Below are positions 1-64,000 of a stretch of DNA of 64,000 nucleotides, one piece after another. How positions within the stretch are numbered: the stretch's first letter is position 1; every line of letters begins with the position of its first letter. The translations under genes were made by a program, and so were the position numbers. Source of the DNA: Acidobacteriota bacterium (lineage in GTDB: Bacteria > Acidobacteriota > Vicinamibacteria > Vicinamibacterales > UBA2999); NCBI GenBank assembly GCA_030650395.1, contig JAUSDY010000016.1, positions 62,001-126,000 on the forward strand, in the 5' to 3' direction. Under the pieces are notes generated by a model, which was given only the letters and a program-made list of their open reading frames with translations, did no database searches and had not been told where the DNA came from.

Positions 1-1
1 G

Positions 2-337
2 GACCGGAACGGCGAGCTGGACGATCCGCTCCCGGCGGGCACTTACAGCGGCACCGCGTTGAATGCCATGAAGGACGTGGAGTCCAAGGGCGGGCGTAAC
101 GGCGCGATCGGCCCCGACTACTTCCAGGTCGACGTCCGCGCCGGCTGGCGGGCGCGCCTCGGCAAGGACCGGGCCCTGGACGTTTACCTGGACATCTTCA
201 ACATCACCGACCGCGCGAATTGGGACAATCCGTCGGGAGACCAGCGCGTGGCGGCCACCTTCCTGCAGTTGAGAACTCTGCGCGGCGGCAGCGGGTTCCC
301 GCGTTCTGCGAACTTCGGCCTCAGGTACGCGTTCTAG
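2..337 (+). CDS. TonB-dependent receptor, C-terminal fragment
   Basis: This is the 3' end of a gene that begins before the window, open from base 2 to a TAG at 335. The 111 residues are rich in alternating hydrophobic and polar strands. They include an LDVYLDIFNITDRANW stretch, typical of the last strands of Oar/CarO-like TonB-dependent receptors, and end in the outer-membrane signature ...GLRYAF with a terminal Phe. The likely role is an outer-membrane beta-barrel for oligosaccharide or other large substrates; the substrate cannot be told from this fragment. A strong hairpin follows at 399-426. Such receptors are abundant in Acidobacteriota. Confidence 0.75.
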   Translation, partial: DRNGELDDPLPAGTYSGTALNAMKDVESKGGRNGAIGPDYFQVDVRAGWRARLGKDRALDVYLDIFNITDRANWDNPSGDQRVAATFLQLRTLRGGSGFPRSANFGLRYAF

Positions 338-350
338 TTACTGATCGTGG

Positions 351-372
351 CGACAAACCTTTAGGTTTGTCG
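351..372. repeat. Family A palindrome (arm CGACAAACC, loop TTTA)
   Basis: Perfect hairpin: arm CGACAAACC, loop TTTA, arm GGTTTGTCG. The same palindrome occurs at 6047-6068, 9414-9435 and 35814-35835. A loop variant is at 40283-40312, a degenerate copy at 60308-60330, and a split copy inside the ccmA end at 11951-12043. This copy is intergenic, 14 bp after the receptor stop. Confidence 0.9.
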
Positions 373-398
373 AGTGATATCGCGTCGCGACATACATG

Positions 399-426
399 CG
401 GCCGGGGGAGCAGGCTCCTCCGGCCG
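399..426 (+). terminator. GC-rich hairpin after the TonB receptor
   Basis: Left arm CGGCCGGGGGAG, loop CAGG, right arm CTCCTCCGGCCG, with one mismatch in 12 pairs. It sits about 60 bp downstream of the receptor stop. No clear U-run follows (GTTGTCATT), so it is terminator-like rather than a textbook intrinsic terminator. Confidence 0.5.
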
Positions 427-631
427 TTGTCATTGGAATCAGAGTGGCTTGCCATCCGAAGCTCGTTCTGAATTGGGAACAGCCCACCTTCGCGCTGCGC
501 GCTTCGGTGGGCATCCTTCGCGAATGATTGCTCGCGGGGTTTACCAACCGTAGCTCGCTGCGAGCGCTGAGTCCACCGTCGCGGCTTCGCCGCTATGGTG
601 GACAACCTCCGCGAGGATCGAGAGCGGAGGT

Positions 632-707
632 TGGTGGCCAGGGAGGGAATTGAACCCCCGACACCACGATTTTCAGTCGTGTGCTCTACCAACTGAGCTA
701 CCTGGCC
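632..707 (-). tRNA. tRNA-Phe (GAA)
   Basis: Read on the minus strand this is a 76-nt cloverleaf with an encoded CCA end. The acceptor stem GGCCAGG pairs with CCTGGCC, followed by discriminator A and CCA. The D-arm is AGCTCAGTTGGTAGAGC. The anticodon stem CACGA/TCGTG holds the loop CTGAAAA, giving anticodon GAA. The T-arm is GGGGGTTCAATTCCCTC. All stems pair, so the gene looks functional. A perfect 10-bp hairpin follows the 3' end and may help end transcription. Confidence 0.97.
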
Positions 708-753
708 TCAGGAGAGGCTTCCGAGTATATCGCGGAGCTTTTCGGCCGCGCAA

Positions 754-1275
754 TCAGTCGCCGGGCGTCTTCGAGGGAGGCCGGCCGCCGAGCACGAACC
801 ACGCACAGGCGACGCCGACGATCGCGCCCGCGATCACATCGCTCGGCCAGTGCACGCCGACATATACCCGGGAGACGGCCACGATCACGCCGAGCGGCCA
901 CAACACCCAGCCCGAGACCGGCAACATCCGAGAGCCGGCGAGAGCGCCCGCCATCGCCATCGCGGCATGGCCGGACGGGAATGACGACGTGGTCGGCTTG
1001 GCGTCGATGACCCGCAGTGCCGGAATCACCTCGAACGGCCGCGCGCGATCGAAGATCGGCCTCAACACGTAGTCGTTGATCAGGAACGTGAAGCCGATCG
1101 CGAGTAGCAATCGCCACGCAGCCGGCCGGCGGGCAGGGAAGATGCCGGTGATGAGCGCCAGCATCCACCACAGGAAGCCGGCGGCGCCGAGCGCGCTGGC
1201 AAGAACCATCACGTCATCCAGCCACGGGCGTCGTGACTGGATGACGTAATGCAGGAGAGAAGTGTCGAAATCCAC
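754..1275 (-). CDS. PAP2-superfamily membrane phosphatase
   Basis: 173 residues with about five membrane segments. The PAP2 phosphatase motifs are in order: RPIFDRARP (motif 1; the usual first Lys is replaced by Arg), SSFPSGHAA (motif 2, catalytic His) and SRVYVGVHWPSD (motif 3, His nucleophile and Asp). The family removes phosphate from lipid phosphates such as undecaprenyl pyrophosphate or phosphatidic acid at the membrane. Which lipid is used here cannot be read from sequence. It starts at ATG 1275, shortly after the recA 3' end on the same strand, and could be co-transcribed with recA across the hairpin at 1290-1309. Confidence 0.85.
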   Translation of the reverse strand: MDFDTSLLHYVIQSRRPWLDDVMVLASALGAAGFLWWMLALITGIFPARRPAAWRLLLAIGFTFLINDYVLRPIFDRARPFEVIPALRVIDAKPTTSSFPSGHAAMAMAGALAGSRMLPVSGWVLWPLGVIVAVSRVYVGVHWPSDVIAGAIVGVACAWFVLGGRPPSKTPGD

Positions 1276-1289
1276 GGTCAGGCGGGTCT

Positions 1290-1309
1290 CGCGGAACTAA
1301 AGTTCCGCG
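1290..1309. repeat. Family B palindrome (arm CGCGGAAC, loop TAAA)
   Basis: Perfect inverted repeat: arm CGCGGAAC, loop TAAA, arm GTTCCGCG, followed by CTAC. An identical copy with the same CTAC tail is at 27938-27957. The tail overlaps the recA stop codon: forward CTA at 1310-1312 is TAG on the minus strand. The element therefore abuts the recA reading frame and probably acts as its 3' hairpin. Confidence 0.85.
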
Positions 1310-2344
1310 CTACACCGCAACCGCAGCGGGCTCGGGCTCGCGCGACATGCCGAGCACCTTCCGCACCTTCTCTTCGATCGCCGTGCGGATGTCGATGTGC
1401 TCTTTGAGGAACGTCTTGACGTTCTCGCGGCCCTGCCCGAGGCGCTCGCCGCCGTAGGCGAACCACGCGCCGCTCTTCTCGATGATCTTGTGCTCGACCG
1501 CGATGTCGATGAGGTCGCCTTCGCGCGACACGCCCTCGCCGTACATGATGTCGAACTCGGCCTCGCGGAAGGGCGCCGCCATCTTGTTCTTGACGATCTT
1601 GACCCGCGTGCGCCCGCCGACGACGTTCTCGCCGTCCTTGATGGCGCCGATGCGGCGGATGTCGATGCGCACCGACGCATAGAACTTGAGCGCGCGTCCG
1701 CCCGTGGTGGTTTCGGGGTTGCCGAACATCACGCCGATCTTCTCGCGCAGCTGGTTGATGAAGATGAGCGACGTCTTCGACTTCGACACCGCGCCGGTGA
1801 GCTTGCGCAGCGCCTGCGACATCAGCCGCGCCTGCAGTCCCATTTGCGCGTCGCCCATCTCGCCTTCGATTTCGGCGCGGGGCACGAGCGCCGCCACCGA
1901 GTCGACCACCACGACGTCGACGCTGTTGGAACGGATCAGCACCTCGACGATCTCGAGCGCCTGCTCGCCGTTGTCGGGTTGCGAGACCAGCAGGTTGTCG
2001 ATGTCGACGCCGAGTTTCTTGGAATAGGCCGCGTCGAGCGCGTGTTCCGCGTCGACGAAGGCCGCCAGGCCGCCCGCCTTCTGCGCTTCCGCGATGACCT
2101 GCAGCGCGAGGGTGGTCTTGCCCGATGATTCGGGCCCGAAGATCTCGATGACGCGTCCGCGCGGCACGCCGCCGATGCCGAGCGCGTAGTCGATGCTGAG
2201 CGCGCCGGTCGAGATCACGTCCACCGGGCCGACGGCCTTGTTCTGGCCGAGCCGCATGATGGAGCCTTTGCCGAACTGCTTTTCTATCTGGCCGACGGCC
2301 ACGTCGAGTGCTTTGATTCGTTCCTGTCGTTCGTCTATTGGCAT
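1310..2344 (-). CDS. recA: Recombinase RecA
   Basis: 344 residues. RecA binds single-stranded DNA, catalyses strand exchange and stimulates LexA self-cleavage. Visible features are the N-terminal helix ([25 protein letters not shown]), Walker [10 protein letters not shown] near residue 65, Walker [11 protein letters not shown], the DNA-binding L2 region with [27 protein letters not shown], and a short C-terminal tail. An open frame extends upstream to 2401, but the start is placed at ATG 2344 ([10 protein letters not shown]). It has an AAAGGA Shine-Dalgarno about 12 nt upstream, and a good sigma-70 promoter lies inside the upstream extension. The stop TAG overlaps a dispersed palindrome. No convincing LexA operator was seen. 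Confidence 0.98.
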
Positions 2345-2372
2345 GAGAATGGGTCCTTTCAGGACAGGACTG

Positions 2373-2401
2373 ATCCTAGAAACGCGCCAAGCGAAAGTCA
2401 A
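2373..2401 (-). promoter_or_regulatory. Sigma-70 promoter of recA
   Basis: On the minus strand TTGACT (2401-2396), a 17-nt spacer and TAGGAT (2378-2373) match the -35/-10 consensus well. Transcription would start about 20-25 nt before the chosen recA ATG. This supports starting recA at 2344 rather than at the upstream in-frame ATG. Confidence 0.7.
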
Positions 2402-2548
2402 GGGTAAAAATGTGCACGATACGGCTTGTTTAGGTTCATTTTCAACACTTTAGGGTAATTGACCACTTTCGCCTATCTTCCGGCCGGATCGCAAGGACTG
2501 CGACGTTCGGGTTTGACCGGCATGGCTAAAAGCTCGTACGGTGGATCG

Positions 2549-3052
2549 ATGCCCAGCCCGGTTGGCCACGCGCTCGGAGGAGCCATCGTCGGCTTTCTCC
2601 TGGAGCGTCGGCGCACTCCCCGCGCCGTCCCTCTTAGTGCTTTTGCCGTGGTGGCAATACTTCCCGACATCGATTTCCTGTGGGGCCGGCACAACATGGA
2701 GACGCACAGCCTCGGGGCCGCCGTCCTGGCGGGCCTCGCGATGCTGATGTGGACTCGAGGAAAAAACCCGCGCCTGGCCCTGGCGGTGACGCTGGCGTGG
2801 TCGACCCACGTTCTGTTCGACTGGCTGGGGTCCGACGACACGCCGCCGCTCGGCGTCATGGCATTCTGGCCGCTGACCTCGAAGTTCTATTTCGCGGATG
2901 CGTTTGTCTTCGAGGCGATCTCGCGGCGCTACTGGCTGTCGAACTTCGTGCCGCACAACGCCTGGGCGGTCGCGAAAGAGATCTTGATTCTCGGACCGAT
3001 CGTCGCGATCCTCTGGTTCAGAAAGGTTCGGAAGGGTTCTGAAAGGTTCTGA
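2549..3052 (+). CDS. DUF457/YdjM-type membrane-bound metal-dependent hydrolase
   Basis: 167 residues from ATG 2549; MPSPVGHALGGA is the typical family N-terminus, so the upstream in-frame ATGs are not used. Conserved acidic/His motifs are GHALGG, LPDIDFLWG, METHSLG and STHVLFDWLGSD, which match the YdjM/DUF457 pattern of predicted metal-dependent hydrolases in the inner membrane. Several hydrophobic helices lie between them. The substrate is unknown. The last residues (WFRKVRKGSERF) are encoded by the first units of the 10-mer mirror repeat at 3015-3114, so the repeat has grown into the 3' end of the gene. Confidence 0.8.
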   Translation: MPSPVGHALGGAIVGFLLERRRTPRAVPLSAFAVVAILPDIDFLWGRHNMETHSLGAAVLAGLAMLMWTRGKNPRLALAVTLAWSTHVLFDWLGSDDTPPLGVMAFWPLTSKFYFADAFVFEAISRRYWLSNFVPHNAWAVAKEILILGPIVAILWFRKVRKGSERF

Positions 3053-3114
3053 AAGGTTCTGAAAGGTTCGAACCCATCTGAACCACTCTGAACCCTTCAG
3101 AACCCTTCAGAACC
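3015..3114. repeat. Mirror-symmetric 10-mer array (10 units)
   Basis: Ten contiguous 10-bp units. Five run forward: GGTTCAGAAA, GGTTCGGAAG, then GGTTCTGAAA three times. A self-complementary unit GGTTCGAACC (3065-3074) follows. Four units then run as the reverse complement: CATCTGAACC, ACTCTGAACC and CTTCAGAACC twice. The whole 100 bp can fold as one long hairpin. It covers the 3' end of the plus-strand hydrolase gene and stops 4 bp before the stop codon of the convergent thiolase gene, so it may serve as a shared terminator. Confidence 0.95.
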
Positions 3115-3117
3115 TCT

Positions 3118-4299
<1,182 letters not shown>

Positions 4300-4312
4300 G
4301 AATTTCAGTCTA

Positions 4313-4588
4313 TCAGTCGAATTGAATCTTCTTGATCGTTCCTTCGCCGAGCAAATCCTCGAGGCGGATCTGGATGAGAGAAGTGGACTTGCGGACCGCG
4401 GCAAGCCAGGCCGGCGTTTCAGCGCGCACATACAGCACGCCGTTGTCGGCCAGCCGGACCGTCGTCGATTTATCGATGGCGGCGCCCACGGCCAGCCGCC
4501 AGGCGAAGGCGACCTTCTCGGGTGTGAGCGGGGCTTTGCGGACGACCTCAGCCACGACGGCCGGCATCACTTTGTTCGCCTTGATCAC
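4313..4588 (-). CDS. DUF721/DciA-like protein
   Basis: 91 residues with the DciA/DUF721 pattern: a basic N-terminal helix, then [41 protein letters not shown] (broken here only by description) and a conserved Trp-Leu patch. In bacteria without DnaC, DciA helps load or recruit the replicative helicase DnaB and is also a nucleic-acid-binding KH-like fold. This form is short and lacks any extra C-terminal domain. It is followed after 13 nt by the thiolase gene, an unrelated partner, so the pairing probably reflects only tight packing. Confidence 0.65.
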
Positions 4589-4626
4589 GCAACTGAGAAT
4601 AACATCTGCGGTGACTAGGACTCAGA

Positions 4627-4683
4627 GATCGGGGATCGGGGATCAGCGCATGCGCCGATCCCCGATCCCTGACCCCTGATCCC
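4627..4683. repeat. GATCGGG heptamer repeat with mirror half
   Basis: Two GATCGGG heptamers are followed by GATCA, a self-complementary GCGCATGCGC core, then CGATCCC twice and the variants TGACCCC and TGATCCC. It is another tandem repeat that turns into its own reverse complement. It fills the divergent intergenic space between the DciA-like gene and the FG-GAP gene. Confidence 0.85.
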
Positions 4684-4701
4684 GAGTACAGAAAGGTTCC
4701 T

Positions 4702-5877
4702 ATGCGCAGGACGTTTGCCGCAATGTTCGGGGTCTTGGTCGTCGCGTCGGTGGGAGTGGGCCTGCAAAGCCAGGCGGCCGTGCCGTGGCAGCTGGTCGAG
4801 CACACGATTGCCACCGACCTGCGCGGCGGTTACCAGGTGGTCGCCGTCGACATGAACAAAGACGCCAAGATCGATCTCCTCGCGATTGCGACCAGCGCGA
4901 CGGCCGACCTCGTGTGGTTCGAAAACCCGACGTGGACCCGCCACGTGGTGGCGTCGGGCCTGCCCTCGATGATCAACGCCGACGCGTTCGATCTCGACAA
5001 GGACGGCATCCCCGAAATTGCGCTGGCGAGCGGATTTGCCACTGCGCCGACGCGGAGCGCCGGCGTGATGACACTGCTGACGCACGGCGCCGATGTCAAC
5101 GCGCCGTGGACCGCGAAGGAATTCGACCGGACGCCCACCGCGCATCGCCTCCGCTGGATTGACGCCGAAGGCAACGGGCAGAAGGTGCTGATCAACGCGC
5201 CGCTCGCCGGGATCAAAGGCGTCGCACCTGACTACCGCGATACGGTGTCGATCTACGCGTACAAGCCGAGCGAGCTGGCGCGCACGACCGTCACCGATGC
5301 GGAAGAAGGCGTCATCCACGGCCTCGCCGTCGTCGATTGGGACGGCAAGGGCCGCCAGGCGCTGCTGACGGCCAGCTTCATGGGCATCCACGTCAACCGT
5401 TTTGCAAACGGCAGGTGGCAGCGCACGCAGCTGACCGCGGGCAATCCCGAGGCGTGGCCGAAGAACGGCTCGAGCGACGTCGCCGTGCTTCGCACGAAAG
5501 CCGGGCGCCGGCTCGCCGCCATCGAACCCTGGCATGGCAATCAGGTCGTGATCTATCGCGGCTCGGGCGACACGTGGGATCAACGCGCGGTGATCGACGA
5601 CACACTCAACGACGGCCACACGCTGATTGCGGGCGATCTCGATGGCGACGGCGTGGATGAAGTCGTCGCCGGCTATCGTGGCGCGGGCGGCGGCGTGAAC
5701 ATCTACCGGCTCGGCGCTGACAACCAGTGGGTCAAGACCGTCCTCGAGCAGCCGAAGTCGATGGCCGCAGCCGCGTGCGCGCTCGCGCACCTCAACGACG
5801 ACAAGCGGATCGATCTCGTGTGCATTGGAACATCGACCGCAAACCTGAAGTGGTACGAGAACCAGCCAGCAAAATAA
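4702..5877 (+). CDS. Secreted FG-GAP/VCBS-repeat protein
   Basis: 391 residues with an N-terminal signal peptide (MRRTFAAMFGVLVVASVGVGLQ). Repeated DxDxDG-like calcium-type loops occur in beta-propeller blades: DMNKDAKIDLL, DLDKDGIPEIAL, DGKGRQALL, DLDGDGVDEVVAGY and DDKRIDLVCIG. This is the pattern of FG-GAP/VCBS seven-bladed propellers. It is probably exported to the periplasm or cell surface; the ligand is unknown. Its last 28 bp overlap the start of maf in another frame. No catalytic domain was recognised. Confidence 0.75.
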   Translation: MRRTFAAMFGVLVVASVGVGLQSQAAVPWQLVEHTIATDLRGGYQVVAVDMNKDAKIDLLAIATSATADLVWFENPTWTRHVVASGLPSMINADAFDLDKDGIPEIALASGFATAPTRSAGVMTLLTHGADVNAPWTAKEFDRTPTAHRLRWIDAEGNGQKVLINAPLAGIKGVAPDYRDTVSIYAYKPSELARTTVTDAEEGVIHGLAVVDWDGKGRQALLTASFMGIHVNRFANGRWQRTQLTAGNPEAWPKNGSSDVAVLRTKAGRRLAAIEPWHGNQVVIYRGSGDTWDQRAVIDDTLNDGHTLIAGDLDGDGVDEVVAGYRGAGGGVNIYRLGADNQWVKTVLEQPKSMAAAACALAHLNDDKRIDLVCIGTSTANLKWYENQPAK

Positions 5878-6464
5878 TTCTCGCGAGCCGATCGCCGCGC
5901 CGCGCTGAATTATTGAGCGCGGCCGGCTTCGTATTCGACGTGCACGCGGTGGAGATCGACGAGACGCCACGGCCCGGGGAGCCGGCTGCGGGGTACGTTG
6001 AGCGCCTCGCGATCGAAAAAGCGCAGGCAGCGTTCAAGGAGTTGATCGACAAACCTAAAGGTTTGTCGCCACAAGAAGGTTTGTCGCCAAAAGTTCTGTT
6101 CGTGTTGGGCGCCGACACCACCGTGGTGCTCGACGGCCGCATTCTCGGCAAGCCTGAGGATCGCGCCGACGCGATCGCCATGCTCAAGGCGCTCAGCGGC
6201 CGCGCGCACGACGTAATCACCGGCGTCGCCATCGTCAGCGCCGCCGGCGTCCGATCCGGCGTCGAACACACGCGCGTCTGGTTCGCCGCCGTTACAGACG
6301 AAGACATTCGCCAGTACGTCGACAGCGGCCAGCCCATGGATAAGGCCGGCGCCTATGGGATCCAGGGGCTTGCATCGCGTTTTATCCCGAGAATCGAAGG
6401 CTCGTACACCAACGTTGTTGGGTTGCCGGTGACGCTGGTCTCTAGTATCCTTAGAGGGGAGTAG
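5850..6464 (+). CDS. maf: Maf-like nucleoside-triphosphate pyrophosphatase
   Basis: 204 residues. Maf proteins hydrolyse non-canonical or modified NTPs (for example dTTP, UTP, m5UTP) to NMP plus PPi in the cytoplasm. Visible motifs are IILASRSPRRAELL (phosphate binding), VEIDETPRPGE, AIEKAQ, VLGADTTVVLDGRILGKP (catalytic Asp) and KAGAYGIQG. No ATG precedes the conserved N-terminus. The best start is GTG 5850 (VREPASKII), overlapping the FG-GAP gene by 28 nt; a rare start nearer IILA cannot be excluded. A palindromic element (6047-6088) is inserted in frame. It adds DKPKGLSPQEGLSP in the loop just before the GADT motif, at about residues 66-79, a site that should tolerate insertion. Confidence 0.9.
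   Translation: MVREPASKIILASRSPRRAELLSAAGFVFDVHAVEIDETPRPGEPAAGYVERLAIEKAQAAFKELIDKPKGLSPQEGLSPKVLFVLGADTTVVLDGRILGKPEDRADAIAMLKALSGRAHDVITGVAIVSAAGVRSGVEHTRVWFAAVTDEDIRQYVDSGQPMDKAGAYGIQGLASRFIPRIEGSYTNVVGLPVTLVSSILRGE
6047..6088. repeat. Family A palindrome in frame inside maf
   Basis: Perfect arm CGACAAACC, loop TAAA, arm GGTTTGTCG (6047-6068). The right half is then repeated after exactly 18 bp as GGTTTGTCGCC (6078-6088). Read in the Maf frame it gives DKPKGLSP followed by QEGLSP. The other forward frame, CGA CAA ACC TAA, would stop translation, so the frame used is an open one. Confidence 0.9.
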
Positions 6465-6487
6465 CCTCTTGGGCTAAACCCTGACCT

Positions 6488-6913
6488 ATGAAGTACAAAG
6501 CGATCAAGATCGGTCTGACGAGCCTGGTTCTCGCGCTCACGTTCGGCGGCCTGCTTTACACCACGCTGGCCGAGGGAACGGAGTACTACAAGCACGTCGA
6601 CGAAGTGCTGACGCAGCCTGACGCCTGGTACGGCAAGAAGCTGCAGCTGCATGGCTTCGTCGTGCCGGATTCGATCGGCAAGCGCAAAGACACGCTCGAC
6701 TGGCAATTCAAGGTTCAGAGCAACGGGCACGTCGTCACCGCGTGGTATACCGGCGTCACGCCCGACACCTTCAAGAGCGACTCGGAAGTCGTGTTGAAGG
6801 GCGTGCTCGACAAAGACGGCTTTCACGTGCAGCCCAACGGCGTGATGGCGAAGTGCCCGTCCAAGTACGAAGCCAAGCCTGGAGCCGCGATGGCGCCCTC
6901 CGGGAAGTACTGA
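6488..6913 (+). CDS. ccmE: CcmE heme chaperone, cysteine (CxxxY) type
   Basis: 141 residues. There is one N-terminal membrane anchor (IGLTSLVLALTFGGLLYTTL), then an OB-fold periplasmic domain with YYKHVDEVL, LQLHGFVV, FKVQSNG and VVLKGVLDKDGFHV. CcmE covalently holds heme and hands it to CcmF during cytochrome c maturation. The usual heme-binding His of HxxxY is Cys here: VMAKCPSKY, Cys123 and Tyr127. This matches the CxxxY variant known from Desulfovibrio and some archaea. It is the first gene of a ccm operon and is followed after 9 nt by ccmF. Confidence 0.93.
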   Translation: MKYKAIKIGLTSLVLALTFGGLLYTTLAEGTEYYKHVDEVLTQPDAWYGKKLQLHGFVVPDSIGKRKDTLDWQFKVQSNGHVVTAWYTGVTPDTFKSDSEVVLKGVLDKDGFHVQPNGVMAKCPSKYEAKPGAAMAPSGKY

Positions 6914-6922
6914 GGGGCCGTC

Positions 6923-9391
6923 ATGGCCCCTCTCGGCGCCTTTCTCCTCCTGCTGGCGTTTGTCCTCGCGGCTTACGCCGTCGCCTCCTCCATCGCGGGC
7001 GCGCGGCGCCGCAGCTCCCGACTCATCGAAAGCGGCATCGGCGCGTTCTACACGGTCGCCGCCGTAATGACCGTCGCATCGGGCGTCATCATCTACGCCT
7101 TCGTCGCCGGCGATTATTCGATCCGCTACGTCCAGCGTTACTCCGACGCGGTGCAGCCGGTGTTCTACCGCATCACCTCGTACTGGGGCGGCCTCGACGG
7201 CTCGGTGATGTTCTGGGTGTTTCTGCTGTCGTGTTTCGGCGCGGTCGCGGTGAAGGTGAACCGCGAGCGCCATCGCGAATTGATCCCGTACGTGGTGGCC
7301 GTGATCGCATCGGTGGAGATGTTCTTCCTCTTCCTGATGATCATCCACAACAATCCGTTCTCCACTTATCTGACGGAGTCGCCGACCGACGGCCGTGGCC
7401 TCAATCCGCTGCTGCAGAACTTCTACATGGCGATCCATCCGCCGACGATGTACCTCGGCTTCGTCGGGCTGACCATTCCGTTCGCGTTCGGCATGGCGGC
7501 GCTCTTCACGGGACACCTGGACGACTCATGGCTGCGCGCGGTGCGGCGCTGGACGATGTTCTCGTGGTTCTTCCTGTCGCTGGGCCTGACGCTCGGCATG
7601 CTGTGGGCTTACGAAGAGCTTGGCTGGGGCGGCTACTGGGGCTGGGATCCGGTCGAGAACGCCGGCATGCTGCCGTGGTTCACGGCCACGGCGTTCCTGC
7701 ATTCGGTGATGGTCCAGGAGCGGCGCGGCATGCTGCGCGTCTGGAACGTCTCGCTCGTCATCATCACGTTCCTGCTGACCATCGTCGGCACCTTCCTCAC
7801 GCGGTCGGGCGTGGTGCAGTCGATCCACGCGTTCGGCGAAGACCCGGAGCTGGCGCGCTATTTCGTGATCTTCATGATCTCGACCACGGTGTTCAGCTTT
7901 GGCTGGGTGATCTATCGCCTGCCGATGCTGAAGGCCCGGCACGAGCTCGATTCGTGGGCGTCGAAGGAAGCCGCGTTTCTCGCCAACAACTGGGTGCTGT
8001 TGTTCTCCGCGATGTTCGTGTTGTTCGCCACGCTGTTCCCGACGATCACCGAGGCAATCAACGGCGAGCGCCTCACCGTGGGTCCGCCGTTCTTCAACCG
8101 CTGGATGGTGCCGATCGGGTTGATCCTGCTGGTGCTGACCGGCGTCGGGCCGCTGCTGGCGTGGCGCAAGTCCACCATCAGCAACCTGAAGGATCAGTTC
8201 CTGTGGCCGACCGTGTCGGCTCTGGTCGTGGGCGGAACCATGCTCGCCCTTGGCGTGCGGGTGTGGGGCTCGGGCGTCTGCTTCACGCTCGCCGGTTTCG
8301 TGATGGGCACCCTCACGCAGGAAATGATCCGCGGCGCCAACGTGCGGCGTGGCATGACGGGCACCGACTTCGTGACCGCGATCATCGGTCTGGTCTCTCG
8401 CAACAAGCGACGCTACGGCGGCTACACCGTTCACGTCGGCATCGTCTTGATCTTCCTCGGCTTTGCGGGCGAAGGCTTCAGCCGCGATGAGCAGCTCCTG
8501 CTCAAGCCGGGCCAGGAAGCCACCGTTGGCGATTACACGCTGCACCTCGATGCCATTCGTGTGACAGACGATGGGCAGAAGCAGATGATCACCGGGCACA
8601 TCACGGTCAAAGACAAGACCGGCGAAGTGATCGAACAGATGCGGCCGGCGAAATGGTTCTTCCGCAAGCACGAGCAGGAGCCGACGACCGAAGTCGCGAT
8701 TCGACGGACGATCGCGGAAGACCTCTACATCGTGATGCCGGCGTTCGAGCTCGAAGAGCAGACCGCCAGCGTCGAGGTGCACATCAACCCGCTGGTCAAC
8801 TGGGTGTGGTTCGGGTTCGCCGTTCTCGCCCTCGGTACCGGCATCGCGCTGTTGCCGGAAACAGCCATCACGTTCGCGGTGGCAAGACTGCCGGCCGAAG
8901 CGCTGACGGCGTCGCTACTCATCCTGTCGATATTGCTGTCGGGCGGCATGGCCAGCGCGCAGCACGTCGAGACTGGGCAGGATCCGCGGTTGCAGCTCTC
9001 GTCGCCGAAGGCGAGGGAAGTCGCGCATAAGTTGGCCTGCTGGTGCGGCGGCTGCTCGAAGCTGCCGGTCGGCCAGTGTTCGTGCGGGCACTGCGCGATC
9101 GAGCGCAGCAAGATTGACGGGATGTTGAAAGAAGGCAAGGACGAGAAGCAGATCATCGACTTCTATGTCGCGACCTATGGCGGGAACCAGATCTTGAGCG
9201 AGCCGCCCAATAGCGGATCCGGGCGCGTGGCGTGGCTGATGCCGATCGTCGTGGGCGCGGGCGGTTTCCTGACCGCGGCGTACCTGGCGATGCGCTGGTC
9301 GCGCCGTTCCGCCTTCGCGGGCGCACCCACGGGCGCCGAAGATCCCGAGATGGCGGCGCGGCTCGATCAAGAGCTGCGCAACCTCGACTGA
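6923..9391 (+). CDS. ccmF: CcmF-CcmH fusion (heme lyase plus thiol-reductase domain)
   Basis: 822 residues. Residues 1-650 are CcmF: many membrane segments, the WWD heme-handling motif GWGGYWGWDPVENAGMLPW (about 234-252), conserved periplasmic His and Trp residues, and a large periplasmic loop. A new signal-like segment (SLLILSILLSGGMASAQ) then leads into a CcmH/CycL-type domain with REVAHKLACWCGGC and a further QCSCGHC cluster (about 704-725). A membrane helix and a short tail end the protein. CcmH normally reduces the apocytochrome CxxCH thiols while CcmF ligates heme; fusing them couples both steps. The extra Cys pair is unusual. The stop overlaps the next ATG by one base. Confidence 0.93.
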   Translation: MAPLGAFLLLLAFVLAAYAVASSIAGARRRSSRLIESGIGAFYTVAAVMTVASGVIIYAFVAGDYSIRYVQRYSDAVQPVFYRITSYWGGLDGSVMFWVFLLSCFGAVAVKVNRERHRELIPYVVAVIASVEMFFLFLMIIHNNPFSTYLTESPTDGRGLNPLLQNFYMAIHPPTMYLGFVGLTIPFAFGMAALFTGHLDDSWLRAVRRWTMFSWFFLSLGLTLGMLWAYEELGWGGYWGWDPVENAGMLPWFTATAFLHSVMVQERRGMLRVWNVSLVIITFLLTIVGTFLTRSGVVQSIHAFGEDPELARYFVIFMISTTVFSFGWVIYRLPMLKARHELDSWASKEAAFLANNWVLLFSAMFVLFATLFPTITEAINGERLTVGPPFFNRWMVPIGLILLVLTGVGPLLAWRKSTISNLKDQFLWPTVSALVVGGTMLALGVRVWGSGVCFTLAGFVMGTLTQEMIRGANVRRGMTGTDFVTAIIGLVSRNKRRYGGYTVHVGIVLIFLGFAGEGFSRDEQLLLKPGQEATVGDYTLHLDAIRVTDDGQKQMITGHITVKDKTGEVIEQMRPAKWFFRKHEQEPTTEVAIRRTIAEDLYIVMPAFELEEQTASVEVHINPLVNWVWFGFAVLALGTGIALLPETAITFAVARLPAEALTASLLILSILLSGGMASAQHVETGQDPRLQLSSPKAREVAHKLACWCGGCSKLPVGQCSCGHCAIERSKIDGMLKEGKDEKQIIDFYVATYGGNQILSEPPNSGSGRVAWLMPIVVGAGGFLTAAYLAMRWSRRSAFAGAPTGAEDPEMAARLDQELRNLD

Positions 9392-9996
9392 TGGCCCGGA
9401 CCGCAGCCGCGGACGACAAACCTAAAGGTTTGTCGCCACGTGAGGGTTTGTCGCCACGCGAAGGTTTGTCGCCACTTGAAGAACCGTTCCTGCGGCCCTG
9501 GCAGTTTTTCCTGCTCGGCGGCATGCTGGCCGCCACCGCCACAGTGATCGTCGCCACCGGGCAATCGCCGGCCAACATCATCATCCTCAGCCTGACCGTC
9601 GTCGCGGTGAGCTTCGTGGGCCTTGGCGCGTATCGCATGCTGGCCCCGCTGGTCCAGGCCGACGTCGAGACCCCAGCCTTGATCGGTGGCCGCACGCGTA
9701 TTGCGCTGGAGCGTGAGAAGGCGCTGGTGTTGCGCTCGCTCAAAGAGCTCGAGTTCGATTTTGCGATGGGGAAGATGTCGAAGGCCGACTTCGACGAGAT
9801 GGCTGGCCGGCTTCGCCGCCGCGCCGTCGGTTTGATGCGCCAGCTCGACGCCGGTGGCGGGTATCGCGAGCAAATCGAAAAGGAAGTGGCGAAGCGGCTC
9901 GGCCAACCACTCGTTGAAGGTTTGTCCGCTTGCGAATGCGGCACGACCAACGATCCCGACGCGCGGTTCTGCAAGTCCTGCGGAGCGAAGCTATGA
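9391..9996 (+). CDS. CcmI-like membrane protein with C-terminal zinc ribbon
   Basis: 201 residues. It begins at ATG 9391, overlapping the ccmF stop (TGATG). An N-terminal repeat-derived segment DKPKGLSPREGLSPREGLSPLE (written in pieces: DKPKGLSP, REGLSP, REGLSP) precedes two membrane helices. Next comes a charged helical region resembling the CcmI/DUF-type 'EREKALVLRSLKELEFD' arm, and last a four-Cys zinc ribbon CECGTTNDPDARFCKSCGAK. Position in the ccm operon suggests a role in apocytochrome handling. No experimentally studied homologue is known to me. The repeat peptide comes from the palindrome at 9414-9480. Confidence 0.7.
   Translation: MARTAAADDKPKGLSPREGLSPREGLSPLEEPFLRPWQFFLLGGMLAATATVIVATGQSPANIIILSLTVVAVSFVGLGAYRMLAPLVQADVETPALIGGRTRIALEREKALVLRSLKELEFDFAMGKMSKADFDEMAGRLRRRAVGLMRQLDAGGGYREQIEKEVAKRLGQPLVEGLSACECGTTNDPDARFCKSCGAKL
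9414..9480. repeat. Family A palindrome extended by 18-bp tandem units
   Basis: Perfect palindrome 9414-9435 (arms CGACAAACC/GGTTTGTCG, loop TAAA). From 9427 onward the right half is iterated as three exact-length 18-bp units, each starting GGTTTGTCGCCAC (9427-9444, 9445-9462, 9463-9480). Because 18 is a multiple of three, the expansion keeps the frame and yields GLSPRE, GLSPRE, GLSPLE. A lone half site, GGTTTGTCCGC, recurs near 9919 in the same gene. Confidence 0.92.
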
Positions 9997-11222
9997 GGCG
10001 GTCTGCTTTCTGCCTTCTGCCTTTTGCCTTTTGCCTTGTCACGGTGGCGCCGGCATTTGCGCAAGTCGCGATGCCCGATTCGAGCGCGATTGCCGGCACG
10101 CCGCTGCCCGCGCCAGAGCTTCCGGACCGAACGGTCATCGTGCGCGTGGTTCGCGAGCGCATGGGCAACAACATCGCCGGGCAGCCAGTGACGCTGCGTG
10201 TGGGCAACGCCACCCGCACCGCCACCACCGACGCGCAGGGCCGCGCGCAGTTCGACGGTCTGACCGCGGGCACGCTGGTGCAGGCCACGACCACGGTCGA
10301 CGGTGAGGTGCTCACGTCGCAGGAGTTTCCGGTTCCGGCACAAGGCGGCGTGCGCGTTGCGCTGATCGCCGGCATTCAAAAGGCGGCCGCCGCCGAGCAG
10401 GCCGCCGCCGCGGCCGGCGCCCGCGAACCGGCACGGCCCGGCGTGGTCGAGTTCGGCCCCGAGTCGCGCCTCATCCTCGAGTTCCAGGACGACAACCTGA
10501 CGTTGTTCTACATTCTCGAAGTGATCAACAATGCGCGCACGCCAATCGACATCGGCGGCCCGCTGATTCTCGAGCTGCCGACCGGCGCCTCCGGAGCGGT
10601 GATGCTGGAGGGCTCGTCGCCGCAGGCCAGCGTACTGGCCGCGCGGGTCACCATCACCGGGCCGTTTCCGCCTGGCAAGCTGGTAGCGCAAGTCGGCTTC
10701 TCACTGCCCAACGCAGGTTCGGATCTCGTGCTGACGCAGAAATGGCCGGCGGCGTTTTCGCAGATTTTCATCGCCGCCGAGAAGATCGGGCCGATGCAGA
10801 TGTCGTCGTCGCAGTTGACCGACGTTCGCGAGACACAAACCGAGGGCGGTGTGTTCATCATGGGAACCGGCGGCCGCATCGAGCCGGGTGGCACCTTGAC
10901 GGTAAACCTCACGGGCATGCCCGCCGCAAGCCACACGGCCCGTAACGCCGCTCTCGCGATCGTGGTGCTGATTCTCGGCATCGGGTTGTGGCTGGCGTTA
11001 ACGCCGGGCTCGGCCAGGGCCGCGCAGGAGGGCCGGCTGGCCGGCAAACGCGAGCGGCTGATGGGCGACATCGTGACCCTCGAGCGCAAGCGCCGCACGC
11101 GCGCACTGACCGAAGCCGAACAAGCGCGCCTGCAGCGGCTCACCGCCGATCTCGAGCGCGTGCTGGCGTCACTCGATCAGGCCCCGGCGTCACGAGACGA
11201 GGGCGTCCACCTCCGCGCGTGA
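9993..11222 (+). CDS. Secreted membrane-anchored protein in the ccm operon, unknown function
   Basis: 409 residues from ATG 9993 (ATGA overlap with the previous stop). It has a signal peptide whose hydrophobic core FCLLPFAFCL is encoded by four heptamers. A carboxypeptidase-regulatory-like beta domain follows (TVIVRVVRERMGNNIAGQPVTLRV...GRAQFDGLTAG), then an Ala-rich linker and a beta-rich domain. One membrane helix (ALAIVVLILGIGLWLAL) and a cytoplasmic coiled coil (LERKRRTRALTEAEQARLQRL) complete it. Its place between the zinc-ribbon gene and ccmA suggests a part in cytochrome maturation or assembly. I do not recognise a named family. Confidence 0.6.
   Translation: MRRSAFCLLPFAFCLVTVAPAFAQVAMPDSSAIAGTPLPAPELPDRTVIVRVVRERMGNNIAGQPVTLRVGNATRTATTDAQGRAQFDGLTAGTLVQATTTVDGEVLTSQEFPVPAQGGVRVALIAGIQKAAAAEQAAAAAGAREPARPGVVEFGPESRLILEFQDDNLTLFYILEVINNARTPIDIGGPLILELPTGASGAVMLEGSSPQASVLAARVTITGPFPPGKLVAQVGFSLPNAGSDLVLTQKWPAAFSQIFIAAEKIGPMQMSSSQLTDVRETQTEGGVFIMGTGGRIEPGGTLTVNLTGMPAASHTARNAALAIVVLILGIGLWLALTPGSARAAQEGRLAGKRERLMGDIVTLERKRRTRALTEAEQARLQRLTADLERVLASLDQAPASRDEGVHLRA
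10008..10035. repeat. Four heptamers (TTCTGCC/TTTTGCC) in a signal peptide
   Basis: TTCTGCC twice followed by TTTTGCC twice, contiguous. Read on the minus strand this is the GGCAGAA family also present at 12734-12761 between ccmB and ccmC. Here the repeat is coding and supplies the Phe/Leu/Cys-rich core of the signal peptide of the gene starting at 9993. Confidence 0.9.
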
Positions 11223-11245
11223 CGCGCGACGGTGGACAAGCCGAC

Positions 11246-12052
11246 ATGAACAGCGATTTTGAACGCCTGGCCGTCGTCGATGTCGCGCGGCACTACGGCC
11301 GGCGCAAGGCGCTCTCCCAAATCAATTTCACCTGTGCGAGCGGAGAGATCGTCGGCCTGCTCGGACCGAACGGCGCGGGCAAGTCGACCCTCCTGAATAT
11401 TCTCGCCACATTGCTTGCGCCATCGATCGGCCGCGTCGAGTACGGCGAACGAACGGTGGCCGACGGCGGCGCCGAGGTGCGTGCCCGCATCGGCATGCTC
11501 GGTCACGATCTGTTCCTGTATCCGGAGCTGACGGCCCGGGAAAACCTCTCGTTCTTCGCGCAGTTGTATGGCCTGAGCGACATCCCAACGATTGTGCGCG
11601 CCGCGCTCGAACGTGCCGGCCTCGCCGATCGAGGTGACGACTTCGTGTCGGGTTTTTCGCGCGGCATGCGGCAGCGAGTGGCGCTCGAACGGGCGCTGCT
11701 GCATGAGCCGCGCCTGATCCTGCTCGACGAGCCTTTCACCGGTCTCGATCAAGCGTCGGCGTCTGCACTGGTCGCCCGCCTGCGGGAGCGCCAGCGCGCC
11801 GGCTGCATGGTGGTCGTGGCGACGCACGACCTCGACGTCGCCGACGGGTTGTTGACGCGCGCCATCTACTTGAAGAACGGCCGCATCGTCGGCACCGATA
11901 CCGACAGCCGCGGCCTGGCCGATCGCTACCGGCGGGCCATTAACAACTCAGGTGGCGACAAACCTTTCTTGTCCGCCGACTTGTCCGCCGAAGCGCTTCG
12001 CGCGAAGGTGGAAGCGCCTGGCGCGAAGGTGGAAGGTTTGTCGAAATCATGA
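11246..12052 (+). CDS. ccmA: CcmA, ATP-binding subunit of the heme-related ABC transporter
   Basis: 268 residues. The ABC ATPase motifs are Walker A GLLGPNGAGKSTLL, Q-loop region MLGHDLFLYPELT, signature VSGFSRGMRQRVALERAL, Walker B LILLDEPFTGLD and the H-loop VATHDLDV. With CcmB and CcmC it releases holo-CcmE from CcmC using ATP. The start is ATG 11246, 23 nt after the previous stop. The last 33 residues (from GGDKPFLSADLS to VEGLSKS) are not part of the normal domain. They come from a split palindromic repeat at 11951-12043. The stop overlaps ccmB by ATGA. Confidence 0.93.
   Translation: MNSDFERLAVVDVARHYGRRKALSQINFTCASGEIVGLLGPNGAGKSTLLNILATLLAPSIGRVEYGERTVADGGAEVRARIGMLGHDLFLYPELTARENLSFFAQLYGLSDIPTIVRAALERAGLADRGDDFVSGFSRGMRQRVALERALLHEPRLILLDEPFTGLDQASASALVARLRERQRAGCMVVVATHDLDVADGLLTRAIYLKNGRIVGTDTDSRGLADRYRRAINNSGGDKPFLSADLSAEALRAKVEAPGAKVEGLSKS
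11951..12043. repeat. Split family A element with nested repeats
   Basis: The outer halves GGTGGCGACAAACCTT (11951-11966) and AAGGTTTGTCG (12033-12043) are the two arms of the family A palindrome pulled apart by 66 bp. The insert contains CTTGTCCGCCGA twice and GGCGCGAAGGTGG-like units twice. All of it is translated as the C-terminal tail of CcmA, so it looks like repeats inserted within a repeat. Confidence 0.8.
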
Positions 12053-12732
12053 GCGCTTTTTTCCGCGTCGCGTGGCATGTGATGCGCAAGGACCTCACGG
12101 TCGAAGTGCGCAGCAAGGAAGTGCTGCTGACCACACTGTTCTTCGCCGTCTCGGTCGTGCTGGTGTTCTCATTTGCGATCGTCCGCGAAGGCCGCGCCCC
12201 GGACGATGTGGCGGCGGGCATTTTGTGGGTGGCGATCTCGTTTTCCGGCACTCTTGCCATGGGCCGCACCTTCGAGCGCGAGCGCTACAACGACACCTTG
12301 CGAGCGCTCATCCTGGCGCCGGCCGAACGCCCCGCGATCTACACCGGCAAGCTGCTCGGGCTGTTGTTGTTGCTCGGCCTGGTCGAGATCGTGCTGGTGC
12401 CGCTCATCGGGTTGCTGTTCAACGCGCCGATCCTGGCGTACCCGGGCATGCTGGCGGCGCTGCTCCTGCTCGGCACGCTGGGCTTTGCCGCGGTCGGCAC
12501 GTTGTTCGCCGCGATGCTGGTGCGCGTGCGCAGCCGCGACACGCTGCTGCCGGTATTGCTGTATCCCATCACCATTCCGGTGATGATTGCCGGCGTGCGC
12601 GGCACGGCCGCGCTGTTTCAGGCCGCGCCGGACGAGTCGATGGCGCGCTTCTGGATTGCGCTACTGATCTTCTGGGACGCGATTTTCGTGACCCTCGCGC
12701 TCTGGACGTTCGAGCCTGTAATGACGGAGTGA
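12049..12732 (+). CDS. ccmB: CcmB, heme exporter-type permease
   Basis: 227 residues with six membrane segments. A conserved CcmB-type N-terminus (WHVMRKDLTVEVRSKEVLLTT), FERERYNDTLRALILAP and the Pro-rich PVLLYPITIPVMIAG loop are visible. It is the membrane partner of CcmA in the complex that frees heme-loaded CcmE. It starts at ATG 12049 inside the ccmA stop (ATGA). A heptamer repeat (12734-12761) separates it from ccmC. Confidence 0.93.
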   Translation: MSAFFRVAWHVMRKDLTVEVRSKEVLLTTLFFAVSVVLVFSFAIVREGRAPDDVAAGILWVAISFSGTLAMGRTFERERYNDTLRALILAPAERPAIYTGKLLGLLLLLGLVEIVLVPLIGLLFNAPILAYPGMLAALLLLGTLGFAAVGTLFAAMLVRVRSRDTLLPVLLYPITIPVMIAGVRGTAALFQAAPDESMARFWIALLIFWDAIFVTLALWTFEPVMTE

Positions 12733-12733
12733 C

Positions 12734-12761
12734 GAAAGGCAGAAGGCAGAAGGCAGAAGAA
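12734..12761. repeat. Heptamer repeat GAAAGGC/AGAAGGC between ccmB and ccmC
   Basis: GAAAGGC, AGAAGGC, AGAAGGC, AGAAGAA: four units of 7 bp. They begin directly after the ccmB stop and lie 25 nt before the ccmC ATG. The repeat is the reverse complement of the TTCTGCC repeat at 10008-10035 in the same operon. Confidence 0.88.
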
Positions 12762-12785
12762 CGGCATAGAATTCAAGACGCAGCA

Positions 12786-13445
12786 ATGAAGCACCTCACG
12801 ACACCCTTCATCGGCATCTCCGCGGCCATGCTCGCCGTGGCGCCGTGGATTATCAACGCCGCGCCCTACGAGTCGACGATGGGGCTCGTGCAGAAGGTGT
12901 TCTATTTTCATTTTCCAGCGGCGATTCTGTTCCTGCTCGCGGCCACGATCTGCGGCGTGAGCAGCGCCATCTTCCTGTTCGGCAAGCGGCCGAACGCCGA
13001 TGGCTGGGCGATCGCGGCGGCCGAGTTGGGCCTGGTGTTCGGCTCGTTGACCCTGGTCACGGGTCCCTTGTGGGCGCGTAAGGCGTGGGGCGTCTGGTGG
13101 GTCTGGGACCCGCGGCTGACGTCGAGCCTGCTCCTATGGATGATCTTCAGCGCCTATTTACTGCTGAGAAAATACGGCGGACCCGGCTCCGACAAGCTCG
13201 GCGCCGGCATGGCGTTGTTCGGCATGGCAAACGTGCCGTTCATCTACGTGTCGGTGAATGTGTGGCGCACGCTCCATCCGCAGACGTCGGTGGTGCCGAC
13301 GCTGCCCGCCGACATGGGCATCCCGCTCTGGTTCTGTTTTGCGGCCATGACCATGTTGTTCTTGTCGCTGCTCAGCCTCAGGGCGCGGCTGGAGCATCAA
13401 CGGGCCCGCGTCGAAGCCCTTTACCTCGCCGAGGACGAAGCGTGA
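12786..13445 (+). CDS. ccmC: CcmC, heme transfer protein to CcmE
   Basis: 219 residues with six membrane helices. The WWD motif of the heme-handling protein family appears as WGVWWVWDPRLTSSLLLW. A His before it (FYFHFPAAI) and a second His after it (RTLHPQ) fit the heme axial ligands. CcmC loads heme onto CcmE. The start is ATG 12786; the open frame extends far upstream through ccmB in another frame and is not used. The stop TGA overlaps the next ATG. Confidence 0.94.
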   Translation: MKHLTTPFIGISAAMLAVAPWIINAAPYESTMGLVQKVFYFHFPAAILFLLAATICGVSSAIFLFGKRPNADGWAIAAAELGLVFGSLTLVTGPLWARKAWGVWWVWDPRLTSSLLLWMIFSAYLLLRKYGGPGSDKLGAGMALFGMANVPFIYVSVNVWRTLHPQTSVVPTLPADMGIPLWFCFAAMTMLFLSLLSLRARLEHQRARVEALYLAEDEA

Positions 13446-13708
13446 TGTCTTTCCTTCGAATTCTTCTGGTGCTTGCGGCTCTCGCTTTTGGCGCGCCGCC
13501 CGCGATCGCCGCACAACAACCGCCGCCGCAGAGCGAGTTCGTGCCGGTGGATGAGATTCCACCCGGCGAGCAGATTCCCGCCATTAACCTCGTCGCAGCC
13601 GCCTATGGCTTCGTGTGGGTCGTGCTGCTTGGCTACGTGTGGTCGATCGCGCGCCGGCTCCAGAAAGTGGAGGCAGAGCTCGTGGACCTCGAATCCCGGA
13701 AGCGCTGA
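13445..13708 (+). CDS. CcmD-like small membrane protein
   Basis: 87 residues. A signal or anchor segment (ILLVLAALAFGAPPAIAA) is followed by a proline-rich linker. The CcmD signature is a single helix, AAYGFVWVVLLGYVWSIARRLQKVEAEL, with positive charges after it. CcmD stabilises the CcmABC-CcmE complex. The N-terminal extension makes it longer than E. coli CcmD (about 69 residues). It overlaps both neighbours by one base. Confidence 0.75.
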   Translation: MSFLRILLVLAALAFGAPPAIAAQQPPPQSEFVPVDEIPPGEQIPAINLVAAAYGFVWVVLLGYVWSIARRLQKVEAELVDLESRKR

Positions 13709-13857
13709 TGGAGATCGGCGTCCCGACCGCCGCGCATTTCATCTTCATCCCGGCCGTGCTGATTATCGGCCTCGTGATTGGATGGATCCTCGGGTCGCGC
13801 GCCGCGCAAGATGCGATGGCGATGGAGATGAAGCGACGCGACGAGCGCCGGAAGTAG
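13708..13857 (+). CDS. Small single-helix membrane protein, last ccm operon gene
   Basis: 49 residues, MEIGVPTAAHFIFIPAVLIIGLVIGWILGSRAAQ... (one hydrophobic helix with GxxxGxxxG-type small residues and a charged tail). It starts at ATG 13708, overlapping the ccmD-like stop, so translation is probably coupled. The family is not recognised; it may be an additional CcmD-type accessory subunit. Confidence 0.6.
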   Translation: MEIGVPTAAHFIFIPAVLIIGLVIGWILGSRAAQDAMAMEMKRRDERRK

Positions 13858-13902
13858 CGCCTCTTTTCTTTGGCAGTTTATCTTCGTATTCATTAGCCTG
13901 TG

Positions 13903-14131
13903 CGCCAGCGCGAATGAGCATCTCCCGGCGTTCGCGCGCCCGGCGTCAGGGCATGAATGCTCTGCGAGAGGGCTCTCGCTCGGCGGTCAAATCTCCCTCG
14001 GCGCATTAATCGCTTTAGCGATGGACGTCTAAATCCGCACGGCGCCTGCATGGCCTCCGGTCGATTTGACGAGGAATTCTTGTGGTCGCCTCGCTCCCGC
14101 ACCCGCCGGGAGATGCTCATTCGCGCTGGCG
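13903..14131. mobile_element. MITE-like element, copy 1 (229 bp, perfect 28-bp TIRs)
   Basis: Bases 13903-13930 (CGCCAGCGCGAATGAGCATC...) are the exact reverse complement of 14104-14131, giving 28-bp perfect terminal inverted repeats. The interior aligns base for base, in inverted orientation, with the element at 14537-14767. It also contains a TTTA-loop hairpin ATCGC/GCGAT at 14009-14022. There is no transposase, and no clear target-site duplication was seen. Confidence 0.88.
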
Positions 14132-14210
14132 GCGCGGCCGACCGTTGCAATGTCCCGCGGATAGTGAAGTTGTCCGACCGGGCAATTTGCCCGCTCGTCA
14201 AAAGAATGTC

Positions 14211-14536
14211 ATGAAGCGCGCGAAGTCACTGTCGATCAATTTGCTCGTAGGACTCGCCTTCGGCTGTCACCAGACAGTGCCGAACAAACTTACCGAAGAT
14301 ATCTGGACCCTTGAAATCGCGATGGTTCTCGCTCAACCAGACGCTGCTCTTGATCGGGTATGGTTTATCGTTCGGAATGTTTCAGACCATGCTCGTCTAG
14401 CTTGCGTTCAGCCGTCTTGGTCCGTCACGCGAGGGGATGGTTCACCATTCAGGATGACGCCGGGCCCATACCGCACCTGGCAGCTGTGAGGAGATCGACG
14501 AGTTTCGCCTTGTGTTGCCTGCTCAAACAATGCCGC
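14211..14536 (+). pseudogene. Degraded small lipoprotein gene between two MITE-like elements
   Basis: An ATG at 14211 opens a 92-residue frame with a lipobox-like start (LSINLLVGLAFGC) and mixed-charge sequence (TEDIWTLEIAMVLAQP, WFIVRNVSDHARLAC), ending at TGA 14487-14489. One base out of frame, the reading continues as CEEIDEFRLVLPAQTMP until the second element begins at 14537. This suggests a frameshifted and truncated gene. It is distinctly less GC-rich than its surroundings. The family is not recognised; it could also be a short intact lipoprotein. Confidence 0.45.
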
Positions 14537-14767
14537 GGCCTGCGTGAAGAAGCGTTTCACGGCGTGAGCTGGAGCGAGGCGACGACAAGCATCAGATCGT
14601 CAAATCGACTGGAGACTACGCAGGCGCCGTGCCGTCTTTGGCGCGTCCATCGCTGGGGCGATTAATGCGGCTAAGGAGATTTGACCGCCGAGCGAGAGCC
14701 CTATGGCGGGGCTTTTCGACCTGTCGCCGGGCGTGCGAACGCCGGGAAATGCTTCTTCGCGCAGGCC
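14537..14767. mobile_element. MITE-like element, copy 2 (231 bp), inverted to copy 1
   Basis: Terminal inverted repeats at 14537-14564 and 14740-14767 match at 25 of 28 positions. The interior (for example TCAAATCGACTGGAG, GCAGGCGCCGTGC, GATTAATGCG, GAGATTTGACCGCCGAGCGAGAGCCC) aligns with the reverse complement of copy 1. The copies have diverged, so this is not a recent duplication. It appears to have cut off the end of the lipoprotein frame on its left. Confidence 0.85.
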
Positions 14768-14798
14768 TCACCAGTCTGCAAAACATTTGGGTCAGACC

Positions 14799-15542
14799 TT
14801 AGCGCCCGAGCGCGAGGCGTTGCGCCAATACTTCAGGAAGTCCTTCAGACAGGATCCGCGCCTGTGCCTCGGCGATCGGATACTCAACCCGGTAGATCGT
14901 AACCTCGCGCGTGGCGGTGTCGACCGTTGCGAACCCGGCGCGCGGGTCGCCATCCCGCGGCTGGCCCACCGACCCCGGATTAATCAGGTAACGGTTGTTG
15001 TCCTCGATCGACATCGTCAGCGGCCGCTCGTCATCGGCCGTCGCGAGGCCGAATTGTTCTTTCGACAGGTAATGTCCCACCTGCACGTGGGTGTGCCCGA
15101 ACAGGCATACGGGGCGCCGGGCGGAGTGCATGGCCCTCAGCGCGTCCAGGTCATCGAACACGTAGGCGTCTTCGTCGAACGGCGTGCCGTGGCAGATCTC
15201 GATGAGGTCGTCGACCACCATCGGCCCGGCGGGTAGCGACGCGAGCCAGTCGCGATTCTCAGGGGACAGTCGATCGTAGGTCCAGCGGATGGCGCTGCGT
15301 GCCACGGCGTTGAAGCCCTCGGGGCTTTCGATGCCCGAGCCGACCTTGTCGTGGTTGCCCCGGATGAGCGCGTGCGGCGCCAACGCGCGGACGCGCTCGC
15401 AAATCGCATTCGGATCCGCGCCGTAGCCGACGAGGTCGCCGAGCACCAGCACCTTCTCGCAGCCAAGCGGCGCCGCTGCGGCCATGACCGTCTCATAGGC
15501 CTCGAGATTGGCGTGAATGTCGCTAATAACCAGGTAACGCAT
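14799..15542 (-). CDS. Calcineurin-like metallophosphoesterase
   Basis: 247 residues. The dimetal phosphoesterase motifs are in order: ISDIHANLEA (D-x-H), LGDLVGYGADP (GD), IRGNHDK (GNHD), ICHGTP and FGHTHVQ (GHTH), then NPGSVGQPRDGDPRA typical of YfcE/MJ0936-like enzymes. The substrate is unknown (phosphodiesterase). It starts at ATG 15542, overlapping the aroK stop, and is the last gene of an aroA-aroK-phosphoesterase operon. Confidence 0.9.
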   Translation of the reverse strand: MRYLVISDIHANLEAYETVMAAAAPLGCEKVLVLGDLVGYGADPNAICERVRALAPHALIRGNHDKVGSGIESPEGFNAVARSAIRWTYDRLSPENRDWLASLPAGPMVVDDLIEICHGTPFDEDAYVFDDLDALRAMHSARRPVCLFGHTHVQVGHYLSKEQFGLATADDERPLTMSIEDNNRYLINPGSVGQPRDGDPRAGFATVDTATREVTIYRVEYPIAEAQARILSEGLPEVLAQRLALGR

Positions 15543-16042
15543 CAGGTATCCAACCACTCCGTAATAGCATCGACGAGCTCCTCGACGGAGCCGCGTCCTG
15601 CGTCCACCCTGAGGTGCGCCTGACGGTAGGCCGCGAGGCGCTGATTATAAAGCTGTTCCATCTCCAGCCGATCCGTAGCCAGCGGTCTCCGGCCATCGAC
15701 GGGAATTCGCGAAATAACCGTGGAAAAAGGGACGTCCAGCCAGACCACCGCGCCGTCCCTGAGCATCAGCTCCCGGTTTGAGGGGTCCGCAAAGGTCCCG
15801 CCGCCCGACGCGACGACGGCGCCCCGCTCGGGCAGGAGGCCGATCAGCACGGCCCGCTCGCGCGTCCGGAAGTAGGGTTCCCCGTCCTGCCGGAAGATGG
15901 TCGGGATGTCGCGGCGCTCTTCGCGCTCGATGCAGGCGTCGATGTCTTCCACTTTCCAGTCGAGCCGCTTGCCGAGCGCGCGCGCCGCGGTCGTCTTGCC
16001 CGCGCCCATGAAGCCCACCAGGTAGACCTTGTCGGCCTTCAC
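15542..16042 (-). CDS. aroK: Shikimate kinase
   Basis: 166 residues. It phosphorylates shikimate to shikimate-3-phosphate in aromatic amino acid biosynthesis. Walker A is GFMGAGKTTAAR (residues 10-21). The shikimate-binding Asp is in VEDIDACIE, the Arg in YFRTRERA, and the GASGGG-like loop is VVASGGGTF. The LID has VDGRRPL. The GTG start at 16042 overlaps the aroA stop (GTGA), so translation is coupled to aroA, the enzyme of the next step. Confidence 0.95.
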   Translation of the reverse strand: MKADKVYLVGFMGAGKTTAARALGKRLDWKVEDIDACIEREERRDIPTIFRQDGEPYFRTRERAVLIGLLPERGAVVASGGGTFADPSNRELMLRDGAVVWLDVPFSTVISRIPVDGRRPLATDRLEMEQLYNQRLAAYRQAHLRVDAGRGSVEELVDAITEWLDT

Positions 16043-17379
16043 GCGCGCGGCCTGGCCCCGGCCGGCGAGCGCACGGCCAGCCGATCGAGGTCGTCGAAAA
16101 AAGAGGGATACGACACGGCGACGGCGTCGGCGCCGTCGACCTGGGTCGGGCCGCTCGCGCCGAGCGCGGCAATCGCGAAGGCCATCGCCAGCCGATGATC
16201 GCCATGCGCGTGCACCGAGCCGCCGGTTAACGGCTTGCCGCGGCGAACCTGAAAACCGTCGGGCCGCTCATCCGCGTCGGCGCCCATCGCGCGCAGGCCG
16301 GCCACCAGCTCCGCGATCCGATCGCTTTCCTTGAAGCGAAGCTCGCCGGCGCCGGACACGGTCACGCTGCCGCCGAAGGTGCCGAGCGTGGCCAGCACCG
16401 GGAGCTCGTCGATCAGCTCGGGTACCTGCTCCGGCGCGATCACCACGTCACGCAGCTCGCCGTGGCGGATGCGGACGCGCCCCACGGGCTCGCCGCTCCA
16501 ATCGCCTTCGACCGCGGTGTCGATGTTGGCGCCCGCGCGGCGTAACACGTCGACCAGCGCGGCGCGCGACGGATTGAGGCCGACGTCGAGGATCGTGACA
16601 TCCGATCCAGGCATGGCGGCGGCCGCCACGGCCATGAACGCGGCGGAGGAGATGTCGCCGGGTACGCGCACCATCTGGCCGGTGAGGCGCTGGCCGCCGT
16701 GGAGCGTGATGGCGCGTCCGGAAATCGTCACGGCCGCGCCGAACGCGGCAAGGGCCCGCTCCGTATGATCACGAGTACAGGCGGGTTCGACCACCTGCGT
16801 CTCGCCGCTCGCCTGCAAGCCTGCCAGCAACACGGCGGATTTCACCTGCGCGCTGGGCGTCTCGGGCGCGAAGTGAATGCCGGTGAGCGCCGCGCCGCGG
16901 ATCGTGACCGGAGGGCGATCGCCGGGCCCCGCGGACACGTCGGCGCCCATCCGGGTGAGCGGCCCGATGATTCGGCGCATCGGGCGGCGGGAGAGTGATG
17001 CGTCGCCGATCAGGGTCGATAAGAAGGGATGCGCGGCGAGAACGCCGCTGAGCATCCGCATCGTGCTCCCCGAATTGCCGCAATCGAGGGGGCCGGCCGG
17101 CGCGGCGAGGCCACGCAGGCCGCGGCCGTCGATGGTGACCACCGCCGGTTCGTCGTCGCGCGGCGGCGTGGTTCGTGAGACGATAGCGCCGAGCGCCGCG
17201 ATGCATGCCAGGGTCGAGGCGCAATCGGCGCCGGGCGCGTAGTTGGCGACGACGGAGCGGCCGTCGGCAATGGCCGCCAGCAGCGCGTAACGGTGCGAGA
17301 TGGATTTGTCCCCCGGAACTCGCAGCTCGCCGGTGACGGCGCGCGCGGGAGAAACAGCAACTCGGTCAGCCACTCGCAT
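16039..17379 (-). CDS. aroA: 3-phosphoshikimate 1-carboxyvinyltransferase (EPSP synthase)
   Basis: 446 residues. It transfers enolpyruvyl from PEP to shikimate-3-phosphate. Visible are VPGDKSISHRY (PEP/S3P binding), DCGNSGSTMRML (equivalent of the GNAGTAMR loop), SRRPMRRI, SAQVKSAVLLAG, ISSAAF, LRFKESDRI and HGDHRLAMAF. The frame is open to GTG 17391. That GTG overlaps the -10 hexamer TATAGT (17395-17390), so the start is placed at ATG 17379 (MRVADRVAVSPARA), ten nt after it. It heads the aroA-aroK-phosphoesterase operon. Confidence 0.94.
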   Translation of the reverse strand: MRVADRVAVSPARAVTGELRVPGDKSISHRYALLAAIADGRSVVANYAPGADCASTLACIAALGAIVSRTTPPRDDEPAVVTIDGRGLRGLAAPAGPLDCGNSGSTMRMLSGVLAAHPFLSTLIGDASLSRRPMRRIIGPLTRMGADVSAGPGDRPPVTIRGAALTGIHFAPETPSAQVKSAVLLAGLQASGETQVVEPACTRDHTERALAAFGAAVTISGRAITLHGGQRLTGQMVRVPGDISSAAFMAVAAAAMPGSDVTILDVGLNPSRAALVDVLRRAGANIDTAVEGDWSGEPVGRVRIRHGELRDVVIAPEQVPELIDELPVLATLGTFGGSVTVSGAGELRFKESDRIAELVAGLRAMGADADERPDGFQVRRGKPLTGGSVHAHGDHRLAMAFAIAALGASGPTQVDGADAVAVSYPSFFDDLDRLAVRSPAGARPRA

Positions 17380-17400
17380 CAGGCTCACCACTATAGCAAC

Positions 17401-17430
17401 TTGACCGTCTTTGAAGCGCTATGGTACTTA
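17401..17430 (+). promoter_or_regulatory. Sigma-70-like promoter toward the anti-sigma factor gene
   Basis: TTGACC (17401-17406), an 18-nt spacer and TACTTA (17425-17430) read forward toward 17511. The opposite-facing -10 of aroA (TATAGT on the minus strand, 17395-17390) lies immediately beside it, so the two promoters are back to back. Confidence 0.5.
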
Positions 17431-17471
17431 AAGGCCCTGCGGATGAAGCGCGAGCCAACGCGAATCGAACA

Positions 17472-17496
17472 GGAGACCAGGAGATGATCTCCTGTG
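17472..17496. repeat. GGAGA 8-mer repeat with hairpin before the anti-sigma gene
   Basis: GGAGACCA and GGAGATGA are tandem 8-bp units followed by TCTCCTG, which pairs back with CAGGAGA. The same repeat class with a longer hairpin is at 62800-62839, directly upstream of the Ser/Thr kinase gene. It lies in the leader of the anti-sigma gene, about 15 nt before its ATG. Confidence 0.7.
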
Positions 17497-17510
17497 GGTT
17501 ATTCCAATAA

Positions 17511-17954
17511 ATGATTCCACCCCACACGATTCGCCTCGAATTCAATAGCGCGTTCGACATGCTCGATTTCGTGCAGGTCGTCAGCGATCATCTTGGCCAG
17601 ATGGCGGGGCTCGACGAAGACCAGCTGCACTGGGTGAGCGTGGCGGTGCGCGAGTCGGTGGTCAACGCCATCAAGCATGGCAACAAGAACGATCAAACCA
17701 AGCGCGTGATCGTCGAGTTCAGCCCGGTGCCGCCGGCCAACGCCGACGAGATCATCATCCGCATCGAAGACCAGGGCGAAGGGTTCGTGCCCGAAGAAGT
17801 GGCCGACCCGCTCGCGCCCGAAAACATTCTCAAGTCGAGCGGCCGCGGGATTTTCCTCATCCGCAACTTCATGGACGAAACGGTGCTGAAAAAAGTGCCG
17901 GGCGGCATGGAGATCAAGATAACGAAGAAGATACCCAAGGGCTTAAGGGCTTGA
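17511..17954 (+). CDS. RsbW/SpoIIAB-like anti-sigma serine kinase
   Basis: 147 residues forming a GHKL (HATPase_c_2) domain: N-box RESVVNAIKHGNKND, G1 DQGEGFVPEE and G2 SGRGIFLIRNFMDE. Such proteins bind and inhibit a sigma factor, or phosphorylate an anti-sigma-factor antagonist, in partner-switching control. No sigma factor or antagonist gene lies beside it. There is no clear Shine-Dalgarno. The C-terminal residues PKGLRA and the stop come from an AAGGGCTT 8-mer repeat (17937-17960). Confidence 0.88.
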   Translation: MIPPHTIRLEFNSAFDMLDFVQVVSDHLGQMAGLDEDQLHWVSVAVRESVVNAIKHGNKNDQTKRVIVEFSPVPPANADEIIIRIEDQGEGFVPEEVADPLAPENILKSSGRGIFLIRNFMDETVLKKVPGGMEIKITKKIPKGLRA

Positions 17955-17960
17955 GGGCTT
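17937..17960. repeat. Three AAGGGCTT 8-mers at the 3' end of the anti-sigma gene
   Basis: AAGGGCTT, AAGGGCTT, GAGGGCTT, contiguous. The first two encode the last residues and the stop TGA falls within the third. The repeat thus defines the C-terminus of the protein. Confidence 0.85.
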
Positions 17961-18003
17961 CCACCCCAGCGCGGCTGCCGCGCCGGGGACCCCGGGTCAG
18001 GGC

Positions 18004-18783
18004 TTGACCGCGATCGACCCCGCCTTCCTCGCGACCGCCATTGAAACGGTGGTCCGCGCCGGCAACATCCAGATCGCCAAGTTCGGTACCGGCGTTCGCA
18101 TTGAGAAAAAAGGCGCGATCGATCTCGTCACCGAGGTCGACGTCGAGATCGAGGTGATGTTCCGGGCGCTCGTCGCCGGGCGCTTTCCCGGTCACGACGT
18201 CATGGGAGAAGAGCAGGGGCTTGCGTCACGCGGATCGCGGCACCGCTGGGTGTTCGACCCGCTCGATGGCACGACCAACTACGCGCACGGCGTGCCGATT
18301 TTTTGCGCCTCGCTCGCGCTCGAGATCGATGGCGAGGCGGTGCTCGGCGCCGTTTACGATCCGAATCGAGAGGAGCTGTTCACCGCCGAAGCCGGCGTCG
18401 GCGCGTGGCTGAATGGCCAGCCGCTCGCGACGTCGAAGAATGCGACGGTGCTCGAATCGATGATCGTCACGGGCTTTCCGTACCACGTGCAGCAGGATCC
18501 CGACGAGCTGCTGCGGGTGTTCGGCCAGGTGATCCGCCGCGCGCGCGCCGTGCGGCGCCTGGGCTCCGCGGCGATCGACATGTGCTGGGTGGCCGCCGGA
18601 CGGATGGAAGGGTTCTGGGAAGCCAGCCTCAAGCCGTGGGACACGCGCGCCGCCGCGCTGATCCTTCAAGAGGCGGGTGGCACGGTGACCGGGATGGACG
18701 GCAAGACGTGGGACCCACACGCGGGAGACATCGTCGCCAGCAACGGCCTCATTCACGACGAGCTGTTGGCAATTCTCCGGTAA
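18004..18783 (+). CDS. Inositol monophosphatase family (SuhB-like) phosphatase
   Basis: 259 residues. The lithium-sensitive phosphatase motifs are present: VTEVDVEIE, GEEQG, WVFDPLDGTTNYAHGVP (metal-binding DPLDGT) and ASLKPWDTRAAALILQEAGG (WDxAA). Likely substrates are inositol-1-phosphate or related sugar phosphates; SuhB-type members also act in rRNA antitermination. The best start is TTG 18004 (TAIDPAFLATAIETVV), shortly after a GGGTCAGGG stretch; no ATG is available. Its 3' end overlaps the convergent membrane-protein gene by 31 bp. Confidence 0.9.
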   Translation: MTAIDPAFLATAIETVVRAGNIQIAKFGTGVRIEKKGAIDLVTEVDVEIEVMFRALVAGRFPGHDVMGEEQGLASRGSRHRWVFDPLDGTTNYAHGVPIFCASLALEIDGEAVLGAVYDPNREELFTAEAGVGAWLNGQPLATSKNATVLESMIVTGFPYHVQQDPDELLRVFGQVIRRARAVRRLGSAAIDMCWVAAGRMEGFWEASLKPWDTRAAALILQEAGGTVTGMDGKTWDPHAGDIVASNGLIHDELLAILR

Positions 18784-20255
18784 AGCGCGACGTTTCCCCC
18801 TTCGCAGACGCGCTCCATCCCGGCCAACCATCGGGGTTGCGCCTTAATCCGCTGCGACAAGATGTCGCCGCCCTCGGCGGCTTCTTCCACCAGCGCCCAC
18901 CCTGCAAACGGCGCGGGACCGCGGCTGACGGCCAGATCCCAGATTGGTCCGTTGCCTTCGTGGAGAAAATCCGCGATCGCGAAGCCCTCGAGCGAGAGCT
19001 CCTGCATGTAATGCGCGAGCGCGCCCATGCTGGCCATGATCGTCGTGCCGTCGTAGCCGCGCGACAGGCACGCCGTCACGGCGCGCCGCCCCTCGCCGTT
19101 CTTGCGATCGAGCTGCGCTTCCACAATCATCGGCGCCTGGCGATCGAATGGCGGCGTCTGCAGCATCACTGCTAATACGATCGCGATCGCGGCTGGAGCT
19201 GCGGCGCGGCGCAGCAGCCCCGTCGCGGCGCCAATGCACGCGGCCGCCCCCAGGATGAGCGGCACCTCGTAGCGAATGCGGAACGGGTGGCCCGACACGA
19301 ATGCATAGAAGGGCAGTGCCGCGGATGCAAGCAAGGCGATCGGCAGCACCAATCCGGCGTTGTAGGGCACCCCTTTACGGCGTGCCTTACGGACCGCCGC
19401 GACAAGCAGCACGATGGCGGCGATCTTCGACAACAGCACCATCCGCGCGCCGGCGAGGTCGCTTGCGCCTTCGATGATCGCGTCGTAGACCGCTTGCGGT
19501 TTGCCCTGCAGCGTCGCATCCGGAACGTAGAATCCTCCCGTCACGAACCACTCGCCGGTGGTGATCCAGCTCATGATCACGAAGAACACGATCGCGCCGG
19601 CCGGGTAACGGGCCAGCTGCATCACGCTGCCGGCCACGGCCGTGACTGCCGCACCGCGGCGCCACTTCACCCACGCAGCCAGCACCATCGCCGTGGCGGC
19701 GATCGGCCACGCCTCGTAGCGCGTCAGCATGGCTGCCACGATCGTCCAGCCCGCCGCCCGCGGCGCCGGCAGATCATCTGACAGCGCCCAGCCGGTGAGA
19801 TGCAGCACCATCAGCGCGCTCAACGCGAATAACAGCGGCTCGGTCATCGGCGTGCTTTGCAGGTACAGCACGTTGGGGTTGATCGCAAAGAGCGCAGCCG
19901 CGAGCACAGCCCCCGCACCGGACCCGGTCAGGCGCAGGACCAGCGCCGACAGGCACGCCACGGTCACGGCGAACGAGACGACCGAGATCGCAATGGCCGA
20001 CGCGCCGGTCCGGTACATGAAATCGATCTGCACCGGCAGCGCGTTCAGCGCGTGGGGAAGGGGCAGCCACACCGCGCCGATCTGTTCCCAGTTTGGCGTG
20101 ATGCTGTCGAAGATGCGCCGCGCCACCACGAGGTGGGCCTTGGCGTCGTAATGGCTCAACGCGAGGCCCGCCGCCGAGTAGTGCCAGGCGGTGGCCACGC
20201 CAAGCAGGGCGGCGAGGGCGCCGAGCACACGCGAAAGGGGATCGAAGGTGGGCAC
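18753..20255 (-). CDS. GT-C-like membrane glycosyltransferase or glycan membrane protein
   Basis: 500 residues with about ten membrane helices and a soluble C-terminal part. The N-terminal pattern HYDAKAHLVVARRIFDSITPNWEQIGAVWLPLP resembles the ArnT/PMT-type (GT39/GT83) first periplasmic loop with an acidic residue. TPMTEPLLFALS and RYEAWPIAA continue the resemblance. It probably uses a polyprenyl-phosphate sugar. The start is GTG 20255, six nt after a TATATC -10 on the minus strand. It is divergent from the GT2 gene at 20308, a plausible donor-making partner. Confidence 0.65.
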   Translation of the reverse strand: MPTFDPLSRVLGALAALLGVATAWHYSAAGLALSHYDAKAHLVVARRIFDSITPNWEQIGAVWLPLPHALNALPVQIDFMYRTGASAIAISVVSFAVTVACLSALVLRLTGSGAGAVLAAALFAINPNVLYLQSTPMTEPLLFALSALMVLHLTGWALSDDLPAPRAAGWTIVAAMLTRYEAWPIAATAMVLAAWVKWRRGAAVTAVAGSVMQLARYPAGAIVFFVIMSWITTGEWFVTGGFYVPDATLQGKPQAVYDAIIEGASDLAGARMVLLSKIAAIVLLVAAVRKARRKGVPYNAGLVLPIALLASAALPFYAFVSGHPFRIRYEVPLILGAAACIGAATGLLRRAAAPAAIAIVLAVMLQTPPFDRQAPMIVEAQLDRKNGEGRRAVTACLSRGYDGTTIMASMGALAHYMQELSLEGFAIADFLHEGNGPIWDLAVSRGPAPFAGWALVEEAAEGGDILSQRIKAQPRWLAGMERVCEGGNVALYRRIANSSS

Positions 20256-20261
20256 CGGCTG

Positions 20262-20271
20262 GATATATAAT
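20262..20271. promoter_or_regulatory. Overlapping divergent -10 elements
   Basis: Forward TATAAT (20266-20271) faces the GT2 gene at 20308. Minus-strand TATATC (20267-20262) lies six nt before the GTG start of the membrane-protein gene. The two hexamers share two bases, so a single AT-rich island would serve both directions. No strong -35 was seen. Confidence 0.45.
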
Positions 20272-20307
20272 GCTCCAGTTGCCCCTCAGGGATCTCTTGA
20301 CCGTTAG

Positions 20308-21279
20308 ATGACACCCGAGCTCTCGATCGTCATCCCCGTCCATAACGAATCGCCCAACATCAAGTCGCTCTATGACGAGCTGACCCAGACGTTGGGCCAG
20401 TACGGGCGCAGCTACGAGCTGCTGATCGTGGACGACGGCAGCACGGATGACTCGTTCGAGCAGCTCGCGGCGCTGCAGGCCCGCGACCCGCGGCTGCGCG
20501 TGATCCGCTTCCGCCGCAACTTCGGGCAGACCGCCGCGTTTGCCGCCGGCTTCGCGCACGCGCGCGGGCGCCTGGTCGTGACCTCCGACGGCGACCTGCA
20601 GAACGATCCGCGCGACATTCCCGCCATGGTGGCGCTCATCGAGCAGGGCCACGACATCGTGTGCGGCTGGCGTAAAGACCGCAAAGACACCTTCGTGACC
20701 CGGCGCGTGCCTTCCGTGCTGGCCAACAAGCTGATCTCGTGGGCGACCGGTGTGCCCCTGCACGACTACGGCTGCTCGCTCAAGGTGTTCCGCGCCGAAG
20801 TGGTGAAGCCGCTGCGGCTCTACGGCGAGATGCATCGCTTCCTGCCGGCGATCGCGAGCCAGATGGGCGTCAGCATCGCCGAGCTCGTGGTCAATCACCG
20901 GCCCCGCCGCGCCGGAGCCACCAAGTACGGCTTGTCGCGGACGATCCGCGTCGTGCTCGATCTGGCGACGGTCAAGTTCCTGCTGAGCTACTCGACGCGC
21001 CCGCTGCAGATCTTCGGGCTGATTGGCCTCATCGCCGGCGGCCTTGGCGTGCTCATCACGGGCTGGCTCGGCTACATCCGCCTGTTCCAGCACCAGGGCA
21101 TCGCCGATCGGCCGCTGCTGCTGCTCGGCGTGATGCTGGTGTTTATCGGCGTACAGCTGCTCACGTTCGGCCTGCTCGCCGAGGTGATGGCGCGCACCTA
21201 TTACGAATCGCAGAACAAGACCACCTACGTGATCCGCGAGGTGCGTGAGGCCACCGATCTCGCCGCGGTTGGCCGCTGA
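20308..21279 (+). CDS. Polyprenyl-phosphate glycosyltransferase (GT2, DPM1/GtrB-like)
   Basis: 323 residues. The GT2 catalytic domain has ELSIVIPVHNESPNIKSLY, LLIVDDGSTDDSF, TSDGDLQNDP (metal-binding DxD type) and GATKYGLSRT. Two C-terminal membrane helices follow (IFGLIGLIAGGLGVLITGW and PLLLLGVMLVFIGVQLLTFGLL). Members transfer a sugar from UDP- or GDP-sugar to undecaprenyl or dolichyl phosphate, supplying lipid-linked sugars to GT-C enzymes. The stop TGA overlaps the next ATG. Confidence 0.9.
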   Translation: MTPELSIVIPVHNESPNIKSLYDELTQTLGQYGRSYELLIVDDGSTDDSFEQLAALQARDPRLRVIRFRRNFGQTAAFAAGFAHARGRLVVTSDGDLQNDPRDIPAMVALIEQGHDIVCGWRKDRKDTFVTRRVPSVLANKLISWATGVPLHDYGCSLKVFRAEVVKPLRLYGEMHRFLPAIASQMGVSIAELVVNHRPRRAGATKYGLSRTIRVVLDLATVKFLLSYSTRPLQIFGLIGLIAGGLGVLITGWLGYIRLFQHQGIADRPLLLLGVMLVFIGVQLLTFGLLAEVMARTYYESQNKTTYVIREVREATDLAAVGR

Positions 21280-22046
21280 TGACGGCACGCCCCCCGCGCG
21301 AGCACGATCCGCGGATCACCGTCATCCAGCAGGAACTGTTCGACGAGCGCCGCTCGAAGGCCGACAAGTACCGCGACCTGTTCGTCGGCCGTCCTGGCTG
21401 GTGGGCGCTCGTCAAGTACGAGCTCGCCGTCGTGCTCGCGAGCTGGGTGCCCGGCGCCATCGGCTTCGTTCTGCGCACGCGGCTCTACCCGCTGGTGCTC
21501 GGCTCGGTCGGCAGAAACGTCATCTTCGGCGTCAACGTCACGCTGCGCCATCCTCATAAGATCCACATCGGCGATAACGTCGTCATCGACGACCTCTGTT
21601 GCCTCGATGCGAAGGGCACCGACAACAAGGGCCTGTCGATCGGCAACGGCGTGTTCGTCGGGCGCAACACCATCCTGAGCTGCAAGAACGGCGACATCAT
21701 CATCGAGGACCGCGCGAACATCGGGTTCAACTGCGAGATCTTCTCGGCGTCGCGGGTGCGCGTCGGCAAGGACATCCTGATGGCCGCCTACACCTACCTG
21801 GTGGGCGGCGATCATCTCTACGACCGCGTCGACATTGCCGTGCTGCAGCAGGGCCGCACCGCGCGCGGCATCGACGTCGGTGACGGCGCCTGGCTGGGTG
21901 CGCACGTCGTGGTCACCGATGGCTCGACCATCGGCCGCGACGCCATCATCGGCGCCGGCGCGGTTGTCGTCGGCGATATCCCGGAGTTTGCGATCGCGGC
22001 CGGAATACCGGCCAAGGTGATGCGGGATCGACGGGCCAATAATTAA
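21279..22046 (+). CDS. Left-handed beta-helix acyltransferase
   Basis: 255 residues with hexapeptide repeats: IHIGDNVVIDDLCC, LSIGNGVFVGRNTIL, IIIEDRANIGFNCEI, VRVGKDILMAAYTY, IDVGDGAWLGAHVVV and IGAGAVVVGDIPEF. These form the LbH fold of sugar O-acetyltransferases (WbbJ/LpxA superfamily); the catalytic His may be in GGDHLY. It probably acetylates a surface-glycan sugar. It is translationally coupled to the GT2 gene upstream. The last codons AATAAT-TAA belong to the CCAATAA heptamer repeat. Confidence 0.88.
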   Translation: MTARPPREHDPRITVIQQELFDERRSKADKYRDLFVGRPGWWALVKYELAVVLASWVPGAIGFVLRTRLYPLVLGSVGRNVIFGVNVTLRHPHKIHIGDNVVIDDLCCLDAKGTDNKGLSIGNGVFVGRNTILSCKNGDIIIEDRANIGFNCEIFSASRVRVGKDILMAAYTYLVGGDHLYDRVDIAVLQQGRTARGIDVGDGAWLGAHVVVTDGSTIGRDAIIGAGAVVVGDIPEFAIAAGIPAKVMRDRRANN

Positions 22047-22070
22047 TAACCAATAACCAATTACCAATAA
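22036..22070. repeat. Five CCAATAA-type heptamers between acyltransferase and asnB
   Basis: CCAATAA, TTAATAA, CCAATAA, CCAATTA, CCAATAA: 35 bp, perfectly phased at 7. The first units contain the stop codon of the upstream gene and the array ends three bp before the asnB ATG. The reverse-complement family TTGGTTA occurs at 38626-38653. Confidence 0.93.
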
Positions 22071-22073
22071 CGA

Positions 22074-23960
22074 ATGTGTGGGATCGTCGGCATCGTCGAG
22101 CGTGATCTGAATCGGCCGGTGCTGGCCGACGATCTCGCGCGAATGGTGAGGACGCTGCACCATCGCGGTCCCGACGAAGAGGGCAGCATTACGCTCAACG
22201 GCGTCGGCCTCGGCATGCGCCGCCTCGCCATTGTCGACCTCGCGTCGGGGCAGCAGCCGATCCTCAATGAGGCCGGCGACATCAAGGTCGTTGCCAACGG
22301 CGAGATCTACAACTTCCAGGAGCTGCGCCAGGAGCTGGAAGGCCACGGCCACGTCTTCCGCTCCCGCGCCTCGGACATCGAGGTGCTGGTGCACGCCTAC
22401 GAGCAGTGGGGTGAGGATTTCCTGCCGAAGCTGCGCGGGATGTTCGCGCTGGCCCTGTGGGACGGCCGCACTCGCACGCTGATCGCGGCGCGCGATCGGG
22501 CAGGCGAGAAGCCCTTGTACTGGACTGAGACCCCGCGCGGGCTGCTGCTCGCTTCGGAGGTGAAGGCGCTGCTGGTCCGGCCGGAGGTGTCGCGCGAGCT
22601 CGATCCGGTCGCGCTCGATCAATTCCTGACCTACGAGTACATTCTCGCGCCGCTCACGATCCTGAAGGGTGTTCACAAGATTCCGCCGGCGCATTTCCTG
22701 CGCTACCGCGACGGCGAGGTCTCGGTCCATCGCTATTGGGATGCCGCGGACATACCCCTTCGGGAGTGGCGGGACGAAGAGGCGGCCGAGGCCCTGAAGG
22801 CGGCGCTACGCAAAGCGGTGAGCCGCCAGCTGATGGCCGACGTGCCGCTTGGCGCGCTTCTCTCCGGTGGCATCGACTCCAGCTCGATCGTCGCGTTCAT
22901 GAGCGAGGCGGCTGCCCAACCGGTCAATAGCTTCAGCATCGGATTCTCGGACGGCAGCTACAACGAGCTGCCGTATGCGCGCGAAGTTGCGGCCCTCTTC
23001 AAGACCAACCATCGCGAGCGGTCGGTGTCGCCCGATCTCGGCGACCTCTTCGAGCGCCTCGTCGTCCACCTCGACGAACCATTCGCCGACGTCTCGCTGT
23101 TTCCGACGTTCAGCGTTTCGGAGCTGGCGCGCGAGCACGTCAAAGTGGTGCTGTCAGGCGACGGCGGCGACGAGCTGTTCGGCGGATACGACGCCTACCA
23201 GGCGCAGGCCCTTGCCGCGCGCCTCGGCTGGCTGGGCGAGGCGCTCATCCCGGCCATCGCCGGAGTCGCCGCGGCCCTGCCGCCCACCGAGAAGAAGAAG
23301 GGGCTGGTGAACAAGGTCAAGCGCTTCAGCGCCGGCGCCGCCACCGCTCCGGCCGACCTCGGCCACTATCGGTGGATGGTGTATCTCGGCTCGCGAGCGA
23401 AGGCGCGTCTCTACAACGGGGGACTGCGCGACGCGCTCCGCAGCCACGATGTCTACGCGCCGGTGCGCGACGCGCTCGCGCGCTTCGGCCAGGACGATGT
23501 GTTGAATCGGCAGTTGTACGCGGACCTCAGTCTCTACCTGGCCGACGACATCCTGGTGAAGGTCGATCGCATGAGCATGGCGACGTCGCTCGAGACGCGC
23601 GCGCCGTTTCTCGACGGCGATCTGATGGAGCTGGCGTTCTCGATGCCCGGCCACTTGAAGATCAGGAACGGCGAGCGCAAGTGGATCCTCAAGCAGGCGA
23701 TGCGCGGCGTGCTGCCCGAGTCGATCCTGTCGCGGCGGAAGGAAGGCTTCAGCATCCCGATGAAGAACTGGCTGCGGCGTGAGCTGGCGCCGCTGATGCG
23801 GGATCTCCTATCGGTCGAGCGCGTGGCCAGGCGCGGGCTGTTCGATTCCAAGGAAGTGGCGGCGCTTGTCGCCGCGCACGTCTCAGGCCGAGAGAATCAC
23901 GCGCATACGCTCTTCCCGTTGATGGTGTTCGAGCGTTGGGCGACGGAGCATCTCTTGTAG
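22074..23960 (+). CDS. asnB: Asparagine synthase (glutamine-hydrolysing)
   Basis: 628 residues. The N-terminal Ntn amidotransferase domain begins with MCGIVGIV, so Cys2 is the nucleophile after Met removal. It has LHHRGPDEEG, RLAIVDLASGQQP and NGEIYNFQEL. The synthetase domain has the PP-loop LLSGGIDSSSIVAF and SGDGGDELFGGY. In exopolysaccharide loci such enzymes may amidate sugars rather than aspartate, and this one lies in a glycan cluster. The start is unambiguous because of the MCG. Only a heptamer repeat precedes it, with no Shine-Dalgarno. Confidence 0.95.
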   Translation: MCGIVGIVERDLNRPVLADDLARMVRTLHHRGPDEEGSITLNGVGLGMRRLAIVDLASGQQPILNEAGDIKVVANGEIYNFQELRQELEGHGHVFRSRASDIEVLVHAYEQWGEDFLPKLRGMFALALWDGRTRTLIAARDRAGEKPLYWTETPRGLLLASEVKALLVRPEVSRELDPVALDQFLTYEYILAPLTILKGVHKIPPAHFLRYRDGEVSVHRYWDAADIPLREWRDEEAAEALKAALRKAVSRQLMADVPLGALLSGGIDSSSIVAFMSEAAAQPVNSFSIGFSDGSYNELPYAREVAALFKTNHRERSVSPDLGDLFERLVVHLDEPFADVSLFPTFSVSELAREHVKVVLSGDGGDELFGGYDAYQAQALAARLGWLGEALIPAIAGVAAALPPTEKKKGLVNKVKRFSAGAATAPADLGHYRWMVYLGSRAKARLYNGGLRDALRSHDVYAPVRDALARFGQDDVLNRQLYADLSLYLADDILVKVDRMSMATSLETRAPFLDGDLMELAFSMPGHLKIRNGERKWILKQAMRGVLPESILSRRKEGFSIPMKNWLRRELAPLMRDLLSVERVARRGLFDSKEVAALVAAHVSGRENHAHTLFPLMVFERWATEHLL

Positions 23961-23988
23961 TTGAGAGTGCAGAGTTAAGAGTTAAGAG
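23961..23988. repeat. Four heptamers ending in TTAAGAG after asnB
   Basis: TTGAGAG, TGCAGAG, TTAAGAG, TTAAGAG start on the base after the asnB stop codon. Each is 7 bp. This lies between convergent genes, just before the SWIB-gene terminator. Confidence 0.88.
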
Positions 23989-23992
23989 CCGT

Positions 23993-24025
23993 ACAAAAGA
24001 AAAGGCGCACGGTTTCCCGTGCGCC
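23993..24025 (-). terminator. Intrinsic terminator of the SWIB-domain gene
   Basis: On the minus strand the stem GGCGCACGG pairs with CCGTGCGCC (24025-24017 with 24012-24004) around a four-base loop. A T-rich tract TTTTCTTTTGT follows. It is 20 bp after the stop of the 24046-24333 gene and is the clearest one-directional intrinsic terminator in the window. Confidence 0.9.
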
Positions 24026-24045
24026 CGTGATCGCCGAAGCTATCG

Positions 24046-24333
24046 TTACTTCAGGTGCTTGCTGACCAGTTTGGTCATCTCGAACATGTTGACCATGGCC
24101 TTGCCACCGAAGACGGTCTTCAGGGCGGCGTCGGCCTTGATCATGCGCCTGTTGGTCTTGTCCTGAAGGCCATTCTTCTTGATGTAGGCCCAGAGCTTCT
24201 TGGTGACCTCGGTACGCGGAATCGGCTTGCTGCCGACCACTTCCGCCAGCGCGGCGCTAGGTTGGACAGGCTTCATAAACGCGGCGTTCGCTTTCCTCGG
24301 TTTCGCGGCTTTCTTCTTCGCAGCTTTTGCCAT
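24046..24333 (-). CDS. SWIB/MDM2-domain mini-protein
   Basis: 95 residues. A lysine/alanine-rich histone-H1-like N-terminus (AKAAKKKAAKPRKANAAF) is followed by a complete SWIB domain: PSAALAEVVGSKPIPRTEVTKKLWAYIKKNGLQ, then NRRMIKADAALKTVFGGK (described in two pieces) and MFEMTKLVSKHLK. SWIB (BAF60b) domains are best known from eukaryotic chromatin remodellers, but stand-alone bacterial copies occur in Chlamydiae and Acidobacteriota. The basic tail suggests DNA or nucleoid binding. It is monocistronic with its own terminator. Confidence 0.92.
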   Translation of the reverse strand: MAKAAKKKAAKPRKANAAFMKPVQPSAALAEVVGSKPIPRTEVTKKLWAYIKKNGLQDKTNRRMIKADAALKTVFGGKAMVNMFEMTKLVSKHLK

Positions 24334-24465
24334 CTGATCTCCTATAGCAACCTCTCAACGACAGCGTTGCAGAGGGAGATTACTATGGATTCGCACTTTT
24401 TCCCTCTGAAAAGTGCGCCGCCCCCTCTGAAAAACGGATGCGGCGACGTATTTCCCCTCTGGAAA
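24334..24465. other. Short intergenic stretch with CCCTCTGAAAA repeats
   Basis: 132 bp upstream of the SWIB gene and downstream of glpD. It contains TCCCTCTGAAAAGTGCG and CCCCTCTGAAAAACGG as imperfect direct repeats, a TTTCCCCTCTGG variant, and a CAACG...CGTTG hairpin (24356-24371). The SWIB promoter must lie here. No gene was seen. Confidence 0.5.
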
Positions 24466-26106
24466 CTAGTCCCGCGGGAGCCGATAGAAGGCCTCGACCT
24501 CGGCGACCTCGTTGCGCGTGCGCCATTCATCCCAGTCGTGCGCGCGCGCCATGATCGCGCCGGCCCGCTCCAGCGCGTCGGTGCCGGGGTGGCCCGCGGC
24601 GCCTGCTTCAGTGCGCCGGATCACCGCATCCCCGAGCTTGAGTGCCATCTCCCGGCGAGCCGCATAGAGAATTTCTGCGCCCAAAACGTCGCACGAACGG
24701 CCGAGCGGACGCCCGAGGGCGGGCACGTCCCGCGCCATCTGCAGCACGCGGTCGTAGCCGGTACCGTAGGTCGTGGCAATGCGACGCAGGGTGTCGGGGC
24801 TGATCTCCCCGACGTCACGCACCACCACGGCCTTCAGGAAGTTGTCGACGTGCGCCATGCTGCCGCCCTGCAGGGGCGTTTCGGCGGTGCGGCACGGCGG
24901 AGGGGTCGCATGCCCTAGCGTGCGGAACACCGCGTCCACGGCCAGGCACGCGGTGTGTCGAGCGGTTGTGTACCGCACGCCGAAGACCGACACGAGGCCG
25001 GGAAGCCCATGCCGGCCGTGATCAACGACCTGGCTCTCGCGCAGCAACTTGACGTGCGCGTCCTTACCGGAAAGCATCGGCAGCAGGCCCCGGTGGACCA
25101 GCCGGATGTCGCCGGCGGTGATCCCGGCATTCGGAAACGCCTCGCGCGCGTCCTTCAAGAACGCCTCGAGGTCCCAGCGCGACACCTTGAGCTCGTCGGC
25201 TGACCCTTCGTGGGCGTCGTGACTGGTGCCGACCATCGACACATCGCGCCACGGAACCATGAACAGGTAGCGGCCGCCCGCGATGCCTCCGCAGGCGTGC
25301 GCATCGACCATCTTGCGGGTGACGACGTTCATCGCCCTGGAGAGCCGGGGCGGGGGCGCGCCTTGCGACGCCACCGGCAGATCGGCCAGCAGCGCCGCCG
25401 CCCACGGACCGGCGGCATTGACGACCGTTTTGGCCCGGATGTCGAAGGTCTGGCCGGTCAAGCGGTCTTCGGCTTTGACGCCGGCCGCGCGTCCCTCGAT
25501 CCGCAAGAAGCGGTTGGCCTGAACGTAGTTGGCGGCCGCGGCCCCCGCGTCGATCGCCGACAGCAGGAACGACAGGGTCACGCGATCGGTGCTGAGCATC
25601 TGGTAGTCGTACCAGATCGCTCCTCCCGTGACGCCGCGCGGCGCCACGACCGGATTGAGCCGAAGCGCTTCTTCCCGCGCAATGATTCGGCTGGGCGGCA
25701 GGTGGGTGCCGGGGTCGGCGAGCCCCTCGTTGCGGTCGCGCGAGATGGCATCGTTGGCCGCCAGCAGCATCCGCCAGGCCAGCGAGCTGCGCATCGGCTC
25801 TCGCGTGGTGGCCACCACGAACGGCAGCGGGCGCACCAGGTGCGGCACGATGCGCGCGAGCGCGCGCCGCTCGCGGATGAACAGCCGCATCTGCTTGAAG
25901 TTGAGTGACGGCAGCGATCGCAGCCCGCCGTGCAGCGTTTTCAGGTTGTTGAACGACGTGGCGGCGCCGAAGTCGTCCTTGTCGATGATCGCGACCGAGA
26001 GGCCGCGCTGCGCGGCATCCCACGCAATCGTCACGCCGTAGAAGCCCGCCCCCACGATCAGCACGTCGAATTTTGTGTCCGCCAGGAGGCGGAGGTCGCG
26101 GATCAC
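24466..26106 (-). CDS. glpD: FAD-dependent glycerol-3-phosphate dehydrogenase
   Basis: 546 residues. The Rossmann FAD site is DVLIVGAGFYGVTIAWDAAQRG. It is followed by DKDDFGAATSFNNLKTLHGGLR (the GATS/KxxHGG region) and AAGPWAAAL, all typical of GlpD/GlpA. The C-terminal helical cap has HPGTDALERAG-like residues. The enzyme oxidises glycerol-3-phosphate to DHAP and feeds electrons to quinone at the membrane. The long upstream frame is not convincing. GTG 26106 (VIRDLRLLADTKFDVLIVG) is chosen, eight nt after a minus-strand TACAAT -10. Confidence 0.88.
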   Translation of the reverse strand: MIRDLRLLADTKFDVLIVGAGFYGVTIAWDAAQRGLSVAIIDKDDFGAATSFNNLKTLHGGLRSLPSLNFKQMRLFIRERRALARIVPHLVRPLPFVVATTREPMRSSLAWRMLLAANDAISRDRNEGLADPGTHLPPSRIIAREEALRLNPVVAPRGVTGGAIWYDYQMLSTDRVTLSFLLSAIDAGAAAANYVQANRFLRIEGRAAGVKAEDRLTGQTFDIRAKTVVNAAGPWAAALLADLPVASQGAPPPRLSRAMNVVTRKMVDAHACGGIAGGRYLFMVPWRDVSMVGTSHDAHEGSADELKVSRWDLEAFLKDAREAFPNAGITAGDIRLVHRGLLPMLSGKDAHVKLLRESQVVDHGRHGLPGLVSVFGVRYTTARHTACLAVDAVFRTLGHATPPPCRTAETPLQGGSMAHVDNFLKAVVVRDVGEISPDTLRRIATTYGTGYDRVLQMARDVPALGRPLGRSCDVLGAEILYAARREMALKLGDAVIRRTEAGAAGHPGTDALERAGAIMARAHDWDEWRTRNEVAEVEAFYRLPRD

Positions 26107-26114
26107 GGCTCGCC

Positions 26115-26124
26115 ATTGTACGAT
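26115..26124. promoter_or_regulatory. Overlapping divergent -10 elements between glpD and a methyltransferase
   Basis: Minus-strand TACAAT (26120-26115) precedes the glpD GTG by eight nt. Forward TACGAT (26119-26124) precedes the methyltransferase GTG by five (26130) or eight (26133) nt. Only 23 bp separate the two genes, so both transcripts must be leaderless or nearly so. Confidence 0.5.
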
Positions 26125-26129
26125 AGCGG

Positions 26130-26894
26130 GTGGTGATCGACGAGATTCAACGCTACTGGAACCATCGCATCCACGACCTGGAGATGACCGACGAACCCGT
26201 CGGCACCCTGGCGTTCTTCGATGACCTCGACGAGTACCGCTTCGACAAGCTGCGCTACCTGCCGGAACTGGTCGACTTTTCCGGCTTTCGCGGCAAGCAG
26301 CTGATTGAAATCGGCTGCGGCATCGGCACCGATTTGGTGCGCTTTGCACGGGGCGGCGCCCGGGTCACCGGCGTGGACCTCGCGCCCACCGCGATCGACC
26401 TTGCACGCAAAAATCTCGTGCTGCACGGCGTGACGGCCGAAGATCTGCGTGTCGCCAACGGCGAGGCCCTGCCGTACCCGGATGCCTCATTCGATGTCGT
26501 CTACGGCCACGGCGTGGTGCAGTACACGGCCAACGCGCCGCAGCTAATTAGGGAGTGTCACCGCGTGCTCAGGCCCGGCGGCACGGCGATCTTCATGGTC
26601 TACAACCGCGTGTCGTGGCTCAACGCGCTATCGAAGGTGATGAAGGTGCCACTCGAGCACGAGGATGCCCCAGTGTTGAGGAAGTACTCGATCGGCGAGT
26701 TTCGCACCTTGCTCCAGCCCTTCAGCGAGACGCGCATCGTCGCCGAGCGCTTCCCCGTGAAATCACGGCTTCACGGCGGATGGAAGGGCATCGCGTTCAA
26801 TACGTTGTTCGTCGGCACCTTCAATGCATTGCCGCGCGCGCTCGTGCGCCCGCTGGGCTGGCACCTGATGGCTTTCTGCCGAAAAGAGGGGTGA
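26130..26894 (+). CDS. Class I SAM-dependent methyltransferase
   Basis: 254 residues. Motif I is LIEIGCGIGTDLVRFA, motif II acidic VTGVDLAPTAIDLA, and post-motif FDVVYGHGVVQYTANAPQLIRECHRVLRPGG. This is a UbiE/type-11 fold enzyme. An N-terminal WNHR segment and the glycan-locus context suggest a small-molecule or glycan substrate, but it is not identified. The start is one of two adjacent GTG codons (26130 or 26133). It is divergent from glpD with almost no spacer. Confidence 0.85.
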   Translation: MVIDEIQRYWNHRIHDLEMTDEPVGTLAFFDDLDEYRFDKLRYLPELVDFSGFRGKQLIEIGCGIGTDLVRFARGGARVTGVDLAPTAIDLARKNLVLHGVTAEDLRVANGEALPYPDASFDVVYGHGVVQYTANAPQLIRECHRVLRPGGTAIFMVYNRVSWLNALSKVMKVPLEHEDAPVLRKYSIGEFRTLLQPFSETRIVAERFPVKSRLHGGWKGIAFNTLFVGTFNALPRALVRPLGWHLMAFCRKEG

Positions 26895-26926
26895 GGCGTT
26901 TTTTGGTAAGATCGAACGTTCTGGCG

Positions 26927-27922
26927 ATGAAAAGATTCCTGCCCGCCGCGGTGTTCTGCCTGGCGTTTGCCGGATCGTGCGGCAGCCCGACGGCGCCGAC
27001 ACCGCCGCCACCCCCACCCCCTCCGCCGCCTATTGCAGAGGCGCCGAGCCTGTCGTGCCGGTCGGACATATCGCGCGGCACAGTTAGTGCGGCGGGCCTT
27101 GATATCCACTTCGACGCGCCATCGGCAAGCAATGGTCAGTCGCCCGTCCTGGTTACCTGCAATCCCGGCTCGGGGACCGTGTTCCCGCTGGGGGCGACGA
27201 CCGTGACCTGCACCGCGACCGACGCCCTCAATCGTGCCGCCTCGTGCACGTTTCAAGTCACGATCTCGAAGATCCCACAGCTGTCGAGGGTGAGGTTCCT
27301 CGCTTTCGGCGACAGCATCACTGAAGGCGAAGTCACGGTGCCGGTCGGCGGCGGTGGTGGCGCCGTGTCATCGCGTCAGGTGATCGTACCCTCGGCCGCT
27401 TATCCAACGGTGCTCGCCAAGCTTCTGCAGGCGCGCTACACGGCGCAGGCCGAGAGCATCATCGTGGCCAATTACGGACGGGGCGGCGAGAAAGCCGTCA
27501 ATGCGCGGGCACGGTTCATCGATGCATTGAATACGGTCCGCCCCGAGGCCGTGCTGTTGATGGAAGGCGCTAACGACATCGCGAAGGGCGAAGACGGCGC
27601 CGCCAGCGGCGCGGCTAGCGAGGTTCGCAACATGGCAGCCGAAGCGCGACTGCGCGGCATGCGCGTGTTCATCGCGACCGTGCCGCCGGGGAGGCCGAAT
27701 TCCAGCAAGACGATTCTCGACATCCTTCTTCTCGACTACGCCAACCGCATGCGCGCTGTCGCCGGAGGCGAAGGCGCCGTGCTGGTGGACCTTTACCAGT
27801 CGATGCAGAGCGGGGTCTTCACCTATATCGGCGGCGACGGGCTCCACCCGAACGAAGCCGGTTACGCGAAAATCGCGCAAGAGTTCTTCAACGCCATCCA
27901 GGCGACGCTCGAGATCCGCTAG
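26927..27922 (+). CDS. SGNH/GDSL hydrolase lipoprotein with HYR domain
   Basis: 331 residues. The lipoprotein signal peptide (FLPAAVFCLAFAGSC, lipid-bearing Cys) is followed by a run of prolines. An HYR-like immunoglobulin domain comes next (NPGSGTVFPLGATTVTCTATDALNRAASCTFQV), then an SGNH hydrolase: FLAFGDSITEGE (Ser nucleophile), NYGRGGEKA, LLMEGANDIA and GGDGLHPNEAGYAKIA (Asp-His). It is a likely surface esterase or deacetylase, possibly trimming acyl groups from glycan. It starts at ATG 26927, 32 nt after the methyltransferase. Confidence 0.85.
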   Translation: MKRFLPAAVFCLAFAGSCGSPTAPTPPPPPPPPPPIAEAPSLSCRSDISRGTVSAAGLDIHFDAPSASNGQSPVLVTCNPGSGTVFPLGATTVTCTATDALNRAASCTFQVTISKIPQLSRVRFLAFGDSITEGEVTVPVGGGGGAVSSRQVIVPSAAYPTVLAKLLQARYTAQAESIIVANYGRGGEKAVNARARFIDALNTVRPEAVLLMEGANDIAKGEDGAASGAASEVRNMAAEARLRGMRVFIATVPPGRPNSSKTILDILLLDYANRMRAVAGGEGAVLVDLYQSMQSGVFTYIGGDGLHPNEAGYAKIAQEFFNAIQATLEIR

Positions 27923-27937
27923 GTTCTGTCCGGCGAT

Positions 27938-27957
27938 CGCGGAACTAAAGTTCCGCG
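27938..27957. repeat. Family B palindrome between convergent genes
   Basis: Identical to 1290-1309: arm CGCGGAAC, loop TAAA, arm GTTCCGCG, with the tail CTACGG. It sits 16 bp after the SGNH gene and 11 bp before the convergent membrane-protein stop, where a bidirectional terminator would be expected. Confidence 0.88.
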
Positions 27958-27967
27958 CTACGGCGCG

Positions 27968-30064
27968 CTACGGCCGGGCGACTTCGTAGATTGAAATCGT
28001 GCCGTTGCGGAATGCGACTGGCATCAACGCTCCAAGGGAATCAAATCGCTGTTCGACGTCGGGGTGCGCCGTGCGCTCCGGCGGACCCACGATGATGTAA
28101 TTGATGCCGCTCTTGACCGCGCGCTCGTAGGCCGATAACGGCGCATCTTCGAAGATGGTCCGCACCTGCTCCGAACCCTGCTGATACTTCTGCAGCGGCA
28201 CCATGGAAATGGGCAGCCCCACCGCCATCCGCCGTTCCGCGAAAGCCGGCAAATACGCCCAGGTCTCGGAGTCGCGCACGAGCGGATCGACCTGAAAGAT
28301 GGCGTCCGGCTTCGTGTTATGCCGGATCCAGTCAAACACCTGCCGATCGTCGGGTGTCAGCACCAGCGTCCAGCGGAATCCCGGGGCTTCGTTGCGGTTC
28401 GACAGGTCCTGCGTGTTGTAGACATCAATCACCGTCGTCGGCAGGCCGGTGAGTGTCACGATCGCGACGGCGACCCATGCCGCGATCCGGCCCGGCGTCG
28501 GCGCACCCTCCATCTGCTCGAACACAATGCCGGCGAGCACGGTGGCGGCCATGAACAACAAGTGGCCGACGCGCCATCCGACGTAGACATCCTGGTGATC
28601 GCGGACGTTGATGAAGAAATAGAAAATCACGCAGGCGCCCGCGAGCGCACCGAACACGCCCAGCCCCCCTCCGCTCCAGTGGAAGGAGCCTTCGAGCTTC
28701 GGCGGGGCAAGCCCGCGGCGTCGAGCCGACAGGGCCAGGGCGATTGCCGCCGCAGAGATGATCAGGACGGGACCAAAGCTGAGGAGCGTGACCAGCCAGA
28801 ACGAATGCGTCGCGACCCGATTGACCCCGAACGCGACGACGCTGCCGCCGGTGTCGACGTAGCGGAGGGCGAACACCAAGGCTGTAGCGATCGCCAACGG
28901 GATGCCGGCGGCGATCGCGTGCGCGATCGCGCGCCGGAAGTCCAGCCGGCGGACGACCGCGACGCCTTCGAACAGCGCGGCGGCCGCGGTGAACATCAGT
29001 CCGGCAAACGAGCTGATCAGGATCGAGAGGGCGAGCAGCACACCGCTCACGAACATCGCGGCGGCATCGCGGGGCCGTGCCCGATGCGAGACCGAGTACA
29101 GCCCCAGCAGCCCCATGGCGTAACCAACCGCATGATGCGGTTGGTAGAACAGCAACCGTTGCAGCCCATCGATCGGAATCCCGTGCATGTACCAGCGGGT
29201 GATTGCGTCGATGTTCAGGTTTCTGACCTCGCGCAAGGAGACACCGTTGCTGCCGAAATCGTAGAGCGCGTACAGACCCTCGAAGCTCGACGACGCAATT
29301 ACAAGGGCGACGCCGGCAGCCGACGCCCACGGCCGCACGCCGAACAGCCTCGCCGTCCCGTAGAGGAATGCGACGAACAACGCATCAATGAATACCGATC
29401 GCACCAGCAGCAATTCGTCGAGTGCGGCCCAGCCTTCGGCAAACCGGTACTGCACCGCCGTCAGCAGGTGGGGCATCCAGTAGTAGTGAAGGGCATCACC
29501 TTGAAAGTACGGATTGATGGGCAGGAACGCGCCCTTGGCGAGCTCGGCGACCACGGCGCGGCGCCACACGTAGTCGGCCGTAAAGTAGGCGCGATAGAAC
29601 TGCCCCTCGCCGGTGATCTCACCGACATGCGCAAATGGCAAGCCGGCGACGATCGGGACGATCAGCAGCAGCGCTGCCAGCGCCATCAGGTCACCGGGCG
29701 CAGTCACAGGCAATCGCCATCGTCCGCGCAGGCGCGCGGCAGGCTTGATGAGGATTGCGACCAGCAGCGGAGCGGCGATCAACAACCACACGCCGCGTCC
29801 ACCGGCGGCCCACAGGCCCGTCAACGCGAGGCTGCCAAGCGCCTGCCCGAGGAGGGGACCGAACGAGAGTGGGATCAGCCAGCCGCCGCCGGCACCGGCG
29901 ACGGCGCGGAGGATGAACACGCCCGGCAGCACGAACACCAGTTGCGCGATTGCGGCGAACGCCAGGGTGTGCGGATTCGCGACGGCCAGCAACGTGATCG
30001 CGTACGCCAACGCGGTGGCCGCTGCGACGGATGCGGCGCGAGAGAACCGGCTAGTCTCGCTCAT
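27968..30064 (-). CDS. Large polytopic membrane protein, GT-C-like
   Basis: 698 residues with about 14 membrane helices and a soluble C-terminal domain. Large loops include INPYFQGDALHYYWMPHLLTA and FYQPHHAVGYAMGLLGLY, and an acidic HYYWMP loop recalls GT-C enzymes. A C-terminal part (DRQVFDWIRHNTKPDAIFQVDP... INYIIVGPPERTAHP) is typical of bacterial membrane glycosyltransferase-like proteins. The exact family is not recognised. It starts at ATG 30064, divergent from the nucleotidyltransferase, with a minus-strand TACAAT at 30105-30100. Confidence 0.65.
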   Translation of the reverse strand: MSETSRFSRAASVAAATALAYAITLLAVANPHTLAFAAIAQLVFVLPGVFILRAVAGAGGGWLIPLSFGPLLGQALGSLALTGLWAAGGRGVWLLIAAPLLVAILIKPAARLRGRWRLPVTAPGDLMALAALLLIVPIVAGLPFAHVGEITGEGQFYRAYFTADYVWRRAVVAELAKGAFLPINPYFQGDALHYYWMPHLLTAVQYRFAEGWAALDELLLVRSVFIDALFVAFLYGTARLFGVRPWASAAGVALVIASSSFEGLYALYDFGSNGVSLREVRNLNIDAITRWYMHGIPIDGLQRLLFYQPHHAVGYAMGLLGLYSVSHRARPRDAAAMFVSGVLLALSILISSFAGLMFTAAAALFEGVAVVRRLDFRRAIAHAIAAGIPLAIATALVFALRYVDTGGSVVAFGVNRVATHSFWLVTLLSFGPVLIISAAAIALALSARRRGLAPPKLEGSFHWSGGGLGVFGALAGACVIFYFFINVRDHQDVYVGWRVGHLLFMAATVLAGIVFEQMEGAPTPGRIAAWVAVAIVTLTGLPTTVIDVYNTQDLSNRNEAPGFRWTLVLTPDDRQVFDWIRHNTKPDAIFQVDPLVRDSETWAYLPAFAERRMAVGLPISMVPLQKYQQGSEQVRTIFEDAPLSAYERAVKSGINYIIVGPPERTAHPDVEQRFDSLGALMPVAFRNGTISIYEVARP

Positions 30065-30134
30065 TCGACGTTTGGGTCATGCGCAGGCGACAGGGCGGAA
30101 TTGTATCGCGCTCCGAACGTACAATGGTGTTGGG

Positions 30135-30971
30135 ATGGGCCACGGGCAATTGATCGACTGGACGAACCTCGAACAGTTCGCGGCACCCGCGGTGATTCCG
30201 GCGCAGTGGACCTTTGTGATTCCAGCCGCGGGCCGAGCGTCCCGTCTCGGTTTCGATCGACCAAAAATCCTCTATCCGGTCGCGCGGAGAACCATCCTCG
30301 AATGGCTGCTCGACTTCGCGGCGCCAAACTGCGCGCGCGTCGTGGTTGTGCTGTCTCCCGGCGGCCGAGCGCTCGTCGAACCGGAGCTCGAACGGCTGAT
30401 GCCGGGCCGGTGCGACACCGTCATCCAGGAAGTGCCGCGCGGGATGGGCGACGCGGTTCAAGCGGCCGTGCCCGTGGTCCGCACGCCCCGCGTCGCGCTG
30501 GTGTGGGGCGATCAAGTCGCGCTGCGTCGCGCCAGCGTCGAAGCCTGTCTTCGGCTGCATGCCGGTCCGCTCCAACCCGCCGTGACGTGCCCGACCGTCG
30601 TTCGCGAGCGCCCGTACATTCATTTCGACCGCGACGATGCCGGACGGATCTCAGGGCTGAGGCAAGCGCGCGAGGGCGACCTCATGCCCGACAGGGGCGA
30701 AAGCGATACCGGGTTTTTCTGTTTTCAGACGGCGCATCTGCGTGAGCTGCTGGCAGCGTCGCTGGCCAACCCAGGCGAGCATGGGCGCTCGACCGGAGAG
30801 CTCAATCTGCTCCCCGTCATCCCGCTTGCGGCCCGTCGGGGATTGACCGTGCTCACGCCGCATCTGATGACCCTCGAAGAAACCGTGGGCATCAATTCCG
30901 CCGCGGACGCGCGGGTTGTGGAATCATACCTGCAGACCTTGCATGCCAGCCCCGGACACCGAGAGAGTTGA
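30135..30971 (+). CDS. Sugar-phosphate nucleotidyltransferase
   Basis: 278 residues. The Rossmann-like NTP-transferase N-terminus is FVIPAAGRASRLGFDRPKILYPV, a GxGxRL-type site with a Lys for the phosphates. ALVWGDQVALRR (metal Asp), GESDTGFFCF and ELNLLPVIPLA are consistent with UTP- or dTTP-dependent hexose-1-phosphate uridylyl/thymidylyltransferases. It probably supplies nucleotide sugar to the two downstream glycosyltransferases. The start is ATG 30135, nine nt after TACAAT (30120-30125). Confidence 0.85.
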   Translation: MGHGQLIDWTNLEQFAAPAVIPAQWTFVIPAAGRASRLGFDRPKILYPVARRTILEWLLDFAAPNCARVVVVLSPGGRALVEPELERLMPGRCDTVIQEVPRGMGDAVQAAVPVVRTPRVALVWGDQVALRRASVEACLRLHAGPLQPAVTCPTVVRERPYIHFDRDDAGRISGLRQAREGDLMPDRGESDTGFFCFQTAHLRELLAASLANPGEHGRSTGELNLLPVIPLAARRGLTVLTPHLMTLEETVGINSAADARVVESYLQTLHASPGHRES

Positions 30972-32982
30972 AACGAAACCGGGAACACGCACCCGGATCA
31001 ATCTCGTGCTGTTCTCGGGCGGAAGCGGTACGGAAAGCATCACGACCGCACTGCTGAAGCATCCGCAGATCTCGCTCAAGATCCTGATCAACGCGTATGA
31101 CGACGGCCACTCGACCGGCCGGTTGCGGCGGTTCGTCCCCGGCATGTTGGGCCCCTCGGATGTGCGGAAGAACATCGCCCGTCTCATGCCGTCGGTGGAG
31201 CGCTGCCACAAGGCGCTGAAGGCGATCTCCGACCACCGGCTGCCGGTTGGCATTTCCCGCGATGACGCCCTCGGGGTCATCGATACGTGCAAGCGCGGCG
31301 AAATCCGCGGAACAGTTCCCCAGCTTGCCGACCACTTCGACGCCCTCACCGTGGGCCAGACCAGGCGTCTCTTCTCGTACTTCGAAACGTTCCTTGCCTA
31401 CCTACGGCAGCAGGAACCCGCTGGACGCACGTTCGACTTCACGGATTGCGCTCTCGGCAACATCTTCTTCGCCGGTTGCTATTTGCAGGAAGGACGCGAT
31501 TTCAATCGCGCCATCCGGGCGTTCAGCACCTTTTACGAGGTCTCGCCGGATGTGCTGCTCAACATCACCGCCGGTGAAAACCTGTTTCTCGTCGCCGAAA
31601 AGGAAAACGGATCCGTCCTGCTCTCCGAAGCTGAGCTGGTCGCGGCGCAGGATTCCACGCCGATTTCCGAACTGTTTCTTCTCGATGAAGAGACCTACTG
31701 GACCCGTGTCGAGCATGCGATGGATCACCCGCCTGAACAGCTGCGCAAGCTCTTTCGTGAAAAGCATGTCACCCCTGCGATCAACCCTGAAGCGGCACGG
31801 GCGCTCGCCGAAGCCGACGTCATCGTCTACGGCCCCGGCACGCAGCATTCATCGCTGTTCCCGTCGTACCTCACCGACGGCGTCGCCGAGGCGATCATCG
31901 TCAATACCCAGGCCGACAAGATCTTCATCGGCAACATCTACCGCGACTTCGACAGCCAGGAAGACGACGCCAACGATATCGCCAGCAAGCTGCTCTCGAG
32001 CCTGAGTCGCGGCGGCCGCGTGACGGTCAATTGGCTTGATGTGGTCTCGCACTTCTTTGTCCAGCGCTCGGACACGGAAGTCAGCAAGGCCAAGTACGTG
32101 CCGTTCGACGAGAAGCGCTTTGCCTTCCCGCTCGAGACCGTCAAGGCGCGCGACTGGGAGGCGGTGGAAGGCCGGCACTCAGGCGGATATGTGGTCGATG
32201 AGCTTCACCAGATCGTCCAGGCCAAGATCGACCTCGAGCTGCCGCGCCTGCATCACATGGTCTCGATCGTGATTCCGGTGCTCAACGAAGAGCGCACCAT
32301 CGAGCAGGTCTTGCGATCGGTTGTCGCGCTCGATTTCCAGGCCTTCGGCCTGACCAAGGAGATCATCGTCGCCGACGGCGGCTCCACCGATCGCTCGGCC
32401 GAGATCGCCCGGTCGGTCACGAGCGTCCGTGTCTTTCAACTGGAGAAGCCGCTGGGCCGCGGCGCCGCGCTGCGCCTCGGCATCGACCGCGCGCGCGGCA
32501 ACATCATCGTATTTTTCCCGGGCGATAACGAATACCGGCCCGACGACCTCATTACGGTGGTCGGCTCCCTCGTGCAGTCGAATTTCAACGTCGTCTTCGG
32601 TTCACGCGCGGTAAAGTGCACGAACCTGACCGAGCGGCTTCACCAGATCTACGGCGACAACCGCCTGCTGTACCTGACCAGCAAATACGGCGGCATCCTG
32701 CTGAGCATCCTGACGCTGCTGCTGTACAACCGCTACGTGTCCGATGTGCTGAGCAGCATCAAGGCCTTCGACGCCCGGCTGCTGCGATCGCTCGCCCTTA
32801 AATCCAACGGAATCGACCTGGAGACGGAAATCGTAGCCAAGCTGTCGCTGAAGCGCGAATACATGCTGGAGCTGCCGGTGGAATACCAGCCGCGCACCCG
32901 CAGCGCCGGCAAGAAGATCACCGCCGCAGACGGGTTGAAGGCGATCGTCGCGCTCTTCCGTTACCGTGTGAGTGCCACGTAA
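30943..32982 (+). CDS. YvcK/CofD-like domain fused to GT2 glycosyltransferase
   Basis: 679 residues. Residues 20-420 resemble the YvcK/CofD fold: LVLFSGGSGTESITTALL, INAYDDGHSTGRLRRF, GPSDVRKNIARL, CALGNIFFAGCYL and DVIVYGPGTQHSSLFPSYL. From residue 439 a full GT2 domain follows: MVSIVIPVLNEERTIEQVL, EIIVADGGSTDRSAE, GRGAALRLGIDRA and FFPGDNEYRPDDL. YvcK of Bacillus binds UDP-sugars and CofD makes a phospholactyl-guanosine intermediate; a fusion to a glycosyltransferase is not one I know. It overlaps the nucleotidyltransferase by 29 bp and the next GT2 by one base. The start could also be ATG 30916. Confidence 0.8.
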   Translation: MPAPDTERVETKPGTRTRINLVLFSGGSGTESITTALLKHPQISLKILINAYDDGHSTGRLRRFVPGMLGPSDVRKNIARLMPSVERCHKALKAISDHRLPVGISRDDALGVIDTCKRGEIRGTVPQLADHFDALTVGQTRRLFSYFETFLAYLRQQEPAGRTFDFTDCALGNIFFAGCYLQEGRDFNRAIRAFSTFYEVSPDVLLNITAGENLFLVAEKENGSVLLSEAELVAAQDSTPISELFLLDEETYWTRVEHAMDHPPEQLRKLFREKHVTPAINPEAARALAEADVIVYGPGTQHSSLFPSYLTDGVAEAIIVNTQADKIFIGNIYRDFDSQEDDANDIASKLLSSLSRGGRVTVNWLDVVSHFFVQRSDTEVSKAKYVPFDEKRFAFPLETVKARDWEAVEGRHSGGYVVDELHQIVQAKIDLELPRLHHMVSIVIPVLNEERTIEQVLRSVVALDFQAFGLTKEIIVADGGSTDRSAEIARSVTSVRVFQLEKPLGRGAALRLGIDRARGNIIVFFPGDNEYRPDDLITVVGSLVQSNFNVVFGSRAVKCTNLTERLHQIYGDNRLLYLTSKYGGILLSILTLLLYNRYVSDVLSSIKAFDARLLRSLALKSNGIDLETEIVAKLSLKREYMLELPVEYQPRTRSAGKKITAADGLKAIVALFRYRVSAT

Positions 32983-33701
32983 TGCGAGTGTTGTCGGTGG
33001 TCGTGCCTGCCTATAACGAGGAAGCCTTTATCGGCGCGATGATCGAAGCGATCCTGAAGGTCGACATCGAATCATCCGGATTCACCAAAGAGATCATCGT
33101 CGTCAACGACGGATCGAAAGACGGAACGGAGGCGGTGGTGCGCCGCTATCCCCAGGTCAAGTTGATCAACCAGCAGCCAAACCAGGGCCGCGGCGCGGCG
33201 TTGCGGCGCGGAACCGACGCCGCCACCGGAGACTATGTCCTGTTTCAGGATGCCGACCTCGAATACGATCCCGCCGACTACCCGGCGCTGCTGGCCGTGC
33301 TGAAATCAGGCGATCGGGTGGTGTATGGCAATCGCCTGGCGGGCGTGATCCGCGAGTTTGGCCGCGGGATATTTCCCGGCAAGCATCCCCGTCAAAGCGT
33401 CGCTCCCTGGGGTGCTGCGCTCGTAATTCGTGCCTGGACGTCCCTGCTGGTCGGGCACTGGGTTCCTGACATGTATACGGGCTTGAAGCTGTACCCGGCC
33501 AAACCGCTCAAGCAATTGAAACTCGAAACCAGCGGCTTTGAGCTGGATCACGAGATCACGGTCAAGCTTTACCGGGCCGGACTGAAGTTTGGCGAAGCGC
33601 CGATTCGATATAACCCCCGCAGCGTGGAGGAGGGGAAAAAAATCCGGCCCATGGATGGCATCATCGCGTTGTGGACCGTGTTCCGTTACCGCTTCAAATG
33701 A
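32982..33701 (+). CDS. GT2 glycosyltransferase (DPM1-like, soluble)
   Basis: 239 residues. It has VLSVVVPAYNEEAFIGAMI, EIIVVNDGSKDGTEAV, NQGRGAALRRGTDAA, LFQDADLEYDP (metal DxD) and a C-terminal IRYNPRSVEEGKKIRPMDG. This part is close in layout to the GT2 half of the preceding fusion gene, so the two may be duplicates. It lacks membrane helices. It is coupled to the next gene by an ATGA overlap and probably transfers a sugar to a polyprenyl phosphate. Confidence 0.9.
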   Translation: MRVLSVVVPAYNEEAFIGAMIEAILKVDIESSGFTKEIIVVNDGSKDGTEAVVRRYPQVKLINQQPNQGRGAALRRGTDAATGDYVLFQDADLEYDPADYPALLAVLKSGDRVVYGNRLAGVIREFGRGIFPGKHPRQSVAPWGAALVIRAWTSLLVGHWVPDMYTGLKLYPAKPLKQLKLETSGFELDHEITVKLYRAGLKFGEAPIRYNPRSVEEGKKIRPMDGIIALWTVFRYRFK

Positions 33702-34600
33702 CTCAACAGCCCCTGCTTGTGACCGGAGGCGCCGGATTTATCGGCAGCCATCTAACCGAAGCCTTGATCAAACAAGGCAAGCGCGTTCGGGTTCTCGACA
33801 ACTTGAGCTTTGGACGCCGCGAGTGGGTTCCTGATGGCGTCGAGTTCATCGAGGGCGATATCCGCGATCCGGAAACCTGCCGCCGGGCCTGCGCGGATTG
33901 TGAGGCGGTCTTTCACATGGCCGCGATGAGCCGTTCGGCGGCCTCACTCGACAATATCGAGGTCTGTACGTCGGCCAATATCGTCGGAACCGAGAACGTG
34001 CTCGTCGCCGCGAAGGCCGCCGGCGTCGCCAAAGTCATCTATAGCGGATCGTCCACCTATTACGGCAATCAACCGGCGCCGCATCACGAGGATCTGCCCG
34101 GCGATTTCTTGAACTTTTACGGTCTGTCAAAGTACGTCGGCGAAGAGTACTGCTTGATGTTCGACCGGCTCTACGGCCTGCCGAGCGTGGTGCTGCGCTA
34201 CTTCAATGTCTACGGACCACGCCAACCGGAAGAAGGCGTCTACGCGCTGGTGTTGGGGATTTTCCTGCGCCGGGCGGCGCAGGGGCAGACGCTGGTGATC
34301 CACGGCGACGGCAGCCAGGCTCGCGATTTCGTCCACGTCCGCGACGTTGCCGCCGCCAACATCGCGGCCTATCGCAGCAGTATTCACGGGGTCCGCCTCA
34401 ACGTCGGCAGCGGCACGAGCATCTCTGTTAAGGAACTGGCAGACATGATTTCGTCACGCCAGGAATACGGACCCAGGCGGGTCGCCGACGCCGCTGTCAC
34501 GCTGGCCGATCTGTCGCGCATCCGCGAGCTCCTGAAGTGGGAGCCGCGTGTGTCTTTCAGCGAAGGATTGAAAGAGTTAAGCCGTCAGGCGACTGGCTGA
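33698..34600 (+). CDS. NAD-dependent sugar epimerase/dehydratase (extended SDR)
   Basis: 300 residues. The NAD site is LLVTGGAGFIGSHLTEAL. Other visible sites are VFHMAAMSRSAAS, YSGSSTYYG, the catalytic YGLSKYVGEEY (YxxxK), LRYFNVYGPRQ and GDGSQARDFVHVRDVAAA. This is the pattern of UDP-glucose 4-epimerase-like or GDP/UDP-hexose-modifying enzymes. It ends the nucleotidyltransferase-fusion-GT2-epimerase operon and converges with the radical SAM gene, overlapping it by 16 bp. Confidence 0.9.
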   Translation: MTQQPLLVTGGAGFIGSHLTEALIKQGKRVRVLDNLSFGRREWVPDGVEFIEGDIRDPETCRRACADCEAVFHMAAMSRSAASLDNIEVCTSANIVGTENVLVAAKAAGVAKVIYSGSSTYYGNQPAPHHEDLPGDFLNFYGLSKYVGEEYCLMFDRLYGLPSVVLRYFNVYGPRQPEEGVYALVLGIFLRRAAQGQTLVIHGDGSQARDFVHVRDVAAANIAAYRSSIHGVRLNVGSGTSISVKELADMISSRQEYGPRRVADAAVTLADLSRIRELLKWEPRVSFSEGLKELSRQATG

Positions 34601-35757
34601 GGGCGCGGCGGCTCAGACGAGGCCGGCACGGGCACGGCCGCGCGACGGCGTTTCTCCATCGAAGCGCGGACCAGGAAGCGTGCGTACGGCACCACCTGCT
34701 TGATGGCCGCCACGTTCATCTGGCACGGGCTCAGGCACGTCGGGCACTTGTGATCGCGAATGTCGCGGCGGTGCGCCTGCGCGGTGTCGCGGAAATAGAT
34801 CGCTGCCGGATCTTCCTGCGTCACGTTGCCGATGATTTCGCTGTTCTCGCAGAAGAACAGGTCGCCGTTCGGGTTCAACATGATGCCCTGCGTCTGGAAC
34901 GGGCAGGGCGCGGTGCGGTGATAGCCGTTGGCGATCATGTCCGCGTAGTGCATGTAGATGTAGTTCTGCCCGTCGAGCAGCGGGTCCTGGCGCACGCGGT
35001 CCATGAAGAACTTGCGCATGGTCTGCTCTTCAACGCCGACCGGCTTCATGCCGCCCTCGAGATCGCTGTTGCCCAGCATGGCGTCGGTAAAGCGCACCAT
35101 GTTGAACACGATGTCGAGTTTTTCTTTCTTCGCCCAGGCCAGGATGTTGTCGGCATCGGCGAGGTTCTTCGAGAAGATCGTCGACGAGATCCCGAAGTTG
35201 AACTTGTGCGTCTTCTGCAGCTCCTGCATGGCCGCAATGGTCTTGCCGGCCTTTTCGAACGCATTGCGCACGTTCCTGACCGAGCCGTGCATTTCGTTGA
35301 CGCCGTCGATCGACACCCGCATCGAGAAGATCACGTTCCGCTCGTTGCACAGCTTCACCACTTTGGTGAGCATCGGGATGGCGCGGTGGTGCGTGATGCC
35401 GGTGGTGTTCAGCGTGAGCTTGCGCAGCTTGGGGAACTTGTCGATCATCAGGCCGCAGATTTCGACCATGTCGTTGCGCGTGGTCGGCTCGCCGCCCGAG
35501 AGCGAGGCGTTCTCGATGTCTTTCCAGAACGGCGAGCTGAACGCCCGCTCGATCTGCTCGAGGGTCATGTCTTCCTTGCGGTTGCCGCGCGTCCAGTTGC
35601 TGCACATCTCGCAGCGGGCGTCGCACACAAACGTGCAATGGAAGATGAAAACGGTGGGGTGGAGCGGGGTGTACTTGGCCACCGCGGCGCGAACCAAATC
35701 GCGCGGGGCGCTCATCGCCGCTTTGGCGAGATACTTGGCGGCGTAAACCTGAGCCAT
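34585..35757 (-). CDS. Radical SAM/SPASM-type protein
   Basis: 390 residues. The CxxxCxxC cluster motif is HCTFVCDARCEMCSNW (SAM [4Fe-4S] site), with LSGGEPTTRNDMVEI (GGEP) and MRVSIDGVNEMHG. A C-terminal Cys set (APCPFQTQ, FFCENSE, DHKCPTCLSPCQMN) forms a SPASM or twitch auxiliary cluster. The family includes HpnH-like and glycan- or peptide-modifying enzymes; the substrate here is unknown. It starts at ATG 35757. The palindrome pair at 35793-35835 lies just upstream. Confidence 0.88.
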   Translation of the reverse strand: MAQVYAAKYLAKAAMSAPRDLVRAAVAKYTPLHPTVFIFHCTFVCDARCEMCSNWTRGNRKEDMTLEQIERAFSSPFWKDIENASLSGGEPTTRNDMVEICGLMIDKFPKLRKLTLNTTGITHHRAIPMLTKVVKLCNERNVIFSMRVSIDGVNEMHGSVRNVRNAFEKAGKTIAAMQELQKTHKFNFGISSTIFSKNLADADNILAWAKKEKLDIVFNMVRFTDAMLGNSDLEGGMKPVGVEEQTMRKFFMDRVRQDPLLDGQNYIYMHYADMIANGYHRTAPCPFQTQGIMLNPNGDLFFCENSEIIGNVTQEDPAAIYFRDTAQAHRRDIRDHKCPTCLSPCQMNVAAIKQVVPYARFLVRASMEKRRRAAVPVPASSEPPRPQPVA

Positions 35758-35792
35758 GCTAAGTGTTAGATTCTACAGGATTTCCGTCTGAC

Positions 35793-35835
35793 CGACAAAC
35801 CTTAAGTCTGTGGCGACAAACCTTTAGGTTTGTCG
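35793..35835. repeat. Family A palindrome, degenerate plus perfect copy
   Basis: A degenerate copy, CGACAAACCTTAAGTCTGTG (35793-35812), is followed directly by a perfect copy (35814-35835: arms CGACAAACC/GGTTTGTCG, loop TTTA). On the minus strand the perfect copy is read CGA CAA ACC TAA, so it supplies the last codons R-Q-T and the stop of the flippase gene. Confidence 0.92.
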
Positions 35836-36780
35836 ATCCCGGGACCGCAACCACAGCCACAGGCCGGGCAGGTTCCCCGCCAGGCCCGTCAGCACGATTA
35901 AGGTCGAAAGCGCAAAGGATGAGCTGTCGGGGACGCCCATGGGGCGCAGCAGCCAGACGATCACGCCTTGAGGCAGTCCGAAACCGCTGATCGAGATGGG
36001 CAGCAGAAGCATCAGCAGCCCGATCGGCATGAACAGCAGGAAGTAACTGAACGGCACGGACATCCCGAGCCCGAGGGCGAGGATGTAGGCCTGCGTGATC
36101 CGCAGCAACTGGACCACGAGCGACCACGCCATCACGTGGACCAACACGCCGCGACGGTTGCGGTAGCGGCTGACCGCATCGCTCAGCCGCAGCATGCGCC
36201 GCGTGACCGCTCCTTCGTGGCGATGGGTGGGCACGAGCCACCGCAGCCATTGGTCGGCCCAGAACACCGCGACGCACGCGCCGGCCATCACGATCACCGC
36301 CGTGGCGATCCGCCAGTCGCCGCGCCCTTCGGGCGCCCACGCAATCACGCCGACAGCCCCCATCGCGACGAGCGAGAGCACGCCTAGCAATCGATCCACC
36401 GCGACTGACGCGAGCGCCTCGCTGCCCGTTGTGGATTCGCGCGCCAGGCCATAGGCCCGAGCCGCGTCGGCGCCGACGCCGGCCGGCAGAAAGCTGCCGA
36501 CAAAGGAGCTCACGAGGAACAAGCGCATGGCGTCGCGTGTGGCGATGGCGATGCCGCTCGCTCGCAGCAAAAGAATCCACCGCAGGATCATCACCGCGCG
36601 ATCGATGGCCACGAGCGCGAGCACGGCGAGCAGGTGGGGGCGCCGGATCGCGCCTACCGCGCGCGCCGCCTCGGCCATATCGATGCGCGTCGCGAGGTAA
36701 GCGAGGATCGCGGCGGTGACGATCAGCCGAATCAGCGTTGAACGGCCCGCCCGTGCGAAGAGGTCTCGCACGCCGATCAC
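35824..36780 (-). CDS. UPF0104/LPG_synthase_TM-type flippase-like membrane protein
   Basis: 318 residues with about eight membrane helices. It has VTAAILAYLATRIDMAEAARAV, RWILLLRASGI, FLVSSFVGSFLPAGVGADAARAYGLARE and PISISGFGLPQGVIVWLL. These are hallmarks of the lysylphosphatidylglycerol-synthetase transmembrane family, including AglD/AglR-type proteins tied to polyprenyl-linked glycans. It probably flips or moves a lipid carrier. Its C-terminus RQT-stop is created by the palindrome. The start overlaps the methyltransferase stop (ATGA). Confidence 0.85.
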   Translation of the reverse strand: MIGVRDLFARAGRSTLIRLIVTAAILAYLATRIDMAEAARAVGAIRRPHLLAVLALVAIDRAVMILRWILLLRASGIAIATRDAMRLFLVSSFVGSFLPAGVGADAARAYGLARESTTGSEALASVAVDRLLGVLSLVAMGAVGVIAWAPEGRGDWRIATAVIVMAGACVAVFWADQWLRWLVPTHRHEGAVTRRMLRLSDAVSRYRNRRGVLVHVMAWSLVVQLLRITQAYILALGLGMSVPFSYFLLFMPIGLLMLLLPISISGFGLPQGVIVWLLRPMGVPDSSSFALSTLIVLTGLAGNLPGLWLWLRSRDRQT

Positions 36781-37502
36781 CCGACCGGCGGTTTCCGGGC
36801 GGCGAAGGTCAGGGTTTCGAACAGGTTCTTCCGCACCTTGAAGAGCAGGTCTTCCGTGCCGGTGTAGCGCGAGAGCGCATCGACGCCAGGGATGTTGATG
36901 AGTAACGCCGCCGCTGCCAGCGCGTCGCGCGCGAGGCCCGTTGCGGTACCGATCGCACGCTCGACGGCGAGGATCTCGAATCCGCCGTCAACCATCAACT
37001 GCTTCACGCGGCGCTCGGTCGTCACGAAGTTGTGCGTGTAGTCGACGTCCCAGAAGAACGTCCGCTCCTTCAGGTAATCCGGGACGACGACGAAGAAGAT
37101 GCCGCCGGGCCGAAGCGCGCGGCGGGCCTCCGCAGTGAACTGGCGCGCGGCATCGATGCCGCTCATGTGCTCGAGCACTTGATCGGCGTAGACCACGTCG
37201 ACGCTGGTATCCGGCACCGGGATCGGAGGGGCCCACGACGGGATCACTGTGAGGCCCTTCGCCCGTAGCACCTCGATCAGGATCTCGCTGGCTTCGATCG
37301 CCGTGTAGCGCCAGCCGGCGGCGACGGCGCGCTCGGCAAACGTCCCGTGGCCCGGTCCGATTTCGACCATGTCGCCCCGACGGGCCGTAAATTGATGAAG
37401 GAGATCGAGGCGGTGCTGCTCAATCCGCCCCCGGCGGGCGGCGCCGTAGCTGGTGAGCTTTTTTTCCGAAAACGATTTGTAAAAGGTCGAAGGTTCGGAC
37501 AA
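36777..37502 (-). CDS. SAM-dependent methyltransferase (type 11)
   Basis: 241 residues. It has MVEIGPGHGTFAERAVAAG (motif I), YTAIEASEILIEVL, VDVVYADQVLEHMSG and AEARRALRPGGIFFVVVPDYLKE. The N-terminal YGAARRGRIEQHRLDLL is a lid region. It is the first gene of a minus-strand unit with the flippase. The methyl acceptor is not identified; a glycan or lipid-linked intermediate is plausible given the neighbours. Confidence 0.85.
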   Translation of the reverse strand: MSEPSTFYKSFSEKKLTSYGAARRGRIEQHRLDLLHQFTARRGDMVEIGPGHGTFAERAVAAGWRYTAIEASEILIEVLRAKGLTVIPSWAPPIPVPDTSVDVVYADQVLEHMSGIDAARQFTAEARRALRPGGIFFVVVPDYLKERTFFWDVDYTHNFVTTERRVKQLMVDGGFEILAVERAIGTATGLARDALAAAALLINIPGVDALSRYTGTEDLLFKVRKNLFETLTFAARKPPVG

Positions 37503-37580
37503 ACGAGGGAATTGTACAGGAACGGGAGCTGGAATCGGCAGGGCACGGCCGCGCTGGATTCGGCGAACTCGCTCAAGGCA

Positions 37581-37610
37581 TTGCAGTTAACCGGCCTGGG
37601 CGGTTATAGT
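37581..37610 (+). promoter_or_regulatory. Promoter of the first paralogous lipoprotein
   Basis: TTGCAG (37581-37586), an 18-nt spacer and TATAGT (37605-37610) precede the ATG at 37622 by 11 nt. The mRNA leader would be only about four nt, too short for a normal Shine-Dalgarno. Confidence 0.55.
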
Positions 37611-37621
37611 GACAGGCAAGC

Positions 37622-38554
37622 ATGAACTACAGAAATCTTGTTCGAACTGCCGCTTTTGCGGCTTTGTGCGCTGTCACTCTGGCCGCCTGCGAAGGTGGGA
37701 TGGCCTCGCCCGTTTCGCCTTCGGCCGTGACGAGCCTGGGCGGCGCGCTGAACGCCGACGGCTCCACCATGAAGACGACCGCGCCTAATGGCGTCTTCCC
37801 GCTGGCCGACGCGACCAACGTGCCGGTGGTGGCGATCCTTACCGTCCAGGGGGCACGCGGCGTCCACCTGATCACGACGTTCGCCCATCGCTTCCAGGTC
37901 GCCGACTCCGACAGTTTCGGCACCATCCTCTCGACCGGTATGGGCGCGATCGATCCGCAGGGTCTGATCCGCTTCACCACCGATTCGCTGCCCGCCGCCA
38001 AGAAGGTGTTCTGGCGCAGCCGCGCGGAAAGCGACGACAAGTTTGGCCCGTGGTCGCCGGTGATGGCGTTCACCACCGTCGGCGCCGCGCCGCCGGCCGG
38101 GCCGTCGACGCCGATCATCGGCAACGCGCCGCCCGCCGGGCCGCGTCCGGCCGATCCGCCTGCGGGCAGTCGACTACCGCTGCCCGACGCGCGGCCGTTC
38201 ATCAACCAGGCCCAGGGACGCCTCGGCTCGCTCGCGTCGTGCCCGAACGGCCGCAAGTACGAGAACAACCCGTGGCTCGATGCCCTGGTCGATGCGCTTC
38301 GTGCCGACAATTCGCGCTGGGGTTATAACGGCAAGCCGACCCGCTCGGCCGCCGACAACAGCGGCTTCCCGGTGATCGCGGCCGGCGACGAGCTCGCCTA
38401 TCACTACGGCGCGGGTCCGAGCTTGAACTCGCGCGACGTCTACCTGATCGACGCCCTCGCCGGCCACTGCGGCGACAACCCGAGCACGACCTATCGGGAC
38501 TTCACCGGTGAAGAGCAAGGCTTCTGGACCGGCGCCGGCCGGTTCTCGCAGTAG
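37622..38554 (+). CDS. Lipoprotein with conserved RWGYN...GHCG domain, paralogue 1
   Basis: 310 residues. The lipoprotein signal ends at AVTLAAC. An Ig/FN3-like domain follows (about residues 60-155), then a Pro/Ala-rich hinge and a C-terminal domain of about 120 residues: DPPAGSRLPLPD, WLDALVDALRADNSRWGYNGK, YHYGAGPSLNSRDVYLIDALAGHCGDNPS. The same C-terminal domain occurs in the lipoproteins at 40340-41242 and 45394-46614. This copy has a CPNG Cys rather than the SCQ motif of the others. I do not recognise the domain. It is likely displayed on the cell surface near glycan machinery. Confidence 0.7.
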   Translation: MNYRNLVRTAAFAALCAVTLAACEGGMASPVSPSAVTSLGGALNADGSTMKTTAPNGVFPLADATNVPVVAILTVQGARGVHLITTFAHRFQVADSDSFGTILSTGMGAIDPQGLIRFTTDSLPAAKKVFWRSRAESDDKFGPWSPVMAFTTVGAAPPAGPSTPIIGNAPPAGPRPADPPAGSRLPLPDARPFINQAQGRLGSLASCPNGRKYENNPWLDALVDALRADNSRWGYNGKPTRSAADNSGFPVIAAGDELAYHYGAGPSLNSRDVYLIDALAGHCGDNPSTTYRDFTGEEQGFWTGAGRFSQ

Positions 38555-38577
38555 TCATCCGCTAGTCGACATGGCAA

Positions 38578-38611
38578 GAAAAAAGGCAGGTCATCGCGAC
38601 CTGCCTTTTTT
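38578..38611. terminator. Bidirectional intrinsic terminator
   Basis: Stem GGCAGGTC (38585-38592) and GACCTGCC (38598-38605) with a 5-nt loop. An A-tract lies before it and a T-tract after (TTTTTT, 38606-38611), so it can work in both directions. It lies between the convergent lipoprotein and membrane-protein genes. Confidence 0.92.
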
Positions 38612-38625
38612 GGTCCGGCCAATCT

Positions 38626-38653
38626 TTGGTTATTCGTAATTGGTTATTGGTTA
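38626..38653. repeat. TTGGTTA heptamer repeat at a gene 3' end
   Basis: TTGGTTA, TTCGTAA, TTGGTTA, TTGGTTA: four 7-bp units, the reverse complement of the CCAATAA family at 22036-22070. The minus-strand membrane-protein gene ends within it. Its last codons AAT AAC CAA and the stop TAA are repeat sequence. Confidence 0.9.
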
Positions 38654-40260
38654 TTTTCTTCCGTCCGCCTGCCGTAAGCGAACAGCCCGATCAAGAAGAA
38701 CGGGTAGAACCAATTCACGTAGACGCCGGTGCCGTGAATCTTCGACAGCTGCGCCACGATCGCGAGGGCGCCGGTGATGAGCGCGAGCTGCTGCGGCGTC
38801 GTCTTTCGTGCCACGAAGAACGTCGCCGCCGCAAAACCAATGGTCATCAGGAACATCGGGCTGGTGGTGAACTCGCCTTTGACGAACGGCTCGCGAAAGA
38901 AAGCCCGGATATCGTCGCGCTGCCCCCAGAAGCCGTAGGTGCTGAGGCCATAGGTATCGGTGCCCTGGTGATGTCCTACGGTCTCGCGCACGACGGTGCT
39001 GAGCAAACTGCGCCCTTCAATCGCTTGCGAAAGCGCGAGCACGGGCCCGCCGATCAGCACGGCGGCGATCGCGACGCCCGCGAGGAAGCGCAGCGCCGAC
39101 GGCCGCCGGTCCCAGTAATGTCCCAGCCACGCGGGGAAGAACAGCACCGGATAAAACACGGTGGCCGCGCTGGCCACCAGCAGCAAACCGGTGGTGAGCG
39201 GACGCGAGTACGAGAGCGCCGCAAAGGCGACGAGCGACACGGCCGCTGGCGCGATGTGCGAAATGAACGTGATGCCGCCGATCATCTCGCGCGGACCGCC
39301 GACGCCCATCACGTAGGCGCTGCCGCAGTAGAGCGCGGCGAGTCCCCACGCCACCTGCGGGCCCGCAAGACGCCGCCCGAGCGCGACGAGGGCGACGACA
39401 CCCAGCAGGTGAAATGTGACCGTCGCCAACTGGCTCGCCAGCAGCGGCGGCAGGTGGTACTGCGCGCCGGCGCCGAGATCCGCCCTCGAGTAGTCGCCGC
39501 GGTTGAGCGGCTCGGGATTCAGCAGGAACTGGAACGGCAAATGCGCAAGGTACAGAACCGGACCGTAGCCCGCGCCTGCGCTGTTGGTGAGCAGCGGATC
39601 GCCGTACGGCATCCGTCCGCGCTCGCGAAGCCGCTGCGCCCCTAAATTCGTATAGAACCCCGCATCGTCTGGCGGTGTGACCATGCCGATGAATACGTCG
39701 AGGCTGAAGAGCACCACTGTCAGCATGACGAGGGCGCGAACGGGGAGATTCGGCCGCCACGCGTCGGCAGCGCCGCGCCGAACTCTCCAGAGGGCGATAC
39801 TCACAAGGAACAGGTTGATCGCCATGATCGCGCGGTAGACGTAATCCATCACCCAGAAGTAGGTCGGATCGGTCAGCAAATCGAAGAACCGCATGATGTT
39901 GAAGAGCAGGAATCCGATCGCCATCAGCGCCAGGAACACGGCGTTCCGCAGGCTCAACGGGCGCGAATAGTCGAAGGCGACCACGAGCGCGACAATCAGC
40001 GCGATCCACAGCGCGCCGGCCTGGGTCGGCAGCATCGTGTGCCGGAAGCCGGCGCCCGGTGCACCCTTCAAGTCGGACCACACGGTGGATAGCACCTGAC
40101 CAACGCCCGGGTTGGGCGGTGGCGGCTCGAAGATGGTGTTGTGCAGATGTCGAGGGGTGAGCAGATCGCGCTCGGGAGAGGCGAAGTGAACGGCGAGAGC
40201 GGTGCCGACGATCAGAACGAGAAACGCACAACCAAGAGCAACGAGAGACTTTCGATCCAC
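38644..40260 (-). CDS. Polytopic membrane protein, GT87/DUF2029-like
   Basis: 538 residues with 11 or more hydrophobic helices. The first is FLVLIVGTALAVHFA, and a loop TPPDDAGFYTNLGAQRLRERGRMPYGDP resembles the donor/acceptor loop of GT87/ArnT-type enzymes with its acidic residues. No further motif was recognised. It is a likely polyprenyl-sugar-dependent membrane glycosyltransferase. The C-terminal NNQ comes from the heptamer repeat. It shares the region with the lipoprotein paralogue upstream on the same strand, separated by a palindrome (40283-40312). Confidence 0.65.
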   Translation of the reverse strand: MDRKSLVALGCAFLVLIVGTALAVHFASPERDLLTPRHLHNTIFEPPPPNPGVGQVLSTVWSDLKGAPGAGFRHTMLPTQAGALWIALIVALVVAFDYSRPLSLRNAVFLALMAIGFLLFNIMRFFDLLTDPTYFWVMDYVYRAIMAINLFLVSIALWRVRRGAADAWRPNLPVRALVMLTVVLFSLDVFIGMVTPPDDAGFYTNLGAQRLRERGRMPYGDPLLTNSAGAGYGPVLYLAHLPFQFLLNPEPLNRGDYSRADLGAGAQYHLPPLLASQLATVTFHLLGVVALVALGRRLAGPQVAWGLAALYCGSAYVMGVGGPREMIGGITFISHIAPAAVSLVAFAALSYSRPLTTGLLLVASAATVFYPVLFFPAWLGHYWDRRPSALRFLAGVAIAAVLIGGPVLALSQAIEGRSLLSTVVRETVGHHQGTDTYGLSTYGFWGQRDDIRAFFREPFVKGEFTTSPMFLMTIGFAAATFFVARKTTPQQLALITGALAIVAQLSKIHGTGVYVNWFYPFFLIGLFAYGRRTEENNQ

Positions 40261-40282
40261 GGTGTGGAATTGTACAAGAGTC

Positions 40283-40312
40283 GAGGGGACAAACCGTCAG
40301 GTTTGTCCCCTC
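40283..40312. repeat. Family A variant palindrome (13-bp stem, loop GTCA)
   Basis: Arm GAGGGGACAAACC, loop GTCA, arm GGTTTGTCCCCTC: 13 perfect pairs. It keeps the GACAAACC/GGTTTGTC core of family A but has a changed loop and extended stem. It lies between the two minus-strand genes ending at 40340 and starting at 40260, where it can act as a terminator. Confidence 0.88.
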
Positions 40313-40339
40313 GTGAGTGGTCGAACCGATCGCGGTCGC

Positions 40340-41242
40340 TTAGCGGCGACCGGGCCGGCGATAGATGTAGCGTCCGAGCGTGCCCGAGTTGAACGTGATG
40401 TCGGTCACGTTGCCCCAGGTGATCGACGGATTCGATCCGCAGTGGCCGCCGATGAGGTCGATGATGTAAACCTGCGAGCTGCCCTCGTCTGGACCCGCGC
40501 CCCAGTGGTACGAGACGACGTCCAGCGACGGGTCATTCATGTTGCCGCGCTTGGCGTTGTAGCCCCAGCGCAGATCGATCGACTGCATCGCATCGACGGT
40601 GAGATCCATGAACAACCAGGAGCCGCCTTCAGGCTGGCAGGAATTACGCAGCGCGGCCGGGTTGGCGTTGGCGACCGCTTGCACCACACCCTGCCGGTTG
40701 ATCAGCGGCAGGCGCTGACCCGCGGGCGGATCCGGCGTGCGGAACGCGTCGGGACCAGGGCCACCGGGGATCGGCGCGGCCGGCGCGGCCGGCGCCGGCA
40801 CCTTGAACTCCGCCCAGATCGACCAGGGGCCTCTCATCTCAGCGAGGGCGGCGCGGATGCGCCACGAGTGCACGACGTTTTGCGCCAGGTCCTTGCCGAC
40901 TTTGTGGGAGCCTGTATTTGGCGTCTCGCCGACGATCATTGAGTAGACGTTGGTGCCGTCGGGGATCTGGATTTCGATCTCGTACGCCAAGCCGACCGAC
41001 CCGTAGTTGCCGTTGGAGTTGGCCCACACCAGCGTGGGCGTGCGGGAGTCGGCGTTCACGCCATCGATTGGGCTGACGATCGCCGGAGGCGTGACCTTGA
41101 GCGTCGATCCGTCCGGTGCGGCAGCCAGGCTCCCTCCGGTCGTGGCGGACGGCGCAGTCGGGGGTTGCGGCATTGCCGAGCACCCGGCAAGAGATACCGC
41201 GAGAACAGCGTACAGGCCGAGCACGTAAAACTTAGTCTTCAA
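40340..41242 (-). CDS. Lipoprotein with conserved RWGYN...GHCG domain, paralogue 2
   Basis: 300 residues. The start is TTG 41242, with an AGGAGA Shine-Dalgarno eight nt upstream; the only upstream ATG lies before that site. The signal peptide ends at AVSLAGC. An FN3-like domain (PPAIVSPIDGVNADSRTPTLVW ... WRIRAALAEMRGPWSIWAEFKV) is followed by a Pro/Ala hinge. The shared C-terminal domain then reads DPPAGQRLPL, NSCQPEGGSWLFMD, DLRWGYNAKRGN, SYHWGAGPD and VYIIDLIGGHCGSNPSITW. Two Cys (SCQ and GHCG) may form a disulphide. Function unknown. Confidence 0.72.
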   Translation of the reverse strand: MKTKFYVLGLYAVLAVSLAGCSAMPQPPTAPSATTGGSLAAAPDGSTLKVTPPAIVSPIDGVNADSRTPTLVWANSNGNYGSVGLAYEIEIQIPDGTNVYSMIVGETPNTGSHKVGKDLAQNVVHSWRIRAALAEMRGPWSIWAEFKVPAPAAPAAPIPGGPGPDAFRTPDPPAGQRLPLINRQGVVQAVANANPAALRNSCQPEGGSWLFMDLTVDAMQSIDLRWGYNAKRGNMNDPSLDVVSYHWGAGPDEGSSQVYIIDLIGGHCGSNPSITWGNVTDITFNSGTLGRYIYRRPGRR

Positions 41243-41458
41243 AATTGGAGTCTCCTTTACCTCTCGCGGGCCGTTGCGCATCGCTCGCTGGGAGACGGGC
41301 CGGGAGGCAAACGCCCTAGATAATACCGCATTTCCTCTCGAAATAGAGCTGGACCGTTACGATTTTCGGCAATTCTTCACGCCCTGCGCGGCCTATGCTA
41401 AAGTTCTTCGCGGACGGGTCATCCCACGGCCCCATTTTTGCGGAGCGAAAACAACACG

Positions 41459-42223
41459 ATGCGAAGACTTGCACTGACCTTTCTTGTGACCGGCCTGATC
41501 GCAGGCGCGTCGCGCGACGCGGCTGCTCAAACACGAGCGTGGGACGATCGCGTTTACCTCAATGTCGGGTTTGGCGTCGAGTCGGGCACGTCGGCCTTGA
41601 CCGATACGAGAACTTTCCTGATTTACGATGAAACCGGCACGGTTTCCTCGAGCAGCACCTACACGTCGGGCAGCCTCTTCGATGTTGGCATCGGGTTCCG
41701 CGTCTGGAGGAATGCGTCCGTCGGCGTCGCGTACCACCAGGAACAAAATACGGCCGACATCGATCTGACCGGGTCGGTGCCGCATCCGGTGTTCTTCAAC
41801 CAGCCGCGCCCCTTCACTGCCAAGGCCGGTGAAGCTGCGTTCCGCAAAGAGAAGGCGACCCACCTGCAATTCGGATGGATGTTGCCCTTCGGCGACAAGC
41901 TCGACGTGCTCGTCTTCGGCGGCCCATCGTGGTTCCGGCTCGAGCAGCCGGCAGTGGGCGAGGTCAGGATCGCCGACCAGAGCTCGCCGTTCCTACAGGT
42001 GACGGTGGACCCGAGGGTTGAAATCCGGAAGAAGAGCCCGATCGGCTTCAACGTCGGTGCTGACGCGTCCTACATCGTGTGGCAGAACGACTCGATCCGT
42101 GTTGGCGCCGGCGTTTTCGTGCGCTACGCGCGTGCACAAACCAACGTGCTGCTGCTGTCAACGGAGCAGCCGACCGACGTGGGCGGACTGCAGATCGGGT
42201 TCGGCGGCCGCCTCCGCTTCTAG
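41459..42223 (+). CDS. Outer-membrane beta-barrel protein, unknown
   Basis: 254 residues. A signal peptide (LALTFLVTGLIAGASRDAAAQ) is followed by alternating amphipathic strands such as RVYLNVGFGVESG, LFDVGIGFRVW, VGVAYHQEQ, LQFGWMLPFGDKLDVLVFGGP and DVGGLQIGFGGRLRF, with a terminal Phe. This is the look of an 8-12-strand barrel such as an OmpW/OmpA-like porin-type protein. It starts at ATG 41459. It stands alone between a lipoprotein and a methyltransferase in the glycan region. Confidence 0.7.
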   Translation: MRRLALTFLVTGLIAGASRDAAAQTRAWDDRVYLNVGFGVESGTSALTDTRTFLIYDETGTVSSSSTYTSGSLFDVGIGFRVWRNASVGVAYHQEQNTADIDLTGSVPHPVFFNQPRPFTAKAGEAAFRKEKATHLQFGWMLPFGDKLDVLVFGGPSWFRLEQPAVGEVRIADQSSPFLQVTVDPRVEIRKKSPIGFNVGADASYIVWQNDSIRVGAGVFVRYARAQTNVLLLSTEQPTDVGGLQIGFGGRLRF

Positions 42224-42318
42224 TGTTTCGGCTTGGGTGTCGTCAGGCACCCAGGCCATCACCAACGACGCGACCCTGAGCCTTGACGCCCTTCGCCCTG
42301 AGCGGTACCGTTCGCTGA

Positions 42319-43650
42319 ATGCCCACCGAGCCCGACCGCCCGCTGGTCACCCGCGAGATCGCCGAGCGAGACGACGCCCATCGTCGATATAACGAAGCGC
42401 TCACGGCGCTGGACAAAGCCATTCAATCGCTGCCGGAGTGGCCGGCCCCGCCATCGGCTTACGACGAGACCATGCTCCCCGCGATCAACGAGGCCTGGAA
42501 GATCCTGCCCGAGGGCGGGCCTGCGACGTCGACGTGGGGCGCCGACAAGGCATGGCGGCTCGTCGCGCCGCTCTTCGAGCGCCAGATGGCGTTCAATGCG
42601 GCGCTGGTCGATCACCTCAATCGCAACGCTGCCGCGCATCGAGAGATTCACGATGCGGTGGCGCGCGCGCTGCCGGCGACGCGCGAGAGCCTCGCGGCCC
42701 TGGCGGGCTTCGAATCGCTCCTGGTCCAGTTTCTTCAGCGCATCACGCCGCTGGCCGATGCCCGCGATCGCGAAACGCGGCAAGCGATCGACGAGCTCCG
42801 TAATGTCGCCGAGGTCGCACAACGCGCCGCGGTGATGGCCAAGCGCGAGATCGAGCGGCTAGCAACAGGCACCCCCAAAGAAGGGCCTGCTGTGGAGGCG
42901 CCCCCTTCTTTGGGGGCGCCTTTCAAGGTCAAGGCTTCCTCAGAAGCTTACAAATACCTCGGCTTCGAGGATCGCTTCCGCGGATCTGAAGACGACATTC
43001 GCGCGCGACTGGCCGACTACGCGCCGTATTTCGACGGCGCCTCGAACGTCCTCGACGTCGGCTGCGGCCGCGGCGAGTTCCTGGCCTTGCTGAAGGAAAG
43101 GGGAGTCGCGTCGAAAGGCCTCGACCTCAACCCCGAAATGGTGGAGGCGTGCCTGGCGCGCGGCCTCGACGTCTCGACCGGCGATGCGTTAACCGTCCTG
43201 CACGGGCTGCCGGACGAATCGCTTGGCGGGCTGATCGCCGTGCAGGTCATCGAACATCTGGAGCCGGCCTACCTCTCGGATTTTCTCCAGACCGCGTACT
43301 ACAAGCTGCGCCCCGGGTCGCGCATCGTGCTCGAGACGATCAACCCGGCGTGCTGGGTCGCATTTTTCGAAAGCTACATCCGCGACCTGACACACGTGCG
43401 GCCGATTCACCCTGAAACCTTGCAGTACATGCTGCACGCGAGCGGGTTTAGCGCGGTCGACCTGGTCTATCGCTCACCGATCGCTGAAGAGGCGCGGTTG
43501 CAGCGCGTGACCCCACGACCGGAGCACTTTGGCGACGCGAGTGCCGACCCCGTGACCGAGCTGGTATCGGCATTCAATCGCAACATGGATCGGCTCAACA
43601 GCCGGCTGTTCACGTTCCAGGACTACGCCGCCGTCGCGCGCCGCTCGTGA
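42319..43650 (+). CDS. Coiled-coil plus SAM methyltransferase (glycan-cluster type)
   Basis: 443 residues. Residues 1-180 are helical: TREIAERDDAHRRYNEALTALDKAI and the Ala/Glu-rich AQRAAVMAKREIERL. Residues 210-430 are a class I methyltransferase with SNVLDVGCGRGEFLALL, GLDLNPEMVEACLARG, GLIAVQVIEHLEPAYL and LETINPACWVAFFESY. This helical-plus-methyltransferase layout resembles enzymes of O-antigen/exopolysaccharide loci that cap chains. The linker GTPKEGPAVEAPPSLGAP is encoded by an inverted repeat (42868-42920). It overlaps the next gene by GTGA. Confidence 0.82.
   Translation: MPTEPDRPLVTREIAERDDAHRRYNEALTALDKAIQSLPEWPAPPSAYDETMLPAINEAWKILPEGGPATSTWGADKAWRLVAPLFERQMAFNAALVDHLNRNAAAHREIHDAVARALPATRESLAALAGFESLLVQFLQRITPLADARDRETRQAIDELRNVAEVAQRAAVMAKREIERLATGTPKEGPAVEAPPSLGAPFKVKASSEAYKYLGFEDRFRGSEDDIRARLADYAPYFDGASNVLDVGCGRGEFLALLKERGVASKGLDLNPEMVEACLARGLDVSTGDALTVLHGLPDESLGGLIAVQVIEHLEPAYLSDFLQTAYYKLRPGSRIVLETINPACWVAFFESYIRDLTHVRPIHPETLQYMLHASGFSAVDLVYRSPIAEEARLQRVTPRPEHFGDASADPVTELVSAFNRNMDRLNSRLFTFQDYAAVARRS
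42868..42920. repeat. In-frame inverted repeat in the methyltransferase linker
   Basis: GGCACCCCCAAAGAAGGG (42868-42885) and its near reverse complement (42903-42920) flank a 17-bp core. The whole repeat is translated as a flexible linker between coiled coil and catalytic domain, keeping the frame. It is a different sequence from families A-C. Confidence 0.82.
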
Positions 43651-45380
43651 ATCGATCGGAGCTTCGCCGCACCGCGCTCGTCGCGCTCGGCTTCGCCGCG
43701 TTAACGATCGCGTTTGCGTATCCCGTGTCGATGCATCCGGCAACGACGCTGCTGGCCGACAACCCTGATACCCATCTCTTCCTGTGGACGCTCGCGTGGG
43801 ATGCCCACGCGCTCATCGCCCAGCCGCTGTCGTTGTTCGACGCGAATATCTATTTTCCGTACTCGGGCACGCTGGCGTATTCGGAGAACCTGCTGGGTAG
43901 CGGGCTGCTGGCCGCGCCCATCATCTGGCTGACCGGCAACCTGGTGCTCGCGCTCAACTTCGTGCAACTGGCGTCGTGCGTGCTCTGCGGACTCGGGGCC
44001 TATGTGCTGGCCAGGCGCATCGGCATCAGCCGGGCCGGGGCCGTGCTCGCCGGCATCGTGTTTCTCGCCGCGCCGCCGCGCTTCTTCCGCATCGGACAAC
44101 TTCACCTCACCGCGGTGCAATGGGTGCCGTTTGGCCTCGCGTATCTGCATACCTATCTGGACGGCGGGCGCAAGCGCGATCTGCGAATCGCGGTCGCGTT
44201 CTTCACGCTGCAGGCGCTCACCAGTGGACACGGCGCCATCTTTCTCGGCGTGTCGATGCTCGCGCTCGTGATTTATCGCGTGGCCCTCGGCGAGCCGCTC
44301 GCGTTGGCAAAGCGGGCGCGCGATCTGGGTGTGGCCGGACTCGCGCTGCTCGTGCCGCTCGTCTGGCTGTTCGCACCGTATCGAGCGGCGCAAGCCGAGG
44401 TCGGCCTCAAGCGCTCGCTGGAGAGCTGGCTGCCGACGCCCTCGAGTTATCTCGCGACGCCGTCGCACTTGCATCAGTACCTGCGCGCGCTCATCACCGA
44501 CACCAATTTCAACGACACCGCCAGTGCGTGGCTGTTCCCCGGCGTCACGGTGCTGATCTTTGCCGCCATGGCGCTGCTGCCTTCGCGGACGCTCGGCATC
44601 GGTGACGACTGGCGCGCAAGGCTTCGGCGCAACAGCGGCGTGTTCTATGCGTTGCTCGCGTTATTGGCGGTGTGGTTGTTTCTGCCGGCCCCGGTGGGGT
44701 TGTGGCCGTACGTCTACGCGCTGCCTGGAATGAATTTCATTCGCGTGCCTTCGCGGTTCATGATCCTCGCGATGCTCGCGCTCGGCGTGGCGATGGGCGC
44801 CGGGTTCGATCGGCTGCTTGCCCTGAGCGACGCGCGCGCTTTCGCGCGCGGAGTCGAAGGGCTCGGCGCATCACGCGCGGCACTGCGTACGACGGCGGCG
44901 ATCGTCGTTGGTGTGATGCTGATTGCTGAGTACGCGAGCATGCCGCTGGCCAGCGTGCCCTTTACAGTCGACATACCCGCCATCGACCGGTGGCTCGATA
45001 CGCAGCCCAAGCCGTTTGCGATTGCCGAGGTCCCGGTCCCGAGTCCTGGCGATCTGGGCGCGTACGAACGGCAGCAGACCATGGCGATGCTGCACTCGAC
45101 GGCGCACTGGCAAAAGACCATTCACGGCTATAGCGGTATTCGCCCGGCGCTGCATCAGCGGCTCAACCTCGAGCTCACGGCATTTCCAGACGAGACGAGC
45201 CTGCGCAGCTTGCGCGAGCTGGGCGTTCGATATGTGGTGGTGCACGAGGAGATGTATCCGCCGGAGCGGCGGGTCGAGGTCGACGCGCGATACGCGCGCC
45301 ATGCCGGCGATCTGAGGCTGGAGCATGTCGAAGGCCCGGGGAGGATCTATTTGATCCTGCCCAAGCCCCCGGCACCTTGA
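43647..45380 (+). CDS. Polytopic membrane protein, GT-C-like
   Basis: 577 residues with about 12 membrane helices and a C-terminal soluble domain (VDIPAIDRWLDTQPKPFAIAEVP ... VRYVVVHEEMYPPERRVEVDARY). The first loop NPDTHLFLWTLAWDAHALIAQP is acidic, as in GT-C enzymes. YFPYSGTLAYSENLLGSG and PGMNFIRVPSRFMILAMLALGVA are characteristic of a widespread uncharacterised bacterial family. GTG 43647 overlaps the methyltransferase stop. An ALSD...GVEG palindrome (44818-44861) is inserted in a loop. Confidence 0.68.
   Translation: MNRSELRRTALVALGFAALTIAFAYPVSMHPATTLLADNPDTHLFLWTLAWDAHALIAQPLSLFDANIYFPYSGTLAYSENLLGSGLLAAPIIWLTGNLVLALNFVQLASCVLCGLGAYVLARRIGISRAGAVLAGIVFLAAPPRFFRIGQLHLTAVQWVPFGLAYLHTYLDGGRKRDLRIAVAFFTLQALTSGHGAIFLGVSMLALVIYRVALGEPLALAKRARDLGVAGLALLVPLVWLFAPYRAAQAEVGLKRSLESWLPTPSSYLATPSHLHQYLRALITDTNFNDTASAWLFPGVTVLIFAAMALLPSRTLGIGDDWRARLRRNSGVFYALLALLAVWLFLPAPVGLWPYVYALPGMNFIRVPSRFMILAMLALGVAMGAGFDRLLALSDARAFARGVEGLGASRAALRTTAAIVVGVMLIAEYASMPLASVPFTVDIPAIDRWLDTQPKPFAIAEVPVPSPGDLGAYERQQTMAMLHSTAHWQKTIHGYSGIRPALHQRLNLELTAFPDETSLRSLRELGVRYVVVHEEMYPPERRVEVDARYARHAGDLRLEHVEGPGRIYLILPKPPAP
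44818..44861. repeat. ALSE/RVEG palindrome with nested hairpin (copy 1)
   Basis: CCCTGAGCGA (44821-44830) and GAGTCGAAGGG (44851-44861) flank a nested CGCGCGCG-CTTT-CGCGCGCG hairpin. It reads LALSDARAFARGVEGL in the membrane protein. Related copies are at 48168-48221, 60331-60361 and, in the other orientation, 63093-63117. Confidence 0.8.
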
Positions 45381-45393
45381 CGACAACTGTTGA

Positions 45394-46614
45394 CTAGAAC
45401 CGTCCGCGCGAGATCCACCGGCCAATCGTGCCGGAGTTGATGGTCACGTCCGTCACATCGCCCCAGCTAGGTGAGGGGGTCGCACCGCAATGCCCGCCAA
45501 CGACGTCGATGATGTAAACGTCGGTGCTGTTCTGGTCGGGTCCACCGCCGTAGTGATAGTCGACCACGTCCTTCGACGGATCGTTCGCGTTGCCGCGCTT
45601 GCCGTTGTAACCCCACCGCGTGTCGTAGGTCCGCAGCGTATCCACTACCTGGTCCATGAACTGCCAGCTGCCGCCTTGGTCCTGGCAGGAGTTCTGGAGG
45701 GCGCCGGGGTTGGCCTGGGCCACGGCCGCGACGATATGAGACATGTTCGGCAGAGGCAATCTGCCGCCGGACGGATCGGCCGCGCGGCCGCCATTGCCCT
45801 TGGGCACGCCCCCGGGGACGCCGCCACCACCACCAGGAGGAGGCACCACCACCGGCGGCGGACTGGTCCTGAAGGCCAGTGTCTGCGAATGCCCAGACTG
45901 CTTGGTACCGTCGGTACCGTAGACGCGCCAGTACAGCACGGTGTTGTACGGCAGCTCGCCGAGCGTCATCGACGTGTTGCCGTCGCCGCCGGGCGAGGCG
46001 GTCACAACCGCCATGGCCGGGGACATCTCGGCGTTGTTGGAGACCTCGAAGCGATACACGACACCGGTCGTGCCGGAGATCGCGCCGTTACGCGCTTTGA
46101 AGGTCGGCTTGTTGGTGGTGAGGTTGCCGCTCGGCTCGACGGCCACGGGCGCCTCGATCACCACGGGCACGACCACGGTGAAGTTGGAGACGGCGGAGTA
46201 GGGGCCGGTATTGGCGCCGTCTGCCGCGCGCGTGCGCCAGTAGTAGGTGAAGCCCGCGCCGAGGGGTTCGGGCAGCCGGTACGCCGTGCGGCCGTTTGGA
46301 CCGGGTTCGATTCTGTCGGCCTGATGGACGATCTGCTGGAAGTTCGAGTCCGCCGCCATCTCGAGCTGCAGCCAGATCGCTCGCTGCCCGGATGAGCCGG
46401 GGTTTTCGATCAGCAGCGTGTACGGATCCGACGACGCCACCAGCGTGGCGCCTGCGCCAGGCTCGAGGGGCTTGGGAGCGGTGATTGAAACCCCCGGAAT
46501 GGGGCCGGCTACCGTGGGCGCGGTCGGATTGGCGCTCTCAGCGAACTCGCAACCAGCCAGGCAAACTATTGCAAGGAGAGCACTTAGCCAACGGTACGGG
46601 TAAAATCTGGACAT
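45394..46614 (-). CDS. Lipoprotein with conserved RWGYN...GHCG domain, paralogue 3
   Basis: 406 residues. The lipoprotein signal LSALLAIVCLAGC is followed by two FN3-like domains (for example AGFTYYWRTRAADGANTGPYSAVSNFTV and VLYWRVYGTDGTKQSGHSQTLAF), each about 95 residues. A Gly/Pro-rich hinge leads to the shared C-terminal domain: SGGRLPLPNMSHIV, NSCQDQGGSWQFMDQVVDTL, DTRWGYNGKRGN, DYHYGGGPDQNSTDVYIIDVVGGHCG and PSWGDVTDVTI. It has one more Ig-like domain than its two paralogues. It starts at ATG 46614, with GTG 46617 just upstream. Function unknown. Confidence 0.72.
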   Translation of the reverse strand: MSRFYPYRWLSALLAIVCLAGCEFAESANPTAPTVAGPIPGVSITAPKPLEPGAGATLVASSDPYTLLIENPGSSGQRAIWLQLEMAADSNFQQIVHQADRIEPGPNGRTAYRLPEPLGAGFTYYWRTRAADGANTGPYSAVSNFTVVVPVVIEAPVAVEPSGNLTTNKPTFKARNGAISGTTGVVYRFEVSNNAEMSPAMAVVTASPGGDGNTSMTLGELPYNTVLYWRVYGTDGTKQSGHSQTLAFRTSPPPVVVPPPGGGGGVPGGVPKGNGGRAADPSGGRLPLPNMSHIVAAVAQANPGALQNSCQDQGGSWQFMDQVVDTLRTYDTRWGYNGKRGNANDPSKDVVDYHYGGGPDQNSTDVYIIDVVGGHCGATPSPSWGDVTDVTINSGTIGRWISRGRF

Positions 46615-46988
46615 CACTGGAGAGACCCTCGAATATGAGTATCGACACTACTTCCCGCAGCTTTACACCTCGGCACTAGCGCGAGGGTCCGGCACAGCTT
46701 CGCTGACACCGAATCCGGTCATGAATGGATAACCCTTGGGCAGATAGCAAATAAAAGGCCACAATTGTTGTCCGCACGACAAGGGCGCCGCCGCAGTGTT
46801 GCCGACGAGTGGCCCACCGATTTTGGTATTGCGATTACAGGAATCGCGATCGCCAGACGGCGGCCGAAGCCGCAGATCTTTGGTCAATTCAAACTGAAAC
46901 TTTGAACTGAAACTTGAAACTTAAAACTGTTAACTTTGAACTGCTATTCTACCATAACTGTATAAGGCTCAGTTAGATATAATGACCC
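46615..46988. other. Intergenic region with GAAACTT repeat and promoter
   Basis: A 374-bp gap between divergent genes. A 74-residue minus-strand frame (46663-46887; GYPFMTGFGVSEAVPDPRA) might be the remnant of a small secreted or pilin-like protein, but nothing supports it firmly. From 46889 to 46944 runs a low-complexity repeat of AAACTG, GAAACTT and TTGAACT units with 5-9 bp spacing. A TATAAT (46978-46983) follows, five nt before the GTG of the glycosyltransferase. Confidence 0.5.
46978..46983 (+). promoter_or_regulatory. -10 element of the GT4 operon
   Basis: Consensus TATAAT with only GACCC between it and the GTG start at 46989. Transcription would start at or beside the start codon, so the mRNA should be leaderless. 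No good -35 is visible (TAACTG with a 17-nt spacer is weak). Confidence 0.55.
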
Positions 46989-48224
46989 GTGCGCATCCTG
47001 ATGCTCGCGCCGGAGCCGTTCTTCGAGCCGCGCGGCACCCCCTTCAGCGAGTACCACCGCATCAAGGCCCTCGGCGAGTTGGGGCACCGGATTGACCTCG
47101 TCACCTATCCCTTCGGCCTGGACGTCGACCTGCCCAACCTCAGGATTTTCCGGTCGATGCGGCCGCCGTTTGTCCGCAAGGTTCGGATCGGGCCGTCGTT
47201 CACGAAGCTGGCACTGGATGGGTTGATGCTGCTGACCGTGGCCCGGCGCGCCATGGCGGAGCGCTACGACGCCATTCACTCGCACGAGGAAATGGGGTTG
47301 GTGGGTGTATGGCTGGCCCGGTGGTTGCGAATTCCGCACCTCTACGACATGCACTCGAGCCTTCCGCAGCAGTTGAGTAACTTCAAGTACAGCAAGTCCG
47401 GCCTGCTGAGGAAGATCTTCGTGTGGGCCGAGGGTCAGATGGTCCGCAAGTCGCAAGTGGTGATCACGATTTGCCAGGAGCTGCAGCACACCGTCATCGA
47501 CATGGGCGTGGGCGAACGCTCGCTCCTCATCGAGAACGTCATGGGCGGCGATGTGGACGACCCGCCGACCCGGTCGCCTCAGGAAGTGCGCGCCGCATGG
47601 GGCGTGGCCCCGGATGCGCCGCTCGCGCTCTACACCGGCACCTTCGAGGCTTACCAGGGCGTCGAGATGTTGATCGAGGCGGCGGCGATCGTCGCCCGGC
47701 GCAGGCCGGATGCCCGCGTGCTGGTTGTTGGTGGAGAAGCGCCGCAGGTCGAGGCCGCGAAATCAAAGGCGCAGGCCGCAGGCGTGTCGGCCGCGATGAT
47801 TTTCACCGGCCAGCAGCCCGCGCGGGAGATTCCCGGCTTCGTGCAGGCCGCCGACCTGCTGGTCTCGCCTCGCATCCGCGGCACCAATACGCCGCTCAAG
47901 ATTTATTCGTACCTGCGATCGGGCAAGCCGATCGTCGCCACCGATCTGCTGACGCATACGCAGGTGCTCACGCCCGCGATTGCGAAGCTCGTTCCACCGC
48001 TGCCGGGACCGTTTGCGCAAGCCGTGCTCGATCTGATCGAGCATCCCGAAGACGGTGCCCGCCTGGCGGCGGCCGCTCGCGCGGTGGCCGACGACAAGTA
48101 CGGCCGCGAGTCGTACGTGCGCCGCACCGCCCAGGCCTATGCACGCTTGATGGATCCGGGAGCCCGGCCTGCCCTGAGCGAGCGCGCCTCCGGCAACGCC
48201 GGAGGCAAGCGAGTCGAAGGGTGA
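46989..48224 (+). CDS. GT4 glycosyltransferase
   Basis: 411 residues with a GT-B fold. N-terminal MLAPEPFFEPRGTPFSEYHRIKAL is an acceptor-side loop with HRIDLVTYP. The donor half has LALYTGTFEAYQGVEMLIEAA, RVLVVGGEAP, MIFTGQQPAREIPGFVQAADLLVSPRI and TPLKIYSYLRSGKPIVATD (E/K-rich nucleotide-sugar binding). It heads a five-gene operon with overlapping starts (46989-53383). The C-terminal ARPALSERASGNAGGKRVEG is repeat-derived (48168-48221) and dispensable-looking. Confidence 0.88.
   Translation: MRILMLAPEPFFEPRGTPFSEYHRIKALGELGHRIDLVTYPFGLDVDLPNLRIFRSMRPPFVRKVRIGPSFTKLALDGLMLLTVARRAMAERYDAIHSHEEMGLVGVWLARWLRIPHLYDMHSSLPQQLSNFKYSKSGLLRKIFVWAEGQMVRKSQVVITICQELQHTVIDMGVGERSLLIENVMGGDVDDPPTRSPQEVRAAWGVAPDAPLALYTGTFEAYQGVEMLIEAAAIVARRRPDARVLVVGGEAPQVEAAKSKAQAAGVSAAMIFTGQQPAREIPGFVQAADLLVSPRIRGTNTPLKIYSYLRSGKPIVATDLLTHTQVLTPAIAKLVPPLPGPFAQAVLDLIEHPEDGARLAAAARAVADDKYGRESYVRRTAQAYARLMDPGARPALSERASGNAGGKRVEG
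48168..48221. repeat. ALSE/RVEG palindrome with nested hairpin (copy 2)
   Basis: GCCCTGAGCG (48171-48180) and GCGAGTCGAAGG (48209-48220) flank a nested CCTCCGGC-AA-CGCCGGAGG stem. It is read in frame as PALSER...KRVEG and makes the C-terminus of the GT4 enzyme. It is also directly upstream of the epimerase GTG start. Confidence 0.85.
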
Positions 48225-49213
48225 AAGTGCTCGTCACCGGCGCAACCGGTTTTACCGGTGGCCACCTTGCCGCCACCCTCGCGGCGCGCGGCAACGAGGT
48301 CCGCGCGCTGGTCAGGCCGAAGAGCCGCGCCCGCTTCGATCGTTCGCCGCTTGCCGCCGCGGGTGTCACGGGGGTTGAGGGCGATCTCACGAATCTGGCG
48401 TCGATGCGCCGCGCCGTGGCCGGCATCGAGGTCGTCTACCACATTGCGGCGACCTATCGCGAAGCCGGACAGCCCAACTCGGCCTACCGCGACATCAACG
48501 TGCAGGGCACGCGACATGTGCTCGAGTCGGCGCGCGAGGCTGGCGTTCGGCGCGTCGTGCATTGCAGCACCGGCGGTGTGCACGGGCACGTCGCGAATCC
48601 GCCGGCCAACGAAGACGCGCCGTTCAACCCGGGCGATGTGTATCAGCAGACCAAGCTCGAGGCCGAACAGCTCGCGCGCGAATTCGGCAAGTCGTCCGGG
48701 CTCGACGTGGTGGTGGCCAGGCCGATCGGCATCTACGGTCCGGGCGACAAGCGCTTTCTGCGAATGTTCCGCGGGCTGGCGCGCGGCCGCTTCCCGCTGA
48801 TCGGCTCGGGCCAGGTCTTCTATCACCTGACGTTCATCGACGATCTCGTCGAAGGGTTCCGGCTGTGCGGTACGGTTCCCGCCGCGGCGGGGCGAACGTA
48901 TCTACTGGCCGGGCCGCGTTACACCACGCTTGAAGCGCTGCTGGGACTCGTCGCGAAGGAGCTGAACGTCGAGCCGCCGAAGATGCATCTTCCGGTGTGG
49001 CCGTTCTGGACGGCGGGCTTGCTGTGCGAGCTGGCCTGCATTCCGCTCAGGATCGAGCCGCCGATTTATCGCCGCCGCGTTGACTTCTACACGAAGAGCC
49101 GGGCCTTCGACACCACCCGCGCACGGACCGAGCTGGCCTTCGCGCCAAAGGTCGATCTCGAAGAGGGCATTCATCGAACGGCCGACTGGTACCGAAGCGA
49201 GGGGTGGTTGTGA
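48221..49213 (+). CDS. NAD-dependent epimerase/reductase (HpnA-like extended SDR)
   Basis: 330 residues. The NAD site is VLVTGATGFTGGHLAATLA. Other visible sites are VYHIAATYREAGQP, HCSTGGVHG, catalytic YQQTKLEAEQ (YxxxK), VVVARPIGIYGPGDKRFL and FIDDLVEGFRL. Similar proteins include hopanoid HpnA and dihydroflavonol-reductase-like epimerases. It is translationally coupled: GTG 48221 overlaps the GT4 stop (GTGA). In a glycan operon it probably edits a nucleotide sugar or lipid-linked sugar. Confidence 0.87.
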   Translation: MKVLVTGATGFTGGHLAATLAARGNEVRALVRPKSRARFDRSPLAAAGVTGVEGDLTNLASMRRAVAGIEVVYHIAATYREAGQPNSAYRDINVQGTRHVLESAREAGVRRVVHCSTGGVHGHVANPPANEDAPFNPGDVYQQTKLEAEQLAREFGKSSGLDVVVARPIGIYGPGDKRFLRMFRGLARGRFPLIGSGQVFYHLTFIDDLVEGFRLCGTVPAAAGRTYLLAGPRYTTLEALLGLVAKELNVEPPKMHLPVWPFWTAGLLCELACIPLRIEPPIYRRRVDFYTKSRAFDTTRARTELAFAPKVDLEEGIHRTADWYRSEGWL

Positions 49214-50415
49214 GCTCCGGATCACGGCCCCTGAACGTCGTCCATATTTGCGACCATCTCGGCTGGGAAGGGTCGCGCATGCACGGCGTCAAGCGACTGT
49301 TCGCGTGGATGATCCCGCGCTTCGACAAGCAACGCTTCAACGTCTCGCTGATCAGCCTGCGCCGTAAGGACCTCTCCGCCGACACGCTCGAAGAGTTCGG
49401 CATCGACGTCACGTATCTCGCGCGCCACAAGTTCGACCCCGGCACCTACGCCGCGCTGCTCAAGGTGCTGCAGGCCAAGAATGCGGATGTGCTGCACATG
49501 CATGGCTACGGCGCGACCACGTTCGGGCGGCTGTGCGCGTGGAAAATGGGCATTCCCTCGATCCTGCACGAGCATGCCAATCTTGGCGACACGCCGTGGT
49601 TTCAAAAAGTGGCGGACCGGATGCTCGCGCCGCATACCGATCTCGCGATTGCGGTGTCGGAATCAACAGCGGAGTTCACGACCCGCGCGCGGTTGATGCC
49701 GGCGGAGCGCACCAAGGTGGTGTATCTCGGTGCGCCGCTGGATGAATTTGCGCGTCCCCGCAGCGCAGACGAGATCGCGTCGGCGCGTGCCGCTCTCGGC
49801 ATCGAGCCGGGCACGACCAGCGTCGGCACCATCACCAGGCTGATGCCGTCGAAAGGCAACCACTACCTCGTCGAGGCTGCGCCAAAGGTGCTGCAGCAGC
49901 ATCCCTCCGCCCGCTTCTTCATCGTCGGCGAAGGCGAGCTGCAGCCCGAGCTCGAGGCGCAGGCCCGCGGGCTCGGACTCGGCGATCGGCTGGTCTTTAC
50001 CGGGTTCACGCGCGACGTGGCGGCGGCGCTTTCCGCACTCGACATCGTGGTGTTCCCGTCGCTGTGGGAGGGCACGCCGCTGACGCTCTTCGAAGCGCTG
50101 GCGATGGGGAAGCCGATCGTCGCGACCAATGCCGACGGCCTGCTTGACGTGCTGACCGATCGCATCGATGCGCTGATCGTGCCGAAGGCTGACGCGCAGC
50201 TGCTGAGCGACGCGATCTGCTTTGCGCTCGATCGGCCCGAGACCGCCGCGGGGTTGGGTGAGGCCGCGCGCAAGACCGGCGCCCGTTACGACATCGGCGC
50301 GTTCGTCCGGAAGATGGAGCGTCTCTACGAGCTGCTGCATGAGAGCTCGCGCCGGACCGGCCGCGCGGGTATCCTGAAGACGGACCTCAGCTTCCTGACG
50401 ACCGAGAGACGATGA
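49210..50415 (+). CDS. GT4 glycosyltransferase
   Basis: 401 residues. The N-terminal half has NVVHICDHLGWEGSRMHGVKRLF and ADVLHMHGYGATTFGRL. The donor half has VGTITRLMPSKGNHYLVEAAPKVL, ARFFIVGEGELQPELE, RLVFTGFTRDVAAALSALDIVVFPSLWEGTPLTLFEALAMGKPIVATNADG (described in pieces), with the conserved EGTPLTLFEALAMG loop. GTG 49210 overlaps the epimerase stop (GTGA); GTG 49204 is a possible alternative. It overlaps the next gene by ATGA. Confidence 0.9.
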   Translation: MSSGSRPLNVVHICDHLGWEGSRMHGVKRLFAWMIPRFDKQRFNVSLISLRRKDLSADTLEEFGIDVTYLARHKFDPGTYAALLKVLQAKNADVLHMHGYGATTFGRLCAWKMGIPSILHEHANLGDTPWFQKVADRMLAPHTDLAIAVSESTAEFTTRARLMPAERTKVVYLGAPLDEFARPRSADEIASARAALGIEPGTTSVGTITRLMPSKGNHYLVEAAPKVLQQHPSARFFIVGEGELQPELEAQARGLGLGDRLVFTGFTRDVAAALSALDIVVFPSLWEGTPLTLFEALAMGKPIVATNADGLLDVLTDRIDALIVPKADAQLLSDAICFALDRPETAAGLGEAARKTGARYDIGAFVRKMERLYELLHESSRRTGRAGILKTDLSFLTTERR

Positions 50416-52346
50416 CAACGATCGACACGAGCGTGGCAGAACGCCTGCACGGTCGCAGCCTGGCGTGGCGCCTCGGGGCGAGCACGACGGCCGCGATCGG
50501 CATCGTGCTGCTGGCCTGGGCGATCTCGATCGATTTCGTGAAGGCGTCGAACGGCGGCTTTTTTGGCGATGCCGCAACCTATTACACGCTCGGCCACAGC
50601 CTCGCGACCGACCTGGATTTCGAGTACCAGCGCGACGACCTCGCCCGCGTGTGGGAGGAGTTTCCGACCGGGCCCGAAGGCCTCTTCCTCAAGCGCGGCG
50701 CCGACTCGCAGTTGTACTACGCGAAGGCCTACATCTATCCGTTGTTGGCGGCGCCGTTCATCCGGCTGTTCGGCACGAACGGATTCCTGGTGTTCCATGC
50801 GCTGCTGATGACGTTGTGTTTCCTGTGCGCGTACTCGTTCCTTTGCGCCCGCAGTCATCCAGTCAGCGCGCTCATCTTCGCCTGCGCATTTCTGTTCGTC
50901 TCGCTGGTGCCGATCTACATGGTGCAGATCGGGCCGGACTTCTTCATCTTCGCGATCGTGCTGTGTGGCTATTACTTCTGGTGCTACAAGGAAGTCGCGG
51001 GGCCCGCGCCCACTGGGCCCAGGCTGTCGTGGCGGACGCGCTGGCTGCTCGCGCCGCAATCAGACATGGTCGCGGCGGTCCTGCTTGGCATCGGCACGTT
51101 TGCGAAGCCGACGAACATCCTGTTGATCGCGCCGCTGCTCGTGTCGGCGGCGCTGCGCCACCAGTGGCGGCGCGCATTCACGATCAGCGCTGTCTTTGGC
51201 GTGGTCGTCGCGGCGCTGTTCGCCCTGAACATCGCCGTCACCGGCGATTGGAATTACCAGGGAGGCGAACGCAAGACGTTTTACAGCCGCGATAGCACCG
51301 GCTTCAAGGGTGGCTTCCCGTATCAGGACGAGACCTCCACCTTCGACACGGTCGGTCTGGGCAGGGTGGGCGGCGGTTCATTCAACGTCCTGTTCACCCG
51401 GGACGCGCTGCTCGAAGTGTTTCCGCACAACCTCGGCTACTTTCTGCTCGGGCGCCATACCGGCTTCGCGATCTATTTCTTCCCGGCGCTGATGGCGATC
51501 ATCATGTTCCTCGGCGCGACGCGCGACCGCGCGATCTGGCAGTGGCTCACGCTCGCTGTGGGAGTCGGCACGGCGGTAGTGCTCCTGCTGTACATGCCGT
51601 TCACGTGGTCCGGCGGCGGTGGGCCGGTGGGCAATCGATATTTCCTCGGCACCTACGGCGTGTTCCTGTTTCTGGTGCCGCCGATGCAGACGGCGGTGAG
51701 CGGATTGCTGGCGATGGCAATCAGCGGGCTCTTTGTTGCACCGATTGCCTCCAACCCGTTCTTCGCCACGAGAAATCCCGCCGAGCACAGTAAGACCGGG
51801 TTGTTCCGCTGGCTGCCGACCGAGTTGACGATGGTCAACGACCTGCCAGTCAACGTGCTTCCCACGCGCACGCGCCAGCCGCTTGGCGGCACGCCGCCGG
51901 TGTTTGCGTATTTCATCGACGACAACGTCTACAACCGTGAGGTCGACGCGTTCTGGGTGAAAGGGAAGTCGACCGCCGACATCCTGCTGCGTGCGCCGAT
52001 CGCGCCTGAAACGCAGGCCGCGGGCGTGCAAGAGGCGCGGTCGCTGCGCATCGACAAGCTGACCATCATTCTGGAGACCGGACCGCGGCCCAACCGCGTC
52101 ACGATCGACACGGGCAGCGAGCGTCGCGTGGTGGACATGGCGGCGGGCTCGCAGCAGACCTTCGACGTCGCGATGACCCACGGCGTGCCCTACAAGTACC
52201 ACCCGGATCTCCCGACCAATTACGTCTACATGTTGTCGATCTCGTCGTCGACCGGCTTCGTGCCGATGTTCGAGAACGGCGCGGCCGACAGCCGCTTCCT
52301 TGGCGTGATGGTGCGCGTCATCCCGCACTACGCGGAGTCACAGTAG
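50412..52346 (+). CDS. Polytopic membrane protein, GT-C-like
   Basis: 644 residues with about ten membrane helices and a large C-terminal domain outside the membrane (PNRVTIDTGSERRVVDMAAGSQQTFDVAM). The first loop GGFFGDAATYYTLGHSLATDLDFEYQRDDLARV (given in pieces: GDAATYYTLGHS, DLDFEYQRDDL) is acidic as in GT-C families. It probably transfers a lipid-linked sugar or belongs to O-antigen-type assembly. It starts at ATG 50412 within the previous stop and ends sharing a base with the next start. Confidence 0.68.
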   Translation: MTTIDTSVAERLHGRSLAWRLGASTTAAIGIVLLAWAISIDFVKASNGGFFGDAATYYTLGHSLATDLDFEYQRDDLARVWEEFPTGPEGLFLKRGADSQLYYAKAYIYPLLAAPFIRLFGTNGFLVFHALLMTLCFLCAYSFLCARSHPVSALIFACAFLFVSLVPIYMVQIGPDFFIFAIVLCGYYFWCYKEVAGPAPTGPRLSWRTRWLLAPQSDMVAAVLLGIGTFAKPTNILLIAPLLVSAALRHQWRRAFTISAVFGVVVAALFALNIAVTGDWNYQGGERKTFYSRDSTGFKGGFPYQDETSTFDTVGLGRVGGGSFNVLFTRDALLEVFPHNLGYFLLGRHTGFAIYFFPALMAIIMFLGATRDRAIWQWLTLAVGVGTAVVLLLYMPFTWSGGGGPVGNRYFLGTYGVFLFLVPPMQTAVSGLLAMAISGLFVAPIASNPFFATRNPAEHSKTGLFRWLPTELTMVNDLPVNVLPTRTRQPLGGTPPVFAYFIDDNVYNREVDAFWVKGKSTADILLRAPIAPETQAAGVQEARSLRIDKLTIILETGPRPNRVTIDTGSERRVVDMAAGSQQTFDVAMTHGVPYKYHPDLPTNYVYMLSISSSTGFVPMFENGAADSRFLGVMVRVIPHYAESQ

Positions 52347-53383
52347 TGGCGACGGTCGCGGTCGTCACCTCGAGTCCGCCGTTCGCCGAAGGCGGCCACC
52401 TGGTGATGGCGCGCGAGCTGGTGCGCGCGCTCAACGAGGAAGGGCATCAGGCCGGGCTCGTCGTGACGCCGCAGAACCGGTTTGGCCAACAGGCGAGCGC
52501 GTATCTGGCCGCGTGGTGCACGGATGTCGGCCTTGCCCACGAAGAGCGCAAGGTCGATCAGGTGATCAGCCTGCGGTTCCCCGGCTACGCGGTGCAGCAC
52601 CCCAATCACGTGTTGTGGCTCAACCATCGCATGCGCGAGTACTACGACCTGTGGGATCAGTTCAGCTCGCACCTGTCGTGGAAGGGCAAGATCAAGGAGC
52701 GCACCCGCCGCGCCATCATCCATGGTGTCGACGGCTACCTGCTGTCGAAGATGAAACGGCGCTTCGTGATTTCAGGGACCGTGCAGGCGCGGCTGCGGCG
52801 TTTCGGCGGCATTCAGTCCGACGTGCTGTATCCGCCGCCTCCTGAACGCGACTATCGCCACGACACCTACGGCGACTATCTGTTCGGCGTCTCGCGGCTG
52901 TCGCCGCTCAAGCGTTTCGATCTGGTGCTGCGCGCGCTGGCGGAGCCGATGGCGGCGAGCATCAAGTGCGTGATCGCCGGCGAGGGCGCCGAGCTCGATC
53001 GGCTGATCAAGCTGCGCAGCCACCTCGAACTGAACCATCGTGTGCAGTTCGTCGGCCGGCTCGACGAGGCGGGCTTGATCGACCACCTGGCGCGATGCCG
53101 TGCCGTAATCTTTCCGCCGTTCAACGAAGACTACGGCTTCGTGACGGTCGAGGCCTTCATGTGCGGCAAGCCGGTGATCACCTGCCATGACAGCGGCGGG
53201 CCATCCGAGCTGGTCAAGAACGATGAGAGCGGATTCGTCACCGATCCCACGCCAGAGGCGTTAGCGGTCGCGATGCGGCGGTTAATGGATGATCGGAATC
53301 TCGCCATGCGGATGGGCGAGACTGGTCGCGCGGCTGCTTCGCAGATGACGTGGTCGGGGGCCATCCAGAAACTGCTTCTCTGA
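52346..53383 (+). CDS. GT4 glycosyltransferase
   Basis: 345 residues. N-terminal VAVVTSSPPFAEGGHLVMARELVRAL is the GT4-type loop. The donor half has LFGVSRLSPLKRFDLVLRAL, IAGEGAELDRLIKL, VQFVGRLDEAGLIDHLARCRAVIFPPFNEDYGFVTVEAFMCGKPVITCHDSGGPSELV (in pieces: YGFVTVEAFMCGKPVI, CHDSGGPSELV), typical of a retaining GT4. GTG 52346 overlaps the previous stop. It is the last gene of the operon; the 13-mer mirror repeat follows immediately. Confidence 0.9.
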   Translation: MATVAVVTSSPPFAEGGHLVMARELVRALNEEGHQAGLVVTPQNRFGQQASAYLAAWCTDVGLAHEERKVDQVISLRFPGYAVQHPNHVLWLNHRMREYYDLWDQFSSHLSWKGKIKERTRRAIIHGVDGYLLSKMKRRFVISGTVQARLRRFGGIQSDVLYPPPPERDYRHDTYGDYLFGVSRLSPLKRFDLVLRALAEPMAASIKCVIAGEGAELDRLIKLRSHLELNHRVQFVGRLDEAGLIDHLARCRAVIFPPFNEDYGFVTVEAFMCGKPVITCHDSGGPSELVKNDESGFVTDPTPEALAVAMRRLMDDRNLAMRMGETGRAAASQMTWSGAIQKLLL

Positions 53384-53390
53384 TCTCAGC

Positions 53391-53520
53391 GGTTCCGCAC
53401 GAGGGTTCCAGACGAGGGTTCCATCCGAGGGTGCCGCACGAGGGTTCGTCGAACCTCCGTCAAGAACCTCCGTGAGGAACCTCCGTGAGGAACGTCCGTG
53501 CGGAACCTCCGTGAGGAACC
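53391..53520. repeat. Mirror-symmetric 13-mer array (10 units)
   Basis: Exactly ten 13-bp units. Four run forward: GGTTCCGCACGAG, GGTTCCAGACGAG, GGTTCCATCCGAG, GGTGCCGCACGAG. A self-complementary central unit GGTTCGTCGAACC (53443-53455) follows. Five units then run in reverse orientation: TCCGTCAAGAACC, TCCGTGAGGAACC, TCCGTGAGGAACG, TCCGTGCGGAACC, TCCGTGAGGAACC. It can fold into a hairpin with a stem of about 60 bp. It starts seven bp after the glycosyltransferase stop and ends 32 bp before the ttcA start. The arms share the GGTTC...GAACC theme of the 10-mer array at 3015-3114. Confidence 0.96.
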
Positions 53521-53552
53521 TCTCCGTCCACCTGTTAGACTGTCGAAGGTTC

Positions 53553-54413
53553 ATGGGGTATCGCTCACCACTCGAAACACGCCTGGCCAAGAAGACCACC
53601 AAGGCCATCGTCGACTTCAACCTGATTGAAGACGGCGATCGGGTGATGGTTGGTCTCTCTGGCGGCAAAGACAGCTGGGCGCTGATCCAGATCCTCGATG
53701 TGCTGCGCAAGCGGGCGCCGATCAAGTTTTCGATCGTGGCCGTGAACGTCGACTCCGGTTACGAGGGCTATCAGCACAAGCAGGTGGCCGACGCCTGCCT
53801 GGCGCGAGGCTGGGAGTTTTACAGCGAGCACACCAATATTGGCGCGGTGATTGACGACAAGCTCGAAAGCGACGAGATGCCGTGCTCGCTGTGCGCGCGG
53901 CTGCGGCGCGGCGTGCTCTATCGGCTGGCGACCGAAACGGGCGCGACGAAGATCGCGCTCGGCCACCATCTCGACGACTTTGTCGAAACGGTCTTGCTGA
54001 ACCTCTTCTTCGCCGGCGCGCTCAAGGCGATGCCGGCGCGCCTCAACTCCGATAGCGGCGCGCACGTCGTCATTCGCCCGCTCGTCTATGTCACGGAGGC
54101 CGAGGCGCGCGCGTACTGCAAGGAAAGCGAGTTGCCGATCATCGGCTGCTGCTGCCCGGCCTGCGGCGATCTCAGCCTGCAACGGCAGCGCGTCAAGCGG
54201 CTGCTCACCGAGCTCGAGCGCGAGCACCCCGCCGTCAAGTCGTCGATGATCAAGGCGCTCAGCAACGTGATGCCGCGCCATCTGCTCGACCGCCGGCTGA
54301 ATCCGGTCGGCGAGATTCGCAAGGCAATCTCGACGCAGCTCGAAGAGTTTGACGATGTCCCAGCGGATGTGCCGTTGATCCCATTGATGCTCTCCAGGCC
54401 GCAGACGACGTGA
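53553..54413 (+). CDS. ttcA: TtcA-like tRNA thiolase
   Basis: 286 residues. The PP-loop is [18 protein letters not shown] (ATP pyrophosphatase). [19 protein letters not shown] and the Cys set [16 protein letters not shown] plus [13 protein letters not shown] fit the TtcA/TuA family, whose [4Fe-4S]-bound Cys residues form 2-thiocytidine at tRNA position 32. It starts at ATG 53553. A TAGACT 11 nt upstream suggests its own short-leader promoter, after the 13-mer array. It is coupled to dtd by a GTGA overlap. Confidence 0.88.
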
Positions 54414-54859
54414 GAGCCGTCGTGCAGCGCGTGACCTCGGCCAGGGTCACGGTGGGGGAGCGCACGACCGGCGAGATCGGCCAGGGTCTGCTGGTGCTCG
54501 TCGGCGTCGATCAGGGTGACGGCCCATCCGACATCCAATACATCGCGTCCAAGATCCGTGACCTGCGGATTTTCCAGGACGACAACGACAAGATGAACCG
54601 GTCGGTCCTCGACATCGGCGGCGCGGTGCTCGTCGTGTCGCAATTCACCTTGTCGGGCGACGCACGCAACGGGCGCCGGCCGTCGTTTGCATCCGCGGCG
54701 CCGCCGGAGATTGCGCGCGCGCTGTACGAGGATGTCGTGCGAGAATTGCAGGACAGTGGGCTGCGCGTTGCCACCGGCGAGTTCAAGGCGATGATGCAGG
54801 TCGCGCTGGTCAACGACGGGCCTGTAACCATCCTTCTCGACAGCAGGAAGAACTTCTAA
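54410..54859 (+). CDS. dtd: D-aminoacyl-tRNA deacylase
   Basis: 149 residues. It has [53 protein letters not shown] (active-site SQFTL and GxRPSF) and [14 protein letters not shown] (the GPVT cross-subunit motif). It hydrolyses D-amino acids from mischarged tRNA, and this is the normal Dtd length. GTG 54410 overlaps the ttcA stop (GTGA), pairing two tRNA-quality genes in one transcript. Confidence 0.95.
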
Positions 54860-54863
54860 ACTG

Positions 54864-55715
54864 ATGATGCGTTCATTCGTCCGTGCGGCCCTCGTGCTCG
54901 CCGCCCTCACCGTTGCCGCACCCGCGGCGCTCGCCCAGCAGCGCCCCCTCCAGACCGAAGATCCCGAAGTGATCGGCGCGGGGCGCATCCTGGTCGAAGC
55001 CGGCATCGACTACAAGCGTGACGCCTACTTTCCGGTGTCGGGGCTGCGCGGTCACTTGTTCACCGTGCCGCCCATGGGCATCAGCGTCGGCGTGAGCTCG
55101 ATTGCGGAGATCCAGATCGACGGCGGCCTGTATCAGAAGCTTTACATCACCGGGCAGACCGACGCGCCGTTTTCGCCGCTGCTCAAGCTCGCCAGCGGGA
55201 GCACCGCCGACGTCGACGATCTCAACCTCGGCGCCAAGATCAGGTTCCTCAGCGAAGCAGTCCGGCGCCCGTCGATGGCGGTGCGGTTCTCGACGCGCCT
55301 CCCCAATGCCAGCAACGAGTCGGGGCTCGGCAAGGACATGCAGGATTTCACGGCCTCGCTCCTGGTCGGCAAGACCGTCCAGTCCATTCGGGTGGTGATG
55401 AACGTCGGCATGCTGATCCTGGGCAACCCCACCAAGCCGGCGGCGCAAGACGACCTGCTGGTGTACAGCCTGTCGGTCGCGCGAGCGATCAGCCCCGGCG
55501 GCGAAGTGGTCGGAGAATTCGTCGGCCGCGCCAACTTCGCCAACCTCGTGACCCCGGGCGCCGAAGATCGGGGCCTGCTGCGGTTTGGCATGCGCTACAC
55601 GACGGCGGGGGTCCGCTTCGACGGCGGCATCCTGCTCGGCCTCACGTCACGCGATCCACAGATCGGCTTCACTACCGGCTTCACCTGGGTGTTCAACGCC
55701 TTCCGCGTGCCCTGA
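54864..55715 (+). CDS. Outer-membrane barrel-like protein, unknown
   Basis: 283 residues. The signal peptide FVRAALVLAALTVAAPAALAQ is followed by QRPLQTEDPEVIGAGRILVEAGIDY, which recalls predicted phenol-degradation/MetA-pathway-type barrel proteins. Repeating strands follow (DLNLGAKIRFL, SMAVRFSTRL, DLLVYSLSVARAI, GGILLGLTSRDPQIGFTTGFTWVF). It probably spans the outer membrane. It begins four bp after dtd and ends sharing the dapF start base, so it is in the same operon. No specific family was recognised. Confidence 0.65.
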   Translation: MMRSFVRAALVLAALTVAAPAALAQQRPLQTEDPEVIGAGRILVEAGIDYKRDAYFPVSGLRGHLFTVPPMGISVGVSSIAEIQIDGGLYQKLYITGQTDAPFSPLLKLASGSTADVDDLNLGAKIRFLSEAVRRPSMAVRFSTRLPNASNESGLGKDMQDFTASLLVGKTVQSIRVVMNVGMLILGNPTKPAAQDDLLVYSLSVARAISPGGEVVGEFVGRANFANLVTPGAEDRGLLRFGMRYTTAGVRFDGGILLGLTSRDPQIGFTTGFTWVFNAFRVP

Positions 55716-56539
55716 TGCTGTCTGTCGCGAAAGCCCACGCCTTCGGCAACGATTTCCTGTTCGTGCCGGCCGAGCAGGCTGAGGGCCTGAAGCTCGACGA
55801 GCTGTCGCGGCGGTTGTGTAACCGGCACACCGGCCTTGGCGGCGACGGCGTCATTTACTACACGACCGCGCCCGACGGCAGCGCCCGGATGAAATTGATC
55901 AACACTGACGGCAGCCCGTCGGAGCTGTCGGGCAATGGCCTGCGTTGTTTGGCCGCGCTGGTGCTGCATCAGCGCGAGGCCGCGGGAATGAAGCCGATCC
56001 CCCATGTTCGCGTCGATACCGATGCCGGCTGGAAGACGCTCGCGCTCACCAGCCGGCAAGGTGCGAAGTACACCTTCCGCGCGGCGATGGGCGCGCCCGA
56101 GCGTGTCGTTCAAGAGCAGATCGAGGCGGCGGGTGAGGCGCTCACCGTGACGACGCTCGCGATCGGTAATCCCCAATGCGTGGCGTTGATGAAAGAGCTG
56201 CCCGATCACGCGCGCTTCCATCGCCTTGGCCCGGCGCTGGCGACGCATCCGCGATTTACCGCGGGCACCAATGTCGAGTTCGCGGTGCTCGAATCGAAAT
56301 CGCGCGTGCGGATCCTGATCTGGGAGCGCGGCGTCGGTCCGACGCTCGCATCCGGCACCGGCGCGTGCGCCTCGGCGATCGCGGCCATCGCGCACGGCGG
56401 CGCCGACCGCGATGTCGAAGTGATCGCGCCCGGCGGCTCGCAGCGCGTCGAGTGGCGAGACGATGGGATCTACCTGACCGGGTGGGCGGAGGTCGTCTTC
56501 GAAGGCCGCTGGGTGCCGGCGCATGCGGACTTTGCATGA
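55715..56539 (+). CDS. dapF: Diaminopimelate epimerase
   Basis: 274 residues. It interconverts LL- and meso-diaminopimelate for lysine and peptidoglycan. N-terminal KAHAFGNDFLFV and NRHTGLGGDGVIYY are conserved. The first catalytic Cys is in SELSGNGLRCLA (residue 78; GNGLRC for the usual GNGxRC). The second is in ASGTGACASAIAA (about 217). It has AIGNPQCVAL and GTNVEFAVLES. It is coupled to both neighbours; the transporter gene starts 17 bp before its stop. Confidence 0.95.
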   Translation: MLSVAKAHAFGNDFLFVPAEQAEGLKLDELSRRLCNRHTGLGGDGVIYYTTAPDGSARMKLINTDGSPSELSGNGLRCLAALVLHQREAAGMKPIPHVRVDTDAGWKTLALTSRQGAKYTFRAAMGAPERVVQEQIEAAGEALTVTTLAIGNPQCVALMKELPDHARFHRLGPALATHPRFTAGTNVEFAVLESKSRVRILIWERGVGPTLASGTGACASAIAAIAHGGADRDVEVIAPGGSQRVEWRDDGIYLTGWAEVVFEGRWVPAHADFA

Positions 56540-58055
56540 AGCGGTAGAAGCGGTCGAGACGTTCTCGCCGGCTGAAGAGCGATTCAATCGCCGCCGGCGC
56601 ACGGCGGGCCTCTTTCTCGCGCCCGCGATATTCCTGATTCTGCTGTTCGCGCCGCTCGGCGACATTCCCGTCGCGGCGCATCGCATGGCCGCCGTCATGG
56701 GATTGGTGGTCACGCTGTGGCTGACCGAGGCGCTGCCTCTGGCGGTGACGGCGATGCTCGGTCCGTGCCTCGCGGTGGTGCTCGGCGTCGCCACGGGCCG
56801 GCAGGCGCTGGCGCCGTTTGCCGATCCGATCATCTTCCTCTTCATCGGCGGCTTCATGCTGGCGCAGGCGATGTTCGTCCACGGCGTGGACCGCCGCATC
56901 GCCTACACGGCGCTGGCGATCCGCGGGGTCGGCCACAGCGCGTTTCGCATCCTGCTGGTGTACGGTGCGGTCTGCACCTCGCTCTCGATGTGGATCAGCA
57001 ACACCGCCACCACGGCGATGATGTTCCCGATCGGCCTGTCGATCATCGCGCACCTGGGTCGCACGGCGCCGAAGTCGCAACAGGCGGCGGTTCGGAAGTT
57101 CGCGCTCGCGATGATGCTGATCACGTCGTTCGGTCCGTCGATCGGCGGCATTGGCACGCCCGTCGGCACGCCGCCGAATCTGATCGGCATCGGAATGCTG
57201 GAGAAGATCGTGGGCGAGCGCATCTCGTTCTTTTCCTGGATGGCGCTCGGCGTCCCGATCGTGGTCGTACTCTTCGGCTACTTGCTGCTGCAGTTCTATC
57301 TCACGTCGGTCCGCGGGCTGAATGTCGCCGACGGCAGCACCGCGCTGGTCCACGAGGAACTGAAGCGGCTCGGCCCGACCACCGCCGGACAACGCAACGT
57401 CCTTATTGCCTTCGGGATCACGGTGGCGCTCTGGATCGCGCCCGGTGCGTTTGCGATCCTCCAGATCGACCAGACACCGTTCGCGCGCGCCTACTCGACG
57501 GCAATGCCCGAGAGCGTGGCGGCGATGTTCGGCGCCTTTCTGCTGTTCATCCTGCCGATCGACTGGCGCGAGCGCCGCTTCACGCTGACGTGGGACGAGG
57601 CCGTCAAGATCGATTGGGGCATCACGCTGCTCTATGGCGGCGGGCTGGCCCTGGGCGAGATGACGTTTTCAACCGGATTGGCGCAAGCCATGGGTGAGGG
57701 CATCACCAGCTGGCTGCCGTCGCAGTCGACGCTCGCCCTGACGGTGCTTTTCACCGGCGCTGCCATCGTGGTGTCGGAGGCTGCGTCGAACACCGCGTCG
57801 GCCAACATGGTCATCCCGATTGCGATCGCGGTGTCGCAGGCGGCCGGGGTCCGCGCCATCGAGCCGGTGCTGGGCGCCACGCTCGGCGCGAGCATGGGCT
57901 TCATGATGCCGGTCTCCACCGCGCCCAACGCCATCGTCTACAGCTCGGGTTTCGTTCCGATCGGCCAGATGATGCGCCACGGCGTCATGCTCGACATCGT
58001 CGCGTTCTTCGTCATCATCACGACGGTGATGCTGCTCGGGCCAATGCTGTTCTAG
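56523..58055 (+). CDS. SLC13/DASS-family anion:Na+ symporter
   Basis: 510 residues with about 12 membrane segments. The family Ser-Asn-Thr signatures are in both halves: MWISNTATTAMMFPIG (first SNT) and VVSEAASNTASANMVIPIA (second SNT). PFADPIIFLFIGGFMLAQAM and GIGTPVGTPPNLIGIG complete the pattern. It probably imports dicarboxylates or sulfate with sodium. The soluble N-terminus is short. It ends the ttcA-to-symporter gene series and is followed by family C palindrome and a convergent gene. Confidence 0.92.
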   Translation: MRTLHEAVEAVETFSPAEERFNRRRRTAGLFLAPAIFLILLFAPLGDIPVAAHRMAAVMGLVVTLWLTEALPLAVTAMLGPCLAVVLGVATGRQALAPFADPIIFLFIGGFMLAQAMFVHGVDRRIAYTALAIRGVGHSAFRILLVYGAVCTSLSMWISNTATTAMMFPIGLSIIAHLGRTAPKSQQAAVRKFALAMMLITSFGPSIGGIGTPVGTPPNLIGIGMLEKIVGERISFFSWMALGVPIVVVLFGYLLLQFYLTSVRGLNVADGSTALVHEELKRLGPTTAGQRNVLIAFGITVALWIAPGAFAILQIDQTPFARAYSTAMPESVAAMFGAFLLFILPIDWRERRFTLTWDEAVKIDWGITLLYGGGLALGEMTFSTGLAQAMGEGITSWLPSQSTLALTVLFTGAAIVVSEAASNTASANMVIPIAIAVSQAAGVRAIEPVLGATLGASMGFMMPVSTAPNAIVYSSGFVPIGQMMRHGVMLDIVAFFVIITTVMLLGPMLF

Positions 58056-58068
58056 AGACGTTCGGAGA

Positions 58069-58088
58069 GCGACGGCTTTAGCCGTCGC
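58069..58088. repeat. Family C palindrome (arm GCGACGGC, loop TTTA)
   Basis: Perfect arm GCGACGGC, loop TTTA, arm GCCGTCGC, 13 bp after the symporter stop and between convergent genes. Its arm differs from families A and B but the TTTA/TAAA loop with C-G closing pair is the same. A smaller hairpin (ATCGTC-AAA-GACGAT) follows near 58114-58128. Confidence 0.88.
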
Positions 58089-58159
58089 TGGCCACTGCAG
58101 ATATTTCAATAGCGATCGTCAAAGACGATGGATGAAATAGCGATCCGCGGGCGAGCGCC

Positions 58160-58729
58160 CTAGCGCTTGCGGCGGGGCGGCGCGGCTGCGGCCGCCGCGT
58201 CGATTGTGATTAAAGCGGCCTGAAGTTCGGCGGTGATGCCGCCGAGCGCCGCCTTCACCGCGGGGTAATCCTCGGTCTTCAGCGCCGTGCGCGCTTCTTG
58301 CAGGACTTTCTCGGCGGCGTCGATCGTCTGCCTCGGCGCGCGCAGGCTGAGGGCGGCGATGTCGGGATCTTTCAACCGCGTCTTGGCGCGCTGCACCAGC
58401 GTGGCGGCCTCCGAGATGGCGCGTTCGGCTTCGCCGCGCGCGTTGGCGCGGGTCTCGGCGGCCAGCTTGGTGGCGTTTTGCGCGCGCTCGCGGCTGTCGA
58501 TGGCCAGGCTGAGCGCGGCGCGGTAGTCGCCGGCGGCGGCGGCCTGTTCGGCACGCGCCAGGGCGTCGACGGCGGCGGTGAATTCGGCGGCGGCAAAGCG
58601 ATCGGCGGCGGCGACGCGGGCGGCATCAATCGCCCCCTGGGCCTGGTTCATTTCCTTGCTTGGGGGTTCGGCGCAACTGGCGGAGAGGATGAGGATGGCG
58701 AGCGCCAGACGGCGGGCGAAACGAACCAT
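58160..58729 (-). CDS. DUF4398-like helical lipoprotein
   Basis: 189 residues. The lipoprotein signal RLALAILILSASC is followed by an all-helical, Ala-rich domain (YRAALSLAIDSRERAQNATKLAAET, LVQRAKTRLKDPDIAAL). This is the look of DUF4398 proteins, a TPR-like periplasmic family often found beside OmpA-type proteins. It ends in a short basic tail PPRRKR. It is convergent with the symporter gene and divergent from radC. Function unknown; possibly a scaffolding or envelope protein. Confidence 0.65.
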   Translation of the reverse strand: MVRFARRLALAILILSASCAEPPSKEMNQAQGAIDAARVAAADRFAAAEFTAAVDALARAEQAAAAGDYRAALSLAIDSRERAQNATKLAAETRANARGEAERAISEAATLVQRAKTRLKDPDIAALSLRAPRQTIDAAEKVLQEARTALKTEDYPAVKAALGGITAELQAALITIDAAAAAAPPRRKR

Positions 58730-58820
58730 TCGTGACGAGTATACGACACCGTCGCGGCCGCACTCGCGCGCCGGCGCGCCGGAACGCGGATCAATCAGCT
58801 ACCATGAAGGGTCCGGCGCG

Positions 58821-59492
58821 ATGGCACGGCTCGCCGTAGTGGATCGCCCGCGCGAGAAGCTGGCGCGGGCCGGCGTCGAAGCGCTCGGCGATAACGAGCT
58901 GCTCGCGTTGGTGCTTGGCGCGGGCACGCGGTTTCGGGGCGCCTTGAGCGTGGCGCAGGACATTCTCGACGCCGCGCGCGGCGTGCAGGGGCTTGGGCGT
59001 CTGGGCCTCGACGAGTTATATCGCGTGCCGGGCGTGGCCGAATCGCTGGCGGCGCGCGTGCTGGCCGCGGTCGAGCTGGGGCGCCGCACGATGACCCCGG
59101 CGGCTCAGGAATGCGTGCGAATCCTGAAGGCCAAAGACGCGGCGGTGTACCTGTTGCCGCGGTATTCGGGATGCGGCGTCGAACGGTTTGGAGTGATGTT
59201 GCTGGATTCGAAGCACCGGATGATACGGACCATGATCTTGTCGACCGGATCGATCGAGACGAGCCTGGCGCACCCGCGCGATGTCTACCGGGCCGCGGCG
59301 CTGGCGTTCGCGTCGAGCGTGGTGGTGTTTCACAATCACCCGTCGGGCGACCCGACGCCGAGCATGGACGATTACGCGGTGACCAACCGGCTGGCCGAAG
59401 CGGGCCGGATCATGGGGATCGACCTGGCCGACCACATCATCCTCGGCCAGGGCGACAAATATTTCAGCTTCTCGGAAGGCTCGGAGCCGTGA
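58821..59492 (+). CDS. radC: RadC family JAB-domain protein
   Basis: 223 residues. An N-terminal helix-hairpin-helix (LGLDELYRVPGVAESLAARVLAAVEL) is followed by a JAMM/JAB metalloprotease-like domain: VVVFHNHPSGDPTPSMDD with HxH and Asp, and TRGSIET-like TGSIETSLAHPRDVY. RadC is widely conserved, but its role in repair is disputed; it is not a proven protease. ATG 58821 is chosen as the first in-frame start with normal N-terminus (MARLAVVDRPREKL). It is coupled to larC by GTGA. Confidence 0.9.
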   Translation: MARLAVVDRPREKLARAGVEALGDNELLALVLGAGTRFRGALSVAQDILDAARGVQGLGRLGLDELYRVPGVAESLAARVLAAVELGRRTMTPAAQECVRILKAKDAAVYLLPRYSGCGVERFGVMLLDSKHRMIRTMILSTGSIETSLAHPRDVYRAAALAFASSVVVFHNHPSGDPTPSMDDYAVTNRLAEAGRIMGIDLADHIILGQGDKYFSFSEGSEP

Positions 59493-60799
59493 AGCTTCTC
59501 TACTTTGATTGTTTTGCCGGCGCCGCCGGCGACATGATCCTCGGCGCCCTCGTCGATGCCGGCGTGCCGTTTGACGAGCTGAAGAAGGCGCTTGGCAGCC
59601 TGGCCGTCGACGGGTGGGAGGTTTCCGTCGATCGCGTGCTGAAGACAGGTGTCTCCGCCACCAAGTTCAGGGTTCACGAACACCCGCCTTCGCTCGCCCA
59701 TATTTCGCCCGCGAGCTACGGCGAGGTCTCGCCGAAGCGGCCTTCGGCCGCGAAGGCGGGTCACCACCACGCCCCTCATCACTCCCTGAAAGAGATCGAG
59801 GCGGCGATCGGGCGTTCGGCTCTCACCGACTCGGGCAAGGGGCGCGCGATTGCGATGTTCAGGCGGCTGGCTGAGGCCGAGGCCGCCATTCACGGCATGC
59901 CGATCGACCAGGTCCACTTACACGAGGTTGGCGCCATCGATTCGATCATCGACATCGTCGGCGCCGTGTTCGCCCTCGAGTGGTTCGCGGCCGACCGCAT
60001 TGTCGTGTCGCCGCTCAATGTCGGCGGCGGAATGGTGCGTTCGGCGCACGGGGTGTTCCCCGTGCCGGCTCCGGCGACCGTCAAGTTATTGGGGCAGGCG
60101 CCGATCTATTCGAACGGCATCGAGGCCGAGCTGCTGACGCCGACCGGCGCCTTGATCCTGACGGAATACGCCTCGTCGTTCGGACCAGTTCCGGCGATGC
60201 GCGTCGACCGCGTGGGCTATGGCGCCGGCGATCGCGAGTTGAAGGAAACGCCAAACGTCGTTCGCGTGCTGGTGGGCGAGTCGACCGAGGTGGGCGAGTC
60301 CACAGGTGGCGACCAACCTTTGGGTTTGCCTGCCCTGAGCGAGCGCACGCGAGTCGAAGGGTCGATGAAGGTCGTGACGCTCGAATGCGAGATCGACGAC
60401 ATGAACCCGCAGATCTTCGGCGTGCTGATGGACCGCCTCTACGCCGCCGGCGCACTCGAGGTGTTCTACTCGTCGGTGCAGATGAAGAAGAACCGCCCCG
60501 GCACGCTGATGACAATCGTGGCAAGGCCCGGGGATCGCGAGAAGCTGACCGAACTGGTGTTTCGGGAATCGACGACGATCGGGATCCGTTACCAGGAGCT
60601 GTCGCGGGAATGCCTTGACCGCGAGATGATCGCGGTGTCGACGCCGGTCGGCCCGGTGCGCTTCAAGGTCGCGAGCCGTGGCGGGCAAGTACTGAACGCG
60701 CAGCCCGAATTCGACGACCTGGCGAAACTCTCGGCTGAGCGCGGCATCCCAATCAAGGACCTGCAGGCGTTGGCGCAAAAGGCGTGGCTCGAGCGATGA
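59489..60799 (+). CDS. larC: LarC nickel-insertion protein (nickel-pincer cofactor)
   Basis: 436 residues. LarC inserts nickel into pyridinium bis-thiocarboxylate to make the nickel-pincer cofactor of lactate racemase-type enzymes. It has LLYFDCFAGAAGDMILGALVDAG, a His-rich HHHAPHHSL stretch, VHLHEVGAIDSIIDIVGA and ECEIDDMNPQIFGVLMDRLY. In Lactobacillus the two parts are joined by a frameshift; here one frame is continuous. Repeat-derived insertions lie at the His-rich loop (59683-59760) and at the LarC1/LarC2 boundary (60286-60361). GTG 59489 overlaps radC and the stop overlaps metG. Confidence 0.92.
   Translation: MKLLYFDCFAGAAGDMILGALVDAGVPFDELKKALGSLAVDGWEVSVDRVLKTGVSATKFRVHEHPPSLAHISPASYGEVSPKRPSAAKAGHHHAPHHSLKEIEAAIGRSALTDSGKGRAIAMFRRLAEAEAAIHGMPIDQVHLHEVGAIDSIIDIVGAVFALEWFAADRIVVSPLNVGGGMVRSAHGVFPVPAPATVKLLGQAPIYSNGIEAELLTPTGALILTEYASSFGPVPAMRVDRVGYGAGDRELKETPNVVRVLVGESTEVGESTGGDQPLGLPALSERTRVEGSMKVVTLECEIDDMNPQIFGVLMDRLYAAGALEVFYSSVQMKKNRPGTLMTIVARPGDREKLTELVFRESTTIGIRYQELSRECLDREMIAVSTPVGPVRFKVASRGGQVLNAQPEFDDLAKLSAERGIPIKDLQALAQKAWLER
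59683..59760. repeat. In-frame inverted repeat in the LarC His-rich loop
   Basis: CCCGCCTTCGC (59683-59693) and GCGAAGGCGGG (59750-59760) are exact inverted arms around a 56-bp core that also holds the nested hairpin GGCCTTCGGCC. It is translated as part of EHPPSLAHISPASYGEVSPK and RPSAAKAG, just before the HHHAPHH segment. That stretch is not typical of LarC. Confidence 0.7.
60308..60361. repeat. Degenerate family A plus ALSE/RVEG palindrome (copy 3) in larC
   Basis: GGCGACCAACCTTTGGGTTTGCC (in parts: CGACCAACC, TTTG, GGTTTGCC) is a weathered family A copy at 60308-60330. It runs directly into GCCCTGAGCGAGCG-CAC-GCGAGTCGAAGGG (60331-60361). Together with two GGTGGGCGAGTC direct repeats just upstream, they build the linker GDQPLGLPALSERTRVEGS between LarC1 and LarC2. 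Confidence 0.8.
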
Positions 60800-62796
60800 A
60801 GTTCTTTCTGACAACCGCCATTGATTTCGTGAACAGCCGTCCCCACCTGGGCACGGCGTACGAAAAGATCACCGCCGACATCATCGCGCGCTATCGCCGC
60901 CTCGCCGGTTTCGAAACCCATTTCCTGATGGGTAATGACGAACACTCGCAGAACGTGTTCCGCAAGGCCACCGAGCAGGGCAAGGATCCGCTCGCGTACT
61001 GCGACGAGATGGAAACCGTGTTTCGCGACGTGTGGAAGCGTCTCGACGTGTCGTTCGACGACTTCATCCGCACGACGGACCGGAAGCGCCAATTTCCCGC
61101 CGTGCAGAAGATGGCGCAGGCGTGTCTCGACAACGGCGACGTTTACGAAGGCGCCTACGAGGGCTTCTACTGCGTCGGCTGCGAGGCCTTCAAGCAGGAG
61201 AAGGATCTGGTCGACGGCAACTGTCCGATTCACAACACGAAGCCGCAGTGGATCCGCGAGAAGAACTGGTTTTTCCGTCTCTCCAAGTATCAGCAGGCGT
61301 TGTTGAAGCTGTACGAGCAGCAACCGAATTTCATCCAGCCTGACATCCGTCGCAACGAGATTCTGCGGTTGGTCGAGAGCGGCCTCGAAGACATTTCGAT
61401 GAGCCGGGCGGGGCAGTCATGGGGCATTCCCGTTCCGTTCGATCCCACGAGCGTGGTCTACGTGTGGTTCGACGCGCTGATCAATTACGCCGCAGCGGTC
61501 GGCTACGGCTGGGACGACGAGCTGTTCAAGAAATGGTGGCCGGCGAACCTGCACGTTGTCGGCAAGGACATCACCAGGTTCCACTGCGTGATCTGGCCGG
61601 CGATGCTGATGAGCGCCAAGGTCGAATTGCCAGGGCAGGTGTTCGGCCACGGCTGGGTCTATTTCAAGGGCGAGCGCATGAGCAAGACGATGGGGAACAT
61701 CGTCGATCCGCTGGATGCCGCCGATCGCTTCGGTCCTGACCCGTTGCGGCTGTATCTGGCCAAGGAAATTCCGTATGGCGGCGACGGCGACTTCACCTGG
61801 GAGCGCTTCGAGGAAAAGTACAACGCGGATCTGGCGAACAATCTCGGCAACCTCGTGAATCGTTTGGCCTCGATGACCGAGCGTTATCAGGCGGGGCGCG
61901 TCACCGCGACCGGCGGTGGACCGCTGGCCGGTGTGGCCGCCGAAAGCGTGGCGGCGTATCGATCGTCGATGGACCTGCACGCGCTGCACGAGGGCGCGGC
62001 GGCGGCGTTCCGTCTGGTCAGCGCGGCCAACAACTACATCACTGAAACGCAACCGTGGTCGCTCGCGAAGGATCCGGCCCAGGCCGGCCGCCTGAACGGC
62101 GTGCTCGCGGATACGGCAGAGGCCGTGCGCATTGCGGCATTGATGCTCTCGCCGATCATGCCGGCGTCATCGAACGAGATCCTGCGACGACTGGGCGACG
62201 ATCGGCCGCAGAAAGGCCGTCGTCTTGATGCAGACGGCGCCTGGCGCGCGTCAGGCGAACGACAGATTCTGAACGCGGGCGCCCTATGGCCTCGCATTGA
62301 AGCGGATAAGGGAGTGGTGAGCGTGAGCGACGAGAACCCGAGAGCACCGCAGGCACCTGTAGCACCCGTAGCGCCGGTCGTCCCCGTGGCACCGTTAGCA
62401 CCTGGTGCACCAACCCCGGCACCCCTGGCACCCGAGGTACCCCAGGCACCCTTGGTTCCTGAGGCACCTGGTTTGATCACCATCGACGACTTCATGAAGG
62501 TCCACTTGAAGGTGGCGAAGGTGCTGGCAGCGGAGAAGGTTCCGAAGTCGCAGAAGCTGCTGAAGCTGAAGGTCGATGCCGGTGAAGCCGAGCCGCGCAC
62601 GATTCTTGCCGGAATCGCGGAGTCGTACGAACCCGAGGCGTTGATCGGCAAGTCGGTGGTGATCGTCGCCAACCTGGCGCCGCGCAAGATGATGGGCCAG
62701 GAATCGAACGGCATGGTGCTCGCCGCCAGTCCCGATGGTGGTGCGGCGATCGTGCTGAACGCCGAGCCTGCCACCCCCGGGACCCGCGTCAGATAA
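60796..62796 (+). CDS. metG: Methionyl-tRNA synthetase with C-terminal tRNA-binding domain
   Basis: 666 residues. The class I core has FLTTAIDFVNSRPHLGTAYEKITAD (HIGH-equivalent PHLGTAY) and ERMSKTMGNIVDPL (KMSKS-equivalent RMSKT). A zinc knuckle FYCVGCEAFKQEKDLVDGNCPIHN and an anticodon-binding helical domain follow. Residues 516-558 are an Ala-Pro linker made of 9-bp repeats. After it comes an EMAPII-like OB-fold (ITIDDFMKVHLKVAKVL ... LAGIAESYEPEALIGKSVVIVANLAPRKMMGQESNGM, given in pieces). ATG 60796 overlaps the larC stop. Confidence 0.95.
   Translation: MKFFLTTAIDFVNSRPHLGTAYEKITADIIARYRRLAGFETHFLMGNDEHSQNVFRKATEQGKDPLAYCDEMETVFRDVWKRLDVSFDDFIRTTDRKRQFPAVQKMAQACLDNGDVYEGAYEGFYCVGCEAFKQEKDLVDGNCPIHNTKPQWIREKNWFFRLSKYQQALLKLYEQQPNFIQPDIRRNEILRLVESGLEDISMSRAGQSWGIPVPFDPTSVVYVWFDALINYAAAVGYGWDDELFKKWWPANLHVVGKDITRFHCVIWPAMLMSAKVELPGQVFGHGWVYFKGERMSKTMGNIVDPLDAADRFGPDPLRLYLAKEIPYGGDGDFTWERFEEKYNADLANNLGNLVNRLASMTERYQAGRVTATGGGPLAGVAAESVAAYRSSMDLHALHEGAAAAFRLVSAANNYITETQPWSLAKDPAQAGRLNGVLADTAEAVRIAALMLSPIMPASSNEILRRLGDDRPQKGRRLDADGAWRASGERQILNAGALWPRIEADKGVVSVSDENPRAPQAPVAPVAPVVPVAPLAPGAPTPAPLAPEVPQAPLVPEAPGLITIDDFMKVHLKVAKVLAAEKVPKSQKLLKLKVDAGEAEPRTILAGIAESYEPEALIGKSVVIVANLAPRKMMGQESNGMVLAASPDGGAAIVLNAEPATPGTRVR
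62344..62472. repeat. Nonamer minisatellite in the metG linker
   Basis: Fourteen units, all 9 bp except one of 12. Most begin GCACC or GTACC: GCACCGCAG, GCACCTGTA, GCACCCGTA, GCGCCGGTC, GTCCCCGTG, GCACCGTTA, GCACCTGGT, GCACCAACCCCG, GCACCCCTG and so on. Each encodes Ala-Pro-X (X mostly Val, Leu, Glu, Gln), giving a flexible linker between the synthetase body and the tRNA-binding domain. Confidence 0.9.
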
Positions 62797-62799
62797 ACA

Positions 62800-62839
62800 G
62801 GAGATCAGGAGACGAGGAGTATAGAATCTCCTCGTCTCC
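62800..62839. repeat. GGAGA 8-mer repeat with 12-bp hairpin before the kinase
   Basis: GGAGATCA, GGAGACGA, GGAG (8-bp spacing), then the loop TATAGAAT and the exact reverse complement CTCCTCGTCTCC (62828-62839). The perfect 12-bp stem carries a -10-like TATAGA in its loop. It ends five bp before the kinase ATG, so it may block the start or act as an attenuator. The same repeat class precedes the anti-sigma gene at 17472. Confidence 0.85.
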
Positions 62840-62844
62840 ATCTC

Positions 62845-64000
62845 ATGTCTCTGCCTCCCGGCTCGCGCATAGGCCCCTACGAAGTCGTCGCCGAGCTCGG
62901 GGCCGGCGGGATGGGACAGGTCTACCGGGCGCACGACTCGAAGCTCCATCGCGACGTTGCCATCAAGGTGCTGTTGGCGGCGGTCGCCAGCGATCCCGAT
63001 CGCCTCGCCCGGTTCAGCCGTGAGGCGCAAGTCCTCGCCTCGCTCAATCACCCGAACATCGCGGCGATCTACGGCCTCGAGGAAGGCCCGGCCCCCTTCG
63101 ACGGCGCTCAGGGCAGGGAGGCCGGCCGCCAGACGAGCGCTCTGGTCATGGAGCTCGTCGAGGGGTCCACGCTCGCGGATCGCCTCGTGACCGGACCGCT
63201 TCCGTTAGACGAGGCGATCGCGATCGCCAGCCAGATTGCCGATGCACTTCAGGCGGCGCATGAGTCCGGCATCATTCATCGCGATCTCAAGCCGGCCAAT
63301 ATCAAAGTACGACCCGACGGCACCGTGAAGGTGCTCGACTTCGGCCTCGCCAAGGCGCTGGATCCCGAAGGCGGCTCGAGCGCCAACGCGATGAACTCTC
63401 CGACGCTGAGCGTTCACGGCACGCAAATGGGCGTGATCCTCGGCACCGCGGCCTACATGTCGCCGGAACAGGCGCGCGGCCGCGCCGTCGACCGCCGCGC
63501 CGACATCTGGGCTTTCGGCGTGGTGCTGTTCGAAATGCTCGCGGGTCGCCGCGCCTTCGAGGGCGATGACATTTCGATCACGCTCGCGTCGGTGTTGAAA
63601 GACGACATGAAGTGGGATGCACTTCCTGACGACCTGCCGACGCCGCTGCGCCGCCTGCTGCGCCGCTGTCTCGAGAAGGATCCGAAGCGCCGGCTCAGCT
63701 CGATCGGAGACGCTCGGCTCGAGCTCGACGATGCCATCACGTCGCCGTCAGAAAACCGCATCTCCGCTGCGCCGGTTCTGGTCGCCGCGCCGGTGGCCCG
63801 CTCGGTCGTGCCGTGGACCCTGGCCGCGCTCGCCACGATTGCGGCGGCGACTGCAATCGTGATGTGGGCGCCGTGGCGCGTCGTAACGGATCCGCCGCAG
63901 GTGTTGCTCGAATTACCCACGAGCACAACCGACAGCATGATGATGGCGCTTTCGCCGGATGGCCGACACATTGCCACGCGGGTTCAGGAACAGGGAATCT
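62845..64000 (+). CDS. Ser/Thr protein kinase with membrane anchor, N-terminal part (runs off window)
   Basis: 385 residues seen, open at the window end. It is a Hanks-type kinase: GPYEVVAELGAGGMGQVYRAHD (Gly loop), RDVAIKVL (ATP Lys), SREAQVLASLNHPNIAAIYGLEE, IIHRDLKPANIKV (catalytic HRD), VLDFGLAKAL (DFG), GTAAYMSPEQARG and ADIWAFGVVLFEML. One membrane helix (TLAALATIAAATAIVMWAPW) and the start of a beta-propeller-like extracytoplasmic sensor (LLELPTSTTDSMMMALSPDGRHIA) follow. This is the PknB/Stk arrangement common in Acidobacteriota. A palindrome (63093-63117) adds PFDGAQGR in the N-lobe, after IYGLEEGPA. Confidence 0.93.
   Translation, partial: MSLPPGSRIGPYEVVAELGAGGMGQVYRAHDSKLHRDVAIKVLLAAVASDPDRLARFSREAQVLASLNHPNIAAIYGLEEGPAPFDGAQGREAGRQTSALVMELVEGSTLADRLVTGPLPLDEAIAIASQIADALQAAHESGIIHRDLKPANIKVRPDGTVKVLDFGLAKALDPEGGSSANAMNSPTLSVHGTQMGVILGTAAYMSPEQARGRAVDRRADIWAFGVVLFEMLAGRRAFEGDDISITLASVLKDDMKWDALPDDLPTPLRRLLRRCLEKDPKRRLSSIGDARLELDDAITSPSENRISAAPVLVAAPVARSVVPWTLAALATIAAATAIVMWAPWRVVTDPPQVLLELPTSTTDSMMMALSPDGRHIATRVQEQGI
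63093..63117. repeat. ALSE/RVEG palindrome, opposite orientation, in the kinase (copy 4)
   Basis: CCCCTTCGAC-GGC-GCTCAGGGC is the reverse orientation of the CCCTGAGC...GTCGAAGGG element. It is translated PFDGAQGR, and the following REAGRQTS also looks extra, between the IYGLEE strand and the ALVMELVEG hinge of the kinase N-lobe. The frame is kept. Confidence 0.75.

Follow-up and report, generated by a model that had tools for sequence, protein, structure and literature searches.

The mirror array at positions 3015-3114 of the 64,000-nt window analyzed (C171:62001-126000, from a genome of 5.41 Mb in 180 contigs) is probably a gene-less copy, one among dozens, of a small dispersed element composed of a GGTTC arm, a gene for a four-helix-bundle (4HB) protein of the S23p/IVP type, and a GAACC arm. 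There is no gene within the window copy, and its ends are common to a gene-bearing 10-mer element of the same genome; the array is built like the two ends of an element that carries a 4HB gene. Scattered bacterial short repeats are thereby tied to a likely partner protein, the S23-type 4HB protein.

The forward arm of the array (3015..3069, + strand) comprises six GGTTC cores that start at 3015, 3025, 3035, 3045, 3055, and 3065 (unit GGTTC[T/A/G]GAA[A/G], period 10, 5.5 units, 91% matches). The reverse arm (3070..3114, - strand) comprises five GAACC cores that start at 3070, 3080, 3090, 3100, and 3110 (period 10, 4.5 units, 85% matches). At the array center, GGTTCGAACC (3065..3074), the last forward core is fused to the first reverse core with a spacer of 0, and the inverted repeat formed by 3020-3069 and 3070-3119 is 82% complementary, likewise with no spacer. 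An earlier reading made from the sequence alone had described five forward and four reverse 10-mers around a palindromic center; the array is real and its center palindromic, and the count is corrected to six GGTTC and five GAACC cores. The same reading had the array encode the last residues of a protein, which was confirmed: the array supplies the codons from 3015 onward and, as judged by sequence, the stop codon (TGA 3050-3052) of a YdjM-family (PF04307) inner-membrane gene (2549..3052, + strand), and its far edge lies 3 nt from the convergent thiolase gene (PF00108/PF02803; 3118..4299, - strand). The only Rfam match in the window was one tRNA. A sister 13-mer array is located at 53391..53520, with a GGTTC arm (53391-53447), the center GTC, and a GAACC arm (53451-53520). 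As had been noted, the two arrays share their layout and their GGTTC/GAACC edge, in both cases with the GGTTC arm followed by the GAACC arm. Of these two examples, the 10-mer array lies between convergent genes, whereas the neighbors of the 13-mer array are co-directional.

Searching the genome by BLAST with the two window arrays returned 42 and 94 matches, which are pieces on both strands and not distinct loci. We then compiled a catalogue of arrays that covers 1,445,652 bases (1.45 Mb) of the 5.41 Mb, in which a chain required a minimum of three in-register, exact GGTTC cores. It contained 74 arms with period 13, 27 with period 10, and 32 with period 20 (twice 10), and 3 chains at all other periods, compared with 4 chains over all periods in a reversed-sequence control. 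The view of the sequence-only reading that such arrays are not due to chance is thus borne out. That reading had named a scan returning only its two loci as the outcome that would speak against a mirror-making mechanism; the catalogue, which includes stretches picked for a BLAST match to an array, contains 69 GGTTC loci, nearly all with period 10 or 13. Of these, 36 have a GGTTC arm followed by a GAACC arm (F-R), 1 has the reverse order (R-F; L058), 21 consist of a GGTTC arm alone, and 11 of a GAACC arm alone. Further gene gaps are occupied by other families with 7-, 8-, 9-, and 18-mer units. Densities and the following count were obtained from 849,308 bases picked regardless of arrays, where a blind pairing that used no unit definition gave 13 mirror pairs versus 1 direct pair. 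The inward arrangement is a general one: among adjacent array pairs of the same family, taken over eight families, 52 of 53 were inward ('+-') and one was '++', the F-R order was seen in 8 of 8 close 18-mer pairs in two congeners, and it was also seen in 5 of 5 pairs of single arms separated by wider gaps of 318-1723 nt.

Comparison of the two arms bears on how the mirror is formed. Unit identity was 0.716 within an arm and 0.609 between the arms of one locus (p = 7e-6), and it was 0.64-0.67 across different loci, so that two arms resemble each other no more closely when they belong to one locus than when they come from different loci. The nth unit on the left matched the nth unit on the right no better than other units (0.600 versus 0.609, p = 0.57), indicating no register match, and at co-directional loci the sense strand folded better than the antisense strand in 9 of 15 cases (p = 0.45). 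These identities, together with the lack of a register match and of a strand bias, argue against local template switching as the source of the mirror, which is rejected on the arm-identity comparison, and against an RNA hairpin under fine selection. The interpretation given by the sequence-only reading is partly upheld: the arrays are numerous and not fortuitous, and their arms are not copied locally from each other. The same data can be weighed against neutral slippage and template switching acting at each site, with arrays purged in coding regions and so left at gene ends. The homogenization within arms, the variable copy number, and the non-genic unit lengths, which are mostly not multiples of 3, are all as this explanation would have it. 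It does not account for the likeness of arms being no greater within than between loci, for identical units at dozens of places that are hardly present in relatives (3 of 40 genomes, including this one), or for the association with 4HB genes described below, and it is already strained by an F-R order that is fixed across families. We consider it distinctly unlikely.

The gene-bearing elements provide the main support for a gene-less copy. The genome contains 15 PF05635 4HB ("23S rRNA IVP") genes, 4 of which score under Pfam's cut-off; TIGR02436 was confirmed in all nine 4HB proteins checked (eight from this genome and one cyanobacterial). Inverted flanks (blastn, E<=1e-5) were present around 13 of these 15 genes, as opposed to 1 among 193 control genes with lengths of 270-700 nt; L196 and L201 had no inverted flanks at this threshold. 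A similar result was obtained with control windows placed 735-1050 nt off in the very loci of the 4HB genes, with 13/15 versus 1/29 in this genome and 13/24 versus 0/48 in congeners. Among the matches listed, the values were 21/29 versus 0/56 for Acidobacteriota and 13/29 versus 2/57 for cyanobacteria, these two tests being based on 30 and 28 loci taken from a longer list, to which L229 and L230 were added, with the short-flank loci L209, L224 (control-window test only), L259, and L264 dropped. The arms around the 4HB genes of this genome are made of 18-mers (L188, L189), 10-mers (L190), 13-mers (L191, L192), 9-mers (L194, L202), 8-mers (L197, L198, and, with the unit GGTTCAGA, L193), the 7-mer ATCTCAG (L195), AAGGCAG (L199), and AATAACC (L200).

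The complete 10-mer element spans C1:75923-76554 and encloses the 4HB gene C1:76064-76357. Wide arm pairs enclosing a 4HB gene were found on C1 (10-mer) and C116 (13-mer) of this genome and in the congener G004 (10-mer). Of the five wide arm pairs, only two contain a 4HB gene. A GNAT gene lies within another (L130), an unnamed ORF within that of L153, and at L151:2207-4094 (C123 of this genome) the 13-mer arms, 1.7 kb apart, flank an ORF whose product has the zinc ribbon of IS1595-type transposases (PF12760).

Both the length and the core of the unit track the lineage of the 4HB protein. In a pairwise test of 33 4HB proteins (528 pairs, with the arm units of L070 and L193 added by hand), the 13 pairs with the same unit had a mean protein score of 0.53 versus 0.16, a value that was reached in 0 of 2000 permutations; in 3 of the 13 the proteins were unrelated. 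In a tree from which ten of the 44 proteins sought were left out (doubtful frames, fragments, and two cyanobacterial proteins), the five 18-mer carriers form one clade (100/99), and one clade of 11 (100/99) contains all carriers of GGTTC units (8-, 10-, 13-, and 14-mer) plus those of GGTGC units (8- and 9-mer). The GGTTC carriers by themselves were not resolved as a single clade: the tree requires 2 changes, with 1 change in 18% of bootstraps. The presence of the GGTTC 10-mer and 13-mer carriers in a single 4HB clade is the likely reason for the GGTTC/GAACC edge common to the two window arrays. The link extends to arrays outside elements, since 63 of 108 non-coding arrays of this genome match the unit of one of its own 4HB arms, compared with a mean of 13 and a maximum of 35 for shuffled units (20 runs). 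Matches to cyanobacterial arms (34 of 108) were inside the shuffle range, and the arms of other groups match some arrays too. Congener arrays matched 4HB arms fetched from their own species in 0 of 10, 1 of 5, and 2 of 10 cases, in small samples of 4 loci each, and for two large families of this genome, GAGTTAA and GGGCTTGA, no carrier was found among its own 4HB genes.

We also inspected the same gene junction in relatives; the named ones that share the gene are chiefly Acidobacteria MAGs, Vicinamibacterales included. Eight congeners were compared, and the YdjM-like/thiolase junction was assessed in the seven that have the gene. The window array was found in none of these seven: the 3' ends of the two genes overlap, with the array absent, in G001, G002, G004, G005, and G008, they abut in G003, and they are separated by about 1.2 kb in G007. 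The junction of this genome is about 106 nt longer than that of three congeners, and by these sequence comparisons the window array appears to be a recent, lineage-specific insertion. Over 56 window junctions with orthologs, those of this genome that carry an array were longer (median 34 versus 0 nt, p = 0.010). Relatives carried an array in 6 of 30 comparisons at junctions with an own array and in 11 of 110 others, so that a preference for shared sites was not significant (p = 0.20). Where this genome has its 10-mer 4HB element, the same flanks enclose an 18-mer array of seven units in G008 and a short 18-mer-like array in G004, and both sites lack the 4HB gene.

Arrays lie close to gene ends. 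The distance from the array edge to the abutting stop codon has a median of 0 (IQR -2 to 5 nt). Of 138 arrays at abutting 3' ends, 117 are in the usual sense of their family and 21 in the opposite one, a count to which mirror arms contribute by construction. Provision of stop codons was considered as a cause of this polarity; the 13-mer sense unit GGTTCCTCACGAG has no stop codon, and the polarity of the 13-mer family thus cannot be explained in this way. According to gene calls from a purpose-written script, which make the junction classes approximate, arrays of all families were present at 14/87 convergent, 45/452 co-directional, and 5/96 divergent junctions. The enrichment between convergent genes proposed by the sequence-only reading held against divergent junctions (p = 0.027) and not against co-directional ones (p = 0.13), and is weak overall; divergent and co-directional junctions did not differ significantly (p = 0.17), and 11 of the 69 GGTTC loci are at divergent junctions.

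This placement would also be expected if a bidirectional hairpin at 3' ends, acting as terminator, exonuclease block, or insulator, were selected and arose independently at each place, the link to 4HB genes being secondary. The sense bias, the distance to stop codons, and the excess at convergent over divergent junctions fit this explanation, as does the strong fold predicted for RNA of the window array on both strands (-62.2 [+] and -74.8 [-] kcal/mol; z -8.3 and -9.6), which 0 of 200 shuffles equaled on either strand. In addition, two more distant Acidobacteriota of the Vicinamibacterales type have other mirror arrays at the YdjM-thiolase junction, a GATTG-type array in L089, read by eye, and a GTGATGTG-type array in L097, also called by TRF. 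However, the arms lack unit-by-unit co-variation and the sense strand is not the better folded one, as reported above. A T-tract is absent, and intrinsic terminators were rejected because terminator-like sites (window 1-20000) numbered 12 versus 13.3 in shuffles. Furthermore, 32 of the 69 loci have one arm alone and can form no such hairpin, five congeners have overlapping genes and no array, and the co-variation of unit and 4HB protein is left unexplained. Overall, we regard a selected 3'-end hairpin as unlikely.

Dispersed short palindromic repeats near gene ends (REP sequences and BIMEs) co-vary with a partner protein family, the RAYTs, and carry the tetranucleotide GTAG/CGTC. The arrays described here have a comparable habit, being dispersed, palindromic, and intergenic near gene ends, and they too co-vary with a partner protein family, although this partner is a 4HB protein and not a Y1 transposase and the REP tetranucleotide is not in the unit. 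That the arrays are REP/BIME-type palindromes mobilized by a Y1 (RAYT) transposase is very improbable, given that the surroundings of the sole PF01797 gene in the genome (C1:102855-103178; L170) contain no GGTTC array. A RAYT/REP system was rejected as the source of GGTTC arrays, the ends of this gene being other repeats (GGGGTCAGGTC...). At L170, the only locus at which a Y1 transposase gene was found, the nearby GGGGTCAGGTC-type repeats were read as its inverted ends.

MITEs are gene-less copies whose ends are common to a gene-bearing element. The gene-less window array is MITE-like in anatomy, as it has its ends in common with an element of this genome that does carry a gene. It differs from MITEs in that the ends consist of tandem arrays whose length varies, the gene encodes no known transposase, and no target duplication was found (1.33 at the 36 F-R loci versus 0.96 +/- 0.25 for shuffled flank pairs, not significant).

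For the copying of such elements, we envisage that the 4HB protein recognizes the tandem units, in DNA or RNA form, and contributes to copying or retaining the elements, which would imply that the elements are mobile and the arrays bound by the protein. Solo arrays would then derive from loss of the gene from between the arms. Loss of a gene between inward-facing arms would explain both the fixed arm order and the short, variable center of mirror arrays (0-41 nt). The arms could afterwards lengthen and homogenize through slippage, which would account for their length and homogeneity, and arrays would persist where they do little harm, directly 3' of stop codons. The transcript of an array would be a long hairpin that may form the 3' end of an mRNA or insulate neighboring genes.

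One of the closest known systems is the intervening sequence (IVS) of 23S rRNA. The Coxiella burnetii IVS carries an S23p four-helix-bundle ORF within the stem of its inverted ends, with tandem heptamers (GACAGAT) of strain-variable number 5' of the ORF, and 23S IVSs are described as sporadic in distribution and called selfish (Warrier 2016, PMC4990558). The C1 10-mer element resembles them in being a 4HB ORF enclosed by inverted ends whose RNA is predicted to pair around the ORF (z -6.3, 0 of 20 shuffles). In contrast to the IVS, the elements examined here sit between protein genes, they have tandem arrays for inverted ends, and copies without a gene are scattered through the genome. No rRNA was seen by eye around the C1 element and the window copy is flanked by protein-coding genes; being outside rRNA, neither is, strictly speaking, a 23S IVS.

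Mirror heptamer arrays as such have already been published. In two Xanthomonas species, GGGAATC heptamers form 70 and 75 convergent array pairs, which lie near stop codons on the coding strand, are few between divergent genes, and occupy different genes in related species (Rehm 2015, PMC4692102). Here also, two arrays of one unit converge (36 F-R versus 1 R-F loci, and the blind pairing). The present genome differs in harboring many families with units of 7-18 nt, and the 10-mer unit (consensus GGTTCTGAAA) is not of the G-quadruplex-forming kind, as no run of three G occurs within one unit. Because the 10-mer lacks a G-tract, such arrays cannot all owe their existence to G-quadruplexes. A text search of Rehm 2015 turned up no mention of 4HB genes. 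TAACTGA heptamers are dispersed and intergenic in Beggiatoaceae, cyanobacteria, and Bacteroidetes, are almost all direct repeats, and often lie 5' of start codons (MacGregor 2015, PMC4679880). A TAACTGA-binding protein was considered there as a possible mobile element, and the text searched for a 4HB gene does not mention one. Arms of the TAACTGA type flank one of the cyanobacterial 4HB genes, L229. A search of open-licence literature turned up no paper connecting 4HB genes with mirror arrays.

Several bacterial groups are rich in short tandem heptamers, for whose spread the papers cited here offer no mechanism; S23p/4HB proteins, in turn, were described without a known function (Warrier 2016, PMC4990558). 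The link between gene and repeat, present in Acidobacteriota and cyanobacteria and with units that co-vary with the protein, offers one testable answer to both puzzles. We tentatively put forward, as a possibility that falls somewhat short of probable, that 4HB S23p/IVP proteins serve an entire class of short tandem repeats in bacteria as partners, in the way that RAYTs do for REPs, each subunit of the ring-shaped pentamer reading about one unit and the protein spreading or maintaining the arrays. The class would span heptamers and longer units, direct or mirrored, and would have the 23S IVS, TAACTGA, and GGGAATC repeats as members, with 23S rRNA as one landing place. XCC0516 of Xanthomonas campestris (2gsc) is a relative of the 4HB protein (E 9e-16). 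A relative is described as a pentameric ring (Warrier 2016, PMC4990558), and we infer that the protein meant in that passage is 2gsc/XCC0516. Five is also the commonest number of cores per arm (29/79 13-mer arms and 10/29 10-mer arms), which, together with the pentameric ring, invites the speculation that one repeat unit corresponds to one 4HB subunit.

Several other repeat arrangements were recorded. GAGTTAA-type arrays lie on both sides of a bifunctional-nuclease gene (PF02577; L053:8409-8891), the sole control gene that passed the inverted-flank test. An RNase P RNA gene (RF00010, L049:12097-12585, on C171) is located between GAGTTCA/GAGTTAA heptamer arrays of the same orientation (L049:12013-12629). 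Within the window, an 18-nt repeat (AAGGTTTGTCGCC...) at 9425-9481 falls in a gene called at 9391-9996 and resembles the 18-nt repeat at 6058-6093; with DKPKGLSP-type peptides in the ORFs, these form a separate repeat family.

Follow-up and report, generated by a model that had tools for sequence, protein, structure and literature searches.

The window analyzed here is a stretch of 64,000 nt (C171:62001-126000) from the genome of a member of the Vicinamibacterales (Acidobacteriota; 5.41 Mb, 180 contigs, 65% GC), in which repeat tracts were located with Tandem Repeats Finder (TRF) and by direct reading. An acyltransferase-like gene coding for 255 amino acids (21279-22046, plus strand) is followed by an asnB-like gene (MCGIVGIVERD..., 22074-23960, plus strand), and the whole junction between the two is an array of CCAATAA-family heptamers, identified both by TRF and by reading (22036-22075, plus strand). 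The last codons of the acyltransferase-like gene lie within this array, which provides the stop codon TAA of that gene (22044-22046) and reaches the asnB start at 22074. Behind the asnB stop, an array of the GAGTTAA family (read as AGTTAAG; 23959-23988, plus strand) separates the stop codon from a terminator-like hairpin, GTACAAAAGAAAAGGCGCACGG...CCGTGCGCC (23990-24026, plus strand), which is outside the array and is kept in the four congeners aligned there. A further CCAATAA-family array is present on the minus strand at 38626-38655 (TTGGTTA, i.e., minus-strand CCAATAA), at the 3′ end of a minus-strand gene (38644-40035); the convergent plus-strand gene nearby has its own, separate terminator-like hairpin.

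Several other heptamer tracts were found in the window. These included a GGCAGAA-family insertion at 12733-12769 (plus strand; array core AAGGCAG at 12736-12759), a TTCTGCC array (TCTGCCT, the minus strand of the GGCAGAA family) at 10002-10037 (plus strand) inside the coding region of a gene at 9993-11222, an AAACTTG-type array at 46891-46929 (plus strand) in the intergenic region 46440-46989, and a GGGGATC-type inverted pair at 4627-4684, composed of GATCGGG (4627-4644) and CCGATCC (4655-4683). Units of other lengths were represented by an array of the 8-mer AAGGGCTT at the 3′ end of the gene 17511-17954 (17937-17960, plus strand), an array of the 8-mer CAGGAGAC that precedes an inverted arm and follows the stop codon of a gene ending at 62796 (62798-62842), a 10-mer inverted pair, GGTTCTGAAA and GAACCCTTCA (3015/3070; 3015-3114), and a 13-mer inverted pair, GGTTCCACACGAG and GAACCTCCGTGAG, at a codirectional junction (53391/53451; 53391-53522). 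Predicted hairpins of the 7-mer, 10-mer and 13-mer pairs had z scores of −4.9, −7.0 and −3.9, respectively.

The heptamer tracts named in an earlier note on this DNA lie at, or a few bases from, the positions given there. Its 8-mers were recovered as arrays at 17937 and 62798; TRF did not call the one placed at 17472, which has only two copies. The inverted pairs at 4627/4655, 3015/3070 and 53391/53451 and the coding nature of the 10002 tract go beyond that note.

Two additional types of repeats were observed within genes. Repeats of 18 nt (AAGGTTTGTCGCCA...; 6058-6093 and 9425-9481) are read in frame: they fall within coding regions or open them, encode the peptides KGLSPQ EGLSPK and KGLSPR EGLSPR, and lie next to the palindrome GACAAACCTAAAGGTTTGTC. 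Coding tandem repeats with periods of 12 and 21, both multiples of three, occupy 11968-12035 and are apparently unrelated to the junction arrays.

Repeat families and their placement in the genome

We analyzed a sample of 1.18 Mb of the same genome, taken in stretches (approximately 22% of the genome), in which 981 genes were called with a simple codon model (87% coding, with approximate starts), leaving 148 kb of intergenic DNA. This intergenic DNA contained 108 period-7 arrays, compared to 0.4 expected from order-3 Markov shuffles; thus, chance and base composition were rejected as their source, and the genome-wide lag-7 excess anticipated by the earlier note is present. Peaks were also seen at multiples of 7, and counts were 40 at lag 8, 42 at lag 9, 25 at lag 13 and 43 at lag 18 (an excess to which the 18-nt repeats at 6058 and 9425 belong), with 0-4 intergenic arrays each at lags 2-6 and 11. 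In a set of 124 period-7 arrays, 102 were intergenic, 10 were at gene edges and 12 were intragenic. An assembly artifact was also rejected, as arrays are found in the interior of contigs as long as 240 kb and turn up again in assemblies made independently.

Period-7 arrays reduce to a few dispersed unit families that are shared by unrelated junctions: CCAATAA (family A), GGCAGAA/GGCAAAA (family B), AGTTGAA (family C), GAGTTAA/GAGTTCA/GAGTGCA (family D), and the GATCTCA and GGGATCA types (family E). Non-heptamer units include the 8-mers AAGGGCTT and CAGGAGAT, the 10-mers GGTTCTGAAA and the 13-mers GGTTCCACACGAG. Tracts of the families first noticed in the window do exist elsewhere, with 48 exact sites of CCAATAACCAATWA and 234 sites of GGCARAAGGCARAAGGC genome-wide (reversed control, 0). 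Family A is nearly private to this genome, which has 40 exact CCAATWACCAATWACC sites versus none in eight congeners; the remaining 296 genomes of the acidobacterial sample contributed four single CCAATAA sites. Family B (GGCARAA) occurs at high copy in two congeners as well and was positive in 19 of 297 genomes, reaching high copy in scattered distant families (237 sites in G291, 105 in G083 and 75 in G264; reversed control approximately 0). Architecture is similar in these distant genomes; for example, TGAAGGCAGAAGGCAGAAGG... in G291 is a stop codon followed by an array with an inverted partner. Congeners that have neither family A nor family B carry their own heptamers or 8-mers.

The share of junctions with an array was 34% for convergent, 18% for codirectional and 11% for divergent gene pairs, and arrays between divergent genes partly reflect starts that were called too short, three of them reading as N-terminal peptides. 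At codirectional junctions, the median distance was 2 nt from the stop codon to the array and 42 nt from the array to the next start. When such junctions were at least 90 nt long, the array began within 10 nt of the stop in 38 of 52 (13 expected under uniform placement) and was nearer to the stop than to the start in 47 of 52. Stop codons, and not start codons as the earlier note had also suggested, are thus the rule; its central description, of phased heptamer families at the gene junctions of an acidobacterium that overlap stop codons, was borne out. Family A arrays started before the annotated stop in 15 of 28 cases, including that at 22036. Of 80 arrays lying no more than 15 nt from a stop, 71 had the plus strand of their family in the mRNA (binomial p = 4e-13). 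Stop-adjacent arrays of other genomes were purine-rich in the sense strand in 44 of 52 cases, whatever the unit; this rule is not absolute, since some relatives have units that are C-rich in sense (AAGCCCC).

Inverted pairs were present at 40 of the 134 array-bearing junctions, and those that were folded gave strong predicted hairpins (z from −3.9 to −12). The tracts at 22036, 12736 and 23959 are single-arm and predicted to be unstructured. A role of the arrays as intrinsic terminators was rejected, given that the 22036 tract is predicted to be unstructured and that a terminator-like hairpin distinct from the array follows the 23959 tract. Covariation between arms beyond family similarity was absent in this genome (match of 46.3 to a locus's own arm versus 48.0 to other loci of the family); because own arms are no better matched than those of other loci, selection for the hairpin is not supported here. 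In G291 (L171-L175), unlike in the window's genome, GGCAGAA hairpins look near-perfect, with variant units mirrored in both arms at at least two of five loci as judged by eye.

The 10002 tract is part of a protein. Its gene starts at 9993 rather than at a later start, and the resulting N-terminus, MRRSAFCLLPFAFCLVTVAPAFAQ, resembles a signal peptide, with the TTCTGCC array supplying its hydrophobic core. As a 7-nt unit without stops, this array yields the same heptapeptide cycle, FCLLPSA, in all frames. Among the orthologs, a heptamer-like core (LCFALCLLPFAFAEAQ) recurs in G005 and is missing from G001, G002 and G007. Similar N-termini were found at C11:33292 and C48:161879.

Syntenic junctions in related genomes

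Judged from syntenic junctions in congeners (approximately 75-85% DNA identity), the arrays are recent, clean and species-specific insertions. At 12732, four congeners read ...ATGACGGAG TAGAATT..., and this genome alone has a GGCAGAA insert of 37 nt between these two parts, with the old TAG stop kept downstream and no visible target-site duplication. The 23960 junction contains AAGTTAA repeats in G005 and unrelated sequence in other congeners. At C37:33442, a stop/start overlap, CTGTAATGG, is present in G006 and G007; the two codons are separated by CCAATAA repeats in G000 and by GGCAGAA in G005. The junction at C11:13679 is occupied by a GGCAGAA pair in G000, eight CAGGGAT units in G005, a CAGGAGGT pair in G007, a hairpin of CCACGAAG-like words in G001 and a REP-like hairpin in G006. 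For the acyltransferase-asnB junction (22036), we compared acidobacterial MAGs carrying this gene pair, including Vicinamibacterales and Luteitalea. A period-7 or period-8 array was present in 12 of 16 relatives (the junction being short or degenerate in the rest), with units that included GGCAGAA, AAGCCCC, AAGCCGC, GGGACCC, GGGAGCC, GAGCCCC, CTAGCCG and AGCTGAK, in addition to 8-mers.

Co-occupied slots exceeded chance: 21 pairs were found among 40 comparable junctions, compared to 9.9 ± 2.6 expected (p = 0.0005). Scarcity of insert-tolerant junctions in compact operons may explain part of this sharing. Units differed in 19 of the 21 pairs under a one-mismatch rule, although a few of the 19 are related words, such as CGGGAGT/CGGGAAC or the two TTCTGCC-type units at 71996, and this somewhat reduces the share of pairs whose families are genuinely distinct. 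When G001 was probed with 38100-40200, the orthologous junction was not found.

Two further observations were made in the syntenic alignments. Hairpins starting with GTAG, such as GTAGCGTCCGGCTTTAGCCGGACC and GTAGCGCGGAACTTTAGTTCCGCG, fill the same stop-codon slots in congeners, at the 5877 junction in G002 and G007 (L194, L195) and at the 23960 junction in G001 (L191), and look like GTAG-tagged REPs. In addition, the 941 bp between convergent genes at 13857-14799, which hold no confident gene here and correspond to 8-77 bp in four congeners, probably represent an insertion or a lost gene.

Permuting the first five units lowered the pairwise similarity between loci (z of 10.5, 4.5, 5.5 and 3.6 for families A, B, C and D, respectively), and the string AATAACCAATAACCAATTACCAATAAC recurs at many loci. 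A unit order common to different loci implies that multi-unit blocks share descent, which argues that arrays spread as blocks rather than by independent slippage.

Origin of the arrays

A role as functional regulatory sites under selection, for example as terminators, mRNA-stability hairpins or sites for RNA-binding proteins, would agree with the strand polarity, the adjacency to stop codons and the strong predicted hairpins of paired arrays. However, congeners have different sequences in place of one another at a given site, no structure is predicted for the 22036 tract, the conserved terminator-like hairpin at 23990 is a separate one and arms do not covary, and we regard this explanation as a rather doubtful one. 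DNA-uptake signals of Neisseria and Haemophilus are also species-specific words that form inverted pairs behind genes, and uptake sequences with species dialects could therefore resemble the arrays; yet coding DNA shows no enrichment of single units, with an observed/expected ratio of approximately 1 for most families and slightly above 1 just where arrays overlap gene ends, making such signals very improbable here. The arrays could also be ordinary SSRs, each grown in place by polymerase slippage with 7 nt as the favored slip length. The peak at 7-9 nt and locally homogeneous arrays, such as the more than ten copies of GAGTTAA at C137:54090, fit this idea, which agrees with the slippage origin that Mrazek proposed for heptamers (quoted in PMC4679880 and PMC4692102). 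Slippage accounts for length but not for dispersal: units are common to unrelated junctions across the genome, their irregular order is kept between loci and clean insertions hold a unit that is absent from the ancestral junction. In-place growth is, in our view, an unlikely origin.

Movement of non-autonomous, REP/REPIN-like elements by a Y1 (RAYT-like) or other transposase would explain dispersed, extragenic, species-specific repeats with inverted pairs, and Y1_Tnp genes were detected in 19 of 20 genomes; REP-like hairpins starting with GTAG do use the same slots in congeners. On the other hand, none of the 19 Y1_Tnp genes examined, Y1 being the transposase family screened, had an array within 1.5 kb, these genes were equally present in genomes without GGCARAA, the 12732 insertion shows no target-site duplication, and single-arm arrays vary in length and are devoid of a tag, all of which makes this mode of mobility quite unlikely. 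A reverse transcriptase (telomerase-, retron- or DGR-like) copying an RNA template into repeats of fixed length could, in principle, combine a constant period with a changing sequence if the template were short. RVT_1 had no match in G001 (91% complete) or G005 (100%), both rich in GGCARAA arrays, at a profile-HMM sensitivity at which a very divergent reverse transcriptase could be missed; this largely refutes RNA templating, and its probability appears to be minimal.

The reading that we prefer, with about even confidence, is that the tracts are several families of short dispersed elements, built of phased 7- or 8-nt units, that are copied, reuse the same slots and are constrained at the RNA level. 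Within one genome, multi-unit blocks are common to each family. Each copy fits precisely into the interval from a stop codon to the following functional element, with the plus strand, usually purine-rich, in the mRNA. The family filling a given junction differs from species to species, such that the place is kept and the sequence is swapped. We infer that copies are made by replication-linked template switching, a copy-and-paste process in which existing arrays serve as donors, and that 7-nt slippage would then make the arrays longer or shorter. The slots that tolerate an insert would be the junctions that follow stop codons. The strand rule may reflect a constraint on the 3′-UTR, such as avoidance of C-rich, unstructured stretches that load Rho, or preservation of mRNA ends and re-initiation. 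Paired copies would add an intercistronic hairpin, as REPs do, and the single tract at 22036 may act just as an unstructured spacer that gives the upstream gene its stop codon. Occasionally, a copy could be taken over into a coding region, of which the predicted signal peptide at 10002 would be an example.

Purifying selection acting on insertions in compact operons can, however, account in part for both the placement and the slot reuse, a point against the preferred reading. A bolder version, which we consider improbable, is that an undescribed strand-aware copying process keeps filling gaps behind stop codons with phased repeats of 7-8 nt, whose words are replaced as species diverge and sometimes give rise to a new signal peptide; words would then recur in distant families through sequence preference or horizontal movement. 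Heptamer repeats have been seen in scattered bacteria for decades and their origin has not been explained. As one genus offers many syntenic slots that are empty, occupied or differently occupied, gain, polarity and replacement become directly readable. The arrays also suggest a concrete route by which repeats may become secretion signals and reset gene ends.

Comparison with known repeat systems

A literature search found no heptamer repeats of Acidobacteriota. The earlier note had likened the tracts to cyanobacterial STRRs, which Mazel et al. (1990) reportedly described as tandem heptamers dispersed in intergenic DNA. CCAATAA would be one base off STRR2, with TTGGTCA as its unit. The likeness holds for tandem, intergenic heptamers, but membership in the STRR class, which belongs to a different phylum, is not supported: heptamers of Nostoc are often intragenic, with few inverted pairs and no preference for the sense strand (PMC4692102), whereas the arrays described here are nearly all intergenic, often paired, strand-polar and placed at stop codons.

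Direct repeats of TAACTGA, sporadic over distant lineages in Beggiatoaceae, Cyanobacteria and Bacteroidetes, share with our arrays a heptameric, intergenic nature, stop codons in the forward unit (in all frames for TAACTGA) and downstream genes often without a Shine-Dalgarno sequence (MacGregor 2015, PMC4679880). In BOGUAY, however, a single unit is found by start codons with almost no inverted pairs (PMC4679880), and the arrays in the present study have many units and lie by stop codons. REPs and REPINs are similarly dispersed, extragenic and species-specific, occurring as singlets and inverted doublets that form hairpins behind genes; in contrast, the arrays have neither a GTAG tag nor a RAYT neighbor, and each of their arms is a tandem array whose length varies.

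Of the known systems, the Xanthomonas GGGAATC class matches best, better than cyanobacterial STRRs. Described as GGGAATC and GGGGA(C/T)T repeats of Xanthomonas and Nostoc, these heptamers are dispersed and mostly intergenic, are found on the coding strand no further than 50 nt from stop codons, in some cases overlapping the stop, can have an inverted partner upstream of the next ORF, and are rare between divergent genes (Rehm et al. 2015, PMC4692102). The same pattern of intergenic location, stop-codon placement, strand polarity and single arrays or inverted pairs was observed here, and the GATCGGG array at 4627 is itself of the GGGNATC type. Several differences were also evident. A G-rich, quadruplex-capable unit is limited to the GGGATC-type family, and quadruplexes are not expected for CCAATAA, AGTTGAA and GAGTTAA, which lack G-tracts. 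Units mostly differ between co-occupied slots, where the Xanthomonas class would lead one to expect a shared repeat type in sister species, and 8-, 9-, 10-, 13- and 18-mers accompany the heptamers. What is new here is the number of unrelated families in one genome, the substitution of one unit for another at slots that stay fixed across sister species, and recruitment into coding sequence.

What the first reader, a model, noticed from the sequence alone, without database searches (positions are those of the whole stretch)
37622..46614. Three paralogous lipoproteins with an unrecognised C-terminal domain
Genes at 37622, 40340 and 45394 encode lipoproteins with FN3-like domains and a shared 120-residue C-terminus: (D)PxxGxRLPLP, D.RWGYN(G/A)K, YHxGxGPD, VYIIDxxxGHCGxxPS. 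They are interleaved with GT-C-like membrane proteins. Two have a paired Cys (NSCQ and GHCG). Aromatic and acidic residues at fixed positions suggest a carbohydrate-binding or enzymatic surface domain.
Basis: partly seen in the sequence, partly recalled or inferred. Interest (0 to 1): 0.72.

Follow-up and report, generated by a model that had tools for sequence, protein, structure and literature searches.

The report
Unnamed surface-lipoprotein domain in glycan locus
Three outer-surface lipoproteins of an uncultured Acidobacteriota bacterium end in a well-folded 130-residue domain that no protein-family library names; it travels with one conserved sugar-polymer gene cluster and is also carried by a few viruses of bacteria, so it probably recognises or processes cell-surface glycan.

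Summary
Three lipoproteins (37622-38554 +, 40340-41242 -, 45394-46617 -) share a C-terminal ~130-residue domain (43-64% identical), the only copies in the 5.4 Mb genome. The N-terminal part is FN3-like: two repeats in the 45394 protein. All three, not two, have both cysteines. Pfam and NCBIfam name no member; PHROGs, PADLOC and PDB sequences give nothing for the window proteins. AlphaFold2 folds the domain with high confidence (pLDDT 96.5), but PDB Foldseek finds no relative (best E 1.8); two uncultured-phage proteins match. The domain occurs in 46/162 genomes of the order, some Myxococcota, and three kinds of viral contig beside virion or lysis genes, on varied Ig-like scaffolds. R57, D73 and D94 never vary. 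In 21 genomes it lies 5-12 kb from one GT-C-like membrane protein of a glycan locus; within the family the two co-occur (21/22 versus 0/21). Best reading: outer-membrane lipoproteins that bind, or perhaps process, the glycan made by that locus, beside a putative beta-barrel. Association and predicted fold are shown; glycan binding and surface exposure are inferred. A new domain family on a familiar kind of surface lipoprotein.

The parts
37622..38554 (+). Lipoprotein P0001 (310 aa): signal peptide/lipobox LAAC, middle region, C-terminal domain of the insertion subtype
38144..38551 (+). C-terminal domain of P0001
   Evidence: profile matches
40340..41242 (-). Lipoprotein P0002 (about 300 aa from TTG 41242): lipobox LAGC, one weakly Ig-like region, C-terminal domain
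40343..40741 (-). C-terminal domain of P0002
   Evidence: profile matches
45394..46617 (-). Lipoprotein P0003 (407 aa): lipobox LAGC, two FN3-like repeats, Gly/Pro linker, C-terminal domain
45397..45786 (-). C-terminal domain of P0003: AlphaFold2 pLDDT 96.5; R57, D73, D94 invariant, C34/C100 probable disulfide (domain numbering)
46168..46494 (-). FN3-like repeat 1 of P0003
   Evidence: AlphaFold2 model and structure alignment
45853..46164 (-). FN3-like repeat 2 of P0003
41438..42223 (+). Putative outer-membrane beta-barrel protein (261 aa), conserved next to domain genes; no Pfam hit
   Evidence: sequence pattern read by eye
38644..40260 (-). 538-aa polytopic membrane protein, GT-C-like by eye only
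43647..45380 (+). 577-aa polytopic membrane protein, GT-C-like by eye only
42319..43650 (+). Methyltransferase (443 aa)
36777..37502 (-). Methyltransferase (241 aa), neighbour of domain genes in many genomes
35824..36780 (-). Flippase-like membrane protein (TIGR00374 / LPG_synthase_TM)
34585..35757 (-). Radical SAM/SPASM protein of the locus
46989..48224 (+). GT4 glycosyltransferase
49204..50415 (+). GT4 glycosyltransferase
50412..52346 (+). 644-aa GT-C-like membrane protein (weak match to NF047440 LA_3751 family putative glycosyltransferase), marker gene of the locus
52346..53383 (+). GT4 glycosyltransferase

Best explanation
The three proteins are lipoproteins, probably on the outer membrane, whose FN3-like repeats act as a stalk carrying a compact C-terminal recognition domain. 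The domain binds the surface glycan made by the surrounding locus (GT4 and GT-C-like transferases, epimerase, flippase-like protein, methyltransferases) and, with the neighbouring putative outer-membrane barrel, helps to place, retain or cross-link that glycan at the cell surface, much as Wzi does for capsule. A few phages carry the same domain in virion/lysis modules, plausibly to grip the same glycan. Shown: lipobox, FN3-like repeats in P0003, a conserved well-predicted domain, strong linkage and co-occurrence with one glycan locus, phage carriage beside virion/lysis genes. Inferred: outer-membrane location, surface exposure, glycan binding, partnership with the barrel.
For: Synteny: the order GT4 - 644-aa membrane protein - GT4 - (epimerase) - GT4 - domain gene - barrel - domain gene - methyltransferase - flippase-like - radical SAM recurs across many contigs. 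Domain genes lie 4.7-12.1 kb from the marker gene in 21 genomes, including two single-contig ones. Within the family the marker is in 21 of 22 genomes with the domain and 0 of 21 without (six genera with both, 18 with neither). Order-wide: 41/46 versus 62/116. The domain is C-terminal in all bacterial members read in full and is fused to fn3, Big_2, He_PIG, NBR1-type Ig and Rha78A-type Ig scaffolds, as expected of an exposed functional end. R57, D73, D94 are invariant and G59, N61, K63, Y77 over 90% conserved in 47 non-redundant members, viral ones included. Viral copies sit beside nozzle/connector-type and lysis genes.
Against: No ligand, activity or localisation was tested. The invariant charged residues would suit an enzyme at least as well as a lectin. 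Several genomes carry extra domain copies away from the locus (beside pyrH/frr or yajQ-like genes), so the glycan link is not exclusive. 62 of 116 genomes of the order without the domain still have a relative of the marker gene, so the domain is accessory. Co-occurrence is not corrected for phylogeny beyond genus counts. No structural similarity to any carbohydrate-binding module was found.
Confidence: 0.42

Rival explanations
1. The domain is an enzyme that modifies, trims or transfers the glycan at the cell surface (hydrolase, lyase or ligase type), with D73, D94, R57, N61, K63 and H99 as active-site residues on one face of the sheet; phages use it to cut host glycan.
For: The L084 viral copy lies just before a lysis cassette.
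Against: No similarity to any known enzyme family or fold beyond noise; up to six copies per genome and fusion to stalks is also typical of binding modules; H99 is lost in a few members.
Confidence: 0.27
2. The lipoproteins are structural or acceptor proteins: the locus glycosylates them, or they form a surface coat, and the domain is a folding or assembly module without a ligand of its own.
For: Putative GT-C-like transferases lie directly beside the lipoprotein genes; neither Wza-type exporter (PF02563) nor exosortase (PF09721) was found in the genome, so export by the standard capsule route is not evident.
Against: Invariant charged residues have no obvious role in a passive coat protein; phage virion/lysis-module carriage suggests an outward interaction; the domain occurs on many unrelated scaffolds.
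Confidence: 0.15
3. The glycan link is a by-product of location: the domain serves adhesion, predation or another surface task and simply sits in a genomic region rich in surface genes.
For: Other genomic contexts exist (near pyrH/frr, near yajQ) and Myxococcota copies show none of the locus's gene families within the fetched flanks (L057, L061, L062, L064, L068).
Against: Constant 5-12 kb spacing to the marker gene in 21 genomes of several families and near-perfect co-occurrence in the family.
Confidence: 0.14

Closest known systems
Uncultured Caudovirales phage proteins A0A6J5QSJ9 and A0A6J5MLQ7 (BFVD)
   Same: Foldseek E 6.8e-8, TM 0.71, 27% identity over 118 columns for the first; weaker match (probability 0.95, TM 0.52) for the second
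   Different: Both uncharacterised, so they give no function
Wzi, outer-membrane lectin of E. coli group 1 capsule (PMC3791409)
   Same: Proposed role only: an outer-membrane component tied to a polysaccharide locus that binds the polymer and supports surface assembly
   Different: Wzi is an 18-stranded barrel, not an FN3 lipoprotein; no sequence or fold relation is claimed. No Wza-type exporter domain found in this genome
FN3-domain surface proteins
   Same: The P0003 N-terminal region aligns to tandem FN3 structures (best Z 11.7, 171 residues, rmsd 11.6 A, high because of the angle between repeats; single repeat 2.2 A over 92 residues with the Parabacteroides beta-1,2-glucanase structure 5z06, Z 11.2)
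   Different: The C-terminal domain is not FN3

Membership tests
Any named Pfam or NCBIfam family (for the C-terminal domain) | Score above a curated cut-off over the domain | tested here: not met
   No member reaches a cut-off; best is a chance-level E 0.07
Fibronectin type III / Ig-like scaffold (N-terminal region) | Ig-like beta-sandwich repeat | tested here: met
   P0003 residues 42-255: two sandwiches at high pLDDT aligning to FN3 tandems; fn3 above cut-off in a relative. Weak only for P0002, none for P0001
Bacterial lipoprotein | Signal peptide with lipobox [LVI][AS][GA]C | tested here: met
   LAAC, LAGC, LAGC read in the sequences; lipidation itself not tested
Outer-membrane, surface-exposed lipoprotein | Outer-membrane localisation and surface exposure | not testable with these tools
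   No Asp at +2 (E, S, E), which is compatible by the E. coli rule; needs experiment
Carbohydrate-binding module | Demonstrated glycan binding, or fold/sequence match to a CBM family | tested here: inconclusive
   No sequence match; structure searches gave no relative; binding not testable
NTF2-like | Cone-shaped alpha+beta fold, sequence or structure match | tested here: inconclusive
   phmmer 3duk E 0.055 only; not among the listed structure matches
Papain-like / SseI-type deamidase fold | Cys-His-Asp catalytic triad on that fold | tested here: inconclusive
   4g2b Z 3.0, 102 residues, 4.5 A, at noise level. The two conserved Cys are usually present or absent together, which fits a disulfide better than a catalytic Cys
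Polymorphic toxin C-terminus | Variable C-terminal toxin domain with adjacent immunity gene | tested here: inconclusive
   No recurrent small gene follows the domain genes across loci (genes of 90 aa or more only); the domain is conserved, not swapped, at the syntenic places
Known anti-phage defence proteins (PADLOC-DB) | Match to a PADLOC model | tested here: not met
   no match for the three proteins

The most novel reading that the evidence does not exclude
A new protein fold that is a glycan-active enzyme or lectin class of its own, shared between outer-membrane lipoproteins of Vicinamibacteria and virion/lysis modules of phages, working on a surface polymer exported without a Wza-type channel.
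Probability: 0.18. Interest if true: 0.75.

Novelty: new variant of a known kind. Interest (0 to 1): 0.52.

Why it matters
Vicinamibacteria are widespread and hard to culture, and how they build and hold their surface glycan is little known. A compact, confidently modelled domain with three invariant charged residues, tied to one glycan locus and also carried by phages, gives a direct handle: one small recombinant domain can be tested for binding or activity on that glycan. It would also give a family model to a set of 'hypothetical' lipoproteins.

Tried and rejected
Pfam, NCBIfam, PHROGs, PADLOC and PDB-sequence searches: nothing. PDB Foldseek and VIA-align on the domain: best E 1.8 and Z 3.6 (myosin fragments, SseI, pilin, FBPase), all noise-level and mutually unrelated. 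NTF2-like hit 3duk at E 0.055 vanished with the profile. No match in 50,697 phage records apart from chance hits in primases, none in plasmid records. Further viral scans found no more members. XrtA/PEP-CTERM idea (from the amidotransferase at 22074, which scores below its cut-off): no exosortase in the genome. Wza-type capsule export: no PF02563. LPS absent? LptD model silent but LpxC clearly present, so lipid A synthesis is likely and loss of LPS cannot be claimed. A full-length model of P0003 gave poor confidence for the domain (shallow alignment of 9 close sequences); the domain-only model was used instead. A search of papers for the motif strings found nothing relevant.

Full report
Observation. 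Three ORFs in 37.6-46.6 kb encode lipoproteins (lipobox LAAC, LAGC, LAGC) with a shared C-terminal domain. A genome-wide search with the 45394 copy finds only these three in the 5.4 Mb assembly, at E 2e-89, 7e-55 and 8e-21.

Anatomy. The P0003 model has two beta-sandwich repeats (mature residues 20-233, pLDDT mostly about 83-96) that align to tandem FN3 structures, then a low-confidence Gly/Pro linker, then the domain. The domain alone, with a 45-sequence alignment, is predicted at pLDDT 96.5 and pTM 0.90: three helices, then four strands, a short helix and a last short strand. Foldseek against the PDB gives nothing (best E 1.8) and VIA-align no Z above 3.6. The library of viral models gives one clear relative (E 6.8e-8, TM 0.71) and one weaker one, both uncharacterised phage proteins. 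No library of cellular predicted structures was available, so 'new fold' is not claimed.

Conservation. In 47 members below 70% identity, R57, D73 and D94 never vary; G59, N61, K63, R52, L51 and Y77 are above 90%; C34 and C100 are each lost only in isolated members. One viral copy lacks both cysteines; in L061 and L092 one aligned Cys is missing and another Cys lies nearby, which still fits a disulfide. From the DSSP strand limits, an antiparallel register that puts G59, D73 and D94 side by side on one face, with R57 and N61 next to them, is plausible.

Distribution. 22 of 60 sampled relatives, 46 of 162 genomes of the order and 10 of 297 of a phylum-wide sample have the domain, with one to six copies. 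The collection of named genomes adds Myxococcota (Kofleriaceae, Polyangiaceae, Sandaracinaceae). The domain is C-terminal on scaffolds that include fn3, Big_2, He_PIG, NBR1-type Ig and Rha78A-type Ig. IMG/VR contigs hold three distinct viral versions (L081, L082/L083, L084/L085). In two of them the domain gene follows a gene matched to nozzle/connector-type virion families (phrog_511, head closure Hc3), and in L084 it stands just before an endolysin cassette.

Genomic link. Neighbour genes cluster into a conserved glycan locus: GT4, 644-aa GT-C-like membrane protein, epimerase, domain gene(s), putative barrel, methyltransferase, flippase-like protein, radical SAM, then FAD-dependent oxidoreductase and asparagine-synthase-like amidotransferase. 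In 21 genomes a domain gene lies 4.7-12.1 kb from the marker gene on the same contig, two of these genomes being single-contig. Within the family the marker occurs in 21 of 22 genomes with the domain and in none of 21 without; by genus, 6 of 6 and 0 of 18. Order-wide the figures are 41/46 and 62/116, so the locus is wider than the domain. The five exceptions with domain but no marker are fragmented assemblies. In genus g21 both genes occur but on different contigs. Fisher p-values ignore phylogeny and are only indicative.

Mechanism. Most likely the lipoproteins hold or recognise the locus's glycan at the surface, with the barrel as a possible partner; an enzyme acting on that glycan is the main rival. 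Shown: anatomy, association, phage carriage. Inferred: localisation, ligand, partnership. The genome has LpxC; no Wza domain, exosortase or LptD-domain match was found, so how the glycan is exported is open.

Known or new. What it works like: possibly Wzi, the outer-membrane capsule lectin (PMC3791409); it is not a member of that family. Membership in any named domain family was tested and not met. I file it as an undescribed domain family on a familiar kind of surface lipoprotein.

Noticed in passing
L023 (G005) 1393-1602: A domain gene in a same-genus assembly lacks nearly the whole stretch between the two Cys motifs (NSCQDN joined to GHCG): internal deletion or assembly artefact.
   Followed up: no
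window 30916-32982: One ORF matches CofD (2-phospho-L-lactate transferase) in its N-terminal half and a GT2 glycosyltransferase in its C-terminal half, an unusual fusion.
   Followed up: no
window 22074-23960: Amidotransferase resembling the XrtA/PEP-CTERM system protein TIGR03108 (614 bits, below its cut-off), although no exosortase was found in the genome.
   Followed up: partly
window 1-64000 (assembly G000): LpxC present but no match to the LptD, Poly_export (Wza) or exosortase models in a 98% complete assembly; five Wzy_C proteins on other contigs.
   Followed up: partly
   Followed up: partly
L051, L052, L060, L065, L066, L067, L070, L071: A second conserved context: pairs or triples of secreted FN3 proteins with a WGLN-type domain; in most of these loci they lie beside pyrH/frr, phosphofructokinase-like and a GT-C-like gene.
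   Followed up: partly
L064 8435-10366, L068 9155-10354: Myxococcota proteins with two tandem copies of the domain; the first copy has lost N61 and changed K63 but keeps R57, D73, D94.
   Followed up: no
L063, L101 and G050:C1:2601807-2607382: Large proteins (700-860 aa) with the domain behind a long region that no Pfam model matched in the one tested (L063); three in tandem in G050.
   Followed up: no
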